Source: an uncultured SAR116 cluster alpha proteobacterium (lineage in GTDB: Bacteria; Pseudomonadota; Alphaproteobacteria; Puniceispirillales; Puniceispirillaceae). Taken from it: a stretch of 64,000 bases of DNA. The DNA is taken from positions 1 through 64,000 of the forward strand of contig CACNQE010000006.1 in assembly GCA_902622515.1 (NCBI GenBank). Reading direction: 5' to 3'. Each line of letters starts with the position of its first letter. Within the stretch, counting starts at the first letter, position 1. The notes below the pieces were generated by a model. The model saw nothing but the letters and a program-made list of their open reading frames with translations. It was not told the DNA's origin and searched no databases. This document shows positions 1 to 64,000 of this stretch, piece by piece. The position numbers were made by a program, and so were the translations under genes.

Positions 1-387
1 TTCTACAACTGCACTTGCTTCCTGTACTACTTCTTCTGTCGGCGCCTCCTTAGCAACTGCACTTGCCTCTGCTTCACGTTCGGCACGCTTTTTACCAATT
101 GCAGATTTTTTTGGCTGATCTCTTATTTCTGGAGCCTTTAAAATATCCACCAATGAAAGCAATTTATGAACTCTGTCTGTTGGTTGAGCTCCCTTATCCA
201 TCCAAAATTTTACTCGCTCCCCATTTACTGAAAGGCGATTTTCATGCTCCTTTGGAACCATTGGATTATAATGCCCAACACGCTCTACATATCTTCCATC
301 ACGAGGCGCTGCTGCTTCAGCCACAACTATTCTATAAAATGGACGTTTTTTTGAACCCCCTCTAGATAGTCTTATTTTTAAAGCCAT
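1..387 (-). CDS. rpsP: 30S ribosomal protein S16, 3' end cut by window edge
   Basis: This is small-subunit ribosomal protein S16, a 16S rRNA-binding assembly protein. The reverse-strand translation from the ATG at 387 begins MALKIRLSRGGSKKRPFYRI and continues through VAEAAAPRDGRYVERVGHYNP, the classic S16 N-terminus. The frame stays open to position 1, so the stop lies outside the window. After about residue 85 the protein has a charged Ala/Glu/Lys-rich tail, a C-terminal extension common in alphaproteobacteria. An AAGGAA ribosome-binding site lies about 6 bases before the start. The gene follows ffh by 39 bp, and the ffh-rpsP pair normally leads into rimM-trmD-rplS, which would lie to the left of the window. 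Confidence 0.96.
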   Translation of the reverse strand, partial: MALKIRLSRGGSKKRPFYRIVVAEAAAPRDGRYVERVGHYNPMVPKEHENRLSVNGERVKFWMDKGAQPTDRVHKLLSLVDILKAPEIRDQPKKSAIGKKRAEREAEASAVAKEAPTEEVVQEASAVVE

Positions 388-426
388 TTTGGTTTCCTTT
401 CTTAGAAATTTTATTCCTTAAATTAA

Positions 427-1923
427 TTATTTTTTTCGATTTGGATTAATACCAGGAGGCAATCCTCCAAGGTTCGTCATTCCGCCAAGATTCGGCAATC
501 CACCTGATTTTGAAGAACCAAATTGCTTTGACATAGCATCTAAATCCACTCCAGAACCGCCAAAGACGCCCGGTGGACTATTAGTTCCACTACCTAACAT
601 CGCTTTCAAGCCCGCAGCACCAGCCTTGGTACCCATTTTTTTCATCATTCTAGCCATGTCTTGATACTGTTTTACCAACCGATTGACCTCTTGTACGCTG
701 GTACCAGATCCAAAAGCAATTCGCTTGCGCCTGGATGCATTTAATAATCCAACAGATGCCCTCTCTTTTTTTGTCATAGACAAAATGATAGCTTCCTGTC
801 TATTTATCATGGAGTCATCTACACCTGCGGCGGCCAGTTGCTTGTTGATTTTTCCTATTCCGGGCAACATTCCTAGGAGGCTTCCCACCCCACCCATTTT
901 TTTCAATTGTCTGAGCTGCGAGAGAAAATCGTTTAAATCAAATTTTCCTTTTGCCATCCTTTGAGCCATTCGCATGGCTTCTTCTTGTTCAATAGCTTCA
1001 GCTGCTTTTTCAACAAGTGCTACAACATCCCCCATATCAAGGATACGACTAGCCATTCTTGCTGGGTCAAATGCCTCTAGTGCATCTAATTTTTCTCCTA
1101 CACCAGCAAATTTGATTGGGCAGCCCGTTATCTGCCGCATAGATAATGCAGCACCACCCCTAGCATCACCATCAAGTCTCGTTAAAATTATACCTGAAAT
1201 CCCAATTTTTGACTTAAAAGCAGTGGCTGTGTTTACAGCATCCTGCCCTGTTAATGCGTCAGCCACGAGCAGTGTCTCAACCGGGTTCGAAACTGATTTT
1301 ATTGCTACAAGTTCTTCCATTAAACCGTCATCTATCGACTGTCGGCCTGCCGTATCTAAAATTAAAACATCATACCCTTGAAGCTCTGCGGACTTAATCG
1401 CACGTTTGGCGAGTTGCAAAGGTGTTTGCTTATCATCTTCTGGAAGAATCCCAACTTCCGCTTGTTCTGAAAGTATCCTTAATTGGTCCCTAGCAGCAGG
1501 TCGTGTCATGTCAAGAGATGCTAGCATGACTCTTTTCTTACGTTTTATTTTCAAAAATTGCGCAAGCTTACCGGCAGTTGTCGTTTTTCCAGAACCTTGA
1601 AGACCAGTCATCAGAATAACCGCAGGTGGCGTAACATCCACCTTTAATTCTTCTGCATCACCTCCTAGAATTTCCTGGAGTCCGTCATTTACAATTTTTA
1701 TAACTTGCTGATCAGGACGAACTGATTTTAACACAGCTGCTCCGATAGCCTTCTCTCGAATTAATTCCATGAATTGTTTCACTACGGGAACGGCGACATC
1801 TGCATCAAGCAATGCAAGCCTTACATCACGCAGAGCAGTATTTACATCTGTCTCGCTTAACGCACCTGTTCTCCCTAGCCCAGAAAACACTGACTGTAAT
1901 TTGTCTTTTAATGAATCAAACAT
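427..1923 (-). CDS. ffh: signal recognition particle protein Ffh
   Basis: This is the SRP54 GTPase that binds signal sequences and 4.5S RNA and delivers ribosomes to FtsY at the inner membrane. At 498 aa it has the N-terminal helical bundle (about 1-90), a G domain with Walker A GLQGSGKTT (107-115), DTAGR (190-194) and TRLDGDARGG (248-257), and a methionine-rich M domain (about 300-440). A Gly/Asn/Pro-rich tail ends in NPNRKK. It is somewhat longer than the E. coli protein because of this tail. The ATG is preceded by AGGATAGTAA. It is followed by rpsP in the same direction. The 213 bp between it and ftsY contain no gene I can support. Confidence 0.97.
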   Translation of the reverse strand: MFDSLKDKLQSVFSGLGRTGALSETDVNTALRDVRLALLDADVAVPVVKQFMELIREKAIGAAVLKSVRPDQQVIKIVNDGLQEILGGDAEELKVDVTPPAVILMTGLQGSGKTTTAGKLAQFLKIKRKKRVMLASLDMTRPAARDQLRILSEQAEVGILPEDDKQTPLQLAKRAIKSAELQGYDVLILDTAGRQSIDDGLMEELVAIKSVSNPVETLLVADALTGQDAVNTATAFKSKIGISGIILTRLDGDARGGAALSMRQITGCPIKFAGVGEKLDALEAFDPARMASRILDMGDVVALVEKAAEAIEQEEAMRMAQRMAKGKFDLNDFLSQLRQLKKMGGVGSLLGMLPGIGKINKQLAAAGVDDSMINRQEAIILSMTKKERASVGLLNASRRKRIAFGSGTSVQEVNRLVKQYQDMARMMKKMGTKAGAAGLKAMLGSGTNSPPGVFGGSGVDLDAMSKQFGSSKSGGLPNLGGMTNLGGLPPGINPNRKK

Positions 1924-2136
1924 TTACTATCCTAATAGTCACAAAAATAACGCCAAATTAAGCACCTTTAAATTGTTTGTTCATTTTATATACGTTTTCA
2001 CAAACAAAAATCGCACCTGTGCTCTATTTATTAAGGACAGATGGAACCTGCGAAGGTCTGGCATTTAAGAATGGCCGAAAATTCTGATTTGTAATGCCTG
2101 TTTTATTAGTTTATGTCAAGGCGAGATAAAAAACGG

Positions 2137-3060
2137 CTAATCTTCTAAAGTTAGTCCAAGTAACGCCCGTGAATAAGCAATGGCGTTAAAATCCTGCAAA
2201 TCTTCAGCCGTTTCACCAACACCAATGAGGTGTATAGGTAACCCAAACTCTTCTGCTAGTGCAACAAGTACACCACCTCGAGCAGAACCATCCAACTTAG
2301 TCATTATCAAGCCTGTTATTGCAGCCACACTTAAAAATGCCTTGAGCTGGGAAAGTGCATTCTGTCCGACTGTTCCATCTAAAACAATTAGACTATCATG
2401 TGGAGCTTCTGGCTCTAGTTTTTTTATAACTCTAACAATTTTTGCAAGCTCTTCCATTAACTCTGTTCGGTTTTGCAATCTACCAGCTGTATCGATCAAT
2501 ATTAGATCTGTTTTTTGAATTCTTGCTTTCTCAATAGATTGATATATGAGAGCAGCTGGGTCTGCTCCTCTTTCTGCTGATATTAGTTCGACTGATGTTT
2601 TTTCTGCCCAACCCCTCAATTGCTCTATTGCAGCTGCCCGAAAGGTATCGGCTGCTACCAATATAACTTTTTTTCCTTGCTGAGAAAAACGCTTTGCTAA
2701 TTTTCCAGCTGTCGTAGTTTTTCCAGAACCGTTTACGCCTACAAGCATCATTATGTGCGGATGATGAACATCTGAAACTATCAATTCTTTTTCTAGAGGT
2801 TCTAAAATGTTTGAGATTGATTTTGATAAAGCTTCTAATATTTCTTCTTGGTCGCTTGTTTTTCCCGAATAGTTTTTTTCAAACTCTTTCACGATTTTTT
2901 GAGAAGCAGATACGCCTAGATCTGATGAGATAAGGGCTTCTTCCAAAGATTCCATCGTATCAGCATCTATTTTTTTTCCGATAAAAATCCCAGAAAGCTT
3001 GCTTTTAGCTGAAGAGGAAGTCTTTTTTAACCCTTCAGTAAGTTTTTTTAACCAACTCAT
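2137..3060 (-). CDS. ftsY: signal recognition particle receptor FtsY
   Basis: This is the SRP receptor GTPase at the membrane, partner of Ffh. The 307-aa protein is essentially the NG core: a short basic, amphipathic N-terminus (MSWLKKLTEGLKK), Walker A GVNGSGKTT (about 108-116), DTAGR (190-194) and TKLDGSARGG (254-263). The long acidic A domain of the E. coli protein is absent, as in many alphaproteobacteria. Its ATG overlaps the mtaB stop by one base (TAATG), so the two are translationally coupled. The order dapF-mtaB-ftsY suggests one transcription unit. Confidence 0.96.
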   Translation of the reverse strand: MSWLKKLTEGLKKTSSSAKSKLSGIFIGKKIDADTMESLEEALISSDLGVSASQKIVKEFEKNYSGKTSDQEEILEALSKSISNILEPLEKELIVSDVHHPHIMMLVGVNGSGKTTTAGKLAKRFSQQGKKVILVAADTFRAAAIEQLRGWAEKTSVELISAERGADPAALIYQSIEKARIQKTDLILIDTAGRLQNRTELMEELAKIVRVIKKLEPEAPHDSLIVLDGTVGQNALSQLKAFLSVAAITGLIMTKLDGSARGGVLVALAEEFGLPIHLIGVGETAEDLQDFNAIAYSRALLGLTLED

Positions 3061-4340
3061 TATAGTAACTCCGCAACTACTGATGGTGAGTCATTGCCAT
3101 TAGATTGTGCATGTAAAATTTTTACAGGAAGAATATTACCAGCGGGCAACAATGTATCATGCACAAGTTTAACACGAATAAAATTGCGTAAATACCCTTG
3201 GTTGCACTTCTCAAGCAATAACTCATCATATTTGTTGACCCGTAATGAAATTAGTTTATCGAGTTGTTTTCTTCCCATTTCTCGAAGAGCTAAAGCTCTT
3301 TGTTTTATATCTGATGGTTTTGTTTTAGGCATTTTGGCTGCGGGAGTTCCTTCTCTATCTGAATAACTAAAAACATGTAAATGAGCCAAATCAGCTTCTT
3401 CAATTAATCTAATTGTTGCTTCGTGTGCTCTCTCGGTTTCTGTTGGGAAGCCAGCGATTAGATCTGCACCAAATACAGCATCAGGTCGTCTTCTGCGCAT
3501 TTCCCCACATAAACGAATAACATCTCGAGCCAAATGCCTACGTTTCATTCTCTTCAAAATAACATCATCTCCATGTTGAACAGATAAATGTATGTGGGGC
3601 ATCAATCGAGGCTCATTTTCAAAAGCAAACATTAAAAAATGGTCGAATTCTGCAGGGTCAATAGAAGATAATCTTAATCTTGGTAAGTTTGGTACCTCTT
3701 TCAAAATTTGCAAAACCAACCACCCTAATTTTGGTTTACCAGGCAAATCTTGACCCCAGCTAGTAAGGTCTATTCCAGATAGAACTACTTCTTTTATACC
3801 ATTCTCGGATAACTTTCTTACACTTTTTACAATCTGTCCTGCTGCAACAGAGCGAGACTGACCCCGACCGTAGGGAATAATGCAAAAACTGCACCTATGA
3901 TTGCATCCTTGCTGAATTTGCAAAAAACCCCGCGTATGTTCCTCAAAACTGTCAATCATATGCGATGCTGTTTCCTTTACTTTGGAAATATTAGTAACTT
4001 CTATACCTGAGAGTTGATTGTTTCGTAATCTTTGCCAGCTATCTGCTAAAAGCTTTTCATGATTTCCTATCACGCAATCCACTTCTGACATCGTGTTCCA
4101 TTTTTCTGGATTAATCTGAGCCGCACATCCAGTCACTATAATTTGTTTGTCAGGCTGTTCCCTTTTTATTTTTCTAATTGCTTGTCTTGCTTGCTTTTCA
4201 GCCTCTGATGTAACAGCGCACGTATTAAAAATAACTGTATTATTTAGATATGCATCCGTTGCATGTTTGCGTATTAATTCTGATTCCCAGATATTCAAAC
4301 GACATCCAAAGGTCGTAATGGTCGGACGGTTAGAAGACAT
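3060..4340 (-). CDS. mtaB: tRNA ct6A/t6A methylthiotransferase MtaB (MiaB-like)
   Basis: This radical-SAM methylthiotransferase converts t6A37 to ms2t6A37 in tRNAs reading ANN codons. From the chosen start (MSSNRPTITTFGC) it is 426 aa. It has an N-terminal UPF0004 domain with Cys13, Cys41 and Cys72, the radical-SAM motif GCNHRCSFC (Cys146, 150, 153), and a C-terminal TRAM-like region. An in-frame upstream ATG at 4403 would add 21 residues inside dapF. I prefer 4340 because it starts 4 bases after the dapF stop and begins the conserved sequence. The downstream gene ftsY overlaps by one base. Confidence 0.93.
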   Translation of the reverse strand: MSSNRPTITTFGCRLNIWESELIRKHATDAYLNNTVIFNTCAVTSEAEKQARQAIRKIKREQPDKQIIVTGCAAQINPEKWNTMSEVDCVIGNHEKLLADSWQRLRNNQLSGIEVTNISKVKETASHMIDSFEEHTRGFLQIQQGCNHRCSFCIIPYGRGQSRSVAAGQIVKSVRKLSENGIKEVVLSGIDLTSWGQDLPGKPKLGWLVLQILKEVPNLPRLRLSSIDPAEFDHFLMFAFENEPRLMPHIHLSVQHGDDVILKRMKRRHLARDVIRLCGEMRRRRPDAVFGADLIAGFPTETERAHEATIRLIEEADLAHLHVFSYSDREGTPAAKMPKTKPSDIKQRALALREMGRKQLDKLISLRVNKYDELLLEKCNQGYLRNFIRVKLVHDTLLPAGNILPVKILHAQSNGNDSPSVVAELL

Positions 4341-4344
4341 AGGA

Positions 4345-5226
4345 CTATGACATTTCAACTTGAGATAATAAATCGGAAAGTTGTCCAGAAAAGCTTTTTG
4401 CAACAGGCCCTGTCATAAAAACTCTATTCTTTCCTGAACTTTCTTTTTTCAGTATGCCTTTTTCGTCGGTCACTATTTCAATCCAAAGACTTCCACCATC
4501 AAGCAAAATCTCTACCTTTCTATCAATAAAACCATGCCTTGCTCCAGCAACTGCAACCGCACAAGCGCCAGAACCACACGCCCTTGTAATACCAGCGCCC
4601 CGCTCCCAAACACGCATACGCATCCTCCCATCGGACAATTTTTGAACAAATTCAACATTTGTTCTATCCGGAAAACTGTAATGGTTTTCGATTAATGGTC
4701 CGATTTTTTCAAGTTCTATAATTTCACAATTGGGCACAAAAAATACTGCGTGCGGATTACCCATTGAAACCAAAGTTGCTGTGTTTGAAATTATTTCTGA
4801 AAAGGGCACAAACAACAAATCGTCTAATTTTAATTTGGAGTTATCAAATGGAATATCTTTTGGCAAAAAATTTGCCGGCCCCATATCAACTGCGATCATA
4901 CTCCCATTGAAGTATGCACTTACTATACCCGAGATAGTTTCTATTAAAACTTTTTGTTTTTTTAATTCAGACAATAAAACGGAAGCGACACATCTCGTGC
5001 CATTACCGCATGCGTTAGCTTCACTTCCATCAGCATTTAAAATTTGCAGGTAAATATCACCTGTTCTTTGGGCAGGATGCATTATCATTATTTGGTCACA
5101 ACCTATACCTAGGTGCCTATCTGAAATGATTTTAATTTGCTTAGATGATAGATTAATTGGCATTTGTCTGCCATCTAGCAAAACAAAATCATTCCCTAAT
5201 CCATGCATTTTTGTGAATTCTATCAT
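4345..5226 (-). CDS. dapF: diaminopimelate epimerase
   Basis: DapF interconverts LL- and meso-diaminopimelate for lysine and peptidoglycan synthesis, using a two-cysteine mechanism in the cytoplasm. The 293-aa sequence shows both catalytic motifs: ANACGNGTRC with Cys73 and ACGSGACA with Cys217. The N-terminus MIEFTKMHGLGNDFVLLDG is typical of the family, as is the length. It heads the tight dapF-mtaB-ftsY set. Another predicted lysine-pathway enzyme (aminotransferase, 11,481-12,695) lies elsewhere in the window. Confidence 0.96.
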   Translation of the reverse strand: MIEFTKMHGLGNDFVLLDGRQMPINLSSKQIKIISDRHLGIGCDQIMIMHPAQRTGDIYLQILNADGSEANACGNGTRCVASVLLSELKKQKVLIETISGIVSAYFNGSMIAVDMGPANFLPKDIPFDNSKLKLDDLLFVPFSEIISNTATLVSMGNPHAVFFVPNCEIIELEKIGPLIENHYSFPDRTNVEFVQKLSDGRMRMRVWERGAGITRACGSGACAVAVAGARHGFIDRKVEILLDGGSLWIEIVTDEKGILKKESSGKNRVFMTGPVAKSFSGQLSDLLSQVEMS

Positions 5227-5289
5227 TATAAAACTATCAATGACTAATATTTCATTTTGAGTAAACCATATAAACTTTTACTACAAAAG

Positions 5290-6069
5290 TCATAGGAGTT
5301 GAAGAGTAATGGGAACATGGTCTGACGGTTTTTCCCAACCTCTTGTATTTTTGTGAATTTCAACTTTATCGATCTCCGACACAAGGTCAATACTGACCCA
5401 AATATGGTCGAGCCTTCTTCCGCGATCGCTCTCGATATAATTTCGTGCTCTGTAAGACCACCAACTATATAAAACTTGCTCTGGTCCAAAAAACTCACGG
5501 ACTGCGTCAATCCATCCACCTTTTTTCTGCATATCAATAATTTTTTTTCGCTCTATGTCAGTATGGCTCACGACGTTTTTTAATTGCTTGGTTGACCAAA
5601 CGTCTGAAGCCAGAGGGGCTACATTCAAATCACCCAACAAAAGTGCCTTAACTGGCGTATTTTTTTCAAAATAATCCGTTACTTCAGCTATAAAATCTAA
5701 TTTATGGCCAAATTTAAGATTCTCGAATCTATCAGGAATGTCACCTCCTGCAGGAAGGTAAATATTATGTATTTTTACACCACTTATCTGAGCAGCAATA
5801 TGTCTACAGTCTGCCTTTCCAACCCAGTCTTGGTAACTAACATTTTCGATTGGTAATCTTGATAAAATAGCAACCCCATTATAGGATTTTTCCCCTCTAA
5901 TTGCTTGATATGAAAATCCGGCGTCAGCTATTTCTTTTGCTGGAAAGTAAACGTCTTGTGTCTTTGTTTCTTGAAGACAAAGCACATCTGGCTGTTGCTC
6001 TTTTAAAAATCTTAGAACTTGAGCAATTCTAAGCCTTACAGAATTAATGTTCCAAGTCGCAATTTTCAT
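5290..6069 (-). CDS. xthA: exodeoxyribonuclease III (AP endonuclease)
   Basis: This Mg-dependent exonuclease/AP endonuclease acts in base-excision repair. The 259 aa open with MKIATWNINSVRLRIAQVL. The metal-binding Glu34 is in LQETK, Asp147/Asn149 in GDLNV, and the C-terminal SDHVPI supplies Asp250/His251, so all catalytic positions of the EEP fold are present. A degenerate second copy of the first ~35 codons occurs at 7536-7639, 1.5 kb away on the same strand. Confidence 0.95.
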   Translation of the reverse strand: MKIATWNINSVRLRIAQVLRFLKEQQPDVLCLQETKTQDVYFPAKEIADAGFSYQAIRGEKSYNGVAILSRLPIENVSYQDWVGKADCRHIAAQISGVKIHNIYLPAGGDIPDRFENLKFGHKLDFIAEVTDYFEKNTPVKALLLGDLNVAPLASDVWSTKQLKNVVSHTDIERKKIIDMQKKGGWIDAVREFFGPEQVLYSWWSYRARNYIESDRGRRLDHIWVSIDLVSEIDKVEIHKNTRGWEKPSDHVPITLQLL

Positions 6070-6152
6070 ATGAAATTTTTTACTCCAAATTTACTCTCAG
6101 TAATTTCTAACTCATCAGTCATTTCCTCTGAAATGTTTACCAGAACTTACTT

Positions 6153-7016
6153 TTATCGCAATAAACGGATCAGCGATGATGTATCATTTTTGCCGTGTCC
6201 TAGGTTTGACAAACGAGCATAAAATTGAGCAACTAGTGCTGTTATTGGCAATTCCGAACCATTCTCTTTTGCCTCTTCTATGCATATCCTAAGGTCTTTG
6301 CGCATCCAATCTACAGCAAAGCCAAAATCAAATTTGTCATCCAACATAGTGTTTCCACGATTTTCCATTTGCCATGATTGTGCAGCGCCACCTGAAATTA
6401 CGTCTAGAGCACGCTCCATATCAAGACCTGCTTTTTGACCAAAGTTGAGTGCCTCTGACAAACCTTGCACTAACCCTGCAATACATATTTGGTTCACCAT
6501 TTTTGTAAGCTGTCCTGACCCGGCTGACCCCATCAGAGTAATTTTTGCGCCATAGCAACTCATCAAAAAACGCGCCTTCTCAAACATTTCCTCACTACCA
6601 CCGCACATGATTGTAAGTTTTCCATTTTCAGCACCCGCCTGTCCCCCAGACACTGGAGCGTCTAAAAATCCTATTTTTCTGCTTTTTGCATCTTCTGACA
6701 TATCACGTGCTATAGCAGCTGACGTCGTTGTATGATCAATAAATAAACTGCCAGGCTTCATTGTATTAAATGCACCATACTCTGAAACCGTAATTGCTTT
6801 TAGATCTGAATCGTCACCTACGCAAGCAAAAACGAAATCTGCATTTTTTGCAGCTTCAGCTGGGGAGCCGGCTATTTTTGTTTTAAAATTTGCTGAAAAT
6901 TTCTCAGCCTTAGTGCGGGTTCTATTATAAACCACAACATCATTTCCATTATTAACTAGATGACGCGCCATTGGAAAACCCATCACCCCCAAACCAAGAA
7001 AAGCTAATTTTGTCAT
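6153..7016 (-). CDS. NAD(P)-dependent beta-hydroxyacid dehydrogenase (3-hydroxyisobutyrate dehydrogenase family)
   Basis: This is a 287-aa oxidoreductase of the 3-hydroxyisobutyrate/tartronate-semialdehyde reductase family. The Rossmann motif GLGVMGFPMA lies near residues 8-17. The substrate loop DAPVSGGQAGAENG is at about 119-132, and the catalytic lysine is Lys172 in GQLTKMVNQ. Motifs alone do not separate MmsB, GarR/GlxR and succinic-semialdehyde reductase, so no symbol is given. It is isolated: xthA lies downstream and a pseudogene-bearing region upstream. Confidence 0.9.
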   Translation of the reverse strand: MTKLAFLGLGVMGFPMARHLVNNGNDVVVYNRTRTKAEKFSANFKTKIAGSPAEAAKNADFVFACVGDDSDLKAITVSEYGAFNTMKPGSLFIDHTTTSAAIARDMSEDAKSRKIGFLDAPVSGGQAGAENGKLTIMCGGSEEMFEKARFLMSCYGAKITLMGSAGSGQLTKMVNQICIAGLVQGLSEALNFGQKAGLDMERALDVISGGAAQSWQMENRGNTMLDDKFDFGFAVDWMRKDLRICIEEAKENGSELPITALVAQFYARLSNLGHGKNDTSSLIRLLR

Positions 7017-7204
7017 TTTATTCTCATTAATTAGTTTAATATTTTGTGAAATTATTATTACTTTTTTATAAAAGTAATTTTATCAATTTAGAATAAAAAT
7101 TTTGCCTACCTGAAACTGTTCGCACTAGTTCTTACTCTGAAAACACGTTAGCATATTTTTACTATCAAAATCGAAATAAGAATAAATTAATTGCAGTACC
7201 TGTA

Positions 7205-7339
7205 ATGGGCGAAAAACTGGAAATATTGATAATCGAAGCAGAAATAGCCTCGTGTATAAATAAATTATCAGAGCAAATTAACAAAGCTTACGAGCGGAAA
7301 AATTCTCGTTCTTTTGTTGACTTATGCCTTATTCTTTAA
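7205..7339 (+). pseudogene. possible hypoxanthine phosphoribosyltransferase N-terminal remnant
   Basis: A 44-codon open stretch starting ATG at 7205 encodes MGEKLEILIIEAEIASCINK and continues LSEQINKAYERKNS. This resembles the start of Hpt-type phosphoribosyltransferases (xVLIxxxxIxxRIxELxxQIxxDYxGK). It stops at TAA 7337-7339, before any PRPP-binding loop, so it could only be a relic. It lies in a 670-bp stretch without intact genes, next to the xth relic. The resemblance was judged by eye and could be chance. Confidence 0.35.
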
Positions 7340-7535
7340 TGGCTGAGTATAATAATTGAGTAATACCAGTACGCAGGAAACGGTTTATCAGCCTCTTGTC
7401 TTTTATAGACTTTCAGCTCTCCATTATAACTTTCTTAAAGTGGAACCATTTGTGCTATTGAAACAGTTTGTCCTATTTTTGTCCCAAAAAAATATCTCAT
7501 AAACTGAAGAATTATAATTAGTTATTTTACTAATT

Positions 7536-7639
7536 TTGTTTCTTGAAGACATAATACGTCTGTTGTTGCTCTTTAAAAATTTCAAAACTTGAGTAATTCT
7601 TAATCTTAATGAATTAATGTTCCAGGTGGCTATTTTCAT
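7536..7639 (-). pseudogene. xth-like 5' gene remnant (diverged duplicate)
   Basis: The reverse strand from the ATG at 7639 encodes MKIATWNINSLRLRITQVLK, nearly the same as xthA (…NSVRLRIAQVLRFLK). Nucleotide similarity continues to the segment GTCTTCAAGAAACAAA, but one A is missing in the A-run after codon ~23. That shift destroys the reading frame (xthA reads EQQPDVLCLQETK here). Similarity ends near 7536. No catalytic residue beyond the first strand is kept. It is a paralog fragment with substitutions, not a recent copy. Confidence 0.75.
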
Positions 7640-7693
7640 GTTTTTCTTTTTAACCACTTTTGACTTATACGTTACAAGAAAGTGGGGTTTTAA

Positions 7694-8158
7694 CTAGGTC
7701 CATTTTTTGATGTTAGTAGCTAAATTCAAAAAAAGTGGTATTTCTATAGCCTCATTAAACTTTACCATGAGTTGATTGTTTTTTTCTGTAGGATAGTATC
7801 TTATACCTTCATTTCGAGAATAGGTTACCCATCCATCAGAAATTAGTTTTTTTACTACTCTCCGACAAGTTTCTTTATCTATTCCGGAGATTTGAGAAAC
7901 AGTTAAAATTGATAGTTTACCTGGTATATGTTTTCCAAAATTAAAAAAATTGCTACCCCATTGCTTTTTTAGTCTCTCATATTCTCGAGACCCTTCTTCT
8001 TTTTGAACTAGGTGAAGGTTATGCCAGGCAACTGTTTGAAGTATAAAATAGGTATTAGCGTTTCCAAAATATTTTATTGCCTCCCTTGATCTATTTATTT
8101 CAAAATTTAAAAATCTTTCCCATATTGAGCCAAAATTTTCATAAAAGTTTGCAGTCAT
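7694..8158 (-). CDS. winged-helix DNA-binding protein, putative transcriptional regulator
   Basis: This is a 154-aa protein whose C-terminal half looks like a winged helix: SILTVSQISGIDKETCRRVV followed by KKLISDGWVTYSRNEGIRYYP, i.e. helix-turn-helix, recognition helix and wing. The N-terminal half is helical (FYENFGSIWERFLNFEINRSREAIKYFG) and could dimerise, giving a MarR-like arrangement. I do not recognise the specific family. It borders a region of decayed genes and is read away from the divergent 74-aa gene at 8301. Confidence 0.65.
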   Translation of the reverse strand: MTANFYENFGSIWERFLNFEINRSREAIKYFGNANTYFILQTVAWHNLHLVQKEEGSREYERLKKQWGSNFFNFGKHIPGKLSILTVSQISGIDKETCRRVVKKLISDGWVTYSRNEGIRYYPTEKNNQLMVKFNEAIEIPLFLNLATNIKKWT

Positions 8159-8300
8159 TGGGTATGCCTTTGTTTTTTTATAAACATATCAAAAATAAAT
8201 TTATTGCTCAATATGAGGTATTTTTTTTATTTTCGAGATTAAAATACTTAAAGTATTAACCTTTTATTGTTATAAATTTTCTAAAGGTAGGAGCTTTAAT

Positions 8301-8525
8301 ATGGATATAGATAACATAATTTATTGCAAAACATCGGGTGCTCCATTTAGGATAAAGCGTTTATGTTTCCTTAATTCTATAAAGCATTTTGAATTAGAAA
8401 ATGTAGCCAAACAATCCGACAGAAAATTGTTAGCTGAAAATTCAATAAAAGCTCATTATGAGGTAGATAAGCGCAAATCAAAGAAGAGTAAAATTGCTCG
8501 ATTTACAGAATTGATATCAGGCTAG
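8301..8525 (+). CDS. hypothetical protein, 74 aa
   Basis: This small basic protein (MDIDNIIYCKTSGAPFRIKR…) has a Lys/Arg/Ser-rich C-terminal part (DKRKSKKSKIARFTELISG). It has a strong ribosome-binding site, GTAGGAG, 8 bases before the ATG, which is the main reason to call it real. No domain is recognised. It is divergent from the winged-helix gene at 7694-8158 and convergent with lolA. Confidence 0.55.
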   Translation: MDIDNIIYCKTSGAPFRIKRLCFLNSIKHFELENVAKQSDRKLLAENSIKAHYEVDKRKSKKSKIARFTELISG

Positions 8526-8547
8526 AAAAAATATTTCATCTACAATC

Positions 8548-9195
8548 TTAATAGATTGGTCTACCAAATAATTTGTTGGGTAGGGCTCCACCATACATTT
8601 CATTTTGCAAAGTAACTTTTGTTTCAATACCCATTGCGTCAATTATTTTCCACCCTCTTAAATTCATCTGATTTGGCTCGAAGAATAATATAAGTTCGCC
8701 CGCTCGGTCTCCTGTTTCTTTTCTTAAAGTTATTTCTGCTAATCCATCATGGATCATACTTTGTGTTACGAACTCATTTGCTGTTAAAGAAAATTCTTCT
8801 TCTAATAAAAAAGCTAGAGGAGTCTCAGAAAGAGGATAAGTTGTAATTCGCTTGTTTTCTGGTTCATCAACAATTAGCCAATTTCGAGTAGTTATAAGAT
8901 TGAATGGTTGTTCAACATTATACTCTAATCTCATTTGAAAGGGCCTTCGAAAATATAATTTTCCAATAGCATAACTCCCGTCTGAAGAAATTTGAGTAAA
9001 TTGCGCCTGTAGAGTTGAAATTTTTTTAATGGCCTTTTCTGCACGAATAATCAATTCATCTGCTGATTCAGATGCATTTGAATAACTTATTAAAAACAAG
9101 CCCAAAAAAACACAAAATAACACCTTTAAGTTAAAAATTTTTATCCAACTTTGCTTTAATTTAAGATTTAAAAAGTAATTACGAATCATCATCAC
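8548..9195 (-). CDS. lolA: outer-membrane lipoprotein carrier protein LolA
   Basis: This is the periplasmic chaperone that carries lipoproteins from LolCDE to the outer membrane. The 215-aa product has a hydrophobic signal segment (about 24-40, [18 protein letters not shown]) followed by the LolA pattern: [42 protein letters not shown], and a C-terminal [17 protein letters not shown]. The start codon can be GTG 9195 or one of the two following ATGs. All overlap the 3' end of ftsK, indicating coupling. The ftsK-lolA pairing is usual in alphaproteobacteria. Confidence 0.9.
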
Positions 9196-11488
9196 TCACT
9201 AGTACATCTCTTTTTCCAACATGGTTAGAACCGCTAATAATACCAGCCGCCTCCATTTCTTCAATCAATGTTGCCGCGCGATTATAGCCTATCCGAAGAT
9301 GACGTTGAACAAAACTTGTGGACGCTCGTTGTTCTCTTATTACTAAGTCTACAGCTTGATCATATAAACTTACATCCTTAGTTGGTGTAGCGCCTAATCC
9401 TTCCTTTTCACTACCTGTTCCTTGTTTATTTTCTTCTATTACTTTTTCATTATATTCTGGTTCTCCTTGCTGACGAAGATAAGATACGACTTGCTCCACC
9501 TCATCATCATCAACAAACGGTCCGTGTATCCTGGTAACCCTTCCACCACCTTCCATATATAACATATCTCCTTTGCCTAATAATTGCTCAGCACCCTGCT
9601 CACCAAGAATAGTTCTACTATCTATTCTTGAAGTGACTTGAAATGAAATACGTGTAGGGAAATTTGCTTTTATGGTTCCCGTGATCACATCGACCGAGGG
9701 ACGTTGAGTTGCCATTATGACATGAATACCAGCAGCGCGTGCCATTTGTGCTAGCCTTTGAACTGCTGCCTCTATCTCTTTACCAGCAACAAGCATCAAA
9801 TCGGCGACTTCATCGATAACAACCACAATAAAAGGAAGAGTATTAAGATCAAGCACATCATCTTCAAATACAGGTCGGCCAGTCTCTTGGTCAAAACCTG
9901 TTTGAACTCTGCGAGAAATTACCTCTCCTTTTTGTCGGGCCTGCGCAAGGCGTTCGTTGTAACTCGTTATATTACGAACACCAATCTTGGCCATGTTACG
10001 GTAACGACTTTCCATCTCTCTCACTGCCCATTTAAGTGCCATTATTGCTTTCGAAGGGTCGGTTACGACGGGTGTCAGCAGATGAGGTATGCCGTCATAT
10101 ACCGATAACTCAAGCATTTTTGGATCTATCATTATCAGACGACAACTATCTGGTGTGTGTTTGTACAAAAGTGATAGAATCATTGCATTGATCCCTACAG
10201 ATTTTCCTGAACCTGTGGTGCCCGCTACAAGTAAATGAGGCATTCTTGCTAAATCTACAATCATTGGAGCTCCAGCGATATCCATCCCTAAAGCAACAGG
10301 AAGGTCTGCTTTTTGTTTTTTCCATTCTTCAGAATCGAGTAAATCACGAAGTAATACTAGCTGGCGGATATCATTTGGTAACTCAATACCTATAACATTC
10401 TGTCCCGGGACAACTGCGACACGCACTGCAAGTGCTGCCATCGACCTAGCGATATCGTCAGCAAGTGCAATTACCCGTTGTGATTTTATTCCTGGCGCTG
10501 GCTCTAAATCATATCTAGTTACAACAGGACCATAGCGAATATCAGTTATATCTCCCTGCACCCTAAAGTCAGACAAAACGGTTTCAAGCTGTTCAGCATT
10601 TTCTTCAAGCAATCCTTTGGGAGGCGCAAAATTTGACTTAGATGGTGGCTTCAATAGATAAGATGGTGGTAAGTGAAAATTTTCATCCGTGTCAAAATCG
10701 AACGTAGCTTGAGATTTCTCTCTTTCGTTATTACTAAATAGTTTTTTCTTTGTCCTCAAGCTCGGCTGTTTCTTTTCTGACGACAAACGTGTTTTTTGTT
10801 GAGATTCACTGGAAGCAAGAGAAACGACTTTATTTGATAGTTCTAATACGCCTGCTGACCTTCTATTTTTAAACCAAGATATTATTAATAAAAACGGCTT
10901 TAAAGATAAAACGCCAAGATAATAAAGCCACCTGAATTCTTTAATACCAAAGGCAGTCGCCCAAGCATAAAGTAACATTCCCAGCACTATCAATAAAACT
11001 GATAAAGTTTGCTCAGTATTAAAACCAAATTGCTCAAATCGCGCATTTATAAATGAGAAAAACGCCTTAAAAAATAGGGGTGCAACCCCATTAAGGTCAA
11101 ATCCTAGCCCAAAAAATCCTGCCGTTAAAAATTGGATTGAAAGTGGCAATAAAAATAATCGCCAAGCCCATAGCGATAGCTTTCTGTGTGCAAAAACTCT
11201 TATCCCCCAGATAAACAATGAAATAGGAAACAAAATAGAAAAAATTCCAAACCATGAAAAAAGCTGATTTGATAAAAAGGCCCCAAAAGGCCCAAACCAG
11301 TTTTTAATTTCGCCATCTGAAGATACATGTGGAGCTGGGTCTAGGGCAGAAGCACTCAGTAAAATTATCCCGAGACAAATAGCACCTAAAATTAACAAAA
11401 GACCGACTAATTCCTTTATCCTCCTAATAAAGAAAAGTTGAAGTCTATCAGACATTACTTTACCGCTCGATTTTGTCTGATCAGTCAT
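9179..11488 (-). CDS. ftsK: DNA translocase FtsK
   Basis: This septum-located DNA pump clears chromosome termini and activates XerCD at dif. The 769 aa comprise four hydrophobic segments (about 26-46, 80-98, 107-128, 162-180), a short linker (about 205-290), the motor with Walker [11 protein letters not shown] (421-430) and Walker [12 protein letters not shown] (554-564), and the C-terminal gamma winged helix ([20 protein letters not shown]). The linker is much shorter than in E. coli. It overlaps lolA downstream, and its start overlaps the aminotransferase gene by 8 bp. Confidence 0.97.
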
Positions 11489-12695
11489 TAATTTGATGTT
11501 CCTGCCAAGTGTTTTGAAAGAATCTCTGTAAACGTTTCATCGCCTCTTCAATTATATCTAGTCGATGAACCATTGCAATTCTGATATAGCCGGATGCTGG
11601 GTTTATTCCGTTATTGGCAACTGCCATGTAACTACCTGGAATAACTTTTATAGCCATGTGTTCCCATAGTAATTTTGTACATTTAATATCATCCCCAACA
11701 GGAAGCCACAGAAAAAAACCTGCATCAGGGATTGAACATTTTAAATATTGTTCCGCTATTTTAAAGGCTCTATTATAATGTTCTCTCACCATTTTATTAT
11801 GAACTGTGTCACGGTAAATTTCCGCAGATACATCTAACAAAGGGGTTGGAACCAGAGCTAATCCATTTGCTGCTATTTTTGAATATGATAATATTACATC
11901 AGGATCGGCACATAGAAAACCAGCCCTGAGACCAGCTGCGTTTGATCTTTTGGACAAACTATTTAATACTGCAAGATTTGCCAGTTTTTTTTGACCATTT
12001 TCAGTGTATTTATGGGCAATCTCGAGAATGCTTTTTGGTGCATTATCTCGCCAAATATCTATATAGCACTCATCAACAACCAACAAAAAATCATAGTTTC
12101 TGGAAAGCTTCAACGCCTTTTTCAGGTATTCCTCGCTCGCAATTACACCATGCGGATTTGTAGGTGAACACAAATACATCACGGTTGTTTTAGAGAGTAC
12201 TACTTTATCAATCTTTGATAAGTCGGGCAAATAACCATTTTCTGAACAGGCGTCCATTAAATGAATATTGCTGCCACTCATTAAACCTGCAGCCCGCCAT
12301 GCATGATAGAAAGGATTAGTAATGAGTGCTATTGGTTCAGCTTTAGTTCCTCGCACACAATATCCTAGCATGTGAAGCGGCTCTCTAGTTCCAGGTACCG
12401 GAAGAAGGTAATTATCTAATGGATTCAGCCAGTCGCCGATTTTGTTAAATCTATTATTTAAATAATATTTTACGTCATCATAGAATTTTTTATTACCTTT
12501 TACCTTTGGATAACTGCTCCAATCACACTTATTTTGAGAGAGCATTTTTGATATGAAAGCCGGAGGATCTTGTTGTGGCTCGCCAATTGACATATTGATT
12601 TCACTCATTCCAGCCACAGGCGAAATATTTTCAATCAAAGAACGAGTCTTCTGAAACATATTGTCATTAAAAAGTGAAAAATCTGGATTTTGCAT
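11481..12695 (-). CDS. dapC: PLP-dependent class I/II aminotransferase, probably succinyldiaminopimelate aminotransferase
   Basis: This is a fold-type I aminotransferase of 404 aa. It has the substrate region [11 protein letters not shown], a PGTREPL phosphate-cup region, Asp208 in VVDECY and the Schiff-base lysine Lys249 in [16 protein letters not shown]. Position directly upstream of ftsK is a recurrent place for the DapC-like enzyme of alphaproteobacteria, so a role in lysine/peptidoglycan precursor synthesis is the best guess. The specificity is inferred from context and overall resemblance. The start has several nearby alternatives (ATG 12,695 or the ATG 12 codons in). Confidence 0.78.
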
Positions 12696-12802
12696 CTACA
12701 AATCTGCATAAATTAGTTTGAGTGTGTTTTAGCATTGCACGAAAGTGAATGTAATACATTAGCTCGACCATAACAACTATAGCCGATAAAGGTTTAAAAT
12801 AA

Positions 12803-13321
12803 ATGATTGGGGCAATCTTTTTTGATCGTGATAATACGTTGACCATGGATTATGGCTATACATGGAAAATATCTGATTTTGCTTTTTTACATGATAGCGC
12901 TGAAGCTCTTGCCCTTTTAGAAAAACATAAAATACCTGTGTTTATTGTCACCAACCAGTCTGGAATAGCACGAGGTTACTTCAAAGAAACAGATATGCTT
13001 AATTTCAATCGGCATCTAAGGGAACAAGTGGCTTTAAAAGGTGGAAATATTTTAGATATTTCCTACTGTCCGCATCATCCAGACTACCTTGATCAAAATA
13101 ACTCAAAATTCTGTAATTGCAGAAAACCTCTTCCTGGAATGTTAAATATGATATCCCAGAAATGGCGTATTGATCTAAGTAAATCAATCATGATAGGTGA
13201 TCAACAATCAGACATACAAGCTGGAATAGCAGCGGGATGTCTTAAAAGTTATCTTATAAAGCCAACTGACTCTAGATTGGCTCTATGCAAACAAATAATA
13301 TTAGAATACTTCATGGATTAA
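12803..13321 (+). CDS. gmhB: HAD-IIIA phosphatase, GmhB-like (heptose/histidinol bisphosphate phosphatase)
   Basis: This 172-aa HAD phosphatase resembles D-glycero-D-manno-heptose-1,7-bisphosphate 7-phosphatase. The nucleophile motif is FFDRDNTL (Asp8, Asp10), with Asn where GmhB usually has Gly. Motif II is VTNQSG, and a Cys/His zinc loop CPHHP…CNCRKPLPGM is typical of GmhB. Motif III/IV is MIGDQQSDIQAG. No other heptose gene lies nearby, so the substrate is not certain. The gene ends 8 bases before the chosen start of the next gene. Confidence 0.82.
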   Translation: MIGAIFFDRDNTLTMDYGYTWKISDFAFLHDSAEALALLEKHKIPVFIVTNQSGIARGYFKETDMLNFNRHLREQVALKGGNILDISYCPHHPDYLDQNNSKFCNCRKPLPGMLNMISQKWRIDLSKSIMIGDQQSDIQAGIAAGCLKSYLIKPTDSRLALCKQIILEYFMD

Positions 13322-13329
13322 ATATTATC

Positions 13330-14547
13330 ATGGTTAATAAAACACCCATAGTCGTGGTAGGTAACGGCCTTACAGCTGAAGTAATGTGTTCTGCCTTAAA
13401 TTATTTTGGCCTTGAATATACTAGACTTTTATCCCAACGAAACGATTTTGTTGATACCAGAACTACCACAATTAATATGGCCAGCCAAAAAATGCTTTCA
13501 CGGCTCAATCTCTGGTCTTTTTCCAATGAAAATAGTACAGAAATTAGAAACATTTTAGTCTCACAGCATAAATTCAGTGAAAACTGTTTTGATAGAAATT
13601 CAGAAAAATCTGGATTACATTTCTTTTTAGACGGAGAAATTATGGCATGGACAATAGAAAATGAAAGCTTGTTAAAAAACTGCCAAAAACACAATTCTAA
13701 ATTACCTTCTAATATTGAAAATTATTATGGGAATTTAAACATAGAATACACTGAAAATGGTGTCGAAATTAACGATATAAGAGACAAAAAATGGCGGACA
13801 GAACTAATCATTGCATGCGATGGAGCTAATAGTGCTATTAGAAAGTCAGCAGGTTTGCGCTCTACATCTATGGCTACAAACCAAGAAGCAATAGTTGCAA
13901 GAATAAATCTTAACCGATTACATCATAACTTTGCGGTTCAAAGGTTTCTACCAGATGGGCCTCTTGCATTGATGCCTATCAGAACTCAAGAGGCAGCGCT
14001 TGTGTGGTCGTTAAGCAAAACAAAATCTGCAAATATATTCAATCTATCAGAGGGTGAATTTAAAAGAAAAATCATAAATGCACTAGGCGATAATTTTAAC
14101 AAAATAACATTATGTTCAGAAAAAAAAATTTGGGGTCTCAAACCATCTGTCACCAGAAGCATGGGAAGACCTGGACTCATTCTAGCTGGAGACTCAAACC
14201 ATTCAATCCATCCATTAGCAGGTATGGGATTTAATCTTGCGCTTGCAGACATAGCGGTTATTTGTGACTGCCTTAGTAGCGCAAAAAAAAATGGCCTTTC
14301 GTTTTCACATCCATCTATATTATCAGAATATCGAGCTAGAAGACGTCTCGAAGTTGAAGCAATCATTGCCATCACACAGGGGTTAAATCGTTTATTCAGC
14401 TATAATAGTTTTAAATTTAAAATTTTCCCATCCAGTTTAACCAACATTGGACTAGGTATAATGGACTCATTGCCAATTAAAAAGCAACTTGCTAAAATAG
14501 CAGCAGGCGGTGTTCTGACTTCCGCTAGTTTGTTTTCAGATGTATAA
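13330..14547 (+). CDS. FAD-dependent monooxygenase of the UbiH/UbiF/COQ6 family
   Basis: This is a predicted ubiquinone-ring hydroxylase of about 405 aa. It has the N-terminal FAD motif VVVGNGLTAEVM, a central CDGANSAIRKSAG motif, and the C-terminal LAGDSNHSIHPLAGMGFNLA that defines UbiH-type flavoproteins. I chose ATG 13,330 (MVNKTPIVVVGNG), which follows the gmhB-like stop. An upstream in-frame ATG at 13,285 would overlap that gene by 37 bp. Which ring position it hydroxylates cannot be read from sequence. Confidence 0.88.
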   Translation: MVNKTPIVVVGNGLTAEVMCSALNYFGLEYTRLLSQRNDFVDTRTTTINMASQKMLSRLNLWSFSNENSTEIRNILVSQHKFSENCFDRNSEKSGLHFFLDGEIMAWTIENESLLKNCQKHNSKLPSNIENYYGNLNIEYTENGVEINDIRDKKWRTELIIACDGANSAIRKSAGLRSTSMATNQEAIVARINLNRLHHNFAVQRFLPDGPLALMPIRTQEAALVWSLSKTKSANIFNLSEGEFKRKIINALGDNFNKITLCSEKKIWGLKPSVTRSMGRPGLILAGDSNHSIHPLAGMGFNLALADIAVICDCLSSAKKNGLSFSHPSILSEYRARRRLEVEAIIAITQGLNRLFSYNSFKFKIFPSSLTNIGLGIMDSLPIKKQLAKIAAGGVLTSASLFSDV

Positions 14548-14573
14548 ATTTCAAATAAATTAAAATTTTAACT

Positions 14574-14918
14574 TTATAATTCTAATCTTTTTAAATACTC
14601 ACTATATAACGATTCTTGTCGCACTCCATAATCGTGCAAAAGGACCCAACTATAAATCCCTGTTTCATGACCATCATCAAATAATAATCTTATTGCATAA
14701 TTTCCAACATATTCTACGTGGATGATTTTAACATTCTTTTTTCCACGAATTATTTTTTTTTGGTCTGGGCCATGTCCCTGCACTTCTGCAGAAGGGGATT
14801 CAACACGAAGTAACTCAGCCGAAATCTGTGTTTCAAACCCATCATTAAAATGTACGGATAAACTTTTTTTGTCTTTATGAAGCCTTATCTGCGTTGCAAA
14901 AATAGTTTCTGAAAACAT
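14574..14918 (-). CDS. DUF971 family protein
   Basis: This 114-aa protein matches the DUF971 / gamma-butyrobetaine hydroxylase N-terminal-like fold: IRLHKDKKSLSVHFNDGFET, an HVEYVGNYAIRLLFDDGHETG core, then IYSWVLLHDYG. Such proteins are linked to Fe-S or quinone-associated functions in some bacteria, but the role is not established. It is followed 15 bp beyond its upstream neighbour's strand-mate, the Trm112-like gene, in a run of five same-direction genes. Confidence 0.82.
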   Translation of the reverse strand: MFSETIFATQIRLHKDKKSLSVHFNDGFETQISAELLRVESPSAEVQGHGPDQKKIIRGKKNVKIIHVEYVGNYAIRLLFDDGHETGIYSWVLLHDYGVRQESLYSEYLKRLEL

Positions 14919-14933
14919 TTGGATATTTATACC

Positions 14934-15128
14934 CTATCTTCTATTTAACGAAACTTGCCATTTATTAATCTCGCTATCAGATAATTCTCTGCAATGCGTG
15001 TTGCTAATGAGTGGCACGCTTTGTTCTATGGGGTAAGCCTTTTTGCCCTGAATGCTGATAAATTCTGCTGCTTTTTTATCATAAATCAGTAAACTTTTAG
15101 TATCAGGACAAACCAAAATATTCAACAA
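14934..15128 (-). CDS. Trm112/YcaR-like small protein (UPF0434)
   Basis: This 64-aa protein begins LNILVCPDTKSLLIYDKKAA and contains AYPIEQSVPLI, the two hallmark segments of the Trm112-like zinc-ribbon family. Only one of the usual cysteines (Cys7) is visible, as in many proteobacterial UPF0434 members. It lies between DUF971 and LON-domain genes, an order I recognise from other alphaproteobacteria. Its molecular role in bacteria is poorly defined. Confidence 0.85.
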   Translation of the reverse strand: MLNILVCPDTKSLLIYDKKAAEFISIQGKKAYPIEQSVPLISNTHCRELSDSEINKWQVSLNRR

Positions 15129-15191
15129 GCTACTGGCTATATTAGTTTTTTTTTGTTTTTTTTATTCTGCTTCATTTTAAATTATCAAAAC

Positions 15192-15848
15192 TTAATGTTT
15201 AGCATTTTCGGAGTGATCATCTTTATGACAAGACATCTCAAGAATTGTTATTAATAAATCTGCTCTAGCAGATAAATCTTTTACCTCTAACAAAGCTTGT
15301 TTCTCTGCAGTTTCAAAAGGACAAATCATGCATAATGTGCAAACCAATCGCTCATCTGAACATGATTCTAATTGCGACCAGTCAACCTGAAAACCTTTGG
15401 CATCAAAATATTGTCTTAAAGTAGTTGATAGTTTTTTTCTATCAATGAAAGACTCGTCTATGGATAAATCGCTTTTATAGTTATTCCACTCAATTTCTGC
15501 TGTTAAATAACCAGAAATAACCTCTAAAAAATTAGTTGCTTGAAACCGAATGCAACCTGAAAGGTTGATTAATATCCTCCCATCTTCTTGTTCGGAAAAA
15601 CTAGATATTCGGCCAGCACAACCGATTTTATAATATGAGTTTAATTGGTCTTCTTTGTTTGGTTGTATCATACCTATTAATCGAAGAGGGCTTGCGATTG
15701 CATCTCGAACCATGGAGAGATATCTCGGCTCAAAAATATTTAAAGGCAATGTGCCACCGGGTAATAACAAAGCACCTGATAAAGGAAAAATTGGAATTTT
15801 TACGGGTAAATCTCTAAATTCAGGTTCAAATGGGCCTCTGATTGTCAT
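15192..15848 (-). CDS. LON substrate-binding domain protein
   Basis: This is a 218-aa stand-alone LON N-terminal domain protein (no AAA or protease part). The family pattern is clear: PIFPLSGALLLPGGTLPLNIFEPRYLSMVRDAI, then RLIGMIQP, GCAGRISSFSEQEDGRILINLSG. Such proteins are thought to bind unfolded or partner proteins. It sits between the thioredoxin-TPR gene and Trm112. Confidence 0.88.
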   Translation of the reverse strand: MTIRGPFEPEFRDLPVKIPIFPLSGALLLPGGTLPLNIFEPRYLSMVRDAIASPLRLIGMIQPNKEDQLNSYYKIGCAGRISSFSEQEDGRILINLSGCIRFQATNFLEVISGYLTAEIEWNNYKSDLSIDESFIDRKKLSTTLRQYFDAKGFQVDWSQLESCSDERLVCTLCMICPFETAEKQALLEVKDLSARADLLITILEMSCHKDDHSENAKH

Positions 15849-15914
15849 TTATTCCTCATCCAAAAATTCATAATTAGCTTTTCAAAATATTCCCAACAAT
15901 ACATAGAGTGGAAA

Positions 15915-16814
15915 TCAAGAAAATAAATAGCTCGATAATTTTCTTCTTGTTTTTATTACATCAGGATGAGTATGACCAAGCGCTGTAAAAAACTCTAACA
16001 ATTGACTTTGCGCCATATTTTCATTCCATGACGGATCAATTTTGATTGACTCCAGCAATTGAAGCATTGCTTCAGTTTGTTGGCCCGAAGCAAAAAGAGC
16101 AATCGCTAAATCTTGTCTGGCTTGTAAATCCTTTGGATTAGATTGAACCTTTTTTTCTAAATCACTTTTATCTGAGTCTACTTCTGCTCCTTTCTTGGCT
16201 ACAGCCAATGCAGCCAAAACATCTTTGATTATAGGTTTTTTCTGCATGTCGTCATCTAGTTGGTCCAAAACCGCTTTTGCTTCTTTATGCTCGCCAAGAG
16301 CAATTAGACATCTAATAAAACCAGCTATGGCTTCTGGTGATTCTGGAGATAAGGAAAGCGCTTGTTGGAAGGCTTGCATCGCCTTTTCAGGCTCATTCTC
16401 ACTAAGAGCGACCGTCCCTGACTGCAGCAAACCGGATATATCTGCCTGCCCGGGCGCTGCTTCAGATAACTTTTCTACAAACTGCATAACCGCTGATTCT
16501 GGCTGTGCCCCAGCGAATCCATCTGCTGGTTGACCGTTTATAAACCCAAAAACGGTGGGTACAGATTGTACCCTCATTTGCGCAGCTATTTCCTGATTTT
16601 CATCAATATTTATTTTCGTAAGTTTTATATTTTTAAACTTAGCACATACCTTTTCTAAAACTGGGGCTAATTGTTTACATGGCCCACACCAGGGTGCCCA
16701 GAATTGAACAATTACCGCCTTTTCCGAACTAGCCTCTATGACTTCCTGCAAAATATTTTCGGCATTTACATTTACAATTCCTGTTGAATTATTTTCTTCA
16801 ATCACTAATGACAT
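15915..16814 (-). CDS. thioredoxin-TPR chaperedoxin (CnoX/YbbN-like)
   Basis: This 299-aa protein has an N-terminal thioredoxin domain with active site WAPWCGPCK (Cys43, Cys46) and a C-terminal helical TPR region (about 130-299). This is the layout of CnoX/YbbN, which protects aggregation-prone proteins and hands them to GroEL or DnaK. Unlike the E. coli protein, the full CxxC pair is present, so redox activity is plausible. It lies just downstream of the ProX-like deacylase gene. Confidence 0.9.
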   Translation of the reverse strand: MSLVIEENNSTGIVNVNAENILQEVIEASSEKAVIVQFWAPWCGPCKQLAPVLEKVCAKFKNIKLTKINIDENQEIAAQMRVQSVPTVFGFINGQPADGFAGAQPESAVMQFVEKLSEAAPGQADISGLLQSGTVALSENEPEKAMQAFQQALSLSPESPEAIAGFIRCLIALGEHKEAKAVLDQLDDDMQKKPIIKDVLAALAVAKKGAEVDSDKSDLEKKVQSNPKDLQARQDLAIALFASGQQTEAMLQLLESIKIDPSWNENMAQSQLLEFFTALGHTHPDVIKTRRKLSSYLFS

Positions 16815-16837
16815 CCGTATCCTCTATATTTTTATTT

Positions 16838-17389
16838 TTAAAAACTTAATTTATTCAGTTGCACACCTAAATAATCAAAAAATTTATTCAGTTCACTTGG
16901 TATCATCGAAATTGTGCGATCATTAACCAACGGGTGCATATAAATTTTTTTAGCTTCAAGCAATTCTTCATCCATGAAAATATTAACTCCATTGTGAACA
17001 CCTGTAACCATAGATAATGGTGTTACTGCACCAGGTCTTACTCCCAAATTTTCAAAAAGCCTTATTGCGCTCCCAAAAGATAACCTGCCAGATTCAATTA
17101 AAATCCCTAACTCTTTCAAATCAATATTTTTATCTTCTTGTACCACAACTAAATAATTATTTTTCTTATGGTCTCGTAGATAGAGGTTTTTAATATGTCC
17201 ACCTCCCTCATGCTTTGTAAGCATATTATGTCTATATAATTTTGAAACACTAACTGTTTTTAAAGCAGGATGTTTGAACTGCTCTATCGTTATTTCCAAA
17301 CTTTCCAGCTGAGAAATAAGAATATCAGGATGAATTGGAAGACTCTCCTGGAACAAAGATGACGCATCTGGTAAAAATTCTTCTATCAT
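16838..17389 (-). CDS. YbaK/ProX-type aminoacyl-tRNA deacylase
   Basis: This 183-aa trans-editing protein of the prolyl-tRNA-synthetase-associated family hydrolyses mischarged tRNA (often Ala-tRNAPro). Supporting motifs are KLYRHNMLTKHEGGGHIKNLYLRD with KNNYLVVV, the FGSAIRLFENLGVRPGAVTPL core, and a C-terminal MIPSELNKFFDYLG. The exact tRNA substrate is not readable. It heads the leftward run of five genes down to 14,574. Confidence 0.87.
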   Translation of the reverse strand: MIEEFLPDASSLFQESLPIHPDILISQLESLEITIEQFKHPALKTVSVSKLYRHNMLTKHEGGGHIKNLYLRDHKKNNYLVVVQEDKNIDLKELGILIESGRLSFGSAIRLFENLGVRPGAVTPLSMVTGVHNGVNIFMDEELLEAKKIYMHPLVNDRTISMIPSELNKFFDYLGVQLNKLSF

Positions 17390-17516
17390 GTCAAACTCAA
17401 AAAAATTGAAAAATAATTTTTATCACAATAGAAATATGTATAATCATCCGTAAGATTTCCAGTACAAAATATGAACTTTTCTTTTATAAATCACTATATC
17501 ACAGGTCTAGTTACAA

Positions 17517-17546
17517 AAAGCAACGATTGACCCGTATCGTTGCTTT
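17517..17546 (-). terminator. perfect 10-bp hairpin with minus-strand U-tract, orphan terminator-like element
   Basis: AAAGCAACGA and its exact complement TCGTTGCTTT are separated by 10 bases. Read leftward, the stem is followed by TTTTTG, the form of a rho-independent terminator. No leftward gene lies upstream, because it sits between divergent genes starting at 17,389 and 17,604. It could therefore be a leader attenuator, the end of a small RNA, or a relic. Confidence 0.5.
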
Positions 17547-17603
17547 AGCTATGAGCAAAATAAAAATTTTTTTACCATGATCACTTAATTTGAGGCCGAA
17601 GGT

Positions 17604-18572
17604 TTGAAAGTTAATATTGCTGTAATAGGGTGCGGTATCTGGGGTGAAAATATTGCACGTAACGCATCAGATTTAGGCGTTTTGGCGTGCGTTTGTGATT
17701 CAAATCGAGACCGCGCTATCTCCTTCTCACAAAAGTTTTCTTGTCCAGCTTTTTCTTTCGATCAAATTCTAAATGATAACACCTTAAATGGTGTAATTAT
17801 CGCGACCAATGCCAATACACACGAAAAACTTGCTTGTGAGGCACTCAATGCACGAAAGCATGTTTATGTTGAAAAACCATTGGCGCTATCTATGAGTTCT
17901 GCTCTTTCAATAAAACAATGTGCTATTAAGGCAAACAAACAGGTCATGGTAGGACATTTACTACAATATCATCCTGCCTACGTAGAATTAAAAAATTTTG
18001 TAAATGATGGATTTATAGGTAAATTACAGCACATTCAAGCAACTCGTCTTGCTATGGGTCGTATAAAAAAATCTGAATCTGCGCTCTTTGATTTATGCCC
18101 CCATGATATATCTCAAATTCTTGGTATAGTGAAAGAAGTTCCGACATCTATTAACTGTCGAAACGCTACTCATGTGGAACATTCTGATGGAGATATTATT
18201 TTTACAAATTTAAAGTTTCCCAACGGTGTGACAGCAATTATGCATTCCAGTTGGTATTCTCCTTACAAAGAACATAGGCTAGTTGTAACGGGAAGTTTAG
18301 GTTCAATTATATTTGATGACACAAAACCTTCACAGCAAAAATTAACTTTTTTTAAAGACTCAATAATTATTGAGGGGGATGCTATCAAGGTGGACAGAGC
18401 TGAACCAGAATATCTCCCTTTTTGCACTGGTGAGCCATTAAAAAATGAAATAAGTGCATTCATTGACGTTTGTAAAAATGGCAATCCAGCGATAACGGAC
18501 ATGGAGGAAGGTCTAAAAGTACAGCAAATTTTATCAGAGATGAAGTCACAAATAGATAGTGAGATATTATGA
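17604..18572 (+). CDS. Gfo/Idh/MocA family oxidoreductase
   Basis: This 322-aa NAD-dependent dehydrogenase begins MKVNIAVIGCGIWGENIARN (Rossmann GxGxxG). It has the EKPLALS motif (about 92-98, with the conserved Lys) and a DLCPHDISQILG segment carrying the usual Asp/His. The start is TTG with GAGGCCGAAGG upstream. Its stop overlaps the ATG of a DegT-type sugar aminotransferase (ATGA). An oxidoreductase plus DegT pair recalls WbpB-WbpE of UDP-diacetamido-uronic acid synthesis, so a 3-keto nucleotide-sugar step is likely. The exact sugar is inferred. Confidence 0.85.
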   Translation: MKVNIAVIGCGIWGENIARNASDLGVLACVCDSNRDRAISFSQKFSCPAFSFDQILNDNTLNGVIIATNANTHEKLACEALNARKHVYVEKPLALSMSSALSIKQCAIKANKQVMVGHLLQYHPAYVELKNFVNDGFIGKLQHIQATRLAMGRIKKSESALFDLCPHDISQILGIVKEVPTSINCRNATHVEHSDGDIIFTNLKFPNGVTAIMHSSWYSPYKEHRLVVTGSLGSIIFDDTKPSQQKLTFFKDSIIIEGDAIKVDRAEPEYLPFCTGEPLKNEISAFIDVCKNGNPAITDMEEGLKVQQILSEMKSQIDSEIL

Positions 18573-19711
18573 ATATTCCCTTTATTGATCTTACATCTCA
18601 ACAACAAAAAATACGTTCTAAAATTGATGCCAGAATCAAAAATGTTCTCGAACATGGTAAATACATTATGGGCCCAGAGGTTGAAGAGCTTGAATCTGTT
18701 CTTTCTAAGCGTGTTGATGCCAAGTACGTTATAAGCTGCGGTTCAGGAACTGATGCTTTGTTGTTAGCGTTAATGGGACTTCAACTCAAACCTGGACAAG
18801 GTGTTATAGTGCCTAGCTTTACATTTACTGCGAGCGCTGAGGTGATGCCACTCCTTGGTGCAATTCCAATATTTGCTGAAGTAGATGAAGAGACGTTCAC
18901 ACTTAACCCAGCAAGGCTGCAAGATGCATTAGATAGTGCAATTAAGTCATCTATTGAAGTAGTGGGCATAATGTCTGTTGGGTTATTTGGACAGCCAGCT
19001 CAGATGGGTAAAATAAATTCTTTTGCCGAGGCAAATGGATTATGGGTTTTAGATGATGCAGCGCAAAGCTTTGGAACAGAATTTCAAGGAGCCAAAACCG
19101 GTACCTTAGCAAAGGCAACATGTACTAGTTTTTTTCCTGCCAAGCCTCTGGGCTGTTATGGAGATGGGGGTGCTTTATTTACGAATGATTTTAAAATTGC
19201 TGAGATTGCCCGTTCATGCCGTGTTCATGGACAAGGCACAAGTAAATATAAAACAGTGCGCTTCGGTATGACTGCCAGATTAGATACAATACAAGCTGCC
19301 ATTCTTTTAGCAAAATTAGATGTTTTTGATAAAGAACTTCAGCAACGTAATGCTGTAGCTAACTATTACCATAAACTTCTCAGAAGCTGGGTTGAAACCC
19401 CTTTTTGTTATCCTGAAATGACAAGTAGTTGGGCTGTCTATACGATAAAGTTACCAAAGATAGTTGATAGAGTGTTTTTGCAAAAATCACTTGGTCAAAA
19501 AGGTATTCCTACGGCAATCTATTATCCAATTCCTATGCATTTACAAAAACCCTATGAACATTACCCCCGAGCAAATTATGGGCTTGAAATAAGCGAACAC
19601 CTTGCACAATCTGTAATATCAATTCCAATGCACCCTTATCTTACAAAGGAAGCACAAAATACAGTTAGCGAAGCAATTATTGAGGTTATAAAAAGCAGCA
19701 ATACGAGATAA
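18569..19711 (+). CDS. DegT/DnrJ/EryC1/StrS sugar aminotransferase
   Basis: This 380-aa PLP enzyme transfers an amino group to a keto sugar nucleotide for surface polysaccharide. It has GSGTDALLLAL, the PSFTFTASAE segment, Asp162 with Gln166 in DDAAQSFG and the Schiff-base Lys192 in SFFPAKPLGCYGDGG. It is coupled to the preceding oxidoreductase by a 4-bp ATGA overlap. The pair ends 62 bp before tRNA-Gly. The sugar genes ugd and galU lie on the other side of the island inserted at this tRNA. Confidence 0.9.
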   Translation: MNIPFIDLTSQQQKIRSKIDARIKNVLEHGKYIMGPEVEELESVLSKRVDAKYVISCGSGTDALLLALMGLQLKPGQGVIVPSFTFTASAEVMPLLGAIPIFAEVDEETFTLNPARLQDALDSAIKSSIEVVGIMSVGLFGQPAQMGKINSFAEANGLWVLDDAAQSFGTEFQGAKTGTLAKATCTSFFPAKPLGCYGDGGALFTNDFKIAEIARSCRVHGQGTSKYKTVRFGMTARLDTIQAAILLAKLDVFDKELQQRNAVANYYHKLLRSWVETPFCYPEMTSSWAVYTIKLPKIVDRVFLQKSLGQKGIPTAIYYPIPMHLQKPYEHYPRANYGLEISEHLAQSVISIPMHPYLTKEAQNTVSEAIIEVIKSSNTR

Positions 19712-19773
19712 AATATTACGGCCTAAATTTATCTTGTAAGTTTATAAATCCCGATCTATACAGTTGAAATGTT

Positions 19774-19848
19774 GCGGGCGTAGCTCAGTGGTAGAGCACA
19801 ACCTTGCCAAGGTTGGGGTCGAGGGTTCGAATCCCTTCGCCCGCTCCA
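19774..19848 (+). tRNA. tRNA-Gly(GCC)
   Basis: A 75-nt cloverleaf is readable: acceptor GCGGGCG with CGCCCGC, D-arm GCTC/GAGC, anticodon arm CAACC-TTGCCAA-GGTTG with anticodon GCC, T-arm GAGGG-TTCGAAT-CCCTT, discriminator T and an encoded CCA. Its 3' end (CTTCGCCCGCTCCA) is the attachment site of the adjacent island and is left intact. Confidence 0.97.
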
Positions 19849-19897
19849 TTTTCCAAGTATCAAGATCCAAGGACCGAGTGCCAAGTGACTGTTTCCA
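19835..19897 (+). repeat. attL plus left-end repeat, arm 1 of a 63-bp inverted repeat
   Basis: The segment begins with the last 14 bases of tRNA-Gly (the attachment core) and runs into the island. It recurs as an apparently exact reverse complement at 21,099-21,161, so the integrase gene is bracketed. The outer part contains CCAAG/GGACC words shared with other repeats in the island. Confidence 0.9.
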
Positions 19898-19933
19898 AAC
19901 GATTAATGTTCGGGAACAGGAGTTTGGTGTTCT

Positions 19934-21136
19934 ATGGTGTGGGTAAGGTCTCCGGTATACTTTTACAAAAGAAACGATACTTTTTACTTCTCGAGGGCGG
20001 TGCCTTCGGATCTCCGTCATCGGTTTAAGAAGAAAAAGATCGAGGTCTCCCTTCGGACAAAGTCAGAGGCAAAAGCAGCCAAGTCCGCGGCGGCACTCTC
20101 TGACAGGCTTGAGCGATACTGGGATAGCATCAGGATGGAGATAATCTATTCCCGTGAGTTGGGGATCAGTGTTGTTCCAGACAAATCCCATAATGAAGGT
20201 GTAACTGAACTGAGTTTGTCTGATGCATTGGCTCTGTATCAACGGCTCAAGGGAACCAGTAAGAGTAAACTCTTCTTTGAAGTATCTAACCGAAGCATTC
20301 GCTATCTGATTGAGTGCGTTGGCCATGATAATATAAATGGTCTGGGACCAGTAGACGCAGGACGGTTCAGGGACTTCCTATTTGATCGGGGGATGTCTTC
20401 ATCCTCGGTTAAGAGGGTTTTCTCATCTGTTAGAGCCATTATTAACTTGGCCATTAAAGAGCGTGGGCTTGCTATGACCAATGTGTTCAATGGCACCTTC
20501 ATTCCTGAAGACAACAAGAGGAAGGAGAGACTGCCTGTTCCCGATGATGTCATCAAACAGATCCAAAAGGAATGCAGAAGCCTTAATGATGAACCCAGAT
20601 GGTTGATAGCCCTGATCAGTGATACGGGCATGAGGCTTTCCGAAGCCTGCGGCCTGCTCTCTTCTGATATAGTTCTGGATACAGATATCCCTCACATCAA
20701 CCTTAGAGAGCATCAATGGCGAAGGCTTAAGACCTCCTCTAGTACAAGAGGGATACCATTGGTTGGCGCATCTCTTTGGGCAGCAGAAAAGATCAAGGCT
20801 CAAGGGACAGAGTTTGCCTTCTCCAAATACTGCAACACACAAAAGTGTAATGCCAACTCTGCCAGTGCAGCCCTCAACAAGTGGCTTAAGCCAAGATTGC
20901 CCGAGAGATGTGTGATCCACTCCTTCCGTCACAGCCTTAGGGACCGTCTACGGGCCATTGAATGCCCTACTGACATCGTTGATGCCATAGGCGGCTGGAC
21001 AACCGAAGGCATTGGCCAACGCTATGGCGAAGGCTATGACCTCAACATCAAAGCCAAGTGGATGGGAATGCTAACCTCGGTCCAAAAACCGAGATCCGTG
21101 GAAACAGTCACTTGGCACTCGGTCCTTGGATCTTGA
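19934..21136 (+). CDS. int: tyrosine recombinase (island integrase)
   Basis: This 400-aa integrase is expected to recombine the tRNA-Gly end with the island's attachment site. The N-terminus (VRSPVYFYKRNDTFYFSRAV) is the short beta segment found in DUF6538-type integrases. A SAM-like core-binding region follows (about 93-185), then the catalytic domain: Arg234 in DTGMRLSEACGLL, Lys266 region, HSFRHS (His329, Arg332), GGW at 353-355 and Tyr364 or Tyr368 as nucleophile. The last ~13 codons (from ETVTW) lie inside the inverted repeat arm at 21,099-21,161, so the C-terminus is probably rewritten, but it lies after the tyrosine. A truncated copy of its 5' end is at 49,764. Confidence 0.9.
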   Translation: MVWVRSPVYFYKRNDTFYFSRAVPSDLRHRFKKKKIEVSLRTKSEAKAAKSAAALSDRLERYWDSIRMEIIYSRELGISVVPDKSHNEGVTELSLSDALALYQRLKGTSKSKLFFEVSNRSIRYLIECVGHDNINGLGPVDAGRFRDFLFDRGMSSSSVKRVFSSVRAIINLAIKERGLAMTNVFNGTFIPEDNKRKERLPVPDDVIKQIQKECRSLNDEPRWLIALISDTGMRLSEACGLLSSDIVLDTDIPHINLREHQWRRLKTSSSTRGIPLVGASLWAAEKIKAQGTEFAFSKYCNTQKCNANSASAALNKWLKPRLPERCVIHSFRHSLRDRLRAIECPTDIVDAIGGWTTEGIGQRYGEGYDLNIKAKWMGMLTSVQKPRSVETVTWHSVLGS

Positions 21137-21161
21137 TACTTGGAAAATGGAGCGGGCGAAG
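21099..21161 (-). repeat. inverted copy of attL/left-end repeat (arm 2)
   Basis: This is the reverse complement of 19,835-19,897, including the 14-bp tRNA-Gly core at 21,148-21,161. It overlaps the end of the integrase gene. Together with the following right-end repeat it forms a complete 'right end - att - left end' junction in inverted orientation. Confidence 0.9.
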
Positions 21162-21466
21162 AGGGGTTCGAAGCCTATACACTGCACCATTTCAAGGCTG
21201 TTTCCAGTTATATCAATAGCTTATCATATCAGTAGATATGGTCAACTATCAAAACCTTACCTGCAACCTTACCTGAACCAATGTTTGTAATCCAATAGCC
21301 ATCTTTGATCTCATTTTAACTGCTCTTCGGGGTTACTTGAGCCTTTTGCTAAGCAACTCTGGAACTTTAGGAAGGACCGGGGACCATGTACCGTGGACCT
21401 GTGACCACGGACCCCGCAGGGTTGATGGATTGGCAAAGTAAGCGAAATGTGGTTTTGTTTTGGAAA
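21162..21466 (-). repeat. island right-end repeat, inverted copy A
   Basis: Read on the minus strand this ~300 bp closely matches 55,130-55,373 in front of attR: the same GTTCCAGAGTTGCTTAG stretch, the GATCAAAGATGGCTATTGG stretch and GGTTTTGATAGTTGACC. A GC-rich hairpin (21,379-21,415: GGGGACCATGTACCGTGG then CCACGGACCCC) is inside. The rest of the 504 bp between the integrase and the cyclase is AT-rich, with no gene. Confidence 0.85.
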
Positions 21467-21640
21467 TTTTGTTTTAGTAAATTAATACAGTTTAAATATT
21501 TAGGGATTTGGTATTTCGTAATTAATATCCTTATCTGACATATCATTTTAATTATACCTTTTTGTGTTGCTATTATAGTTTGAAACATAATTTCACATAA
21601 TGTACGCTAAAATTCGAGGCATTAGTTAAAGTGGAATTGG

Positions 21641-23509
21641 ATGGGCGAAAAGAGACTTAACCGAAAAGTTACTGTTATTTTTGCCACTGATGTTGTTGGC
21701 TACAGCAAGCACGTAGAAGACAACGAGAGCCTAACAATAAAAACTTATAGCGTACGTGAGACCGTCCTCCTTAAGTTAATTGGAGATTTCCAGGGCCGTG
21801 TTTTTAACACAGGCGGTGACTCAGTGCTGGCAGAATTTTCCAGTGCTGTGGATGCTGTCGAATGTGCCGCCACATTCCAAATGCGAATGACAGAGATCAA
21901 TAATAAACCTGATACAGAGTGCCGCTTAGAATTTCGGGTAGGAATAAACATGGGCGATGTGATCCAAAAAAATGAAAATCTGCTCGGCGACGGGGTAAAT
22001 ATTGCCGCAAGACTGGAGGCATTTGCTCAGCATAGCGGTGTTTGCATCTCAAAATCAGTATACGATCTCGTAGCTACAAAGACTGATTTTAGTTTCAATG
22101 ATCTTGGCATTCAGAGAGTAAAGGATAACAAATTTCATGCATTTGATCTGGTCCTTCCACACACAAATAAGAGAGTTCCCTCGATTGCCGCTGGAAAAAA
22201 AACGCCTATGTTATTGGCTTTTGCCTTTTTGGTTTTTGGTATCATTGTAAGTGCTACTTTTTTGATGCCGAAAAATGATTATTCTGACGGTGGTTCAATA
22301 GATGCTGACAAGGTGCCCATTTCCTCTTTTCCAGTAGTTCTAGTAATGCCGCTTAGAACATCTGGTCTTTCCAAAGACCAGTCCTCAGAGCTAGCAAAAG
22401 GTTTCACAGAAAGCATGATTACAACCCTAGCTAGCTATGATGGTGTTACTGTGCTCTCGAGCAGTACGAGCTACCACGCTCAAAAAAGTGAAATGTTGGA
22501 TGAAGAAATAAAACGCGAATTCGGGGTGGACCATGTAATTAGAGGTTCAATGCAGATAATTGGGCAAAAAGGTAGGCTGAACCTTGAAATAACCGACATA
22601 GATTTGGGTACGGTAACTGGAACTAAACAGAAGGATTTTGATATCAACGATATTTTTGAAGTCCAAGATCAATTAAGTTACGAAATCTTGCAGGAAATGC
22701 AAATCAATGTTGGGAATTCGGGGTCCGCGACAGCAAGTAAAATCCCATTCGATTCCATGGAAGATTATACGGCCTTTTTAAATTGGCGTATAGAGTGGCG
22801 GAAAGAAAACGAAGAGAGTTACTTTAAGTCTCTTTCAATGCTGGAAGAGCTCGACCGCAAAAATCCTGAGCTTTCAATGTCGATCTGGTTTGCTTGGCAA
22901 TTATTTAAAAAGACTGGCTTAGGTCTGAGCGCGGACCCGGAAGCAGACTCTTTGGAAATGTCAGAACTAATAAATAAAAGTTTTGCTAACCCAAACTCAG
23001 ATCAATCCATGAATTACGCTGCAAGAGCTTTGATCGGCCTTAATCGCTTGCAGCGAAGTTGCGAGGACTCGATCAAAGATGCTGATAAGGCTTTAGAATA
23101 TCCCACCACCGCAGATATCTTAATGATCACTGGCTACGTCTACAATGGTTGTGGTAAATTACAAAAAGGAATTGCTGCAACGAGACGGGCTCTAAGACTC
23201 ACCCCCAACGATAGTAGCTGGTTTATCACACGGAACTTAGTTCTAGCGTTGTTTATGAATCGACAATTTGAAGAAATAGCAGAGCTAGTGAATGCAAAAA
23301 TTGATGCTACCGACATGCACCCCGATATTTTAATAATCTGGGCGTATCTCAAATTCAAAAATGGAGACAAAAAAGAAGCAGAGAGTTATTGGGAAAGGGC
23401 CACAAATATCGGATTTGAACTAGACAAACGGAGATGGGTTAGCCAGTTACCCAAAGATTTGAAGAAAGATTTAGAAACTACGTTAACAACCGTTTCTAAT
23501 TCGCTTTAA
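21641..23509 (+). CDS. membrane-anchored class III nucleotide cyclase with FlgO/TolB-like and TPR regions
   Basis: This is a 622-aa protein. Residues 1-175 form a class III cyclase homology domain with both metal aspartates (Asp17 in FATDVVGYS, Asp60 in GGDSVLAEF) and the catalytic LLGDGVNIAARLE segment. One transmembrane helix follows (about 190-209). The next region, PVVLVMPLRTSG…LAKGFTESMITTLASYDGVTV, looks like the TolB-N/FlgO-type nucleotide-linked module of similar rhizobial cyclases. The C-terminal 250 residues are helical TPR-like repeats. Product cAMP versus cGMP cannot be decided by eye. It is flanked by island junction repeats on both sides and so forms its own cargo module. Confidence 0.85.
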   Translation: MGEKRLNRKVTVIFATDVVGYSKHVEDNESLTIKTYSVRETVLLKLIGDFQGRVFNTGGDSVLAEFSSAVDAVECAATFQMRMTEINNKPDTECRLEFRVGINMGDVIQKNENLLGDGVNIAARLEAFAQHSGVCISKSVYDLVATKTDFSFNDLGIQRVKDNKFHAFDLVLPHTNKRVPSIAAGKKTPMLLAFAFLVFGIIVSATFLMPKNDYSDGGSIDADKVPISSFPVVLVMPLRTSGLSKDQSSELAKGFTESMITTLASYDGVTVLSSSTSYHAQKSEMLDEEIKREFGVDHVIRGSMQIIGQKGRLNLEITDIDLGTVTGTKQKDFDINDIFEVQDQLSYEILQEMQINVGNSGSATASKIPFDSMEDYTAFLNWRIEWRKENEESYFKSLSMLEELDRKNPELSMSIWFAWQLFKKTGLGLSADPEADSLEMSELINKSFANPNSDQSMNYAARALIGLNRLQRSCEDSIKDADKALEYPTTADILMITGYVYNGCGKLQKGIAATRRALRLTPNDSSWFITRNLVLALFMNRQFEEIAELVNAKIDATDMHPDILIIWAYLKFKNGDKKEAESYWERATNIGFELDKRRWVSQLPKDLKKDLETTLTTVSNSL

Positions 23510-23580
23510 TCTCTCAAAAGAGTAGAGGTGATGTATAAATGGCTAGGGAAAATAGAAACCTAGGCTCAAGAACCAACTGC

Positions 23581-23765
23581 GATGGAAACAGTCACTTACA
23601 CCTGAGCCCACGTATCTTGATACTTGGTAAATGGTATCCAGCGGCGGGGTTCGATGCCCTACTACGGGGCTATCAGCAACCTGACTTTCAACTATATCAA
23701 TAGCTTAGCACATCAGCACTAAAAGTAAAGTGCCTCAATCTGGATAACAGTTTGGATAACAGTAC
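23581..23765 (-). repeat. diverged island junction, inverted copy E (right end - att-like - left end)
   Basis: Read on the minus strand it contains a CTGTTATCCAAACTGTTATC segment shared with 49,550-49,570, then CTAAGCTATTGATAT, an att-like GGGCATCGAACCCC…CCA whose acceptor-like end differs from tRNA-Gly, and CCAAGTATCAAGAT and AAGTGACTGTTTCC as in the left end. It occupies most of the 517 bp between the cyclase and the M48 gene. A GC-rich palindromic patch with CCAAGG/CCTTGG words follows at about 23,763-23,805. Confidence 0.75.
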
Positions 23766-24026
23766 CAAGGACCAAGGGCCGCGGATCGCGTTCCTTGGTT
23801 CTCGGATCGGGGTTACTGATGCCGTTTGGCAATCAGCTTGGCGATTTGTTCGAGGGGGCGGGGGATATTATTGCCTTGTCTGCAGCTGTTGGACCACGGA
23901 CCTTTAATGAATCGGGACGTTTATGCTAATGTGGTTTTATTAAGGTCGTTTTCTCAAATGGGATAATCCAAAGCTAATTTTAATCTCTAAAGTTAATAGA
24001 ACCATCTATATTGTAATGATAATTAA

Positions 24027-24911
24027 ATGAATATATTAAGATTTTTTAAATTAAATGCTTTTTACTATCCCCGGCTAATAATTTGGTTAGCGTCGATCAT
24101 TATTTTTGATGGTATAATTTTCTTTTTCATCAGTCAGATATCTACAGTAGACCTTCATTCTAATGCAAGACAATTCAATTTTGTATCCAAGATAGAGTCA
24201 GAAAAAATGGGAAAACAGTTTATAAACTATACCATTAGTGAAGTTTATCAAAAAGGTCATAAAGTTTTGTCGAAGGCAAGTGTTGAGCAACAACGTGTAG
24301 AAAATATATTATCAAAATTAGACAGTGCTTCTCCTTGGTTTGCTCGAAAAGATGTCAATATAGATATCGTTGAGTATCACGAGAAAAATGCACTGTATTA
24401 TGGTGCTGGTCATATTATAATTTTTACAGGTTTACTAAATGTTGTGAATGATGACGAGTTAGCTTTTGTGATATCCCATGAAATAATTCACATGTTGAGC
24501 AACCATCTTGAAGAAAATTATACAATCGCTAATTCTAAATCGACCAAAAGATTTTTTAATTTAGAAGAAGTGCTTTTAAAGCAACATGTAAAACAAGAGG
24601 AGGAAGCAGACAATTTTGGTGTTCATTTGGTTGCAAATGCAAAATTTGATCATTGTGGAATTTATACTCTAAGAAAAAAAATTGAGCCCCATCTGATAAG
24701 CAAATCTGGAAAAAAGAAAACTATCGATGACTGCGTGATGATTAGTGAAAACTTGGACACGCTACTTCCAAGCAAGATAAAAAATAGCGTCCTCGAATGC
24801 TCTAAAATATCGTGTAAGTTGAAAATGAGATATCTAGATTACATCCCTTTAAACGGCTTAGTAGCATTCATAAAGTTGATAAATTCATCATATTATCTAT
24901 TCCAGAAGTAG
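24027..24911 (+). CDS. M48 family metallopeptidase
   Basis: This 294-aa zinc peptidase has an N-terminal transmembrane helix (about 17-38) and a periplasm-facing domain. The zinc motif is HEIIHMLSNH (His151, Glu152, His155), and the third ligand lies in QEEEADNFG (about 190-198). A GAGHIIIFTGLLNVVNDDELAFVIS stretch ahead of the motif is typical of M48 proteins (BepA/LoiP-like). The C-terminal part is short and lacks TPRs. It lies 107 bp ahead of a small secreted protein gene, and substrates are unknown. Confidence 0.85.
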   Translation: MNILRFFKLNAFYYPRLIIWLASIIIFDGIIFFFISQISTVDLHSNARQFNFVSKIESEKMGKQFINYTISEVYQKGHKVLSKASVEQQRVENILSKLDSASPWFARKDVNIDIVEYHEKNALYYGAGHIIIFTGLLNVVNDDELAFVISHEIIHMLSNHLEENYTIANSKSTKRFFNLEEVLLKQHVKQEEEADNFGVHLVANAKFDHCGIYTLRKKIEPHLISKSGKKKTIDDCVMISENLDTLLPSKIKNSVLECSKISCKLKMRYLDYIPLNGLVAFIKLINSSYYLFQK

Positions 24912-25018
24912 ATTTGTGCTGATGTTAGTCATCATCTATTTTTATTTCATAGTTTTTTTATCACAAAAATAGTATATTTATTTGTAATGAAGAGACTAAA
25001 CCTGCAGGTTAATAACTA

Positions 25019-25393
25019 ATGAATTCTGTTTTTTTGAAATTTATTGCAAGCTCTTTAATTCTTTTTATTCTTTTTTTCATAAAAACAGCAAATTCATCTC
25101 AGTATCGAACACTATCTGAAACAGATGTACCGTTAAGCGAATGTTGGTATGTTCTAGAAAATGGCAATATTAATGCTAAACTTTCATCAGCATCTAGCCA
25201 GAATAATAACTTCACACACTACATTTTTTTCAAGAGCAGTATATATAGGATTGAAATTAATTGGAAAAGAATTCCCACTATTTTTTGCGAAAAAATAACA
25301 TATTTTGAAGATGTGAAGGAAAATTGGCAATCTTATAGCCAAGATACCGGAGAATGGATATTTTTAGATGACGAGAAAGGTAAAAACAAATAA
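25019..25393 (+). CDS. hypothetical secreted protein, 124 aa
   Basis: The first ~27 residues form a hydrophobic signal or anchor (LKFIASSLILFILFFIKTANS). The remainder is a small polar domain with two cysteines (in SECWYVL and TIFCEKI) that may form a disulfide in the periplasm. I do not recognise a family. It follows the M48 peptidase in the same direction and converges on the di-heme gene. Confidence 0.55.
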   Translation: MNSVFLKFIASSLILFILFFIKTANSSQYRTLSETDVPLSECWYVLENGNINAKLSSASSQNNNFTHYIFFKSSIYRIEINWKRIPTIFCEKITYFEDVKENWQSYSQDTGEWIFLDDEKGKNK

Positions 25394-25402
25394 TAATACT
25401 TT

Positions 25403-25996
25403 TTATTTTTTTTCCCGATGAACAAAATTTGATATGAATTCATGGTTAAAAATCATCTTTTTGTCCCACAATGGAGCAGTTCTTTTTAAACCATACCCAA
25501 CATCATGAAGCAAAAAATCGCTATAGGGGAAAACCATTTTTTCCTCCAAAATATAACTTTCTAACACATGACATGACGAACATCCATGTTCAACAAATAT
25601 TTTGGAAGCGGAAGGTTCAAGTACTTGGTGTGTCGGTTCAGGAGATAAGCTTTTAAATAACTTCCGGATGTTATCCATTTCTAGCTGGGAATTGATATTA
25701 ATATCATGCACTTCACTCGCGATATCAGCAAAATCTTCAAATTTAAAGGCTGCCAGATTGCTACCCCATTTTGCTATTAAAGGCGTTCCACCTCCATTTA
25801 CAATACTTATCTGACCTGAAATGCCATCATCATTCAAATCAAAGGGATCAAAAAATAGCAATGACCAGGTATCAGGCAGACCCTCAATTTCTTTGACGCC
25901 CGTAATATTCAGTTTTCCATTATCTGTCAAATGACAAGACAAACATTTTGAAACGCTATCTACAGCAAAAACCTCTATCGGTTCTGTCAAAATCAA
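25403..25996 (-). CDS. short di-heme protein, DUF1111 (thiol oxidoreductase-like) family
   Basis: This is a predicted periplasmic c-type cytochrome. Two heme motifs are seen, CLSCH (Cys18, Cys21, His22) and CSSCH (139-143). The C-terminal FPYSDFLLHDVG (156-167) and RTAPLW (172-177) are signatures of the DUF1111 di-heme family. At ~200 aa it is less than half the usual family length. The TTG at 25,996 would start inside the signal peptide. The frame is open upstream (…RQLAKVYLLIILIL), overlapping the end of the neighbouring gene, but offers no ATG, so the true start may be a rare codon or the gene may be damaged. It follows the PHO-box-preceded gene at 26,020. Confidence 0.7.
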   Translation of the reverse strand: MILTEPIEVFAVDSVSKCLSCHLTDNGKLNITGVKEIEGLPDTWSLLFFDPFDLNDDGISGQISIVNGGGTPLIAKWGSNLAAFKFEDFADIASEVHDININSQLEMDNIRKLFKSLSPEPTHQVLEPSASKIFVEHGCSSCHVLESYILEEKMVFPYSDFLLHDVGYGLKRTAPLWDKKMIFNHEFISNFVHREKK

Positions 25997-26019
25997 GATA
26001 ATGAGTAGATATACTTTTG

Positions 26020-26928
26020 CTAGCTGACGAATAATTTGGATGCTTTCTCAAGCTGCAAACCTAATGCAGCTGCTTTTTTTGTTATCTCGATTAATTCATT
26101 GCTACCTGCGGCTATGACTGATTCTCCATATTGCCCGGAGGTAGTGTTTCTTAGAGTTTCCAAAAGTAATGATAATTCCATATTTATTTCGTCTTCCAAT
26201 TGCGGGCTACGTATAGCAATAAATGGCTCCATATTTCTCCAAAATGCCATTACCCCAATGACCCTATGTCTGAATATAAAGCCATCTATTTCGCTCCAGC
26301 CAGATTCAAATCCCGTATCTGCAATACTCTTAACAAGATAATTAGACATAGAAACCAAAATCTCTTCCATAATCTCGTCGTCTTCATACAAAACTTCTTT
26401 ACTTGCAATTAGAAAATCCAACTGTTTAACAAGGGAACCTGTCTCAGAGTTAAGATTACTCAAGGCATTTCGAACATTTTCGATTGCACTTGAACAAACA
26501 TCATCATAGCATTCTTGTCTAATTGCTTTTTCTAATTCCAACAAATAAATTGGTTTGATGGGCTTTAGTTCATCCTCTACTTCAAAAATCCAAAAATTGG
26601 AATTATATCGTTTTAGTATTGTAGAAAATGAGCGTAATGCGCGTTTTTTAAATTTGCTATAATCTGTAATATTTTCGCTATCTATGGAAGCTAATAGTTG
26701 CGAGCTTATCATTTCGACCGCTTGCATACCGCCTTTTGCAAGCTCCCAGTTTACAAGAGCAGCCTCTTTCACACTCAGTTGGGGATTATAACTACTGGTG
26801 TCTGCTGACCTGACGCTTGCTTTAGAAGTCTCGTTTGCTATTACGGTATATGGCGAGTTTATTACGAATAAACCTAGTGCAATAACAAATAGTTTAACAT
26901 ATGAAGGAAATATAGCCAATTGTACCAT
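26020..26928 (-). CDS. unknown periplasmic all-helical protein
   Basis: This is a ~302-aa protein of no family I recognise. From the chosen ATG (MVQLAIFPSYVKLFVIALGL) it has a clear signal peptide, then a mostly helical, acidic chain with a Cys pair (QECYDDVCSS). It contains MAFWRNMEPFIAIRSPQLED, faintly reminiscent of imelysin/EfeO helical proteins. An upstream ATG at 26,955 exists. I prefer 26,928 because the PHO-box-like site then lies 51 bp away, as at the other genes. The DUF1111 gene follows almost directly, suggesting a two-gene operon. Confidence 0.6.
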   Translation of the reverse strand: MVQLAIFPSYVKLFVIALGLFVINSPYTVIANETSKASVRSADTSSYNPQLSVKEAALVNWELAKGGMQAVEMISSQLLASIDSENITDYSKFKKRALRSFSTILKRYNSNFWIFEVEDELKPIKPIYLLELEKAIRQECYDDVCSSAIENVRNALSNLNSETGSLVKQLDFLIASKEVLYEDDEIMEEILVSMSNYLVKSIADTGFESGWSEIDGFIFRHRVIGVMAFWRNMEPFIAIRSPQLEDEINMELSLLLETLRNTTSGQYGESVIAAGSNELIEITKKAAALGLQLEKASKLFVS

Positions 26929-26979
26929 TGTGAATTTACCAAATTGATTGAACATTTGAAAAAATTAAACTCAAAAAAT

Positions 26980-26997
26980 ATTACATTTTTATGAATT
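26980..26997 (-). promoter_or_regulatory. PHO-box-like site before the 26,020 gene
   Basis: The minus-strand sequence is AATTCAT-AAAA-ATGTAAT, matching the PhoB consensus CTGTCAT-AAAA-CTGTCAT at 13 of 18 positions with the correct 7-4-7 layout. Confidence 0.55.
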
Positions 26998-27066
26998 TAT
27001 TCCGGTTATTTAAAATAATATAATTTTTATTCAATCTTAGTTCCATTTTTCCCAATTCTTAAATTG

Positions 27067-27714
27067 TTAAGTTCTCGATTTGGCTAATTTACCCATTTGT
27101 TCTTTAGTTAAAGGAAGCAAAACACCTTTAGGATAGTTAAACAGTATCAATTCACCACTTCCAACTGGCAAGCCTGTTATAGCGGTGATAATGTCCTGAT
27201 GTGTAACCATTAGGTATATTTGTTTTAGGCTAATGTTTTTTATTAAATTATTTAGTACAAGAAGGGTCTCTTTTTTATCTACGAAACCTTGATAGAAAGT
27301 ATTAAGACCTGAAAATTTTTCGACTTTAATGTTGTCGAGTAGAACTGCCGTATCGAACGACCTGCACCACTCACTAGATAGTATTTTGTTAAAATTTAAA
27401 TCAGACTGTTTGAATAAATGCCCCGTTTGTTTGGATAATTGTCGACCCTCTTGTGATAAATTTCTTTGAGTTGAACAATCGAATTTCGAAAAGTTATCAG
27501 GGTCGCCCGTTCCAGGTGCTTTTTCGTGTCTCATAAATATTATATTAGCGTTTATTGCCTTTATTATTTCATCAAGCGTTTGAGACTCAAAATTTTTAAA
27601 ATCCAATATTATATACTTTATTTTATCAGAATTTGAGTGATCTTCAGCTAAACTGTAATTGTGTAAAAAAAATAAGTTAAGAATAATAAAAATTCGAATA
27701 TACAATGTATTCAT
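27067..27714 (-). CDS. secreted histidine phosphatase family protein
   Basis: This 215-aa branch-2-like histidine phosphatase has an N-terminal signal peptide (IRIFIILNLFFLHNYSLA, cleavage near 23). The catalytic motif is IIFMRHEKAPG (Arg62, His63), with Glu where RHG is common. A second histidine is in LMVTHQDIITAITG. It is likely a periplasmic phosphomonoesterase. It starts immediately after the terminator hairpin of the PhoX-like gene, so expression probably depends on read-through or a promoter overlapping the hairpin. Confidence 0.78.
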   Translation of the reverse strand: MNTLYIRIFIILNLFFLHNYSLAEDHSNSDKIKYIILDFKNFESQTLDEIIKAINANIIFMRHEKAPGTGDPDNFSKFDCSTQRNLSQEGRQLSKQTGHLFKQSDLNFNKILSSEWCRSFDTAVLLDNIKVEKFSGLNTFYQGFVDKKETLLVLNNLIKNISLKQIYLMVTHQDIITAITGLPVGSGELILFNYPKGVLLPLTKEQMGKLAKSRT

Positions 27715-27715
27715 C

Positions 27716-27748
27716 GTTAAAAAAACGGGGAAATTAATTCCCCGTTTT
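27716..27748 (-). terminator. rho-independent terminator after the PhoX-like gene
   Basis: Read leftward, AAAACGGGGAA-TTAA-TTTCCCCGTTTT forms a strong GC stem followed by a run of T. It lies between the PhoX-like stop (27,765) and the next ATG (27,714). Confidence 0.85.
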
Positions 27749-27764
27749 CCTCAAATTAGTGTTT

Positions 27765-29837
27765 TTAGTTTGGCAGATTCATATTAAACAAAAATAACTG
27801 GCCACCTTGGTCACCCTTTACTTGCTCTACCATACCACCGGATTCACCTTTATGCTGAACGACGCCAAAAAACGTAGAGTCTGCTAGAGAAACTGTTTCA
27901 TTGATTTGCTGTTCACCAACACCAGCAAGTTCTTCCATCGTGTAAAATGAACCATCTGATTTTTTGGTTATCATAGCGGTGACATTCCAACTCCCTGAAA
28001 ATTCAGAAGAAGTCGCCTTTGAGAAAGAACCACCTAGTGCGGACACACCTGCAGCAGCCCTAGGATTTTGTTTTCCGCCAGCTTGTGCTAGGAAGTAGCC
28101 AACCCCAGACTCAGCAAGCTGAAATGTATCAGGATTGATTGGGAGTGCCATTTTGCGCTCTCCAAACTCATTTCCTGAGTCTTCATCTAATATTAGAACG
28201 TCCGCATCGGAAGTTTTAACCCATTGAAGCCCGTCTGGGGCAACTAATTGTGCTCGGCCATCTTCCCATGTTGAGGCATCGCCCATACCGCCATGCTTAA
28301 TTCCTTTGCCTCCTGTCTCAAGAGTAAGGGCTCCATCAATTGCTGCAAGTGTTCTGCTAACATCAGCAGATATTAAGGCCGGTAGTTCACCATTTGCTGC
28401 GTCTAATTCCGCAGCAAGCTCAGTGAATTCCACACCTAACAGACCGCCCTTATTCGTCATATTTTGAAAATATCTGAACTTAGAGATGTCGGGATCGACT
28501 GCTGGGTGTTCCGTTTTTGAGTCCCCAACAAAATATGTATGACCTGCCGGCTGTTCCTCAGCCAACTGCCATTTTTGCATTTCGGTATCCTTAACTGCTG
28601 GAGTAGTATCCCAGCCACCCCACTGGTAGCTAGTTGGTACGAATTTAGCTGAAAAGTTATTTGATGCATTTGGATTTTGAAGGTAAGAATCCATCATATT
28701 CTCAAGAGTATCAATCTTTTCAATGCCGAGTGAAGCGAAATCTTCATTAGCGACGGCCATCCCATACAGTTTACCATAGAGCAATCCATTTCGAGCTAAA
28801 AATTTATCTCTTTCTGATGCTGTTCCGTTTTGATCCACAACATTATTGTCGGCGTCTACTCCCTTTTTTCCGATGTATATCTTTAGTGGGGCAGGCTCTA
28901 CGCCGTGGTTGTAACCAGCCATAACTGCAACAACGTAGTCTTTATGACCTGAATTTACGGGTAAAATTTTCTCATACCCAGTTTGACCCATTGCTGGAAC
29001 AGTGTAGGCTACTCCGTTTTTTACATCGACAGCGATAGAGGCAAGACCCAAGGTGTCATGGGTGTTTATACCGGACTCTTCAAACATTCTTTGAATATTC
29101 CATTCTTCTGCAGCGAACCAAATGTCATCTGCAAACCCAATGTCATTTCCATATTTATTTGCTTTTTCAAGATGCGCGCCACAAAAAGACTGAAAGAAAA
29201 AGTCGCCCTCAGTAAGCTTATATTTTTCGTCGAATTCCACAACGGTTCCATCTGCTAGAGTTTGGTTTCCCCAAATACCGCCTTCAGATTTTGGTTTAAC
29301 TATATTTCCAAATTGGTTATAGACGGTATCGAATATTTTACCTGAAGTGATAAACATCTCATCTGCAGTCTTATCGTTGTTTAAAAAATCGGCAAATTCG
29401 GCGCGGTCGAAGTCAATTGTGTGGATGTGAGAGCCAGTAAATTTCACTCCATTCTGCATTTCCCAACCGTAAGTTTCATTGCTCATAGTAGCATAAGATT
29501 CGGATTGATAACCAACACGAATTGTGTTTTCATCAGCTAACCATACAGCGTTTCCATCCGGATAACCGGTTAACGCTAGGCCATTGACTGGGTCTACTTC
29601 ACCAACGTTGGCAAGAATCTTCATATTTCTGATAAATGGAAAGTCTACATCGCCGCTTTTACCATCAGTAAGTTCATTTGGACTATCAGCTGTGCTGGCT
29701 TCTGCAATTAAAGCTGAACCTGAACCAATATAGGATGGACCGTGGCCGCCAGCCAATGCGGTACCAGTTAAAGCAGTCGAGCAGAGTAATAAGGTGGCTA
29801 AGGATTGTCTTAGCATTGACGTGGTATTTTTATTCAT
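27765..29837 (-). CDS. secreted PhoX-like (DUF839) protein, predicted phosphatase
   Basis: This 690-aa exported protein has a signal peptide ending near ALAGGHG (about 29). The mature part resembles the PhoX/DUF839 beta-propeller phosphatase family: GYPDGNAVWLADENTIRVGYQSES, ADDIWFAAEEW, DVLILDEDSGNEFGERK and a C-terminal FFGVVQHKGE, where PhoX proteins have QHPGE. The many Asp/Glu-Gly-Asn segments fit calcium and iron coordination, but I cannot assign the metal ligands. A triple PHO-box array lies upstream and a strong terminator downstream, so it is probably a single highly expressed phosphate-starvation gene. PhoX identity is by pattern only. Confidence 0.7.
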   Translation of the reverse strand: MNKNTTSMLRQSLATLLLCSTALTGTALAGGHGPSYIGSGSALIAEASTADSPNELTDGKSGDVDFPFIRNMKILANVGEVDPVNGLALTGYPDGNAVWLADENTIRVGYQSESYATMSNETYGWEMQNGVKFTGSHIHTIDFDRAEFADFLNNDKTADEMFITSGKIFDTVYNQFGNIVKPKSEGGIWGNQTLADGTVVEFDEKYKLTEGDFFFQSFCGAHLEKANKYGNDIGFADDIWFAAEEWNIQRMFEESGINTHDTLGLASIAVDVKNGVAYTVPAMGQTGYEKILPVNSGHKDYVVAVMAGYNHGVEPAPLKIYIGKKGVDADNNVVDQNGTASERDKFLARNGLLYGKLYGMAVANEDFASLGIEKIDTLENMMDSYLQNPNASNNFSAKFVPTSYQWGGWDTTPAVKDTEMQKWQLAEEQPAGHTYFVGDSKTEHPAVDPDISKFRYFQNMTNKGGLLGVEFTELAAELDAANGELPALISADVSRTLAAIDGALTLETGGKGIKHGGMGDASTWEDGRAQLVAPDGLQWVKTSDADVLILDEDSGNEFGERKMALPINPDTFQLAESGVGYFLAQAGGKQNPRAAAGVSALGGSFSKATSSEFSGSWNVTAMITKKSDGSFYTMEELAGVGEQQINETVSLADSTFFGVVQHKGESGGMVEQVKGDQGGQLFLFNMNLPN

Positions 29838-29898
29838 TTTTTTGCCTCTAAAATTTTACATTATTAGTTGAAATGAAGCAAAAGAGTGCATGAAATAT

Positions 29899-29927
29899 GT
29901 TACATTTTTGTGACTGTTTTTTGACAA
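29899..29927 (-). promoter_or_regulatory. triple PHO-box array before the PhoX-like gene
   Basis: On the minus strand three 7-mers recur with 4-bp A-tracts between them: TTGTCAA, CAGTCAC and ATGTAAC, i.e. an 11-bp period over 29 bp. The first two match the PhoB consensus best. The array ends 61 bp before the ATG. Confidence 0.75.
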
Positions 29928-30013
29928 TTTTGTAAAATTTAAAACTTCATCTTGTCACATTACAGAAGTAGCGTTTTACTATAAGTATGATGGGAGACTG
30001 GGAGATTTTGTAA

Positions 30014-31786
30014 ATGAGAATTAATCCTTTATATAGAGTAGCAATTTCTCTGGTATTGGCCACTCTAGGAATTTTAGCGGCCTCTGGATTTATCAACTAC
30101 AGAATGACAAAAACTTACGACCAATTGAGTTTGGAATTTTTCAATAAACAACTTCAAAAACCTATTGATGCTGAAGTTTTGGATCAAATACAATTATACG
30201 AACCTAAGTTAAAAGCAGCATCATATGATGTCGCACAGTCAGCTAATTTTAGAAAGGCTAGTTCGAATTATCTTGATGCTGAAAATGCACCCCCCGAAGA
30301 TTATGACCCTGAACCAGCTTTATGGGATTTAAGAATAGAAACCCGAAAATTAATGGATACAGCTATTTTATCTACGGATAAAAACCTTAACGTAAGAGGA
30401 ATTTCTTACATCCTGAAAAAAAAGAAGAACGTAACATTTTCAGAATGGAGAGAGACCTCTGAGAAACATGATCAATTTCCCGATGAAATTATTAAAAAAA
30501 TAGTGGAGCGTAAAAAAGCACATAAGTTTTTAATGCCGGTATATTATTGGATTGATAACGGAATGCCGACCGCAACATCAGTTGTTCCTATAGGAAGATT
30601 TGATTATTCGGGTTATTTGCTTGTTCATGCCAGTTTGTTAGATGTATTGAGTGCACTTGATAAAAAATTAGGTGCCGAGATACAATTTCTTTCGGCTAAA
30701 GATAAAAAGGTGATTTATACCCTTCCAAATATTAAAATCACAAAAGATGCCAAAATAACAGAATTTTTATCTCCTCTTAAAAGCGATTCCAAAAAAACTT
30801 ATGGGCTTATGATTAATGATAAAGTCACGAACCAATTAGCATCCATTAAAGTTACAGCTGATATTACCGAACTGGATAAAAAGTTAGCTTCCGTAAGAAT
30901 TGAGTCGTTTGTTCTTTTCGCAGTGGTGGTTGTTTTAATCGCGTTTATTGCTGACGGATTAGTCATAGTTTTATTCCGGAGGGTGTTTCTAAAACAAGTG
31001 GCCGCTGAGGAAGAGATACAAAAGTCCATTCGTTATGCAGGTAGAATACAAAGAACATTACTTCCTAAATTTGAACCTCAAATAATTGAGATGGATGTTG
31101 TGTGGCAGCCCAGAGACATAGTGGGTGGTGACTTGTATATGATACATGAGTCAGATGAGAAACTCATAATCGTTCTTATCGATTGCACAGGCCACGGCGT
31201 TCCTGGAGGATTTCTATCGGCAGTTGCCCATTCTGTTGTTGATAGGGTTATTACAGACAACAACCACAAAGATGCGGGAGATTACTTATCTGAAATCAAT
31301 ACTTTATTCAAAGAGTTACTCAATCAAAAAGATAAGAAAAATGCTACTTCTAATGAAGGGATGGACGGCGGTATCTTTGTTTTTGACAAAACATTGAATA
31401 TGGCAACTTTCTCTGGAGCTGCAACTAGCTTATTTTTAACATTACCAGGTCAAGGTGTCCAAGAAGTTAGAGGAGATAGAAAGAACGTTGGAGGCATTAG
31501 AACCCCAATAAGCTACAGATTTCCTACTCAAAAAGTTGAAGTTGGGGCTTTCATTTACACTATGAACACGGATGGCATAAATGATACGATGAGTTCTGAG
31601 AAAAAACCTGTTGCGTTTGGAAAAAAGAGACTAATTACTCAACTAGAAAAAAACAATAAATTGGAACCAAAACGCACAAACCAGATAGTTATGCAAGCTT
31701 TGAACGAATATAAGGGGACTGCGCCTTTTCGAGATGACATAACTTTATTTTCATTCGTTTTTAAGGATAAAGTTTTAAACACGTAG
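30014..31786 (+). CDS. membrane sensor PP2C phosphatase (SpoIIE/SiaA-like)
   Basis: This 590-aa protein has a TM helix at about 8-27, a ~270-residue periplasmic sensor region, a TM at about 297-321 and a cytoplasmic PP2C/SpoIIE domain. Catalytic features are YAGRIQRTLLPKF, the metal aspartates Asp373 (VGGDLY) and Asp390 (DCTGHGVPGG), and C-terminal NTDGINDT and DDITLFSF. This is the layout of SiaA, which dephosphorylates SiaC. SiaC (DUF1987) and SiaB (DUF6272) homologs lie 2 kb downstream. A GGGAG ribosome-binding site precedes the ATG. The following PstS-like and cyclase genes are tightly spaced, so they form an operon. Confidence 0.85.
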   Translation: MRINPLYRVAISLVLATLGILAASGFINYRMTKTYDQLSLEFFNKQLQKPIDAEVLDQIQLYEPKLKAASYDVAQSANFRKASSNYLDAENAPPEDYDPEPALWDLRIETRKLMDTAILSTDKNLNVRGISYILKKKKNVTFSEWRETSEKHDQFPDEIIKKIVERKKAHKFLMPVYYWIDNGMPTATSVVPIGRFDYSGYLLVHASLLDVLSALDKKLGAEIQFLSAKDKKVIYTLPNIKITKDAKITEFLSPLKSDSKKTYGLMINDKVTNQLASIKVTADITELDKKLASVRIESFVLFAVVVVLIAFIADGLVIVLFRRVFLKQVAAEEEIQKSIRYAGRIQRTLLPKFEPQIIEMDVVWQPRDIVGGDLYMIHESDEKLIIVLIDCTGHGVPGGFLSAVAHSVVDRVITDNNHKDAGDYLSEINTLFKELLNQKDKKNATSNEGMDGGIFVFDKTLNMATFSGAATSLFLTLPGQGVQEVRGDRKNVGGIRTPISYRFPTQKVEVGAFIYTMNTDGINDTMSSEKKPVAFGKKRLITQLEKNNKLEPKRTNQIVMQALNEYKGTAPFRDDITLFSFVFKDKVLNT

Positions 31787-31820
31787 TTTGACCAAACTTC
31801 AACTGATAGGATTAGATGGT

Positions 31821-32810
31821 ATGTATATATTGATTTTATTAACGTTCCTAACGATTAATTTGTCTGCAAACGCAATTGCTAGAGAAAATCTATATATTGT
31901 TGGTTCATCCACAATTTTTCCATTCTCGAGAGATGTAGCAAGTAACTTTGATAAAAATGATATTTTTCCTGAACCAGTCATTGAGTCGTCCGGGTCTGGT
32001 GATGGAATCAATTTGTTTTGTAAAGGTATCGGTGTTGAATTTCCAGATATCGCTGCTGCTTCAAGAAAAATTACAAAGCAGGAAATTGAAAACTGTGAAA
32101 AAAATAATGTTAATTCATTTACTGAATTAAAAATTGGCTTCGATGGAATTGCTTTTGTGACGTCTGGCGACATGGCTGGAAAAAAGCTTACCTTGAACAA
32201 CATCTGGAGAGCACTGTCCCCATTTGGCGGTGCAAATAATCAAAGAAATGTAAATTTACCTCAAGTTTGGTCTGAGATTGATGAAAACCTTCCTGAAAAA
32301 GAAATAAAAATTTTACTCCCTCCTCCAACATCAGGGACTAGAGATTCTTTGATCGAATTAGCCATGAAAAAAGGATGTATATTTCAAGGAGCCTCTGCTG
32401 CAGAGCGATGTAAAGAAATCAGAGAAGATAGAGCAGTAATAGAGGGAACAGAAGATGATTCTGCTCTGGTAAAATATTTAAAAGAAGACAACGATGTGGT
32501 TGGTGTTGTTGGTTATTCCTATTTAACTACTTACCAAAGCAGCATTTCAGCAATTGGTATAAATAAGATTTTTCCTCTACCAGTTACTATCCAGAATAGA
32601 ACTTATCCTCTTTCAAGACCTCTTTTTCTATATGCTAAAAATAAACATGTCGAGATCATACCCGGAATGGAGGAATTTTTATTTGAATTCATCTCTGATG
32701 CTGCTTTGGGAGAGCAGGGATATTTAATTGATGAAGGCCTTGTGCCTCTCATGATTGACGAATTTGAAGCAGAATTTGATAAATTTACAACAGAATTATA
32801 TAGGAAATGA
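31821..32810 (+). CDS. PstS-like periplasmic phosphate-binding protein (stand-alone)
   Basis: This ~329-aa substrate-binding protein of the phosphate family has a signal peptide MYILILLTFLTINLSANA and phosphate-loop motifs VGSSTIFPF and ESSGSGDGINLFCKG, then PDIAAASRKI and TSGTRDSLIELAMKKG. A TTG at 31,788 is an alternative start; ATG 31,821 has AGGATTAGATGGT upstream and gives a clean signal peptide. No pstC, pstA or pstB is present. Its place between a sensor phosphatase and a nucleotide cyclase suggests it presents phosphate status to the membrane sensor rather than feeding a transporter (inference). Confidence 0.82.
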   Translation: MYILILLTFLTINLSANAIARENLYIVGSSTIFPFSRDVASNFDKNDIFPEPVIESSGSGDGINLFCKGIGVEFPDIAAASRKITKQEIENCEKNNVNSFTELKIGFDGIAFVTSGDMAGKKLTLNNIWRALSPFGGANNQRNVNLPQVWSEIDENLPEKEIKILLPPPTSGTRDSLIELAMKKGCIFQGASAAERCKEIREDRAVIEGTEDDSALVKYLKEDNDVVGVVGYSYLTTYQSSISAIGINKIFPLPVTIQNRTYPLSRPLFLYAKNKHVEIIPGMEEFLFEFISDAALGEQGYLIDEGLVPLMIDEFEAEFDKFTTELYRK

Positions 32811-32840
32811 AAATGTTTTATTTGTTCTGGAAAATTGAAA

Positions 32841-33863
32841 ATGAAATCTAGCCAAATATTTGAGCACGAGATGAATGTTCTATCGAAAGCAGAAAAAGTG
32901 CGCGTTGAGGATGGTAATTCAGTCAGCTATGAAGATTTCGAAAAAATATTAGGAGAATATAAAAAACTCTTGAAAACGACTTCAAGGTTAGTAAGACATT
33001 CGGACAGAATGGAGATTAACCTCAACATTACAGCAAAAGAAGCTCGAGAAAAAAGCGAACAACTAGAGGCATTATCAAATCAGCTAGCTAAATATCTCTC
33101 CCCTCAAGTTTATGATTCAATATTCAGCGGCACGAGAGAAGTTTCTTTGACAAGTTCTAGAAAAAAACTTTCAATATTTTTTTCTGATATCGTAAATTTT
33201 ACAAAACTTTCTGAGAGCATAGAATCTGAGGAACTAACGGGATTACTTAATTATTATTTAACGGAAATGTCGCATATCGCTCTAAAACATGGTGCCACCA
33301 TCGATAAATATATTGGTGATGCTATTGTAATTTTTTTTGGGGACCCAGAAACTAAAGGTATTGAAGAAGACGCTTTAAGCTGTGTAAAAATGGCAATAGA
33401 GATGAAGTCTAAAATGTTTGAACTCAGAAACCACTGGAAGCACTATGGGTTAGCGGAACCTCTGCAATCAAGAATGGGTATTCATACTGGTTTTTGTACT
33501 GTTGGGAATTTTGGGTCCGAAAATAGAATGGATTATACTGTTATTGGCAGCGGTGTAAATCTTGCGGCACGTTTGGAGTCAGCTTCTGAACCAGGCAATA
33601 TATTGATGTCCTATGACACTTACAATTATGTGAAAAATACCATACCATGTGTTGAAAAAAAACAAATCTCAGCAAAAGGTTTTCCCGAGCCTATAAGAAC
33701 ATTCTCCGTAATTGATGAAAAAGACGTTGAAGACATAATTTCCATCACAATTGGAGAAAATAGGTTGGACGCTTCAGTCGAAGAGCTAAATAAAGAACAG
33801 CTTAAAAAGCTTAAAGATGATTTATGTTCTGCTCTAGACAATCTCGAAAATCACATGAGATAG
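32841..33863 (+). CDS. soluble class III adenylate/guanylate cyclase
   Basis: This 340-aa cytoplasmic protein has a helical N-terminus with a coiled-coil-like segment (about 35-80), the linker YLSPQVYDSIFSG, and a C-terminal class III cyclase domain. The metal aspartates are in FFSDIVNFT (Asp116) and KYIGDAIVIFFGDP (Asp160), and the catalytic GSGVNLAARLE is present. The last ~45 residues are acidic/helical (KEQLKKLKDDLCSALDNLENHM) and could bind a partner. It is third in the siaA-like operon and ends 9 bp from the convergent siaB stop. It occupies the functional slot that the diguanylate cyclase SiaD holds in the Pseudomonas system. TTG 32,835 is an alternative start. Confidence 0.87.
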   Translation: MKSSQIFEHEMNVLSKAEKVRVEDGNSVSYEDFEKILGEYKKLLKTTSRLVRHSDRMEINLNITAKEAREKSEQLEALSNQLAKYLSPQVYDSIFSGTREVSLTSSRKKLSIFFSDIVNFTKLSESIESEELTGLLNYYLTEMSHIALKHGATIDKYIGDAIVIFFGDPETKGIEEDALSCVKMAIEMKSKMFELRNHWKHYGLAEPLQSRMGIHTGFCTVGNFGSENRMDYTVIGSGVNLAARLESASEPGNILMSYDTYNYVKNTIPCVEKKQISAKGFPEPIRTFSVIDEKDVEDIISITIGENRLDASVEELNKEQLKKLKDDLCSALDNLENHMR

Positions 33864-33872
33864 TATAGAGTT

Positions 33873-34400
33873 TTAGCTCCATACTTTGAAAATGAATAAT
33901 ATCTTTCCATGCTCTTTAACAAATTCAAAATCCCACATATCACTTTTCCTTGCTATTTCTATAAACCCTAAACCGGCACCCTTGCTACCCTCTGGCGGGC
34001 CATCTTTAAGGCGATTTCTATAAGCAGATTTAAGTTCAGCACTATCCATTTTTTTCAATTCTGTTAAATCTCTGGTGAGGGTATTCATTTGCTTTTCATC
34101 TACAGCGTTTACAGCTTCAACCAAAACTTTATTGTCTGACAAGCTTAACGCTACAGTGCCAACACCAGAGGTTTCATCCTCTTGAATTGTTTTTTCGGAA
34201 GAGTATCTAATTATATTTTGGGCTTGTTCAACGAAGTTTCCAAAAACTATTTTTTCGGCGCGTTCATTTCCTGCATTCTCTCCAATTTCTAGTCTCACAG
34301 CAACCGATATAGCAGTTAATATCTTTTCGGTTAGAGGCCCTGAATAACAAAAAAAAGTTTTCCGTTTTAGAAGTATATTATGCAATTCATCGGTATTCAT
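33873..34400 (-). CDS. siaB: SiaB-type kinase (DUF6272)
   Basis: This 175-aa protein matches the DUF6272/SiaB family of GHKL-like serine/threonine kinases that phosphorylate SiaC. Key segments are TFFCYSGPLTEKIL at the N-terminus, the helix FGNFVEQAQNIIRYS with the N-box-like Glu/Asn, and the Gly-rich PPEGSKGAGLGFIEIARKS lid region. Its ATG overlaps the siaC stop by one base (TAATG), so the two are coupled and probably share the PHO-box promoter before siaC. It converges on the cyclase gene. Confidence 0.85.
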   Translation of the reverse strand: MNTDELHNILLKRKTFFCYSGPLTEKILTAISVAVRLEIGENAGNERAEKIVFGNFVEQAQNIIRYSSEKTIQEDETSGVGTVALSLSDNKVLVEAVNAVDEKQMNTLTRDLTELKKMDSAELKSAYRNRLKDGPPEGSKGAGLGFIEIARKSDMWDFEFVKEHGKILFIFKVWS

Positions 34401-34759
34401 TATATTTCCTGCATTTTGAATGTAGAATTCTTTATGTCTTCCTCGAAATCCTCTCCAGCTTCTTGCATTGAGTCATCCCCGCTCCTGTAATTCCATTTTA
34501 TTTGAACATCTAATCCATCAGCTGCTGCCTCGTCAACTTTGTCGAATATGTCAAAAAGTAATTTTGCTGATGAGCTGTTAAAATAGTAAAGTTCTAGTTC
34601 AAGAACAAACTTTTCAACGCTCAACAACTCTTGTTCTATTTCTTTCATTATTGGAATGGAAATTTCTGAAATATCTTCTGGATAGCATTCTCCCTTTATG
34701 AGGCAGTACCCACTATTTATCTCTATAAGCGGTGTTCTTGAAGTAGCTTCTATTTTCAT
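34400..34759 (-). CDS. siaC: SiaC-type phosphoprotein (DUF1987)
   Basis: This 119-aa switch protein shows the DUF1987 pattern: TPLIEINSGYCLIKGECYPED, then LELELYYFNSSSAKLLFDIFDKVD. The Ser run 62-64 in YFNSSSAK corresponds to the region where SiaC is phosphorylated (Thr in Pseudomonas), so here a serine may be used. I chose ATG 34,759 because AAGGAGAAGACAT precedes it; a longer frame from 34,843 would begin inside the promoter. In Pseudomonas, unphosphorylated SiaC binds and activates the diguanylate cyclase SiaD. No GGDEF gene is present here. Confidence 0.87.
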   Translation of the reverse strand: MKIEATSRTPLIEINSGYCLIKGECYPEDISEISIPIMKEIEQELLSVEKFVLELELYYFNSSSAKLLFDIFDKVDEAAADGLDVQIKWNYRSGDDSMQEAGEDFEEDIKNSTFKMQEI

Positions 34760-34793
34760 ATGTCTTCTCCTTATCAAACTTTTCCTTCGCAAT

Positions 34794-34811
34794 ATGACAA
34801 ATATATGAAAA
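34794..34811 (-). promoter_or_regulatory. PHO-box-like site before siaC-siaB
   Basis: The minus-strand sequence TTTTCAT-ATAT-TTGTCAT has the 7-4-7 layout and matches CTGTCAT halves closely. It lies 34 bp before the siaC ATG, the shortest such distance in the island. Confidence 0.65.
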
Positions 34812-34877
34812 ATATCAAAATATTTTCCTAAATTGTAAAGCATTACGTTATTTCAGCAATTATATTTATTTTTTGGT

Positions 34878-34895
34878 TTGTAATGAAACTGACAA
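34878..34895 (+). promoter_or_regulatory. PHO-box-like site before the DUF4856 gene
   Basis: The sequence TTGTAAT-GAAA-CTGACAA has the 7-4-7 layout and lies 45 bp before the ATG at 34,941. Together with the site at 34,794 it makes this a divergent PHO-type promoter region. Confidence 0.55.
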
Positions 34896-34940
34896 AATTT
34901 TTTTTTAAAAACTTATATAACAACAAAAAAGGTAGGTTTA

Positions 34941-36272
34941 ATGTTCAACTTCTTTGCTAGTGTAACTTTAGTTATTTTTTCGATAATTCCCAATGTTGCT
35001 ATGGCATTTGAAGTCTACGGACCGTATCCAATAACCCTAAAAGACTATCAGGGGCAGGAAACTAATTCCGTAAATTATTCTGAACAGATTTCTCAGCATC
35101 TGCTTCACAGTAGTCTAAAAAAAGCGATTAGCAGCGGTGCTTCATTGGAAGTTATGAATCGCTATTTTAATGGTGCTGAAGAGGAGTTATTGATACTTGA
35201 CCCAATATCATCTGATGGGTTTATATTTGATGGAAAAGATATAAACAAAATTGCAAAAACAAATCTATCTGGAATGGTATACAAAGATATTATCCCTGGC
35301 TGGCTGGGTGGTATGACAGCCAAGGAAGTTCTGTCATCTATGATTGAAAAAGCTGCCCAGAGTAAGAATGGATATGACCAAATACACGGATATGATTATG
35401 CTCAGCTAGTATCTAAATTTACTATGGGCGCAGTCTTTTATCACCAAGCGTGCGGTAACCACCTAAACAAGATGCTTGATGCTGACTATAAACCAAATAA
35501 TGCGCCTTATAAGAGCGGAGCTCATTATACTGGAAAAGAACATAGTTGGGATCAGGCCTTTGGCTATTGGGGCGCAGCTGCACATGGAGCAACCCTATCT
35601 GCCGTGCAAAATTATAACATCGCAAAACAGAAAAACGAAGTTTTTGCAGATTTTAACTTAGATGGTGTTGTAAATTTAATGTCTGAGATGAATTATGCAT
35701 ACGCCTATTATGCCTCCAGTTTTGATAAAAGTGGTTTGACCGATTATTATAATTTGATAACCAAGGCATTTATAGAGGGGCGTCAAATCATCACAGAAGC
35801 AAATGGAAATTTATTAAGTGAGGACACGCGTTCAGAACTTGAGGAAAAAGCTTGGATAATTTGCTCTAACTGGGAGCTAGTAATTTCTGAAGCTATCTTT
35901 AGATATGCGGGAATTATATACACAGATCTGGAAAATCTCACCGCAAATCATGGTGATAAAAAAGCGTATCGTGAATACGTAAAACATTGGGGAGAGCTAA
36001 AGGGATTTGCTTTATCCCTTCATACAGGTGGCAGAAGTTTAGGCGAACTTGGCACGCGTATTGACAATATTATTGGCTTAAGTCCTGTTGTTGGAAGAGT
36101 TTTTCCTGCCGAAATTGCTGAAAATAGCGTGCAAGTAACAGGAGTTAATTCTGATGGTAGTTTTGTTTTGAGTGATGCGAGTGCCGATGGATATATGAAG
36201 AACATGTTGAAATTACAAAAACTCCTCCAGGAAGAATTCGAAATCATGGCCAAAAATAATAACAAATTATAA
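34941..36272 (+). CDS. DUF4856 family exported protein
   Basis: This 443-aa protein has a signal peptide (FFASVTLVIFSIIPNVAMA) and the DUF4856 pattern: HSWDQAFGYWGAAAHG, DFNLDGVVNLMSEMNYAYAYYASS, and KHWGELKGFALSLHTGGRSLGELG near the C-terminus. In Bacteroidetes the family accompanies imelysin and DUF1111 proteins in presumed iron-uptake loci. Here a DUF1111 gene is also on the island, but a PHO-like site precedes this gene. The signal peptide shows no lipobox cysteine. It ends with a Lys/Asn tail. Confidence 0.78.
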   Translation: MFNFFASVTLVIFSIIPNVAMAFEVYGPYPITLKDYQGQETNSVNYSEQISQHLLHSSLKKAISSGASLEVMNRYFNGAEEELLILDPISSDGFIFDGKDINKIAKTNLSGMVYKDIIPGWLGGMTAKEVLSSMIEKAAQSKNGYDQIHGYDYAQLVSKFTMGAVFYHQACGNHLNKMLDADYKPNNAPYKSGAHYTGKEHSWDQAFGYWGAAAHGATLSAVQNYNIAKQKNEVFADFNLDGVVNLMSEMNYAYAYYASSFDKSGLTDYYNLITKAFIEGRQIITEANGNLLSEDTRSELEEKAWIICSNWELVISEAIFRYAGIIYTDLENLTANHGDKKAYREYVKHWGELKGFALSLHTGGRSLGELGTRIDNIIGLSPVVGRVFPAEIAENSVQVTGVNSDGSFVLSDASADGYMKNMLKLQKLLQEEFEIMAKNNNKL

Positions 36273-36431
36273 ACAAAATTTTTAAGCCTTAATTTATTCA
36301 ACTGGAGAAATCGTCAAATTTAATATGTCTCTCATCCCTTGCAATTTAGAAAGACGTTGGAGCGAATAAACGCTTTTGGTCTGAAGAAGTGTCTAGATCG
36401 TTCCAAAAATTTTTGTTCATAAAACTATAAT

Positions 36432-36638
36432 TTATTTTAACCTTTTTGTTCTTTCAATAATATTAGCTGGGTTAATATCTATTGTTTTTGACATGGTGCC
36501 GTGAACATTATTTTTACCAATATTTTGGCTTGTCCATTCTTCAGCACTTGAATTTAGTAAGTATTCAATTTGATTAATTATCTCATCTATCAATGGTTTT
36601 TCTTTGTCGTCGTCATGCCACGTAATTTCAATTTTCAT
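36432..36638 (-). CDS. hypothetical protein, 68 aa
   Basis: This small acidic-then-basic protein (MKIEITWHDDDKEKPLIDEI…) has no recognised domain. AAGGCGA lies 7 bases before the ATG and supports translation. The 159 bp between it and the DUF4856 gene hold nothing I can name. Confidence 0.45.
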   Translation of the reverse strand: MKIEITWHDDDKEKPLIDEIINQIEYLLNSSAEEWTSQNIGKNNVHGTMSKTIDINPANIIERTKRLK

Positions 36639-36749
36639 TTGATATCGCCTTTTTGAATGTTGACTTTGGGGGTATTTTTTTAGTTCGGCGGAATTTAGAC
36701 AAAAATTTGATATTTTATTGATTAGGCGAACAAAAACTTATTTCCAAAA

Positions 36750-36825
36750 AACTGTTTAAACGGTGCCCGGACCAAGGTCCGGAGTGCGAGCATGGGATGT
36801 TCTTGGAACAGGCTTCTAAGGTGAA
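36750..36825. repeat. GC-rich palindromic patch, possible left-end repeat relic
   Basis: The perfect palindrome CCGGACC-AA-GGTCCGG (36,767-36,782) sits in otherwise AT-rich DNA. It is flanked by ACTGTTT and GGAACAGG words that also occur in the island's left end (ACTGTTTCC…GGAACAGG). The rest of the 276-bp gap contains no gene. Confidence 0.4.
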
Positions 36826-36884
36826 TTTATAATATATACAATTAGTAACTAGCAGCACCCTTAACCAAGACCAGTATTTATGGT

Positions 36885-37042
36885 ATAATATTACCCTATA
36901 ATAGGGTGTAATTAATGTTTACAAAAAATAATGTTACCATTGGACTAGAATGGCGTTTTGGGCCTTCTTGGCCGGGGCAAAGGTGCTTTGCAAAGACTAG
37001 GCGGGGAAGCAAGTGCCAACGCCCTGCAAACAAAAGAAACGG
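36885..37042 (+). repeat. left arm of mini-element inverted repeat
   Basis: This segment holds the promoter/operator and the first ~43 codons of the HGG gene. It is repeated in inverted orientation, with scattered substitutions, at about 40,835-40,995. The pair brackets a ~4.1-kb unit with the polymerase gene. Confidence 0.8.
36893..36907. promoter_or_regulatory. operator-like palindrome at the HGG gene
   Basis: The perfect palindrome ACCCTAT-A-ATAGGGT lies directly before the start codon, and its right arm overlaps the likely Shine-Dalgarno AGGGTG. A second, slightly changed copy lies at 40,971-40,986 before the truncated HGG copy, so binding by a repressor is plausible. Confidence 0.5.
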
Positions 37043-37274
37043 GCGTTGTAGGCTTCATGGTGGTGCGAGCACTGGTGCAAAGACTTTGGAAGGCCGAGAG
37101 CGTATTTCACAAACCAACATGCGCCACGGTAAATATACTAAGGACAAGCTTGAAAAACAGCGCATGAATGCTGCTAAGGGACGAGAGATAAGGAGGGAGC
37201 TACGCCAGATGGAGCGTGATTTAATCGATGGCGCGCTGCTCGATAAGCGCTGGCGGGACAGTTTTCTACTATAG
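36915..37274 (+). CDS. HGG-motif protein (phage/island-associated)
   Basis: This 119-aa basic protein contains RCFAKTRRGSKCQRPANKRNGRCRLHGGASTGAKTLEGRERI and ends in a Lys/Arg-rich helix. The HGGxSTGxKTxEGxxRI motif with upstream Cys residues is common in small proteins of prophages and islands; the function is not known and a zinc-bound fold is likely. A truncated inverted copy of its 5' third lies at 40,817-40,963. Confidence 0.8.
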   Translation: MFTKNNVTIGLEWRFGPSWPGQRCFAKTRRGSKCQRPANKRNGRCRLHGGASTGAKTLEGRERISQTNMRHGKYTKDKLEKQRMNAAKGREIRRELRQMERDLIDGALLDKRWRDSFLL

Positions 37275-37616
37275 GCTCTTAAACTCAATATAGGTGCACC
37301 GGCCTTGTTTGGTATCCAGAAGGATGCCGGGGCACTCACGTCGGATTTTGGCAATTACGCGTGAGCGGGTATCCTTGTCCTTGATGCCAGCACACTCCCA
37401 GTGCTTTCGCGTAAGCTTGATCCTTGGCCTTTCCTCGATGTCAATAAACGCTCTTGCTACCAGTATCAACCGCGAGGTGGCATCAGGTATATGGCTACAC
37501 ATCCAATGGAAGGTGACTGGCCCTTTCAAGAACAGCTCTTCCCGGGCTTTTTGTCGGGCTGCATGTCGTTGCTGCGAGGCAGAACTGAGGCGCGCTCTGA
37601 TTTCCCCGGTCATCAT
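37269..37616 (-). CDS. hypothetical protein, 115 aa, polymerase-linked
   Basis: This basic protein has an N-terminal helix rich in Arg/Ala/Gln (SASQQRHAARQKAREEL) and a C-terminal part (RVIAKIRRECPGILLDTKQGRCTYIEF). No family is recognised. Its ATG overlaps the polymerase stop by 4 bp (ATGA), so it is translated with the polymerase. It converges on the HGG gene with a 6-bp overlap. Confidence 0.6.
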   Translation of the reverse strand: MMTGEIRARLSSASQQRHAARQKAREELFLKGPVTFHWMCSHIPDATSRLILVARAFIDIEERPRIKLTRKHWECAGIKDKDTRSRVIAKIRRECPGILLDTKQGRCTYIEFKSL

Positions 37617-39376
37617 GCCACCTCTTCACCAAGGCGAGACTGGATGAACGACCATATGTTGGCACCGCGCCCATCTATATATCGATCCGGCCACCGCACG
37701 ATCTTGGCATCGACACGGCACTGCCTGCCGGGGCCCAACACCCACTCGCTGGCCATCTGCATAAGGCTAGTGGCCCGTGCAACATGCTGATCAATCTCGT
37801 TAAGGGGTGCTTCTATTAGGATCGCGTCATGCACTGGAGCACATATGCCAATGCCTGCTTCCTCCAGAGCAATGCAAGCCAAGCGAAGCATTTCAGACCC
37901 ATTTGCCTGCATGGGCCAATTCAAGAAGGTATTTTCTTTCACATCCTTACCTTTACCGGCACGTATCTTCCAGCCATAGATAGTATGAAGTTCTACTCCC
38001 GCTAGGCCAGCGTTAACATTTTTGTCTGTCCATCTCCAGAAAGTGCGATAAACGTCCTTATGGCTCTGCAGCAGGTCCTCGGCCTCGAGAACATGCAGAC
38101 TAGCTTTTTGCCCCATGCCGTAAGCCGACATGCCATATTGGACGCCCAGCATTATCACTTTGCAGGCATCGCGCACGACTTCGTGGCTTTCCTTTGTGGC
38201 ACCAATGGGTGCTAGACCCGCATCGATTGCAAACTGAATGTAGGGATCACCAGACACGTATGCTTCCCACAAGGCTTCATCATTTGAAAGGCATGCAGCG
38301 ATCGCAATCTCCTGAGAGCTAAAATCAAGATAGGCAAGTGCTGTTCCCGGCTCCGGCTTTATCAATGACCGCGCCCAGGCAGGGAGACCAAAAATAAACT
38401 TTGTGGTACTTGGTTGATTGCGCCCTGTCTTTGATTGGAACGGGGACAGCAAGGTTCGGTTGCGGCCATCACACCCAACTGTCAACTTAATTTCGCGCAT
38501 CTCAGCGAGTGTCTTCCTAAGTTCCCGGAGATCGGCCATCTGTGGATAGCGCAGCGCCATCATCTTGAAGGTGTCACGATCCAGTTGCAATTCACCTGAA
38601 AAGAGACGTGGCCATGCGATATCTTGTGTTGTGAGATAACGTTCAAACAAATGCGTTCGAAAGCTGCCCTGCTCATAGACCCCATAGGCTTGGTCCGTCT
38701 CTTCGATCAATGCCTCTTTAAGGTGGTACCAATTATTCCGCATCAGATTTAGTATCTTTAAGTCAATGGGCACGCCTCGAAACTCCATCCTCGCAACGGT
38801 TGCTACATAACGACCACGAGCCAATGTCCTCTCAAGGTCCATTGACTTGAGTGGCCAGCGATTAAGCATTGCTGAAAAGAGTCTAGCCAGCCCATCCACA
38901 TCACTTTGGCAGTAATCAAGGATGGCAAGCCGCTCATCGGATGACCATGGTCCGCCAGTCAGGATGCGGTGGCGCATGTCGTCCTTGGCTACCTGGTCAC
39001 CATCAGTAATGCCAAAATACTGGAGCGCACCTATCTGACCGTTCCCAAATGGTAACGTCTCACCATTTGTCTGGCATCGGAACTCGGCGTGACAGTCGAA
39101 GATGTTGGTTGGCAGATCCCATCCTAATGCCAAAAACACGGAGAACTCTGCTGACGCAAAAAAGGCGACAAACAGAGCATCTGCTCCGATATCGAAGGGG
39201 GGCTGATTCATCTGGCGAAGTTCATCCATCCAATACCGGTTTACATTACCTGACAGCAACTCACGCACCACAAGGCAAACGGGTGTCTTCTGATCTCCAT
39301 CATCACCAAAGAACTCTGTATCTACGATATGGATTTGTGGGAAGGGGAGTTCATGACATGCATGGTAGATCATCAC
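37613..39376 (-). CDS. family A DNA polymerase (PolA-like, with 3'-5' exonuclease)
   Basis: This 587-aa mobile-element polymerase has an exonuclease I motif (HIVDTEF, Asp19/Glu21), DYCQSDVDGLARLF (Asp154/Asp159 region), polymerase motif A AYLDFSSQEIAIAA (Asp351), motif B RDACKVIMLGVQYGMSAYG (Arg402, Lys406, Tyr414) and motif C PVHDAIL (His516, Asp517). It lacks the 5'-nuclease domain of PolI, as phage-type enzymes do. It is coupled by 4-bp overlaps to the 191-aa gene upstream and the 115-aa gene downstream. It is clearly richer in GC than the surrounding phosphate block. Confidence 0.9.
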   Translation of the reverse strand: MMIYHACHELPFPQIHIVDTEFFGDDGDQKTPVCLVVRELLSGNVNRYWMDELRQMNQPPFDIGADALFVAFFASAEFSVFLALGWDLPTNIFDCHAEFRCQTNGETLPFGNGQIGALQYFGITDGDQVAKDDMRHRILTGGPWSSDERLAILDYCQSDVDGLARLFSAMLNRWPLKSMDLERTLARGRYVATVARMEFRGVPIDLKILNLMRNNWYHLKEALIEETDQAYGVYEQGSFRTHLFERYLTTQDIAWPRLFSGELQLDRDTFKMMALRYPQMADLRELRKTLAEMREIKLTVGCDGRNRTLLSPFQSKTGRNQPSTTKFIFGLPAWARSLIKPEPGTALAYLDFSSQEIAIAACLSNDEALWEAYVSGDPYIQFAIDAGLAPIGATKESHEVVRDACKVIMLGVQYGMSAYGMGQKASLHVLEAEDLLQSHKDVYRTFWRWTDKNVNAGLAGVELHTIYGWKIRAGKGKDVKENTFLNWPMQANGSEMLRLACIALEEAGIGICAPVHDAILIEAPLNEIDQHVARATSLMQMASEWVLGPGRQCRVDAKIVRWPDRYIDGRGANIWSFIQSRLGEEVA

Positions 39377-39948
39377 ATGCCCCCCTTGAGCCTGCGAAGG
39401 GCAGGATGATCATCCCGGTCAATGATATGGTCATCATTGAAGGCTATCTGCAGCATGTCGGCGAACGACATGTCTGGCCAGTCTGGTTCAGGCATAAAGG
39501 ATTTTGGCTCGATGATGTCATAGAACCCACAACTTCGGTTGCTTTTCATCCGGATCCAGCCACTCTTGGCGGCGTTGTATGCCTCATTATGGCTAATATG
39601 CCAAGGGTTAGGCGTCTCGCCAGGTCGAATAATCGGGCAAGGCCACAGGAACAACTTGTCCTGCCTCGTTAGTGCGGGTGCGAGGGAGAAGAGCCTCACA
39701 TCATCATCGAGTTGCGCCGCGATCTCTGGCACGACGAGATACACCCGCCCACCGTCCTGTAAATCCAGTAACGCTGCACCGGGGATCAGAAAATCTTGAT
39801 GATCGAGCAGATGCACCCACTCCATCTTGCTAGGCTTGTTCACCGGTATGACGGATCGGATCTTGCGTGTGCCAAACTCTTCGGCACCGGTGGACGGCAT
39901 TGCAAAACGCGATGGGTCGAAGGGGGCTTTTTCATTATCGATTGTCAT
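39373..39948 (-). CDS. hypothetical protein, 191 aa, upstream of the polymerase
   Basis: This is a soluble protein of unknown family. It contains WVHLLDHQDFLIPGAALLDL, RQDKLFLWPCPI and NPWHISHNEAYNAAKSGW. It is the first gene of a three-gene overlapping operon with the polymerase (ATGA at 39,373-39,376). An accessory replication or DNA-binding role is possible from context only. Confidence 0.6.
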   Translation of the reverse strand: MTIDNEKAPFDPSRFAMPSTGAEEFGTRKIRSVIPVNKPSKMEWVHLLDHQDFLIPGAALLDLQDGGRVYLVVPEIAAQLDDDVRLFSLAPALTRQDKLFLWPCPIIRPGETPNPWHISHNEAYNAAKSGWIRMKSNRSCGFYDIIEPKSFMPEPDWPDMSFADMLQIAFNDDHIIDRDDHPALRRLKGGM

Positions 39949-40039
39949 GTTTATACCTCTCTTATCTTGGGCGAGATTGCCCGATACCGAGAGAATCGCA
40001 TAAAGTCACTTTTAGAAGATTAGGGGTAATCTACAAGGT

Positions 40040-40630
40040 CTATTTAATTGAAAGGTATGACATTATATCAAAGCCAGGTTTGTTAATTTCTACTTTGGCC
40101 CACTTAACTAGGTTTTGGAAATGAGGTGTTTCGATTTTCTCATGCCGCACGTTTGCCGCTAAATTGCGCACTTGGTTTTTATTCATCTTTAATAATGATT
40201 TTGCCCACTTATATGCCTCTTCGCGCCGGAGGCCTTTGTCTTCATACATTGCAATAATAAACGACCGGAGGAGCTCTTTATTGAACTCTATACTGTTCGG
40301 TCTAGCCGACTGATCAAAAGAAAAAGGTTCGGGAGATCCCAAGCGACGATTACGGAGTTGAACAATCAACTCTCGCAAAGGCTCTTCTTCCAATCCAAGC
40401 TCATTCAAAAGAATATTAGTAGCTGTAATCGAAGCAATAAGTGCATTTGCTCTGTCGATATTGCTGAGGTGTGGAGTCTTCAACTCCGCCATAATATCTT
40501 TCATGCATTTATCAAAAAGTTCGAAAAGCCTTTTGAGTGCAATGCGACGTTCTTCTTCAATGGCATTTATGCTCCTCAAAGTGGAGAGCGACCGCTTGTA
40601 AACTGGTTTGTTTGCTTCTTTGTCAGGCAT
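40040..40630 (-). CDS. hypothetical helical protein, 196 aa
   Basis: This is a basic, almost entirely helical protein (RSINAIEEERRIALKRLFELF…, RANALIASITATNILLNELG). Its C-terminal half (RREEAYKWAKSLLKMNKNQVRNLAANVRHEKI) could bind DNA. No family is recognised. It lies in the polymerase mini-element, separated from the next gene by 91 bp, and has the operator-like palindrome 40,746-40,763 upstream. Confidence 0.55.
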   Translation of the reverse strand: MPDKEANKPVYKRSLSTLRSINAIEEERRIALKRLFELFDKCMKDIMAELKTPHLSNIDRANALIASITATNILLNELGLEEEPLRELIVQLRNRRLGSPEPFSFDQSARPNSIEFNKELLRSFIIAMYEDKGLRREEAYKWAKSLLKMNKNQVRNLAANVRHEKIETPHFQNLVKWAKVEINKPGFDIMSYLSIK

Positions 40631-40716
40631 CCCAACATCCCGCTGGCTTCACATTCGCGGAACCAGCGTAACATCATTCGTGAATTCAGCGAAACCGTAC
40701 CTGTCTAATTCTTCTT

Positions 40717-40763
40717 ATTAATTAATAAATAAATAAATAAATATATATATACCTATGGGTATA
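40717..40763. repeat. AAAT/TA simple repeat with palindrome ATATACC-TATG-GGTATAT
   Basis: A (AATA)n tract followed by a TA tract leads into an 18-bp palindrome (40,746-40,763), whose core resembles the ACCCTAT…ATAGGGT operators at the HGG copies. It lies upstream of the leftward 196-aa gene and may be its regulatory or a replication-associated site. The rest of the 500-bp gap is accounted for by the truncated HGG copy and a terminator. Confidence 0.4.
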
Positions 40764-40816
40764 TCTGAGAGAAGGGAGATATACTCATCTCGTCTGTTTC
40801 ATGACCTGAAATATAA

Positions 40817-40963
40817 TCACAGCTCGAGGAGTGACCCTTTTCTTCTGTTTGCAAGGCGTTGGCACATGCTTCCCCGTTTAGTCTTTGCAAAGCATCTTTG
40901 CCCCGGCCAATCAGGTCCAAACCGCCATTTTATTCCGATGGTAACACCATTTTTTGTAAGCAT
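40817..40963 (-). pseudogene. truncated inverted copy of the HGG gene
   Basis: The minus-strand frame from ATG 40,963 reads MLTKNGVTIGIKWRFGPDWP then GQRCFAKTKRGSMCQRLANR, matching the intact gene's first ~42 residues. It then switches to RKGSLLEL and stops, so the HGG motif is missing. Its operator copy is at 40,971-40,986. The similarity spans about 40,835-40,995 and forms the right arm of the mini-element inverted repeat. Confidence 0.85.
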
Positions 40964-41035
40964 TAATTACACCCCGTATATAGGGTATTATTATATCCTG
41001 AAATACAGCTGCCATCGAGGTAAGTAAAACCAACA

Positions 41036-41053
41036 AACAACCGCAAAGTTGTT
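41036..41053 (-). terminator. probable terminator of the polyol operon
   Basis: Read leftward after xylB, AACAAC-(6 nt)-GTTGTT forms a stem followed by TGTTGGTTTT. A second GC-rich hairpin GAACCGTG-TTC-CACGGTTC lies just upstream at 41,069-41,087. Confidence 0.4.
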
Positions 41054-41129
41054 AGGCTCAACGGCTTCGAACCGTGTTCCACGGTTCTTGGTGTTTTTTT
41101 ATTATTTACTAACATTTGTTCTATGAGTG

Positions 41130-42596
41130 TTATTTAAATGAATAAAGCTCAGATGTTAGCTGATATATGTTTTTGCTTGTTTTCCTCGCATTGGACAGTG
41201 CCTGAGCAAGGCGAACATCAGGTTTAATAATCTGCGCCATTTCAGGGGCATAGCAGACCTGTTCAATGTGCATCCCATCTGCCATCATGCCAAGGCGTGC
41301 CGCACCCAGTGCCGCACCTGTATTAGCATGTTTCGGCACACCAATAGGACAGTTTGTTAGGCTGGCAATGAGCGTCAGCCAGTAGGTGTTGTTGGCGCCG
41401 CCACCTGTTGCAATCATCTGGCTTGCAGGCTTGTCTGCAATATCCAGAGTATCTCGCGCATCTGCTATAGCGAAGGCGACCCCCTGCAGGATAGCGCGTG
41501 TCATATCGCCAGCATTATCTGTACGCGACAGCCCAAAAAAGCCTCCCTTTGCATTCGGGTTATTATGCGGTGTGCGCTCACCCCCAAGATAGGGATGGAA
41601 GAGCGGAAGTGATTTTGCGCTATCTTCCGTGTTCATCTGTGCGAGCAATTCAGGCACATGCTGGCCAAGTGTTTCTGACAGCCAGTTCAGACTATCTGTT
41701 GCCGACAGGATGACACCCATCTGATGCCAGCTATCTGGTAGGGCATGACAAAATGCGTGCGCTGCCTTATCTGCCTGTTGAACAAAGCTGTCTGTAACAG
41801 AAAAAACCACCCCTGAAGTGCCAAGTGACAAGAAGCTCTGTTCTGGTTGTGTAATGCCAAGACCTATCGCGGCGGCGGCATTATCACCTGCACCGCCTGC
41901 AATGATAACTGGTTGTCTAATCCCCCATTTCTGGCACAGACCAGTGCGCAGATAGCCGCCTAGCTGGCTGCCTTCGACCAGTTTTGGCATCTGCTCTATA
42001 CTCAGCCCGCAAGCCTCAAGCAGAGTGTCTGACCAGCGCCGTCCTGCAATATCAAGCCACAATGTGCCAGATGCATCAGACATATCAGAAATTTTTTCGC
42101 CGCTCAGGCAGAAACGGATATAATCTTTAGGGAGTAGAATAGTATTAATGCGAGCAAATAAATCAGGCTCATGACGCACCATCCACAGCGCTTTCGGGGC
42201 GGTGAATCCGGCCATCACCATATTGCCACCTCTCTGTCTGAAGGCAGGCTCATCTCTATCCAGCGCCTCTGCTTCAGCACTGGCGCGTGTATCATTCCAC
42301 AAAATGGCGTGACGTAGTACAGTATCGTCCTTATCAAGCGCAACAAGGCCATGCATCTGGCCAGACAGGCCAATTGCCCGCAGACTAGCCATTTTTTCAG
42401 AACAGGTATGCGCCATCTGGTCAAGCGCACTTTCTACCCCTTGCCACCAGTCATCAGGGTTCTGTTCTGACCATCCAGCATAGGGGCGAAGCACCTCAAG
42501 CGGCACCGAAATTGCGGCATGCTCTTTCTGCCACTCGTCAAGCAAAATGACTTTAATTGCAGAAGTGCCAAGATCTATGCCAATGTAAAATGCCAT
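41130..42596 (-). CDS. xylB: xylulokinase
   Basis: This 488-aa FGGY-family kinase phosphorylates D-xylulose to xylulose-5-phosphate. It has the N-terminal phosphate motif GIDLGTSAIKVILLD, the AIGLSGQMHGLVALD and ILWNDTR segments of xylulokinases, and the C-terminal ATGGGANNTYWLTLIASLT adenosine motif. It is the last gene of the polyol operon. D-arabitol oxidation by the polyol dehydrogenase would give its substrate, as in the Rhodobacter smo operon. Confidence 0.93.
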   Translation of the reverse strand: MAFYIGIDLGTSAIKVILLDEWQKEHAAISVPLEVLRPYAGWSEQNPDDWWQGVESALDQMAHTCSEKMASLRAIGLSGQMHGLVALDKDDTVLRHAILWNDTRASAEAEALDRDEPAFRQRGGNMVMAGFTAPKALWMVRHEPDLFARINTILLPKDYIRFCLSGEKISDMSDASGTLWLDIAGRRWSDTLLEACGLSIEQMPKLVEGSQLGGYLRTGLCQKWGIRQPVIIAGGAGDNAAAAIGLGITQPEQSFLSLGTSGVVFSVTDSFVQQADKAAHAFCHALPDSWHQMGVILSATDSLNWLSETLGQHVPELLAQMNTEDSAKSLPLFHPYLGGERTPHNNPNAKGGFFGLSRTDNAGDMTRAILQGVAFAIADARDTLDIADKPASQMIATGGGANNTYWLTLIASLTNCPIGVPKHANTGAALGAARLGMMADGMHIEQVCYAPEMAQIIKPDVRLAQALSNARKTSKNIYQLTSELYSFK

Positions 42597-42624
42597 CTAA
42601 TTCCATTTCTCTGGGCAGCTATAG

Positions 42625-43650
42625 CTATACAGCCTGCTGGCTTGTGCTGTTGAAAAAATTAAGCACAGATGTATTTGCTGTCAGCTTAACTTCTTTGCCA
42701 ACAGGAAAGGCCGACAGATCAGTTGTTTTAGCGATAAATTCCATGCTGCTTGCTGTTTTGCAATGCACCAGTGCGATCTCGCCTAGGTTCTCGATCAAAT
42801 CAGGGGTTGCAGTAATGAGCGCATCTGTTTTGCCTGCAAGCTTAAGATGTTCGGGGCGGATGCCGATAATATCTGCCTCACCCTTCAGGTAAGATTGTCC
42901 TTTATCGTTAAGTTCCTCTGCTTTGAAGAAATTCATTTTAGGGCTACCAATAAACTGAGCTACAAACATATTTTGAGGCTTTTCATAGAGTTCAATCGGG
43001 CTGCCAACCTGTTCAATATTACCATCTCTCAGCACTATAATTTTATCTGCCAGCGTCATCGCTTCAACCTGATCATGGGTGACGTAAATCATAGTCGTGC
43101 CAAGTCGCTTATGCAGGCGGGCAATTTCAATCCGTGTCTGGACCCGAAGAGCCGCATCAAGGTTTGATAATGGCTCGTCAAAGAGGAAAACTTCGGGCTC
43201 TCGCACAATTGCGCGCCCGATAGCAACCCGCTGCCGCTGTCCTCCTGATAGTGCCCGCGGTGTCCGCTCAAGTAGGGGTGTAATCTCAAGAGTCTCTGCA
43301 GCTGCTTTTACCCGTCTGTCAATTTCATCTGCGGGTGTTTTTGCCTGTTTCAGCCCGAATGCCATATTTTTGTAGACGGTCATATGCGGGTAGAGTGCGT
43401 AGGTCTGGAACACCATCGCAACACCACGTTTTGCAGGTGCAATATCGTTGACAACCTTATTACCGATAGCTATTGTGCCTCCGGTAATCTCTTCCAGTCC
43501 GGCTATCATTCGAAGTAATGTTGATTTACCGCAGCCAGAGGGGCCAACAAATACAACAAACTCACCATCCTGAATATCAAGATCAAGATTAGTGATCACA
43601 TCTGTGTCGCCGTAGCTTTTAGCAACTTCTCGAAGGGTTAAACCTGCCAT
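42625..43650 (-). CDS. smoK: sugar ABC transporter ATPase (MalK/UgpC/SmoK-like)
   Basis: This 341-aa ATPase energises the polyol importer. It has Walker [10 protein letters not shown] (about 38-46), a Q-loop [15 protein letters not shown], the signature [14 protein letters not shown] and Walker [16 protein letters not shown]-terminal OB-fold (about 240-341) is typical of MalK-type subunits. Its start overlaps the end of the mannitol dehydrogenase gene by 13 bp. The smoK name is by operon analogy. Confidence 0.9.
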
Positions 43651-45050
43651 TTCTGTTCCATCCTGTGAATAGCGGCTACAAGGCTAGGTACAAAGCTGTT
43701 AAATCTGTCAGGAAGGTCACCCCAGATATTCGGGTCTGAAGCGATTTCCTCTTCCTTACCTGGTGCAATCATTGGCTCCATTTTGTGCCAGTTAGGTTCG
43801 TGATAAGGAATGGTGCTGGTGCCATTCTGATACCGTCTGGCGTTTATAATCCATGAGGCAACACAGTCAAACCCAGCCTCTGGTGTAATCCCTTTCTGAA
43901 GGCATGCCTCTAATGTTGGCCGGATATAAATTGCCATTTTTGAATATCCATCCATACAGATACGTTCTAAATGATCAGCAATGCCCTGATTCTCAAATCT
44001 CCGGGCTATCTCGTCTAAATAATGAACTGTATTAAATGGAATACTATCATCCAGACCCATTAAAACCTCTGATTTTTCCCACCGGTCAAAATACGCTCTG
44101 AGATATGGATCGCGCATTGCCTGATCAAATGTAGTGTGACCTGATAATGCACCCAGATAAGCAAGTGCTGTATGCCCACCATTAAGGATACGGATTTTAG
44201 CTTCCTCATATGGGAGGACATCAGAGACAATCTGTACACCAACCTTCTTCAGATCAGGCATCTCTGAGGCAAATTTCTTCTCAATCACCCATTGGGTGAA
44301 CAGTTCTGCATGAATAGGTGAGAGGGTTTCAGAGTTGAATAGCTTGCCCATTTCTGTATTGAGATCATCTGTGGTTCTGGGAGTAATTCTATCTACCATA
44401 GAGCAGGGGAAGCTCACATTATCCTCAACCCATTGGGCAAGTTCTTTCCGACCTGTTGCAGTGATGTAGGATAGCAAATTGCGTTCAAGCATTTTGCCAT
44501 TATTCCGGATATTATCACAGCACATGATGGTAAGTGGTGTTTTAAGCATTTCAGCCCTTCGTGCCAGAGCTTCAGTTAGATACGCATAAACCGTTTCTGT
44601 TTTATCTCCTGCTATCCCTGCTGCAATTGGCTCTGCGGATAGGTCAAGCCCCCAGTTTTTATCCACATAATAGCCACTTTCTGTCACCGTTATCGTCACA
44701 GCATGAACACTGGGGCGGCACAGAATATCAAAACCTTCACCTGGAACTGAGCTGGCATCAATAAAGGTCAGATGGGAGCGTACCATGCGGTAGTCGACAG
44801 TTCCGTCTGGCGCGATAGTTTTCAGAACATAGCCATCTTTGGCCTGAGCGGCCTTGTGAAACCCAGCTGCATCTGCTTCACGCAGATTTACAGCCGCAAT
44901 TCCCCAGCGCAAATCACCTATCTTTTGCATGTAATCATCAATATACACAGCCTGATGAGCGCGATGAAACGCCCCAAAGCCCAGATGCACTATCCCTATT
45001 TCGCATGAGGCTCTATCATAATCAGTCTGAAAAAGTTTACCGTCTAACAT
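43638..45050 (-). CDS. mtlK: mannitol/polyol 2-dehydrogenase (long-chain MDR-like family)
   Basis: This 470-aa polyol dehydrogenase oxidises mannitol (and often arabitol or sorbitol) with NAD. Visible are IVHLGFGAFHRAHQAVYIDD at the N-terminus, MVDRITPRTT, the catalytic-lysine region FASEMPDLKKVGVQIVSDVLPYEEAKIRILNGGHTALAYLG (Lys-xxxx-Asn-xx-His), and a helical C-terminus. It lies between the AraC-type regulator and the ATPase gene. Confidence 0.93.
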   Translation of the reverse strand: MLDGKLFQTDYDRASCEIGIVHLGFGAFHRAHQAVYIDDYMQKIGDLRWGIAAVNLREADAAGFHKAAQAKDGYVLKTIAPDGTVDYRMVRSHLTFIDASSVPGEGFDILCRPSVHAVTITVTESGYYVDKNWGLDLSAEPIAAGIAGDKTETVYAYLTEALARRAEMLKTPLTIMCCDNIRNNGKMLERNLLSYITATGRKELAQWVEDNVSFPCSMVDRITPRTTDDLNTEMGKLFNSETLSPIHAELFTQWVIEKKFASEMPDLKKVGVQIVSDVLPYEEAKIRILNGGHTALAYLGALSGHTTFDQAMRDPYLRAYFDRWEKSEVLMGLDDSIPFNTVHYLDEIARRFENQGIADHLERICMDGYSKMAIYIRPTLEACLQKGITPEAGFDCVASWIINARRYQNGTSTIPYHEPNWHKMEPMIAPGKEEEIASDPNIWGDLPDRFNSFVPSLVAAIHRMEQKWQV

Positions 45051-45062
45051 TTTCTACTACTC

Positions 45063-45941
45063 TTATTTTTGCAACTCAGACCGGGTATAGTCCCGATAAG
45101 CTGAGGGGGTTGTATCTTTAATTTTCAGGAAATGGCGGTTGAAATTTGCTAGATTCTTGAACCCCACCTCATGACAAATTGTAGCTACTTTCTCATCTGT
45201 CGCCTGTAGCATTGAACAGGCCTGTCCAATACGCACACGGGTTACAAATTCCAGAAACCGGCTACCTGTTAATTTTTGAAAGTTACGTGCAAAAGCAGTC
45301 ACACTCATATATGCCATCTCAGAAGCCTGAGCTAGGCTGATATCTTCTGCAAAATTCTCAATAATATGGTCTACGACATGTCCAATATTAGAATGATGTG
45401 AACGGAAATTCCTGAAGTCCGCATTAGCGACGGACAGAATTTTCTGGTGAGGGTGTTCATTTACTGCCAGCATCATCTGTAAAAATTTGACAATACGGTC
45501 AGCACCCTTTGCATCACGGATAGCAGCTAAATATTGTTGTGAGGTATCACTGTCAAAACCGATAAATTCTATCCCACCAGTTGCTCTCTGAAGCAGGCCA
45601 TCCAGTTCTTTGAAATCTGGAAAAGCAGACACTAAATCCCGTATGGTTTTCTGATTGAACTGAACCAGCATATCGCGCAGGTCCACAGGTCCATCTAAAC
45701 CATATTCATCTGTAACCCAGTTATGAGGCAGGTTTGGGCCTATAAGATATAGCGCGCCCGGGCTGAATTCCCCGATATAATCACCAACAAAACTTTTCCC
45801 GCGCGTAGCTACGACCAGATGAAGCTCAAGCACCTCGTGATTATGCCATCGGCATAAATCTGTTGGCCAGCCATGCTCAAGATATCGGATAGATTTATCC
45901 GTGCCGTCAACAAATTCAAATTCAGGTGTCAGCCCAGACAT
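45063..45941 (-). CDS. AraC family transcriptional regulator
   Basis: This 292-aa regulator has an N-terminal cupin-like sugar-binding half (RWHNHEVLELHLVVATRGKS, FSPGALYLIGPNLPHNW) and a C-terminal double helix-turn-helix (about 190-287: DISLAQASEMAYMSVTAFARNFQKLTG and VATICHEVGFKNLANFNRHFLKIKDTTPSAYR). It is embedded between permease and dehydrogenase genes and is presumably the polyol-responsive activator of the operon. Confidence 0.92.
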   Translation of the reverse strand: MSGLTPEFEFVDGTDKSIRYLEHGWPTDLCRWHNHEVLELHLVVATRGKSFVGDYIGEFSPGALYLIGPNLPHNWVTDEYGLDGPVDLRDMLVQFNQKTIRDLVSAFPDFKELDGLLQRATGGIEFIGFDSDTSQQYLAAIRDAKGADRIVKFLQMMLAVNEHPHQKILSVANADFRNFRSHHSNIGHVVDHIIENFAEDISLAQASEMAYMSVTAFARNFQKLTGSRFLEFVTRVRIGQACSMLQATDEKVATICHEVGFKNLANFNRHFLKIKDTTPSAYRDYTRSELQK

Positions 45942-45969
45942 AATAAATGTTCCTGTATTGCACTAACCA

Positions 45970-46806
45970 TCATTTTACTGCACCAAAGGTAAGGCCGCGG
46001 ACCAGTTGCTTCTGACAGAACCAACCCAAAACTACAATCGGCCCTACAGCTGCAGTGGAAACCGCTGACAGGCGACCAAAAAACAGTCCCTCCGGAGCCC
46101 TATTACCCTCAATGAGTTTTGATAAGGTTGCTGCATCTGTTGTGGTTAGTCGCACTGTCCAATAAGCTTCATTCCAGCAGAAAATAAAACAGAGCAGGGC
46201 TGTTGACGCCAGACCACCCCACGCGAGTGGTAGCACGATATCGCCCATTTCACCCCAAAAACTCACCCCATCCATTTTACCAGCCTCAATGATTTCTTTC
46301 GGGATTTCCTTGAAATAGGTGAAAAGCATCCAGATTACGATTGGCAGGTTTATTAAACTTAACACTAGAATAACCAGAAAATGGGTGTCAAACAGCCCTA
46401 GCATATTTTTGGTCAGAAAAGTCATGGGATACAGAACAGCTGCAGCCGGAAGCATTTTGGTTGAAAGCATCCAGACCAGAATATCTTTGGTGTGGCGGCT
46501 GGGGTTAAAAGCCATTGCATAGGCTGCAGGCACGCCGACAGACAGCGTAAATAATGTGGCAAAGACCGAGGTGATACCCGAATTAATGGCAAAGCGCCAG
46601 TAATCATAATTTTCGGTCATGTTAAAGTAATTTTCCAAGGTGGGGGTGAAGAAAAACAGAAACTCAGGCTTTACCGCATCTGCATCTGTTTTAAAGCTGG
46701 TCAGCACCATCCAGAAAATTGGGAAAAAGAATAGTAGTGCTAGTACCCATGCTAGGATAGGCCAGAAAAAAGTTCCAAATCGTGATGACCGGACAAATGG
46801 AGACAT
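45970..46806 (-). CDS. smoG: polyol ABC transporter permease (MalG-type)
   Basis: This 278-aa inner-membrane permease has six predicted helices and the EAA loop EIPKEIIEAGKMDGVSFWGEMGDIVLP that docks the ATPase. It begins 9 bp after the MalF-type permease gene. Assignment to sorbitol/mannitol import rests on the neighbouring mannitol dehydrogenase and xylulokinase genes. Confidence 0.9.
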   Translation of the reverse strand: MSPFVRSSRFGTFFWPILAWVLALLFFFPIFWMVLTSFKTDADAVKPEFLFFFTPTLENYFNMTENYDYWRFAINSGITSVFATLFTLSVGVPAAYAMAFNPSRHTKDILVWMLSTKMLPAAAVLYPMTFLTKNMLGLFDTHFLVILVLSLINLPIVIWMLFTYFKEIPKEIIEAGKMDGVSFWGEMGDIVLPLAWGGLASTALLCFIFCWNEAYWTVRLTTTDAATLSKLIEGNRAPEGLFFGRLSAVSTAAVGPIVVLGWFCQKQLVRGLTFGAVK

Positions 46807-46815
46807 GATTTATCC

Positions 46816-47757
46816 TTAATCCATTAGGCTTTTGCCGATGATGCGCAGCAGAAAAATGGCGACAATATTTGCTAGAATCACAGCCATAATACCTGTAGCG
46901 CTGGCAGCACCAATATTGTTAGATGCGAACTCACCTATTAGATAAGGCAGGTTTTTGTTGCCATTACCACGGCTTACAATTTCAATCTCAGCATAAAGTG
47001 ACAGATGGAAAATCGCCTGTATCATAACCACAATTGCAATGGGACGCGCCAGATGTGGCAGGGTGAGATGCATAAATTGTGCCCATACGCCTGCACCATC
47101 TAAAATCGCTGCCTCTTTCTGCTGCTGATCTTCAGACTGAAGTGATGTCATGAAAATCAGCGCCGCAAAAGGTGTCCACTGCCATGTCACCATGATAATC
47201 ACCGCGTAGGCAGATGTTTGAGTAGCTCTGAATGAAAGAGGTTCAATCTCAGGCCATAGCGCAAAAAAAGACCCTATACCGGGCAAATTCTGCAGCGTCG
47301 ATATTGTGTTATTAATACCCTCAATAGCAAGGCCATTCAGACCGAGCACCGGGTCAAGGATCATATTAATCCACAATACTGCATTTACCGCAGGCATTAC
47401 AAAAAATGGAGATATAAATAGCACCCGGACAATGCCTCTTCCCGGAAATGTCCTGTTCACCAGTACCGCAATTGCCAGCCCGAATACCACCGTGAGGAAT
47501 ATAACGCTGCCAACAATAAATAGGCTGTTCTGAACTGCAAACCAGAAGTCTTTCGCCTGATAAAGCACATATTCATAATTGCCAAATCCGCGCCAGTTCG
47601 CAATATCAGGTGATGTCCATTCTGGACGTCTGAGGTTATTCAGCACATAACGTATGAAGGAGAAAAACAATGTCATGCTGAGCGGGACAAGCATCCACAT
47701 TAACAGCAGCACAACTGCAGGAGTTTGTAGTAATCGAGGCAAAGTTCTGTTTGACAT
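46816..47757 (-). CDS. smoF: polyol ABC transporter permease (MalF-type)
   Basis: This 313-aa permease is the partner of the MalG-type subunit, with N-terminal helix LLQTPAVVLLLMWMLVPLSMTLFFSF and EAA loop QKEAAILDGAGVWAQFMHLTLPHLARP. It is separated from the binding-protein gene by 177 bp that hold a strong hairpin and an AT repeat, so the permeases may be expressed at a lower level. Confidence 0.9.
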   Translation of the reverse strand: MSNRTLPRLLQTPAVVLLLMWMLVPLSMTLFFSFIRYVLNNLRRPEWTSPDIANWRGFGNYEYVLYQAKDFWFAVQNSLFIVGSVIFLTVVFGLAIAVLVNRTFPGRGIVRVLFISPFFVMPAVNAVLWINMILDPVLGLNGLAIEGINNTISTLQNLPGIGSFFALWPEIEPLSFRATQTSAYAVIIMVTWQWTPFAALIFMTSLQSEDQQQKEAAILDGAGVWAQFMHLTLPHLARPIAIVVMIQAIFHLSLYAEIEIVSRGNGNKNLPYLIGEFASNNIGAASATGIMAVILANIVAIFLLRIIGKSLMD

Positions 47758-47791
47758 ATACTCTCATAGCTCCTGAGATATATTTATAAAA

Positions 47792-47832
47792 ATGATTTTA
47801 AAAAAAAATATATAAATATATAAATATATAAA
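47792..47832. repeat. AT simple repeat (ATATAAAT units)
   Basis: Three to four repeats of ATATAA/ATATAAAT follow a poly-A run upstream of the MalF-type permease gene. No function is evident beyond lowering DNA stability. Confidence 0.6.
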
Positions 47833-47885
47833 AGTCAGCCTAATAAGGCCAGAAAATCTTAGTAGAGCCTGATTAGGGGCTGAAA

Positions 47886-47918
47886 AGTAAGGCCGGGTAA
47901 AACATTCCAGGCCTTACT
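47886..47918 (-). terminator. intercistronic stem-loop after the binding-protein gene
   Basis: AGTAAGGCC and GGCCTTACT form a perfect 9-bp stem with a 15-nt loop. It lies 17 bp after the binding-protein stop and has no clear U-tract in either direction. Further AGCC/GGCT repeats follow to 47,830. It probably protects the upstream message end or attenuates read-through, as at other binding-protein/permease junctions. Confidence 0.65.
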
Positions 47919-47934
47919 GTGTAAATTACCCAGT

Positions 47935-49218
47935 TTAGAAATAGCCAGCTTCAGACATAATCGCCGTAGCTGCTTTCTGTGATGCAGCCAGAGCGTCCGC
48001 TACTGATTTTGCACCTGACAGCGCGGCTGCCATTTCCTGTGCAACAGCAATGCCAACCTCTGGAAACTCAGGGATAGCTGCAAACTGAACACCAACATAT
48101 GGCTTCAGATCAGTTGCTTCAGGTGCTGCTGATTCAATCGCTGCCATTTCTGCTGCAGCAAAGCCAGCAACAGCCTGGAACTCAGGATAGGCATATGTTG
48201 ATGAACGTGTACCTGTTGGTACTGAACCCCACCCAAATTCAGGATGGTTCGCAACAGCTTTGATATAGTCTTTTGATGTTGCCCATTCGATAAACTTCTT
48301 TGATTCTTCAGCATTTGGAGAGCCAGCTGGTACAGCCATTGCCCATGCCCACAGCCAGTTTGCGCCAACCGGATTACCGGCATTTGGTGACTGAGCATAT
48401 GCTACACCGTCAACTTCTAGGAATGATGCTGCGATTGTGGCATCAATCCACATGCCGCACTTACCTTCGTTATAAAGCGCCAGAATTTCGTTGAATGAAT
48501 TACCTTCTGAGCCTGGAGGGCCATAATTGCCAAGCAGGTCTACATAAAAGTTAATCGCATCATGCCACTGCTGTGAATCAATTGTTGGACGCATATCCTT
48601 ATCGAACCAGGCACCACCGAATGAATTCACTACAGTTGTGATGAATGCCATATTGTCACCCCAGCCTGGCTTACCACGCAGACACGCGCCATATATACCA
48701 GCATCTGGATTATGAATTGCTGCAGCTGCAGCTTTGATATTTGACCATGTATCATTATCTCTGACAGAAACACCAGCAGCGTCAGTCAGATCCTTACGGT
48801 ACATTACCATTGATGATTCGCCATAGAATGGTGCAGCATAGAGTGTTCCATTATGTGACAGACCGTTGCGGATAGCAGGTAGCATATCGTTCACGTCATA
48901 AGACGCGCCAAAGTTCAGAGGCTCAATCCAGCCTGCTGCACCCCAGATTGGAGCTTCCTGCATACCAATATTAATGATGTCATACTGACCACCACCAGTT
49001 GCAGTGTCAGATGTGACCTGCTCACGCAGCACACCCTCTTCCAGTGAAACCCAGTTCAGCTTTACACCGGTATCTTTAGTGTAAACTTCTGCAACTTTTT
49101 GCATATTAATCATGTGGCCATTGTTAACAATAGCGATAGTCAGTTCAGTTGCGCTTGCTGCGCCCCCGAGACCAACTGCAACCGCCATGGCTAACCCTGA
49201 TAAGCGTAATGTTTTCAT
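47935..49218 (-). CDS. smoE: polyol ABC transporter substrate-binding protein
   Basis: This 427-aa periplasmic binding protein has a clean signal peptide (MKTLRLSGLAMAVAVGLGGA, cleavage after ASA) and a family 1 extracellular fold (VLREQVTSDTATGGGQYDIINIGMQEAPIWGAAGWIEPL…). I chose ATG 49,218 because GGGAGGACATCT precedes it; the frame extends upstream to 49,290 without support. It is the first gene of the smoEFG-araC-mtlK-smoK-xylB set, and the promoter must lie within 49,219-49,425. Confidence 0.9.
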   Translation of the reverse strand: MKTLRLSGLAMAVAVGLGGAASATELTIAIVNNGHMINMQKVAEVYTKDTGVKLNWVSLEEGVLREQVTSDTATGGGQYDIINIGMQEAPIWGAAGWIEPLNFGASYDVNDMLPAIRNGLSHNGTLYAAPFYGESSMVMYRKDLTDAAGVSVRDNDTWSNIKAAAAAIHNPDAGIYGACLRGKPGWGDNMAFITTVVNSFGGAWFDKDMRPTIDSQQWHDAINFYVDLLGNYGPPGSEGNSFNEILALYNEGKCGMWIDATIAASFLEVDGVAYAQSPNAGNPVGANWLWAWAMAVPAGSPNAEESKKFIEWATSKDYIKAVANHPEFGWGSVPTGTRSSTYAYPEFQAVAGFAAAEMAAIESAAPEATDLKPYVGVQFAAIPEFPEVGIAVAQEMAAALSGAKSVADALAASQKAATAIMSEAGYF

Positions 49219-49424
49219 AGATGTCCTCCCTTTCGAAAACGTAGGAACATAGCTTCCTAGCCATGCATCATTCCAGTTTCTAACCCGCAAACTCTAGTAC
49301 AAACTTGCCTGCAATTGATACAAAATCAACATTTATTGAATGGTAAATAGGTTTTTTTCACAGAATAAGTATTAGTTTGCTGGATTTTTTGACTAAATGG
49401 AAAAAGCTTAACATTAAGTTGGTA

Positions 49425-49678
49425 ACCCATCAACCCTGCGGGGTCCGTGGTCATAGCTCCACGGTACATGGGCCCTGGCCCCTATTTAGAATTCCAGATT
49501 TGTTAGCAAAAAGCTCAAGTAACCCCGATTGACACCAGCACTTTGGCTGTTATCCAAACTGTTATCCAAAAATAGGCACTTTACCTTTTGTTTATACATG
49601 CTAAACTATTGATATTATTGAAAATCAGGTTGCTACCACCCCCGTTATAGGGCATCGAACTCCGCCCCTGGGCACCAC
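49425..49678 (+). repeat. island right-end repeat and att-like site, copy B
   Basis: It starts with CATCAACCCTGCGGGGTCCG and the same GC hairpin as copy A. It shares AGCTCAAGTAACCCCGA with A/D and then GTTATCCAAACTGTTATCC with copy E. It ends in an att-like tRNA-end sequence (49,651-49,678, GGGCATCGAACTCC…GGGCACCA) whose acceptor-like end differs from tRNA-Gly. Confidence 0.8.
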
Positions 49679-49825
49679 TTTCCAACTTCAAAGGGCCGTT
49701 GACCTATTTGCAAGTGACTGTTTCTAAACGATTAACGTTCTAGAACAGGATTTTGATGTACCATGGTGTGGGTAAGGTCTCCGGTATACTTTTAAAAAAG
49801 AAACGATACTTTTTACTTCTCGAGT
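49679..49825 (+). repeat. island left-end repeat, second copy
   Basis: From 49,711 the sequence follows 19,881 onward (AAGTGACTGTTT…AACGATTAA…GAACAGGA…), through the integrase start, to CTTCTCGAG, where similarity stops abruptly. With copy B it makes a full 'right end - att - left end' junction in direct orientation. Confidence 0.85.
49764..49825 (+). pseudogene. integrase 5' fragment
   Basis: It encodes MVWVRSPVYF, then a stop (TAA for TAC), then KRNDTFYFS. This is the same as residues 1-20 of the island integrase with one nonsense change. Homology ends at 49,825, five bases before the stop codon of the convergent ABC exporter gene, so the rest of this integrase was lost when that gene was joined here. 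Confidence 0.9.
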
Positions 49826-49829
49826 TCGC

Positions 49830-51641
49830 TTAGGCGGCCTGCTCTGACCTTTGTAGCGTCCAAAGATCAAGATATCGACCGTTTTGCTCCAGCAGCTCGT
49901 TATGCGTGCCGGTTTCTACCACTGTACCCTTTTCCAATACTAGAATCCTGTCAGCCTTCTGCACGGTAGATAGGCGGTGGGCAATCGTGATCACGGTTCT
50001 ACCTTGCCCGGCGCGTTCAAGCGCTTCCTGAATTTCATGCTCCGTTTCGCTGTCAAGTGCGCTGGTGGCCTCATCCAGCAGCAGGATCGGTGGATCCTTC
50101 AACAGGGTCCTTGCTATTCCAACCCGCTGCTTTTCGCCGCCAGACAGTTTCAGTCCACGCTCGCCGACACGTGTCTCATATCTATCGGGCAACAACATAA
50201 TAAAATCATGGATCTGTGCATTCTTTGCGGCCTCGATTACCTCGTTGCGGGTGGCAGATTCACGCCCATAGGCGATATTGTAATATATGGTGTCATTGAA
50301 TAGCACTGTGTCCTGTGGAACAACACCAATAAAACGATGAAGGCTGTCCTGAGTAACATCCCGCACATCCTGCCCGTCAATAAAAACCGCACCCCCGTTA
50401 ACGTCATAAAATCGAAACAGAAGCCGGCCTATTGTCGACTTGCCAGAACCTGATGGGCCTACGATGGCGATGGTCTGGCCGGCTGGAATGTCAATACTGA
50501 GATTCTTGAGGATAGGCCGCTTCTGATCATATGAAAAGCTGACCTCTTCAAACTTCACACTGCCCCGAGCAATTTGAAGTTGCGATGCCTTCAGTCTATC
50601 CTGAACATCCGGCGGCTCATCCAACAGGTCAAACATCTGCCGCATATCTACCAACGCCTGCCTAATTTCCCGATAGACCGTACCAAGGAAGTTCAACGGC
50701 ATGGTAATTTGGATCATATAGGCATTCACGAGAACAAAATCGCCGATCGATAGTTCGCCTGCCTGAACACCAACGGCGGCAAGCAACATCACGACTACGA
50801 GCCCCACCGTGATCAGGACAGCCTGACCAAAATTCAGAAAAGTAAGCGTGTAGCTTGTTTTGAGAGCCGCCGCCTCGTATCCGGCCATAGCCTCGTCATA
50901 GCGAGCTGCCTCACGACTCGCCGCACCGAAATACTTCACTGTTTCAAAATTCAGCAGACTGTCGATTGCCTTTTGATTAGCGTCCGTATCCTGCTCGTTC
51001 ATTTTGCGGCGTAGCTTTACGCGCCACTCCGTGATTGCAAAGGTGAACCAGACATAAACAGAGATTGTAGTAAGTATAATGCCTATGTATCTCCAATCCT
51101 GGAGTTTCCAGAAGATGGCAGCGCCGATTAGAACCAGTTCAAGAACTAGAGGTCCAATCGAAAATACCAGATAACGAAGCAGGAATTCTACGCCTTTTAC
51201 TCCACGCTCAATGATTCGGCTAAGGCCGCCAGTCTTACGGGTGATGTGGAAGCTCATTGACAGCCGGTGTATGTGTTGGAAGGTCTCTAGTGCTAGGCGG
51301 CGCAGGGCGCGTTGAGCTACCTTGGCGAAAAGGGCGTCGCGAGCTTGCTGAAAGCCGTTTGTAGCTATGCGCGCCATACCATAGGCAATTGTGAGACCAA
51401 TGGCACCGAGCGCAAACTCTGGCAATCTACTACCTGCCAGATCGTCGACAGCCCATGCCTGAAGAATAGGCGAGAGGATCGCGAAACATTTCGCTGCAAC
51501 CAGCGCTAGCAAGGCTAGAACCACTCGAGTCCGAAGTTTATAATTGTTCGAAGGCCAAATAAACGGCAGAACGCGTTTGATTGTGCGCCACGCGGCCCTG
51601 CCTTCGGTTTGCAAAGATGGATGCCTGGGGTTGAAGGACAC
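49830..51641 (-). CDS. Atm1-type ABC exporter (fused permease-ATPase)
   Basis: This 603-aa half-transporter has six TM helices (about 40-320) and a C-terminal ATPase with Walker A GPSGSGKST, signature LKLSGGEKQRVGIART and Walker B ILLLDEATSALD. The sequence style (TEWRVKLRRKMNEQDTDANQKAIDSLLNFETVKYF) is that of the Atm1/HMT1 subfamily, which exports glutathione-linked sulfur or metal compounds. It lies alone, GC-richer than its surroundings, between two island repeats, so it is probably a separately acquired cargo gene. Confidence 0.9.
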   Translation of the reverse strand: MSFNPRHPSLQTEGRAAWRTIKRVLPFIWPSNNYKLRTRVVLALLALVAAKCFAILSPILQAWAVDDLAGSRLPEFALGAIGLTIAYGMARIATNGFQQARDALFAKVAQRALRRLALETFQHIHRLSMSFHITRKTGGLSRIIERGVKGVEFLLRYLVFSIGPLVLELVLIGAAIFWKLQDWRYIGIILTTISVYVWFTFAITEWRVKLRRKMNEQDTDANQKAIDSLLNFETVKYFGAASREAARYDEAMAGYEAAALKTSYTLTFLNFGQAVLITVGLVVVMLLAAVGVQAGELSIGDFVLVNAYMIQITMPLNFLGTVYREIRQALVDMRQMFDLLDEPPDVQDRLKASQLQIARGSVKFEEVSFSYDQKRPILKNLSIDIPAGQTIAIVGPSGSGKSTIGRLLFRFYDVNGGAVFIDGQDVRDVTQDSLHRFIGVVPQDTVLFNDTIYYNIAYGRESATRNEVIEAAKNAQIHDFIMLLPDRYETRVGERGLKLSGGEKQRVGIARTLLKDPPILLLDEATSALDSETEHEIQEALERAGQGRTVITIAHRLSTVQKADRILVLEKGTVVETGTHNELLEQNGRYLDLWTLQRSEQAA

Positions 51642-51792
51642 TAGTGTTGAACCACCGTTTGATAATCAGAATTAATCTGCTACTTTACCTGTTAATTGGT
51701 GACTGCTGCTTGGGAATTCAAGAAGCGCTTGAAGGCGCCGGGCGGGATCGATAAGTACTGTGAGCTAAAACATAGTTAGGGTTTACTTTTGA

Positions 51793-52296
51793 ATGTCTAA
51801 ATTAATCTTAATACGTCATGCTAAATCTGATTGGAGTGGCAATGTTAATGACCTTCAAAGGGGTTTGAACAAAAGAGGTTATAATTCGTGTAGAGTTATT
51901 TCTAAGGAACTAAAAGAAAGAATAGATAAACCAGATTTGTTTTTAATTTCACCTGCATTAAGAGCAAAACTAACTTACGAAAATATCTTTTTAAATTGGG
52001 ATGATAAAGATAATAATGTATTCGTTGAAGAAGATTTATATCACGCATCAATAGAACAGATTAAAAAAAAATTAACTTCCAAAGTGCTTGGATTTAGCAC
52101 TGTGGTGATAATAGGTCATAATCCCATTTTAAATTTATTAATGCATCAACTAACAACCCATGGTCATAATAAGTTACCGACTAATTTAGTTACTTGTGGT
52201 GTTGTTATGATAAACTATTCTGAAAATAATTTTAAAGCACCCGTTTTTGCAAACGGAGAAGTTTCTGATTATTTTTTTCCTAGAATGTATATGTAA
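51793..52296 (+). CDS. SixA-like phosphohistidine phosphatase
   Basis: This 167-aa cytoplasmic member of the histidine phosphatase family has KLILIRHAKSDWSG at the N-terminus (Arg8, His9) and VVIIGHNPILNLLMHQL with the second histidine. This is the SixA pattern (RHAKS…GHNP). SixA dephosphorylates phosphohistidine on signalling or PTS proteins, and the partner here is unknown. The start is ATG 51,793 after a weakly readable ribosome-binding site. No PHO-like site precedes it. Confidence 0.88.
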   Translation: MSKLILIRHAKSDWSGNVNDLQRGLNKRGYNSCRVISKELKERIDKPDLFLISPALRAKLTYENIFLNWDDKDNNVFVEEDLYHASIEQIKKKLTSKVLGFSTVVIIGHNPILNLLMHQLTTHGHNKLPTNLVTCGVVMINYSENNFKAPVFANGEVSDYFFPRMYM

Positions 52297-52370
52297 AATT
52301 TGAAACCGTAATTTGGTTATCCAAATTGTAGGGTCTTTTTATCTTAAAGTTACTTTCGATTTTTCATTTC

Positions 52371-52464
52371 TCAACAAAACCACATTCGATAAATTTCGCC
52401 AATCCACCATCAACCCAGCGGGGTCCATGGTCACAGGTCCACGGTACATGGACCCCGGCCCTTT
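52371..52464 (+). repeat. island right-end repeat, partial copy C
   Basis: It reads CAACAAAACCACATTCGATA, then TTTCGCCAATCCA, and the GC hairpin GGGGTCCATGGTCACAGG…ACCCCGG, and stops before any att sequence. It marks the border between the exporter/SixA module and the nucleotidase module. The remainder of this 435-bp gap is AT-rich promoter DNA with the PHO-like site. Confidence 0.8.
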
Positions 52465-52665
52465 TAAAAAAACTAAAGCTAAGAGACAAATGGATCATTT
52501 CTTCTTGCAGAGTTGTAAAGGCGTCTAGCCAAGACATTAGACTTTTAAATTATTTATTTTCTTTACTAAATAATTAATCCTCTGTCACACGCCAATTATC
52601 ATAAACAGTTAGCTATAATTTCTTAAAAAAATTGTATGTAAATGAGATTTTGCTAAATAATTTTA

Positions 52666-52683
52666 TTGTCATACATTTGTTAC
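52666..52683 (+). promoter_or_regulatory. PHO-box-like site before the 5'-nucleotidase gene
   Basis: TTGTCAT-ACAT-TTGTTAC matches the PhoB consensus in the 7-4-7 layout, 48 bp before the ATG. It is one of the clearest sites in the window. Confidence 0.75.
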
Positions 52684-52731
52684 AAAAAAAAGGTAACTCT
52701 TCTAAAGAAAATAAGAAGAGGAATTGCATCA

Positions 52732-54555
52732 ATGAATAAAATTTTTAAAATAATTAAGCGAGCGCAAACTTTAAAAAAAATAATATTATTTACAAGTTTG
52801 TGGGTTTTTACTTCTACTGCGTATGCAACTGAGTTGAAAATACTTCATATTAACGACCACCATTCTCATTTGAAACCTGACAGTCGAATGAGCTTAACTC
52901 TAGATGGGGTTTCAACCCGTGTTCGCTCGGGTGGAATGGCAGCAGTGGTAGCAAAATTTAAAGAATTAAGTAACAAAAGTAATAACTTACTAAAACTGCA
53001 CGCAGGAGATGCAATTTCAGGTTCCTTATTCTACACCTTGTTTAAGGGTGAAGCTGATGCAGCACTAATGAATGAAATTTGCTTTGATGCATATGCGCCA
53101 GGTAACCATGATTTTAATGAGGGTGACGCTGGTTTGGCAAAGTTTATTGATTTTCTGGCATCAGGAGAATGTAATACTTCGATATTGGCAGCTAATATTA
53201 AACCAAAAATTGGGATTTCAGCTCTAGCTCAACAGAGCGAGACTGATTATTTAGAGCCATACCTTATTACTGAAAAAGGAGGCAAAAAATTTGGGATAAT
53301 CGGCATCGATATAGTGCGCAAGACTGTCTTGTCGTCAAATCCTGATGAAACTACAGTTTTTCTAGATGAGGCTGAAACAGCTCAGAAAATGATTGATGAG
53401 CTCTCATCTCAGGGCATTAAACATATCATTTTACTAACTCACTATGGTTATGAAAACGAATTAGAGTTAGCCAAAACACTTAACGGTGTTGATATAATAA
53501 TTGGGGGTGATTCACACACTTTGTTGGGGGAGTTTCAAGATATAGGATTAAATGCTGAAGGACCTTATCCAACAATAGTTCGTGGTTCAAACGGAGATAA
53601 TGTCTGCGTTGCAACTGCATGGCAATATAGTCAGATAGTAGGAGAATTAGACGTTAAATTTAATTCTATGGGGGAAGTAGAAGAATGTAGCGGCATACCC
53701 CATTTGATGCTAGCAGACTCTTTCAAAAGAAAAGATAGCAGTGGTGAACGTATAGAAGTTGAAGGTTCCGAAAGGCAAGCTATTTATGATTATATCAATA
53801 AATATCCTCAGCTTTCTCTAGTTAAAGAAGATGCCAGCGCTAAATCAGTAATCAACAAGTACAATGCTGATGTGGATGTTCTGCTTTCTACAAAGATCGG
53901 AACAGTTAAAGAAAATCTATGCCTTGCTCGTATTCCAGGAGATGCAAGGTCAAAAATCTGTTCCCCTGCAGAGTCACAAATGCATGGGTCCGATATTTCC
54001 ATGGTTGTCGCTCACGCTTTTAGAGAAATGGCAAAAACAAGTGATATAGCAATACAAAATGGAGGAGGCGTTCGCACCGACATTAGCGCAGGAGATTTGA
54101 CAATGGGAGACGCATATAAATTGTTACCCTTCGCAAATACACTTGTGGAGATGGATATGACCGGTGAAGAGATCAAACAAGTGCTAGAAGAAGCAATAGA
54201 ATATGCTTTGCAACCTGATGGTTCTGACGGGGCTTATCCATATGCGGCAGGCCTTAGATGGAATGTTGATTTAACTAAGTCCGCAGGGGATCGTCTTAGT
54301 AACCTTGAGTTTAAAGGACCATCGAACAATAAATGGTTAAAATTAGATTTGGAAAACTCTTATCGTCTTGTAACCAACAACTATATCGCTGCGGGACGAG
54401 ACGGATATATTACCTTCAAAAGTGTAAAAAATGACGGGCGTTACTTAGACACCTACCTAGATTATGCGCAGTCATTTGTGGACTATGTTATTAATAGGGG
54501 TGCGATTGAAAAGCTTCCAGTATCTGAATACTCCACTCAATTAATAACTAAATAA
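52732..54555 (+). CDS. periplasmic 5'-nucleotidase / UshA family
   Basis: This 607-aa secreted hydrolase releases phosphate from nucleotides. A signal peptide (about 1-32, LFTSLWVFTSTAYA) is followed by the calcineurin-like domain: ILHINDHHSH (Asp42, His44), Asp93 in HAGDAISG, GNHDFNEG (124-131) and LLTHYG…GGDSHTLL. The C-terminal 5'-nucleotidase domain contains QNGGGVRTDISAGDLTMGDAYKLLPFAN. ATG 52,732 has AAGAGG upstream; a longer TTG start at 52,666 falls on the PHO-like site and is rejected. Two terminators follow. Confidence 0.93.
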   Translation: MNKIFKIIKRAQTLKKIILFTSLWVFTSTAYATELKILHINDHHSHLKPDSRMSLTLDGVSTRVRSGGMAAVVAKFKELSNKSNNLLKLHAGDAISGSLFYTLFKGEADAALMNEICFDAYAPGNHDFNEGDAGLAKFIDFLASGECNTSILAANIKPKIGISALAQQSETDYLEPYLITEKGGKKFGIIGIDIVRKTVLSSNPDETTVFLDEAETAQKMIDELSSQGIKHIILLTHYGYENELELAKTLNGVDIIIGGDSHTLLGEFQDIGLNAEGPYPTIVRGSNGDNVCVATAWQYSQIVGELDVKFNSMGEVEECSGIPHLMLADSFKRKDSSGERIEVEGSERQAIYDYINKYPQLSLVKEDASAKSVINKYNADVDVLLSTKIGTVKENLCLARIPGDARSKICSPAESQMHGSDISMVVAHAFREMAKTSDIAIQNGGGVRTDISAGDLTMGDAYKLLPFANTLVEMDMTGEEIKQVLEEAIEYALQPDGSDGAYPYAAGLRWNVDLTKSAGDRLSNLEFKGPSNNKWLKLDLENSYRLVTNNYIAAGRDGYITFKSVKNDGRYLDTYLDYAQSFVDYVINRGAIEKLPVSEYSTQLITK

Positions 54556-54565
54556 AAATAATAAT

Positions 54566-54589
54566 AAAGAGGATTTTTATCTCTTTTTT
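54566..54589 (+). terminator. rho-independent terminator of the nucleotidase gene
   Basis: AAAGAG-(9 nt)-CTCTTT is followed directly by TTT, 11 bp after the stop codon. Confidence 0.75.
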
Positions 54590-54614
54590 ACTAGTAAATT
54601 TTTCTCCCTAAACT

Positions 54615-54641
54615 AGGACTGCATTTATGTGGTCCTTTTTT
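54615..54641 (+). terminator. second terminator-like hairpin
   Basis: AGGAC-(12 nt)-GTCCT ends in a TTTTTT run. It may back up the preceding terminator. Confidence 0.6.
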
Positions 54642-54693
54642 AGTATATTGTATTTAGGTATATTTATAATTTTGACCTTAAGAGATAAAAAAG

Positions 54694-54711
54694 ATTTCAT
54701 AAAACTGACAT
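54694..54711 (+). promoter_or_regulatory. PHO-box-like site before the 64-aa gene
   Basis: ATTTCAT-AAAA-CTGACAT matches the consensus CTGTCAT-AAAA-CTGTCAT at 15 of 18 positions and lies 48 bp before the ATG at 54,760, the same spacing as at the nucleotidase gene. Confidence 0.75.
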
Positions 54712-54759
54712 AAATTTTCGATATCTAAGAAAATTGCGGTAATTTATGAAGGTGAAATT

Positions 54760-54954
54760 ATGAATATGTTCGCTCCAATTAAAATAATAGCAAATGTTTT
54801 GGGTATATCTCACGAAGAAACACAACTTTTAATGAACTCAAATAAAATTGTAACTATACATACCAAAGGTGAAATTTATCTCCAACCAGTGCAATTCGAG
54901 CATACTGTTTTTTCTGATGAAATCTTTTTAAATAATCAAATAGAGCTATTCTGA
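54760..54954 (+). CDS. small PHO-associated protein, 64 aa, unknown
   Basis: This soluble protein (MNMFAPIKIIANVLGISHEE…) has a helical N-terminus with TQLLMNSNKIV and a beta-like C-terminus (HTKGEIYLQPVQFEHTVF). No family is recognised. AAGGTG lies 6 bases before the ATG. A good PHO-like site and two upstream terminators show that it has its own promoter, which supports it being a real, phosphate-regulated gene. Confidence 0.65.
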   Translation: MNMFAPIKIIANVLGISHEETQLLMNSNKIVTIHTKGEIYLQPVQFEHTVFSDEIFLNNQIELF

Positions 54955-55129
54955 CTACTTTTATTCTTGTTGGTAAGATGAGGGAAGACCAGTCCTTTTC
55001 TTCGCGCTCTTTTTTTAGCCTTAATCTGTAGCGGTTTGGATGGAAATGATGAAGAGAGGTAGACAAAAAACGCTTTAAAATATCCTCTAGTTTCAGAAAT
55101 TTAACGCTAGCTCTAAATTCCACCCTTAA

Positions 55130-55387
55130 AAAAACCCCATTCGATAAAGATTGCCAATCCATTAACCCTGGCCCTTCCTAAAGTTCCAGAGTTGCTTAGC
55201 AAAAGGCTCAAGAAACCCCGAAGAGCAGTTAAATGAGATCAAAGATGGCTATTGGATTACAAACATTGGTTCAGGTAAGGTTTTGATAGTTGACCATATC
55301 TGCTTATATGATAAGCTATTGATATAACTGGAAACAGCCTTGAAATGGTGCTGTGTATAGGCTTCTAACCCCTCTTCGCCCGCTCCA
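55130..55387 (+). repeat. island right-end repeat D with attR
   Basis: It matches the inverted copy A over its whole length but lacks the GC hairpin (AACCCTG is joined directly to GCCCTTCCT). It ends with attR, CTTCGCCCGCTCCA (55,374-55,387), a direct repeat of the tRNA-Gly 3' end. The T-arm-like part, GGCTTCTAACCCCTCTTCG, is altered, so it is not a working tRNA end. The stretch 54,955-55,129 before it shows no gene. Confidence 0.88.
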
Positions 55388-55544
55388 ATTCTCATATAAA
55401 CTGTGCCGTTGACTGTGGTCCATGTATATGAATATAAACATTTTTATTGTTTTGATAAGAAGTTGGTGTATTACATATTTGTATCAGTTAGTGCAACGAG
55501 AGATTGATAAAAACATCCCGAGTAGTATCTCATAAGTAAACCGG

Positions 55545-55649
55545 AACTTGGCACTTTACCTCAACTAAAAAAGTGTTAAGCTAGTGCTTAGGAAAATAGT
55601 GGTGTTCTAATGTTTCGTTTAGGCTTTAAACCTCCCTTCACCCACACCC
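55545..55649 (+). repeat. degenerate right-end and att scar outside the island border
   Basis: GGCACTTTACC and AAGTGTTAAGCTAGTG match the right-end words of copies B and E. At 55,618-55,649 the sequence TTTAGGCTTTAAACC then TCCCTTCACCCACACC follows the tRNA-Gly att region (TATAGGCTTCGAACC, CCTCTTCGCCCGCTCC) with transitions. It looks like a fossil border of an older insertion. The remaining bases up to 55,692 show nothing else. Confidence 0.55.
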
Positions 55650-55692
55650 GACATATTTTAAACTGTGAGTTTTAAGTTCAAGAGAGAATATA

Positions 55693-56085
55693 TTGTCCAA
55701 AAAAAATGAAAAAAATGTAATAAGCACTACAAAACCAGAAATGACTTTAGGTGGACGAATTACGCAACTTAGAATCGACGGCGGTTATGACAGTTATGAT
55801 CTATCTAAACAACTTGGGGTCAAACTTGAAACTTATGAATCTTGGGAATTAGATAGGAGTGAGCCTCGAATTAATAAATTAGTAGCACTTGCTGCTATTC
55901 TTGGGGTGTCGCCTACTTACTTACTTGCAGAAGAAGGTCATAAAGGAATAAATAAAGCAAAAAAAACTTCCCGCCATAATATTAAAGTTATAACACTTCA
56001 ACAGAAAGTATTATTTTTAGAAGCACAATTAAAAGAAAATTTAAAACAACTAAAAAAAATATCTCGTGATATAAGTAACCTATAA
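55693..56085 (+). CDS. XRE family helix-turn-helix regulator
   Basis: This 130-aa protein has an N-terminal HTH_3 domain (about 18-75: LGGRITQLRIDGGYDSYDLS, KQLGVKLETYESWELDRSEP, INKLVALAAILGVSPTYLL) and a C-terminal coiled coil (VLFLEAQLKENLKQLKKIS) that likely dimerises. The start is TTG with AAGAGAGAATATA before it; no in-frame ATG occurs before residue 17. It could regulate the island or be a chromosomal neighbour, since it sits between the outer att scar and a decayed VOC gene. Confidence 0.8.
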   Translation: MSKKNEKNVISTTKPEMTLGGRITQLRIDGGYDSYDLSKQLGVKLETYESWELDRSEPRINKLVALAAILGVSPTYLLAEEGHKGINKAKKTSRHNIKVITLQQKVLFLEAQLKENLKQLKKISRDISNL

Positions 56086-56124
56086 TTTTTTTATAAACAA
56101 CAAATTTCACTCTAATTCAAATTC

Positions 56125-56512
56125 ATGCTTACCAAAGACCACATAATTCTAACAGTAGAAGATATTAATAAGACATTTCATTTTATACAGATATTTTAGG
56201 AATGAATTTAAATGAGTTTACTCCGATTGAAGCCTCGAAACCAAGATTTGCACCTCAATTTGGCAATCAGAAAATAGTATTCACTAAGCACAACTTCTTC
56301 TCAAACCACACCCGAAAAATCCAACTTGTGGGAGTGTCGATATTTGCTTTTTAAGTGACGTTTCTATTTATTCTTGAATTGAGGCGTTTAAAAAACATTC
56401 GATTATAATAGAGGATAGTCTAGTCCAGAGGAGTGGGGCAATTGGTCCTGAAGTTTCTCAATATTTAAGAGATCCAGATGGAAATTTAATCGAAATAGCT
56501 AACCAGAATTAA
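56125..56512 (+). pseudogene. VOC/glyoxalase family gene, frameshifted
   Basis: Joining frames gives LTVEDINKTFHF, YTDILGMNLNEFTPIEASKP, RFAPQFGNQKI and, at the end, QYLRDPDGNLIEIANQN, the typical first and last segments of a ~125-aa VOC-fold protein. At least two single-base deletions (near 56,190 and near 56,340) break the frame. The stop at 56,510-56,512 overlaps the end of ugd by 4 bp in the convergent direction. Confidence 0.85.
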
Positions 56513-57816
56513 ACCCTTCCAATTGAACTATAATTTAAGCCCGCACCCCTCATCTCATTAGGTGAATAAATATTTCTCAAGTCGACAACCACATTACCGT
56601 TCATCAAATCTGAAAATTTTGAAGCCGAGATTGCTCTAAATTCATTCCATTCCGTAATTATAACACATACATCAGCTCCTCTAATGCAGTTTTCTGAATT
56701 TTCAGCAAAAACGACTTTATCTTGCATAAGGGATTTTGCTTCATTCATTGCAGCTGGATCATACGCTATAATATTAGCTCCTTTTGAATATAATTCCGAA
56801 ATTATTTCCAACGCAGGACTATCCCTCATATCGTCCGTCTCAGGCTTAAACGCCAACCCTAAAATGCTAACTTTCTTATTTTTAATTCCTGTTTTAAGCC
56901 GTGAAATTATCCTTTGCACCATAGAGAGTTTACGTTCTTGATTATAACTTACAACTTCCTTGACAATCGAAATGTGACCTCCAACTTGCTCTGCCGTTTT
57001 TACAAGAGCTATAGTGTCCTTAGGAAAACAAGAACCTCCAAACCCTGGTCCTGGATGCAAAAACTTTGATCCAATTCTTTTATCCAATCCCATTCCTTTT
57101 GCCACATCATGAACGTCTGCTCCAACCTTTTCACATAAGTCAGCAATTTGGTTAATATAAGAAATCTTTACTGCCAAAAATGCATTGGCTGCATACTTAA
57201 TTAATTCTGCCGTCTCTAGATCCGTAAATTGAATAGGAGTTTCTCTCAAGTTTAATGGGCTGTAAACTTTTTCTAACACAATTTTTGCCTTTTTTTCCAT
57301 CACACCGACAACCACTCTGTCTGGACGCATAAAATCATTTATTGCAGAACCCTCTCTCAAGAACTCAGGATTTGATGCCACATCAAAATTCAAATCTGAT
57401 CTTTTTTGTTGTATTATTTTAAAGATTTTTTTTCCCGTTCCCACAGGAACAGTTGATTTAGTAACAATAACTGTATATCCAGATATATACTCAGCGATTT
57501 CCTCGGCTGCATCAAACACATAGCTCAGATCAGCATGTCCATCTCCTCGTCGTGTTGGTGTTCCGACAGCTATAAATACAACATCAGCATCAGCTACTGT
57601 GTGATTTAAATCGGTTGTAAATGAAAGCCTACCAGCATCCTGATTTTTCTTTACCAAGACATCGAGGCCTGGTTCATAAATAGGCATTTTATTTGACTTT
57701 AGCTGACTAACTTTATCCTCATTTTTATCTACACAACTGACATTAAAACCAAATTCTGAAAAACATGCGCCAGATACAAGTCCAACATATCCAGTTCCAA
57801 TCATTGCTATTTGCAT
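56509..57816 (-). CDS. ugd: UDP-glucose 6-dehydrogenase
   Basis: This 435-aa enzyme oxidises UDP-glucose to UDP-glucuronate. It has the N-terminal Rossmann motif MIGTGYVGLVSGA, GTPTRRGDGHADLSYV, a SNPEFLREGSAI motif, the catalytic cysteine in PGFGGSCFPKD (about 256-266), and a C-terminal NAD-linked domain with LGLAFKPETDDMRDSPAL. It is divergent from galU, which makes its substrate. Confidence 0.95.
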   Translation of the reverse strand: MQIAMIGTGYVGLVSGACFSEFGFNVSCVDKNEDKVSQLKSNKMPIYEPGLDVLVKKNQDAGRLSFTTDLNHTVADADVVFIAVGTPTRRGDGHADLSYVFDAAEEIAEYISGYTVIVTKSTVPVGTGKKIFKIIQQKRSDLNFDVASNPEFLREGSAINDFMRPDRVVVGVMEKKAKIVLEKVYSPLNLRETPIQFTDLETAELIKYAANAFLAVKISYINQIADLCEKVGADVHDVAKGMGLDKRIGSKFLHPGPGFGGSCFPKDTIALVKTAEQVGGHISIVKEVVSYNQERKLSMVQRIISRLKTGIKNKKVSILGLAFKPETDDMRDSPALEIISELYSKGANIIAYDPAAMNEAKSLMQDKVVFAENSENCIRGADVCVIITEWNEFRAISASKFSDLMNGNVVVDLRNIYSPNEMRGAGLNYSSIGRV

Positions 57817-57961
57817 TTGTAACCTCTTTGATTTCTTTCAGTTTTAAAGTATGGTAATTTTTTGACTTTTGTATGATTAAATAAGTATTATAATTTTTTA
57901 AAAAGTTTCGGATACTAATAAAAATCTTTCATAAGCTTTTACGACTGAATATAGGTGTAAA

Positions 57962-58816
57962 ATGAAAATCAGAAAAGCTATTTTTCCTGTGGGTGGTTTA
58001 GGAACAAGATTTTTGCCAGCAACAAAAGCGTTACCCAAGGAAATGCTTCCTGTAGTTGATAAACCATTAATCCAATACGCTGTTGAAGAGGCTGCCGAAG
58101 CAGGGATTGAAGAGTATATTTTTGTGACTGGAAGAAATAAATCAGCTATTGAAGATCACTTTGATCATTCAACAGAATTAGAGACATTATTACACGTCAA
58201 AGGAAAAAATGAAGCGCTTCTTGCGGTCCAAGAAATGATGAAGCCACCTGGTTCTATATCTTATGTAAGGCAACAAGAGCCTGCTGGACTTGGTCACGCT
58301 GTTTGGTGCGCTAGAAACATTGTTGCAAATGAGCCTGTCTCTGTTTTGCTTGCTGACGACCTAATTTTAGGAAAACCTGCGCTGAAAGAAATGTGTGATG
58401 CATGGAAGGGGGGTAATATGGTAGCTACTATGAAAGTTGATCCGGAACAAACTGCGTCATATGGAATTATTACCCCTGGAGAAACATTTGGAGATCTTAT
58501 TGAAGTTCATGGTTTGGTTGAAAAACCTAAACCAAAAGATGCTCCATCAGCAATAGCTATAGTTGGGCGATATATTATTCAGCCATCTGTTTTTACTACT
58601 TTGTCAACCCAGTCTAAAGGTGCAGGTGGGGAAATCCAGCTCACAGATGCTTTGAGTAGAGAAATAGGGAAAGCGCCTTTTTTTGGTTATCATTTTTCTG
58701 GAAAACGATTTGACTGTGGCTCAAAATTAGGATTTCTTCAGGCAAATATAGCGTTTGCTCTTCAAAGACAAGATTTGAAGGGCCCTCTTCAAAATTGGAT
58801 CAAGAATCAATTTTAG
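57962..58816 (+). CDS. galU: UTP-glucose-1-phosphate uridylyltransferase
   Basis: This 284-aa nucleotidyltransferase makes UDP-glucose. Its signatures are PVGGLGTRFLPATKALPKEMLPVVDKPLIQYAVEEA, QQEPAGLGHAVWCAR, LLADDL, VEKPKPKDAPS and GKRFDCGSKLGF. It is paired with ugd across a 145-bp divergent promoter region. Confidence 0.95.
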   Translation: MKIRKAIFPVGGLGTRFLPATKALPKEMLPVVDKPLIQYAVEEAAEAGIEEYIFVTGRNKSAIEDHFDHSTELETLLHVKGKNEALLAVQEMMKPPGSISYVRQQEPAGLGHAVWCARNIVANEPVSVLLADDLILGKPALKEMCDAWKGGNMVATMKVDPEQTASYGIITPGETFGDLIEVHGLVEKPKPKDAPSAIAIVGRYIIQPSVFTTLSTQSKGAGGEIQLTDALSREIGKAPFFGYHFSGKRFDCGSKLGFLQANIAFALQRQDLKGPLQNWIKNQF

Positions 58817-58995
58817 ATGATGATACCACTTTAGATTTTGTAGTATTCGAAAAAATGGAAAGCTATTCCACAATATAAAATGAAAATTTTGTGTAGGTGT
58901 TTGTCACAGGATAATATAAATTATTGTTTTAAATACATATCTGTTTAAGATGCATTTTAAAGCAAACTTGATAGAGATAATATTAGGGTGTGAAA

Positions 58996-61152
58996 ATGAC
59001 TTATATTTCTTTTGGAAATCTATCCATCGATGAAAACTTGTTTAGTTTTGTAAACAACGAATTGCTATCTGGACTGAACATAGACCTAGATAAGTTCTGG
59101 GCAGATTTTGAAAAGGCTACCGAAACACTTACACCTAAAAACCGGCAGCTTTTGCAAAAGCGAGAAAAATTGCAAAAAGAATTAAACCGTTGGCTGAATG
59201 AAAATAAGGCATCAGGCATTGATTCTGAGCAATACACTTTCTTCTTGAAAGAAATTGGTTACTTACTCCCTGAAGGAAATGATTTTCAAATTGAAACATC
59301 AAATATAGATGATGAAATATCGACTATTGCTGGTCCACAGCTAGTCGTTCCAGTTATGAATGCGAGATATGCATTAAACGCTGCAAATGCTAGATGGGGT
59401 TCTCTTTATGATGCTTTATATGGAACGGACGTAATTTCAGAAAATGATGATGCTAAAAAATCCACTGCCTATAATCCTAAAAGAGGTGAGAAAGTAATCA
59501 GCTATGCTAGAGGGGTTCTTGATGTTCATAGCCCATTAAAAGATGCCTTATGGAAAGATGTCACTGGATTTTCAGTTTCAGAAGGATCATTATTGGTTTT
59601 TATTGGTAAAACATCTACAACTCTCGAAGATAACCTGCAATTTTCTGGCTATCGTGGCTCAACTGATAAGCCAGATGCTATATTGCTTAAAAAAAACAAT
59701 CTTCATATAGAAATTTTAATTGACCCTGAGGGCATGATTGGAAAATCGGATAACGCTGGCATTAATGATATAATAGTAGAAGCTGCTATCTCTACCATAA
59801 TGGATTGCGAAGACTCTGTTGCCGCAGTTGATGCCGAAGACAAAGTTCTTGCTTATCAAAACTGGCTTGGCCTTATGAGAGGTGACTTATCTGTTGAAAT
59901 GAAGAAGGAGGGTAAAAGCTTCACGCGAAAACTTAACCCAGATAAATTTTTTACTTCACCAAATGGTGATACTCTAATTCTGCACGGACGGTCATTAATG
60001 TTAATTCGAAATGTTGGTCACTTGATGACGAATCCAGCTATTTTACTTAAAGATAAAAGTGAAATTCCAGAGGGTATATTAGACGCTTTTATGACTGTAT
60101 TGGGGGCAATGTATGACTTTAAAGTAAATGGCAATTCTAGAACCAATTCAATATATATTGTTAAACCAAAAATGCATGGGCCTGAAGAGGTGGCTTTTGC
60201 TTGCGAAATTTTTGACACGGTTGAGACCGTTTTAAACTTGCCTCCTAACACTGCTAAAATTGGTATTATGGATGAAGAGAGGAGAACAACTGTCAATTTA
60301 AAGGAATGCATAAGAGCAGCTAAAAGCAGGGTGGCTTTCATTAACACAGGGTTTCTTGATAGAACGGGAGATGAAATTCATACATCTATGAATGCTGGAG
60401 CAATGATAAGAAAAGCAGATATGAAACAGGCAGCATGGATCAGCGCTTATGAGAACTGGAATGTAGATATCGGGCTTGCGTGTGGATTTTCAGGAAAAGC
60501 ACAAATTGGCAAAGGTATGTGGGCAATGCCTGATTTAATGAATGAAATGATGAAACAGAAAATTGGTCATCCTGATGCTGGCGCAAACTGTGCTTGGGTA
60601 CCTTCTCCTACAGCTGCTACTTTACATGCACTACACTATCATCAAGTTAACGTGTTTGAAAAACACGCAGAAATAGCAAAACGTAAGCGTGCAGAATTAT
60701 CCGATATATTGACAATACCAACTGCAAAAAGGCCAAATTGGTCGGATAATGATATACAGCAGGAATTAGAGAATAATGCTCAAGGTATTTTAGGTTATGT
60801 CGTCAGATGGATAGATCAAGGTGTTGGGTGCTCAAAAGTACCTGATATCCACAATATTGGTTTAATGGAAGATAGAGCCACCTTGCGAATTTCTTCGCAA
60901 CATATGGCAAACTGGATTCATCATGGAATTTGTACGGAAGAACAGGTAATGAAAGTAATGAAGAAAATGGCTTTTATTGTGGATAAACAAAATAGTATGG
61001 ATGAGCATTATAAACCAATGAGTGACAGTTTTGAGACCTCAATTGCTTTTAAAGCGGCCTGTGACCTCGTATTTAGAGGTTTAAATCAGCCATCTGGTTA
61101 CACCGAACCAATACTTCACAAACGAAGACTTGAAAAAAAATCTGCTTTATAA
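58996..61152 (+). CDS. glcB: malate synthase G
   Basis: This ~718-aa enzyme condenses glyoxylate and acetyl-CoA to malate. It shows [23 protein letters not shown], the catalytic region [71 protein letters not shown], and C-terminal [17 protein letters not shown] 58,996 has AGGGTG upstream; GTG 58,990 is an alternative. No isocitrate lyase is in the window, so glyoxylate could come from glycolate or purines. apt follows after 3 bp. Confidence 0.95.
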
Positions 61153-61155
61153 GCT

Positions 61156-61719
61156 TTGAATAGCAAAATAAATGAGACCAATTTGACAACTAAAAAATCG
61201 AAGCTTTTACTGGACAAACATATCGCAAAAATTCCTAATTTCCCCAAAAAAGGAATAACATTTTATGATATAAGTCCAATTTTAGAATCTCCAAAATTAT
61301 TAAAACAAACAATAGATGCTCTATGTGAAGAAGCCACCGTTTTTAAACCTGATTTAATTTGCGGAATAGATGCCCGGGGATTTTTATTTGCCACACCGCT
61401 TGCATATAACTTGAATTGTGGCGTTATAATGATAAGAAAATCAAATAAACTTCCAGGAAAAGTTCTCGTGCAAAGTTATGAACTAGAATATGGTTCTTCT
61501 GAATTATCCATTCAAACAGAACGGCAATTATCCGGAAAACGTATTTTAGTTATTGACGATTTAATAGCCACAGGTGGCTCTTTAAATGCGTCTCAGGCCC
61601 TTATAAAAAAAGCAAGCGGCATTATATGTGGTGCATTATGTATTATTGAACTTACAGAATTAAAAGGCAGGGAAAAATTAATGTGCCCTATTGTTTCATT
61701 ACAAACTTACAGGTTTTAG
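61156..61719 (+). CDS. apt: adenine phosphoribosyltransferase
   Basis: This 187-aa purine-salvage enzyme makes AMP from adenine and PRPP. It has IAKIPNFPKKGITFYDISPIL, DLICGIDARGFLFATPLAY, IRKSNKLPGKV and the PRPP loop ILVIDDLIATGGSL. The start is TTG, 3 bases after the malate synthase stop; no in-frame ATG is near. It is slightly longer at the N-terminus than usual, so a TTG nine codons in is also possible. Confidence 0.9.
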   Translation: MNSKINETNLTTKKSKLLLDKHIAKIPNFPKKGITFYDISPILESPKLLKQTIDALCEEATVFKPDLICGIDARGFLFATPLAYNLNCGVIMIRKSNKLPGKVLVQSYELEYGSSELSIQTERQLSGKRILVIDDLIATGGSLNASQALIKKASGIICGALCIIELTELKGREKLMCPIVSLQTYRF

Positions 61720-61750
61720 GTTGTAATATTTATATTTTAAGAGTTTTATG

Positions 61751-62818
61751 TTAATGCATCTCTTCACGTAGATCATTTCTCAACCTGTCGATTGAAACTA
61801 GTCCATTTTCTCTTTTAACATACCAAAAAGACCAGCCGTTACAGCTTGATGCGCCCTGTAGCTGTGCTCCAACAGAATGAATAGAACCTGATTTCTTATC
61901 AACAGTAACAAGGGAACCGTCAGCTCGCACTCTTGCTGAATATCGATTTTTTTGGTCAAATAGTTCATCTCCTGCCTTGATCCAGCCTCGTTCAATTAAC
62001 GCTCCAAATGGTACTCTTGGTAAATCACGTTTCTCGGTCAAATCAACTAGTTGCCCGTCAAACTGTTGAATACTGCATAACCTTTTTTTAGCATAATCAA
62101 CATAAATCGGATCTTGTTCCACTCCAATATAATGCCTTCTAAGTTTTTTTGCGACTGCACCAGTCGTACCTGTTCCAAAGAAAGGATCGAGAATAACATC
62201 TCCACGCTTTGTGGTTGCCAGAATAATTCGTGAAATTAAACTTTCTGGCTTTTGTGTAGGATGTATCTTTTTACCAAAATTATCTTTCAACCTTTCTTGG
62301 CCGCTACAAATAGGCAATGACCAATCTGAACGCATTTGTAAATCCTCGTTTAACATTTTCATAGAGTCATAATTAAATTGATATTTAGAATTTGATGATT
62401 TGGCTGCCCAAATTAATGTTTCATGTGCATTTGTAAAACGTCTTCCACGGAAATTTGGCATAGGATTTGTTTTACGCCATACAACATCATTTAATATCCA
62501 AAAACCGAGATCTTGAAGTGTTTTTCCCAATCGAAAAATATTATGATAACTACCAATTACCCAAATTGCAGCATTTGGCTTTAAAATTCGATGACATTCT
62601 TTTAGCCACGCTTTACTAAAACGATCATAGGCTTTAAATGAATTGAATTGGTCCCAAGATTCATTAACACCAGCAACTAAAGTCTGGTCTGGTCTAGTTA
62701 GTTCGCCTGAAAGCTGTAAATTATAAGGTGGATCAGCAAAAACTAAATCAACGCTGCTAGATGGTATTTCACGTAGAGCAACAATACAGTCATTATTAAT
62801 TATGATATCCAATTTCAT
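61751..62818 (-). CDS. ccrM: CcrM-type GANTC adenine DNA methyltransferase
   Basis: This is the cell-cycle-regulated orphan methylase of alphaproteobacteria. Its 355 aa carry motif IV VFADPPYNLQLSG (DPPY 29-32), motif I DPFFGTGTTGAVAKKL, and a C-terminal domain (about 265-355: LIERGWIKAGDELFDQKNRYSARV, GSIHSVGAQLQGASSCNGWSFW) needed for specificity and DNA binding in CcrM. There is no restriction partner. A GANTC site (GACTC, 62,829-62,833) sits just before its start. Confidence 0.95.
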   Translation of the reverse strand: MKLDIIINNDCIVALREIPSSSVDLVFADPPYNLQLSGELTRPDQTLVAGVNESWDQFNSFKAYDRFSKAWLKECHRILKPNAAIWVIGSYHNIFRLGKTLQDLGFWILNDVVWRKTNPMPNFRGRRFTNAHETLIWAAKSSNSKYQFNYDSMKMLNEDLQMRSDWSLPICSGQERLKDNFGKKIHPTQKPESLISRIILATTKRGDVILDPFFGTGTTGAVAKKLRRHYIGVEQDPIYVDYAKKRLCSIQQFDGQLVDLTEKRDLPRVPFGALIERGWIKAGDELFDQKNRYSARVRADGSLVTVDKKSGSIHSVGAQLQGASSCNGWSFWYVKRENGLVSIDRLRNDLREEMH

Positions 62819-62828
62819 GATTACAAAA

Positions 62829-62833
62829 GACTC
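62829..62833. promoter_or_regulatory. GANTC site in the ccrM leader
   Basis: GACTC lies 11 bp before the ccrM ATG. In Caulobacter, methylation of GANTC sites in the ccrM leader affects its expression; here only one site is found in the 236-bp gap, which otherwise shows nothing but AT-rich DNA. Confidence 0.35.
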
Positions 62834-63054
62834 ATTTTCGCTTTAAATTTGAACCTTATAAAAACGAAAAAAATCATTAAAAGTCAATTGGTTATCAATA
62901 GTAATTTATTAAAGTCTATATGTAGTATGTTCCAAAATTAAATGGAGTATATATAGTATCGAACAATGTAAATATAAATTTGTTCATTTTTAATAGTAGA
63001 AAATAGGAAACTTCTTCTAAGGTGTTTCGTACCCATAAAATATCTTTTTATAAT

Positions 63055-63702
63055 TTAAATTTTTAACGCTTTGATAGGAGCGAAGCTCACCCTATGATGG
63101 CATGTTATGCCACATTCTGTTAAAGCAATTCGATGAGCTTTTGTGCCATAACCTTTATTTTTATTGAAGCCATATTGTGGATAACTCAGATGAAGTTGGC
63201 TCATATATAAATCTCTGGTTTGTTTGGCTATGATGGACGCTGTTGCAATAGAAAGACTAATATTATCACCCCCCACAACTGGAATAAAATTAATGTTTCC
63301 AGTAAATTTTTGAAATTTTGGTGGCCTATTACCGTCAACTAGAATAGTCGTAATATTTGAAGATAGTTTTTTTTGAAGGGAGATTACAGCTCGTTCCATT
63401 GCAAGAAAGCTAGCATTAAGGATGTTTAAATTATCAATTTCTTCAACATTCGCTTGGCCAATAGCCATAACAATATTTAAGCTAGATAGGTCTTTATAGA
63501 TGAGCTCTCTTTTTTTGGCAGTTAATTTCTTAGAATCTCTAATTCCTTTGGGTAGGGATGACAAAAGGATGGGGTTAATCCAAACTGCTCCTGCCATAAC
63601 AGGTCCAGCCCAAGGTCCTCTACCTACCTCATCAACACCTGCAACTAAGCCATACTTTTTATATTTCTCCTCGAGTTCAAAAGAAGGAAGTTGAACTGCC
63701 AT
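63055..63702 (-). CDS. rnhB: ribonuclease HII
   Basis: This 215-aa endonuclease removes ribonucleotides from DNA. It has GVDEVGRGPWAGPVMAGAV (Asp24, Glu25), SKKLTAKKRE, ILVDGNRPP (catalytic Asp) and IATASIIAKQTRD. It begins 8 bp after the moaB stop and is probably co-transcribed with it. Confidence 0.95.
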   Translation of the reverse strand: MAVQLPSFELEEKYKKYGLVAGVDEVGRGPWAGPVMAGAVWINPILLSSLPKGIRDSKKLTAKKRELIYKDLSSLNIVMAIGQANVEEIDNLNILNASFLAMERAVISLQKKLSSNITTILVDGNRPPKFQKFTGNINFIPVVGGDNISLSIATASIIAKQTRDLYMSQLHLSYPQYGFNKNKGYGTKAHRIALTECGITCHHRVSFAPIKALKI

Positions 63703-63710
63703 TAACTAAT

Positions 63711-64000
63711 TTAGCGTCCTGAAATTCCTGCCTCAAGTAAACGAGGCATAATTTCAACAAAGTTACAAGGTTTATGGCGATAATCTAACTGATGAACCAA
63801 CAAATCGTCCCAAGCATCTCTGCATGCTAACGGTGACCCTGGTAAAGCGAAGAGATAAGTGCCACCTGATACGCCAGCAAGTGCCCTACTTTGCAGAGTT
63901 GATGTCCCTATTTTCTGAAAAGAAAGATATCGAAACATCTCTCCAAACCCTTCAATTTCTTTATCAAATATACTTCGAAATGCCTCAGGCGTTACATCTC
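63711..64000 (-). CDS. moaB: molybdenum cofactor biosynthesis protein MoaB, 5' end cut by window edge
   Basis: The open reverse frame reads DVTPEAFRSIFDKEIEGFGE, MFRYLSFQKIGTSTLQSRAL, AGVSGGTYLFALPGSPLACR and DAWDDLLVHQLDYRHKPCNF, the C-terminal half of a MoaB/MogA-type molybdopterin adenylyltransferase. The frame runs off the right edge. The internal ATG at 63,938 is not the start, because the conserved sequence continues upstream of it. Confidence 0.93.
   Translation of the reverse strand, partial: DVTPEAFRSIFDKEIEGFGEMFRYLSFQKIGTSTLQSRALAGVSGGTYLFALPGSPLACRDAWDDLLVHQLDYRHKPCNFVEIMPRLLEAGISGR

Follow-up and report, generated by a model that had tools for sequence, protein, structure and literature searches.

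A SiaABC-type partner switch with a putative class III nucleotide cyclase output in a SAR116-cluster alphaproteobacterium

The DNA stretch analysed here (64,000 nucleotides, hereafter the window), from an uncultured SAR116-cluster alphaproteobacterium, carries the genes of a SiaABC partner switch in which a class III cyclase, most likely an adenylate cyclase, very probably takes the place of SiaD as the output enzyme. A PP2C phosphatase, a DUF6272 kinase and a DUF1987 protein are all present and encoded together, and the N-terminal helix of the adjacent cyclase bears the SiaC-binding motif known from the SiaC–SiaD crystal. The SiaA/B/C/D network was reportedly first described in a 2020 paper in EMBO J. 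The proposal of the initial annotation that SiaC may control a class III cyclase is well supported in silico by the docking motif, the conserved pairing of the two genes and the lack of GGDEF matches.

Gene layout and the Sia proteins

Pfam and PDB matches bear out the annotated arrangement, in which genes for a PP2C phosphatase, a PstS-like protein and a class III cyclase converge on a siaC–siaB pair (Table 1). The cyclase gene belongs to the siaA operon and faces the siaCB operon on the opposite strand. As read from the sequence, the cyclase and siaB stop codons lie tail to tail 9 bp apart, and the siaC stop overlaps the siaB start by one base. The coupling of the DUF1987 gene to siaB stands as annotated, but its start had been placed at 34811, and ATG 34759, preceded by AAGGAG, is most likely the true one; for the cyclase, the most likely start is ATG 32841. 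For the PstS-like gene, whose product is probably exported, an alternative ATG start at 31821 is possible; none of the other SiaC loci examined has such a gene as a neighbour.

Table 1. Features of the SiaABC–cyclase locus (positions in the window)
Feature	Position	Strand	Evidence
siaA, PP2C/SpoIIE phosphatase	30014..31786	+	Pfam SpoIIE/PP2C, E 7e-13
PstS-like substrate-binding protein	31788..32810	+	Pfam PBP_like_2, E 1.7e-31
Class III nucleotide cyclase with putative N-terminal SiaC-docking stalk	32841..33863	+	Pfam Guanylate_cyc, E 2.5e-28 (ORF 32835-33863)
Long stalk helix of the cyclase, residues 27-83 from M at 32841	32919..33089	+	AF2 model, 57 residues
Putative SiaC-docking motif RLVRHSDRME, cyclase residues 49-58	32985..33014	+	likeness to SiaD stalk motif
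siaB, DUF6272 kinase	33873..34400	-	Pfam DUF6272, E 4.4e-31
siaC, DUF1987 switch protein	34400..34759	-	Pfam SiaC, E 3.8e-28 (ORF 34400-34843)
SiaC Ser62 codon, aligned with phosphorylated Thr68 of P. aeruginosa SiaC	34574..34576	-	YFNSSS vs YLNTSS

In sequence searches of the PDB, the sole match of SiaA was 6k4e (E 1.1e-34) and that of SiaB was 6kko chain A (E 7.1e-16), both of which we take to be Pseudomonas aeruginosa Sia proteins. SiaC matched only 6kko/6kkp/7e6g and 6k4f (E about 4e-12), of which 6KKP and 6K4F are described as P. aeruginosa Sia proteins (PMC8457831, PMC7647112). SiaB keeps the E..QN and SKGAG motifs. The window SiaC has a phosphorylatable serine, Ser62, at the position of P. 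aeruginosa Thr68 as well as the equivalents of Y65 and N67, and in alignment with the PDB SiaC the partner residues R103 and L107 are replaced by Ser and Ala. Hydrophobic windows were observed in SiaA near residues 3–24 and up to about residue 327 (outer windows of 28) and nowhere in the cyclase; this hydropathy scan agrees with the annotation of a phosphatase with two membrane segments and a soluble cyclase. The SiaA segment between the two predicted membrane segments may be periplasmic. A second SiaC-like ORF of the genome (C4:40264-40512) was excluded from the system because it scores under the SiaC cut-off and lies within a flagellar cluster.

Catalytic domain, product and ancestry of the cyclase

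The AF2 model combines a cyclase fold with the stalk helix. The catalytic domain keeps the metal-binding Asp pair, the substrate Lys and Thr, and the transition-state Asn and Arg, whose roles we take to be those known for class III cyclases. Lys together with D-Y-T constitutes the adenylate-type substrate set of this class, and among solved structures the adenylyl cyclase CyaB comes closest (55% identity over the domain). Judging by these active-site residues, the substrate is most likely ATP and the product cAMP. That the proposed switch yields cGMP or a mixture instead is rather unlikely: the substrate-site Lys varies among SiaC-linked cyclases (present in 24/37), and two substrate-region positions that were inspected are occupied by Gln and His in the eight operon cyclases of the host's order whose sequence is readable, but the window protein itself has the adenylate-type set and CyaB as its nearest solved relative. 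The four cNMP_binding matches in the same genome do not distinguish cAMP from cGMP.

Orthology of the window cyclase with those of the siaBC–cyclase operons of its order is supported neither by identities (32–34%, vs 45–48% to operon cyclases of other lineages) nor by the tree, where it falls, with weak support, among unlinked cyclases of the order. By eye, these unlinked relatives have PAS-like, GAF-like or plain coil N-termini. The acidic C-terminal tail was dropped as a candidate SiaC site because an unlinked cyclase of the same genome has a similar tail (by eye).

The SiaC-docking stalk and the proposed switch

The helical N-terminus of the cyclase had been noticed in the initial annotation, which missed the SiaD-type docking motif that it carries. 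Cyclase residues S54, D55, R56, and E58 align with SiaD S82, D83, R84, and Q86. A stalk model built exclusively from 29 GGDEF partners detects the window cyclase at 18.3 bits (E 3.7e-4), and when the N-terminus was shuffled 10,000 times, every shuffle scored below the real sequence. Among 48 distinct cyclase ORFs unlinked to SiaC the motif is absent, the top score being 1.3 bits vs 19.2 for the window. Over 121 SiaC–stalk pairs, Y65 and N67 of SiaC are invariant, and on the stalk D83 is kept in 121/121, S82 in 118/121 and R84 in 111/121; the strongest covariation, computed with kinship ignored, couples SiaC position 75 with stalk position 81. One partly N locus (L033) was excluded from the motif counts, and alignment A5 was used in place of A4, which had one motif-less row. 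When the module profile was compared with the PDB, SiaD appeared at E 0.16 only, several designed helical proteins ranking above it, and this match was not counted as support.

In the host genome, the module profile search found the docking module on this cyclase alone. Across 385 genomes of the class, with the best 15 or fewer candidates per genome scored and at least five of the module-bearing genomes having contributed rows to the profile, the module occurs in 13 genomes, identical to the 13 with SiaC over the cut-off, and in 0/372 of those without; in each of the 13 it adjoins siaC. The co-location, whose absence from all other genomes would have counted against the initial proposal, is conserved, with linked SiaC–cyclase pairs in 10/17 SiaC genomes of the host's order and siaB–siaC–cyclase operons in other classes and phyla. 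Seven of the 17 have no linked cyclase, and in these the best module-profile match is at E 0.138. Two fragmentary loci over the cut-off (G571:C32, G635:C178) and one under it (G304:C4) were left out, and the flagellar SiaC-like loci L046 and L047 were excluded from the locus tally. A SiaD-type GGDEF partner encoded elsewhere, which the initial annotation had named as evidence against its proposal, was not found: the host genome gave no GGDEF match in a search that was positive in 8/14 control genomes, and there was none in the 16 other SiaC-bearing genomes of the order.

By analogy with SiaC–SiaD, we infer that SiaC binds the cyclase, that binding depends on phosphorylation, and that its effect is activation rather than inhibition. 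SiaB would phosphorylate SiaC at Ser62 and thereby turn it off; SiaA, upon sensing a signal, would dephosphorylate it, perhaps assisted by the PstS-like protein. Free SiaC would then dock on the motif of the long N-terminal helix and join two such helices, activating the dimeric cyclase. Weighing against this reading are the position of the cyclase gene outside the siaCB operon, the single docking motif of its stalk, the replacement of R103 and L107 in SiaC, and the seven order genomes that have SiaC but no linked cyclase. An opposite sign, with docked SiaC inhibiting, sequestering or localising the enzyme, is improbable. The evidence presented here covers the docking module, the direction being borrowed from SiaD, and inactive SiaD is a pentamer, a behaviour that a class III cyclase need not follow. 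Against this, SiaC in the SiaC–SiaD structure holds two stalks side by side, adjoining the catalytic domains, and class III cyclases are likewise active as dimers. Shared neighbourhood alone, with SiaC serving another target and the cyclase helix being an ordinary signalling coil, would fit the opposite-strand position of the cyclase and the seven order genomes that lack a linked one, but is very unlikely given a motif that matches SiaD contact residues, tracks SiaC across the 385 genomes, and is missing from the 48 unlinked cyclases and from every further protein of the genome.

Exchangeable outputs and comparison with known systems

The docking module was also found on GGDEF, GAF-HD_5 and histidine-kinase proteins adjoining SiaC, which suggests that output enzymes of at least four kinds have been coupled to the SiaC switch. 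Diguanylate cyclases, class III cyclases, GAF-HD_5 (HD-GYP-like) proteins, and histidine kinases would all be served by the SiaA/SiaB loop, and at four loci (L194, L223, L230, L245) one SiaC would drive both a cyclase and a kinase. The cyclase branch was probably recruited more than once, the window representing a recruitment of its own. This wider reading is likely: SiaC would be a general plug-in hub that reaches four unrelated outputs through one transferable docking helix, and the cyclase switch of the window would be one case of it. No report of such a system was found in the literature searched. If true, serine/threonine partner switching is tied directly to a cAMP-type cyclase, and SiaABC is a widespread, output-indifferent control module that extends beyond the c-di-GMP circuit of Pseudomonas; bacteria could then swap the second messenger with the input circuit unchanged. 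Many uncharacterised DUF1987/DUF6272 loci would gain a testable function, with residues for mutation named.

In the SiaABCD system of P. aeruginosa, the output is the diguanylate cyclase SiaD, and SiaC is phosphorylated at Thr68 (PMC8457831, PMC7647112, PMC7278518). The window shares with it the SiaA, SiaB, and SiaC homologues, a phosphorylatable residue at the Thr68 position and a docking motif on the N-terminal stalk helix of the predicted output enzyme. It differs in that this enzyme is a class III cyclase rather than a GGDEF protein, its stalk has one docking motif whereas SiaD has two, its gene lies in the siaA operon facing siaCB, and a PstS-like gene is added. With CyaB (3r5g) and CyaC (1wc1) the window cyclase shares the catalytic domain fold and residues; its input part is the putative SiaC-docking stalk, whereas those of CyaB and CyaC are of membrane and receiver/PAS types. 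Finally, the HsbA–HsbD and BgrV–BgrR partner switches on diguanylate cyclases, cited in PMC8457831, resemble the window in that a second-messenger enzyme is modulated by a STAS-like protein that is itself controlled by a kinase and a phosphatase, but they employ STAS family proteins with a c-di-GMP output, whereas the window uses a DUF1987 protein.

Gene content of the locus and its surroundings

The initial annotation had placed five genes at this locus, and Pfam matches at those places, each over its curated cut-off, bear this out: SpoIIE (PP2C), PBP_like_2, Guanylate_cyc, DUF6272, and SiaC. As read from the sequence, the likelier start codons are ATG 34759 for SiaC, which had been started at 34811, and ATG 32841 for the cyclase. 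Among PDB sequences, the phosphatase has 6k4e as its sole match (E 1.1e-34), the DUF6272 kinase matches only chain A of 6kko (E 7.1e-16), and the matches of SiaC are limited to DUF1987 chains of 6kko, 6kkp, and 7e6g, and 6k4f (E about 4e-12). The phosphosite position, Thr68 in Pseudomonas aeruginosa SiaC, corresponds to Ser62 in YFNSSS of the window protein; across the 121 family rows examined, it is occupied by Ser (111) or Thr (10).

GC content is mostly 0.30–0.39 in window positions 24000–37000 (one bin, 0.45), being 0.41–0.48 before and 0.40–0.53 after. Given this AT-rich stretch and the finding of SiaC over the cut-off in one genome among the 10 of the genus, the locus may belong to a genomic island. 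Two further genes of the area, as well as features of other SiaC loci, are listed in the table.

Features of the window and of other SiaC loci (L, fetched SiaC neighbourhoods; C, contig)
Feature	Position	Strand	Remark
siaA, PP2C phosphatase	window 30014-31786	+	
PstS-like gene	window 31788-32810	+	
class III cyclase	window 32841-33863	+	
siaB, DUF6272 kinase	window 33873-34400	-	
siaC, DUF1987	window 34400-34759	-	
690-aa predicted protein	window 27765-29837	-	opposite strand, upstream of siaA; no Pfam match at E 0.01
587-aa gene	window 37613-39376	-	DNA polymerase family A match; adjoins AT-rich stretch
SpoIIE phosphatase	L071:13007-14038		own SiaC-docking motif; 5.7 kb from siaC
gene preceding siaB	L228:5055-6350		receiver-HisKA-HATPase
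diverged SiaC-like protein	L046:8280-8585 (own genome C4:40264-40512)		22.1 bits vs. cut-off 24.5
~100-aa conserved gene	L029:9447-9749; L034:4131-4433; L041:9389-9691; others		between cyclase and siaA

A SiaC-docking motif on the cyclase stalk

In the SiaC–SiaD crystal structure, according to the consulted portions of PMC8457831, Thr68 of SiaC and its neighbours touch S82, Q86, and D83 of SiaD, further SiaC residues touch R84 and additional residues of the stalk helix, and the motif is present twice along the stalk. A motif of this type (KVARISDRYQ in the Pseudomonas-type SiaD of locus L092) is borne by the N-terminal helix of SiaC-adjacent class III cyclases, e.g., RLVRHSDRME in the window and RMMRLSDRNE in L060. 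A 34-column model trained on 29 GGDEF partners only, applied to 5,295 ORFs taken from the surroundings of SiaC genes and from cyclase loci of the own genome, finds the window cyclase with 18.3 bits (E 3.7e-4). Beyond the training rows, it has 44 matches with E up to 0.05, of which 42 are no farther than 1.05 kb from a SiaC gene; the remaining two are one in L045, where the neighbouring siaC is truncated at the contig end, and the L071 phosphatase. When the window N-terminus was shuffled 10,000 times, the top score was 9.8 bits, against 21.8 for the real sequence. Among 48 distinct cyclase ORFs from the order without SiaC as a neighbour (unlinked), only four were reported, with at most 1.3 bits, compared with 19.2 for the window cyclase in the same search. 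Some of the 48 lack a stalk, starting directly with the catalytic domain; others combine catalytic domains near that of the window with PAS-like, GAF-like, or coil N-termini.

The whole module also co-occurs with SiaC across genomes. Profile A5, representing the entire N-terminal module, was searched in 385 genomes of the class; at most 15 first-look candidates were scored per genome. SiaC exceeds the cut-off in 13 of these genomes (a fourteenth, G304, has a match under it), and the module at E ≤ 1e-4 occurs in the same 13, always adjoining siaC, and in 0 of the remaining 372; at least five of the 13 had contributed rows to the profile, and some of the rest are closely related to these contributors. 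The sole match of the own genome is the window cyclase.

Across 121 SiaC–stalk pairs, D83 of the stalk and Y65 and N67 of SiaC are invariant; S82 and R84 are conserved in 118 and 111 pairs, respectively. The strongest inter-protein covariation links SiaC 75 with stalk 81: the combination is F75/H81 in the window, F75/R81 in ten GGDEF loci, and mostly Met with an aliphatic residue in the remainder. Eighteen contact pairs, drawn from the consulted prose of PMC8457831 ahead of the covariation run, outperform shuffled SiaC columns (p 0.0014, phylogeny not controlled), while the other top-25 covarying pairs are mostly not among them. Since the paper leaves some residues unpaired and phylogeny is not controlled, the covariation serves as supporting evidence only for the interface. 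At odds with it, the window SiaC has Ser and Ala at R103 and L107 in the alignment to the PDB SiaC. Overall, binding of SiaC to the cyclase stalk has strong, though indirect, support.

Conservation and diversity of SiaC-linked outputs

Of the 136 genomes of the order, 17 have SiaC over the cut-off; in ten of these, the window included, a class III cyclase stands beside it. The other nine share one arrangement, with siaB, siaC, and the cyclase following each other on the same strand, the cyclase in most cases abutting or overlapping siaC (truncated at the contig end in G109), and siaA facing this operon. Most of the order operons also contain the ~100-aa conserved gene, which is absent from the window and is retained in the cyclase-less L040 and L042. 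In the remaining seven genomes (G067, G116, G119, G121, G129, G130, G133), siaBC has no linked cyclase, and the module profile yields nothing better than E 0.138. Co-location of siaB and siaC with a class III cyclase, which the initial annotation had left to be sought in other genomes, recurs in the order and beyond it. Among the best 80 of 579 named loci, a set biased by seeding with cyclase-linked SiaC, a motif-bearing cyclase is the nearest motif-bearing gene in 22, including loci of Azospirillum canadense DS2, Microvirga massiliensis JC119, Roseospirillum parvum 930I, Magnetovibrio blakemorei MV-1, Magnetococcales and Gammaproteobacteria MAGs, and two Pseudodesulfovibrio MAGs.

Cyclases are one of several protein classes that bear the motif beside SiaC. 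After removal of near-identical SiaC, 184 loci were reduced to 156, where the nearest motif-bearing protein is a class III cyclase (34), a GGDEF protein (31), an HD protein (31), or a histidine kinase (26), with none found in 34; four of the latter (L033, partly N; L036; L039; L233) hold a cyclase without a detected motif. A phylum sample of 80 loci, not cyclase-seeded, contains 23 GGDEF, 23 HD, 10 class III cyclase (window counted), and 3 histidine kinase outputs, and 21 with none; a class sample of ten has 8 GGDEF proteins and 2 kinases. By Pfam, the sampled HD proteins are GAF + HD_5 (one without GAF), and the kinases HisKA + HATPase. In 112 of 121 pairs, the distance between the motif protein and siaC does not exceed 100 bp, and at E < 0.1 the motif occurs in 153 of 9,209 neighbourhood ORFs, 149 of them no more than 1.5 kb from SiaC. 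In L194, L223, L230, and L245, one siaBC locus holds both a cyclase and a histidine kinase with the motif (of the four kinases, three were checked by Pfam), and L191 combines a kinase and an HD protein that both bear it. In loci with histidine kinase outputs, a kinase-like gene often precedes siaB in place of the PP2C phosphatase, as in L228, with similar places in Magnetospirillum loci such as L211, L231, and L232. Separately, the diverged SiaC-like gene of L046 adjoins flgM and a DUF2802 gene within a flagellar cluster, and the gene also occurs in the genus-mate G098 (L027, L047); its product may be a SiaC-type motility regulator.

All catalytic residues examined are present in the window cyclase, whose substrate site has Lys and Thr; 24 of the 37 linked cyclases share this Lys, and Gln takes its place in the operon cyclases of the order. 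The AF2 model (mean pLDDT 78.7, pTM 0.61) comprises a short helix, a 57-residue helix with the motif, and the cyclase fold, whose top Foldseek match is CyaB (3r5g; 55% identity, TM 0.93 by target length). On a catalytic-domain tree of 37 linked and 36 unlinked cyclases, the linked state requires four changes, at least two of them forced by well supported branches. As the window cyclase clusters, weakly, with unlinked cyclases of its order, class III cyclases probably acquired the module on more than one occasion; how often is uncertain, given the long branches.

Proposed circuit and comparison with SiaABCD

A SiaD-type GGDEF partner encoded elsewhere in the genome was one alternative raised by the initial annotation. 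A six-frame search, positive in 8 of 14 control genomes, found no GGDEF match in the own genome (95% complete), nor in any of the order's 16 further genomes with SiaC. Matches to class III cyclases number ten in the own genome, including a partial one where a contig ends, and those to cNMP_binding number four.

By analogy with SiaD (PMC7278518 and, in part, PMC8457831), SiaC phosphorylated by SiaB would be silent, SiaA would remove the phosphate, and free SiaC would clamp two stalk helices and thereby activate the dimeric cyclase; for the window, we infer the sign of regulation, the phosphorylation chemistry, the signal, and the product. Delivery of a ligand to SiaA by the PstS-like protein is a speculation, as its gene was absent from all other SiaC loci examined.

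Among the matches listed, taken by titles and abstract openings, with most subscription papers and all preprints outside the scope, no description of SiaC with a class III cyclase was found, and earlier notice of the pairing elsewhere is possible. The literature compared also took in PMC7278518 and parts of PMC7647112 and PMC12834913. In the consulted parts of PMC8457831, DUF1987 proteins are suggested to modulate adjacent proteins, with other outputs not named, and those of PMC9239204 cite SiaABCD as partner switching merged with c-di-GMP; in the window, the enzyme carrying the SiaD-type motif is a class III cyclase.
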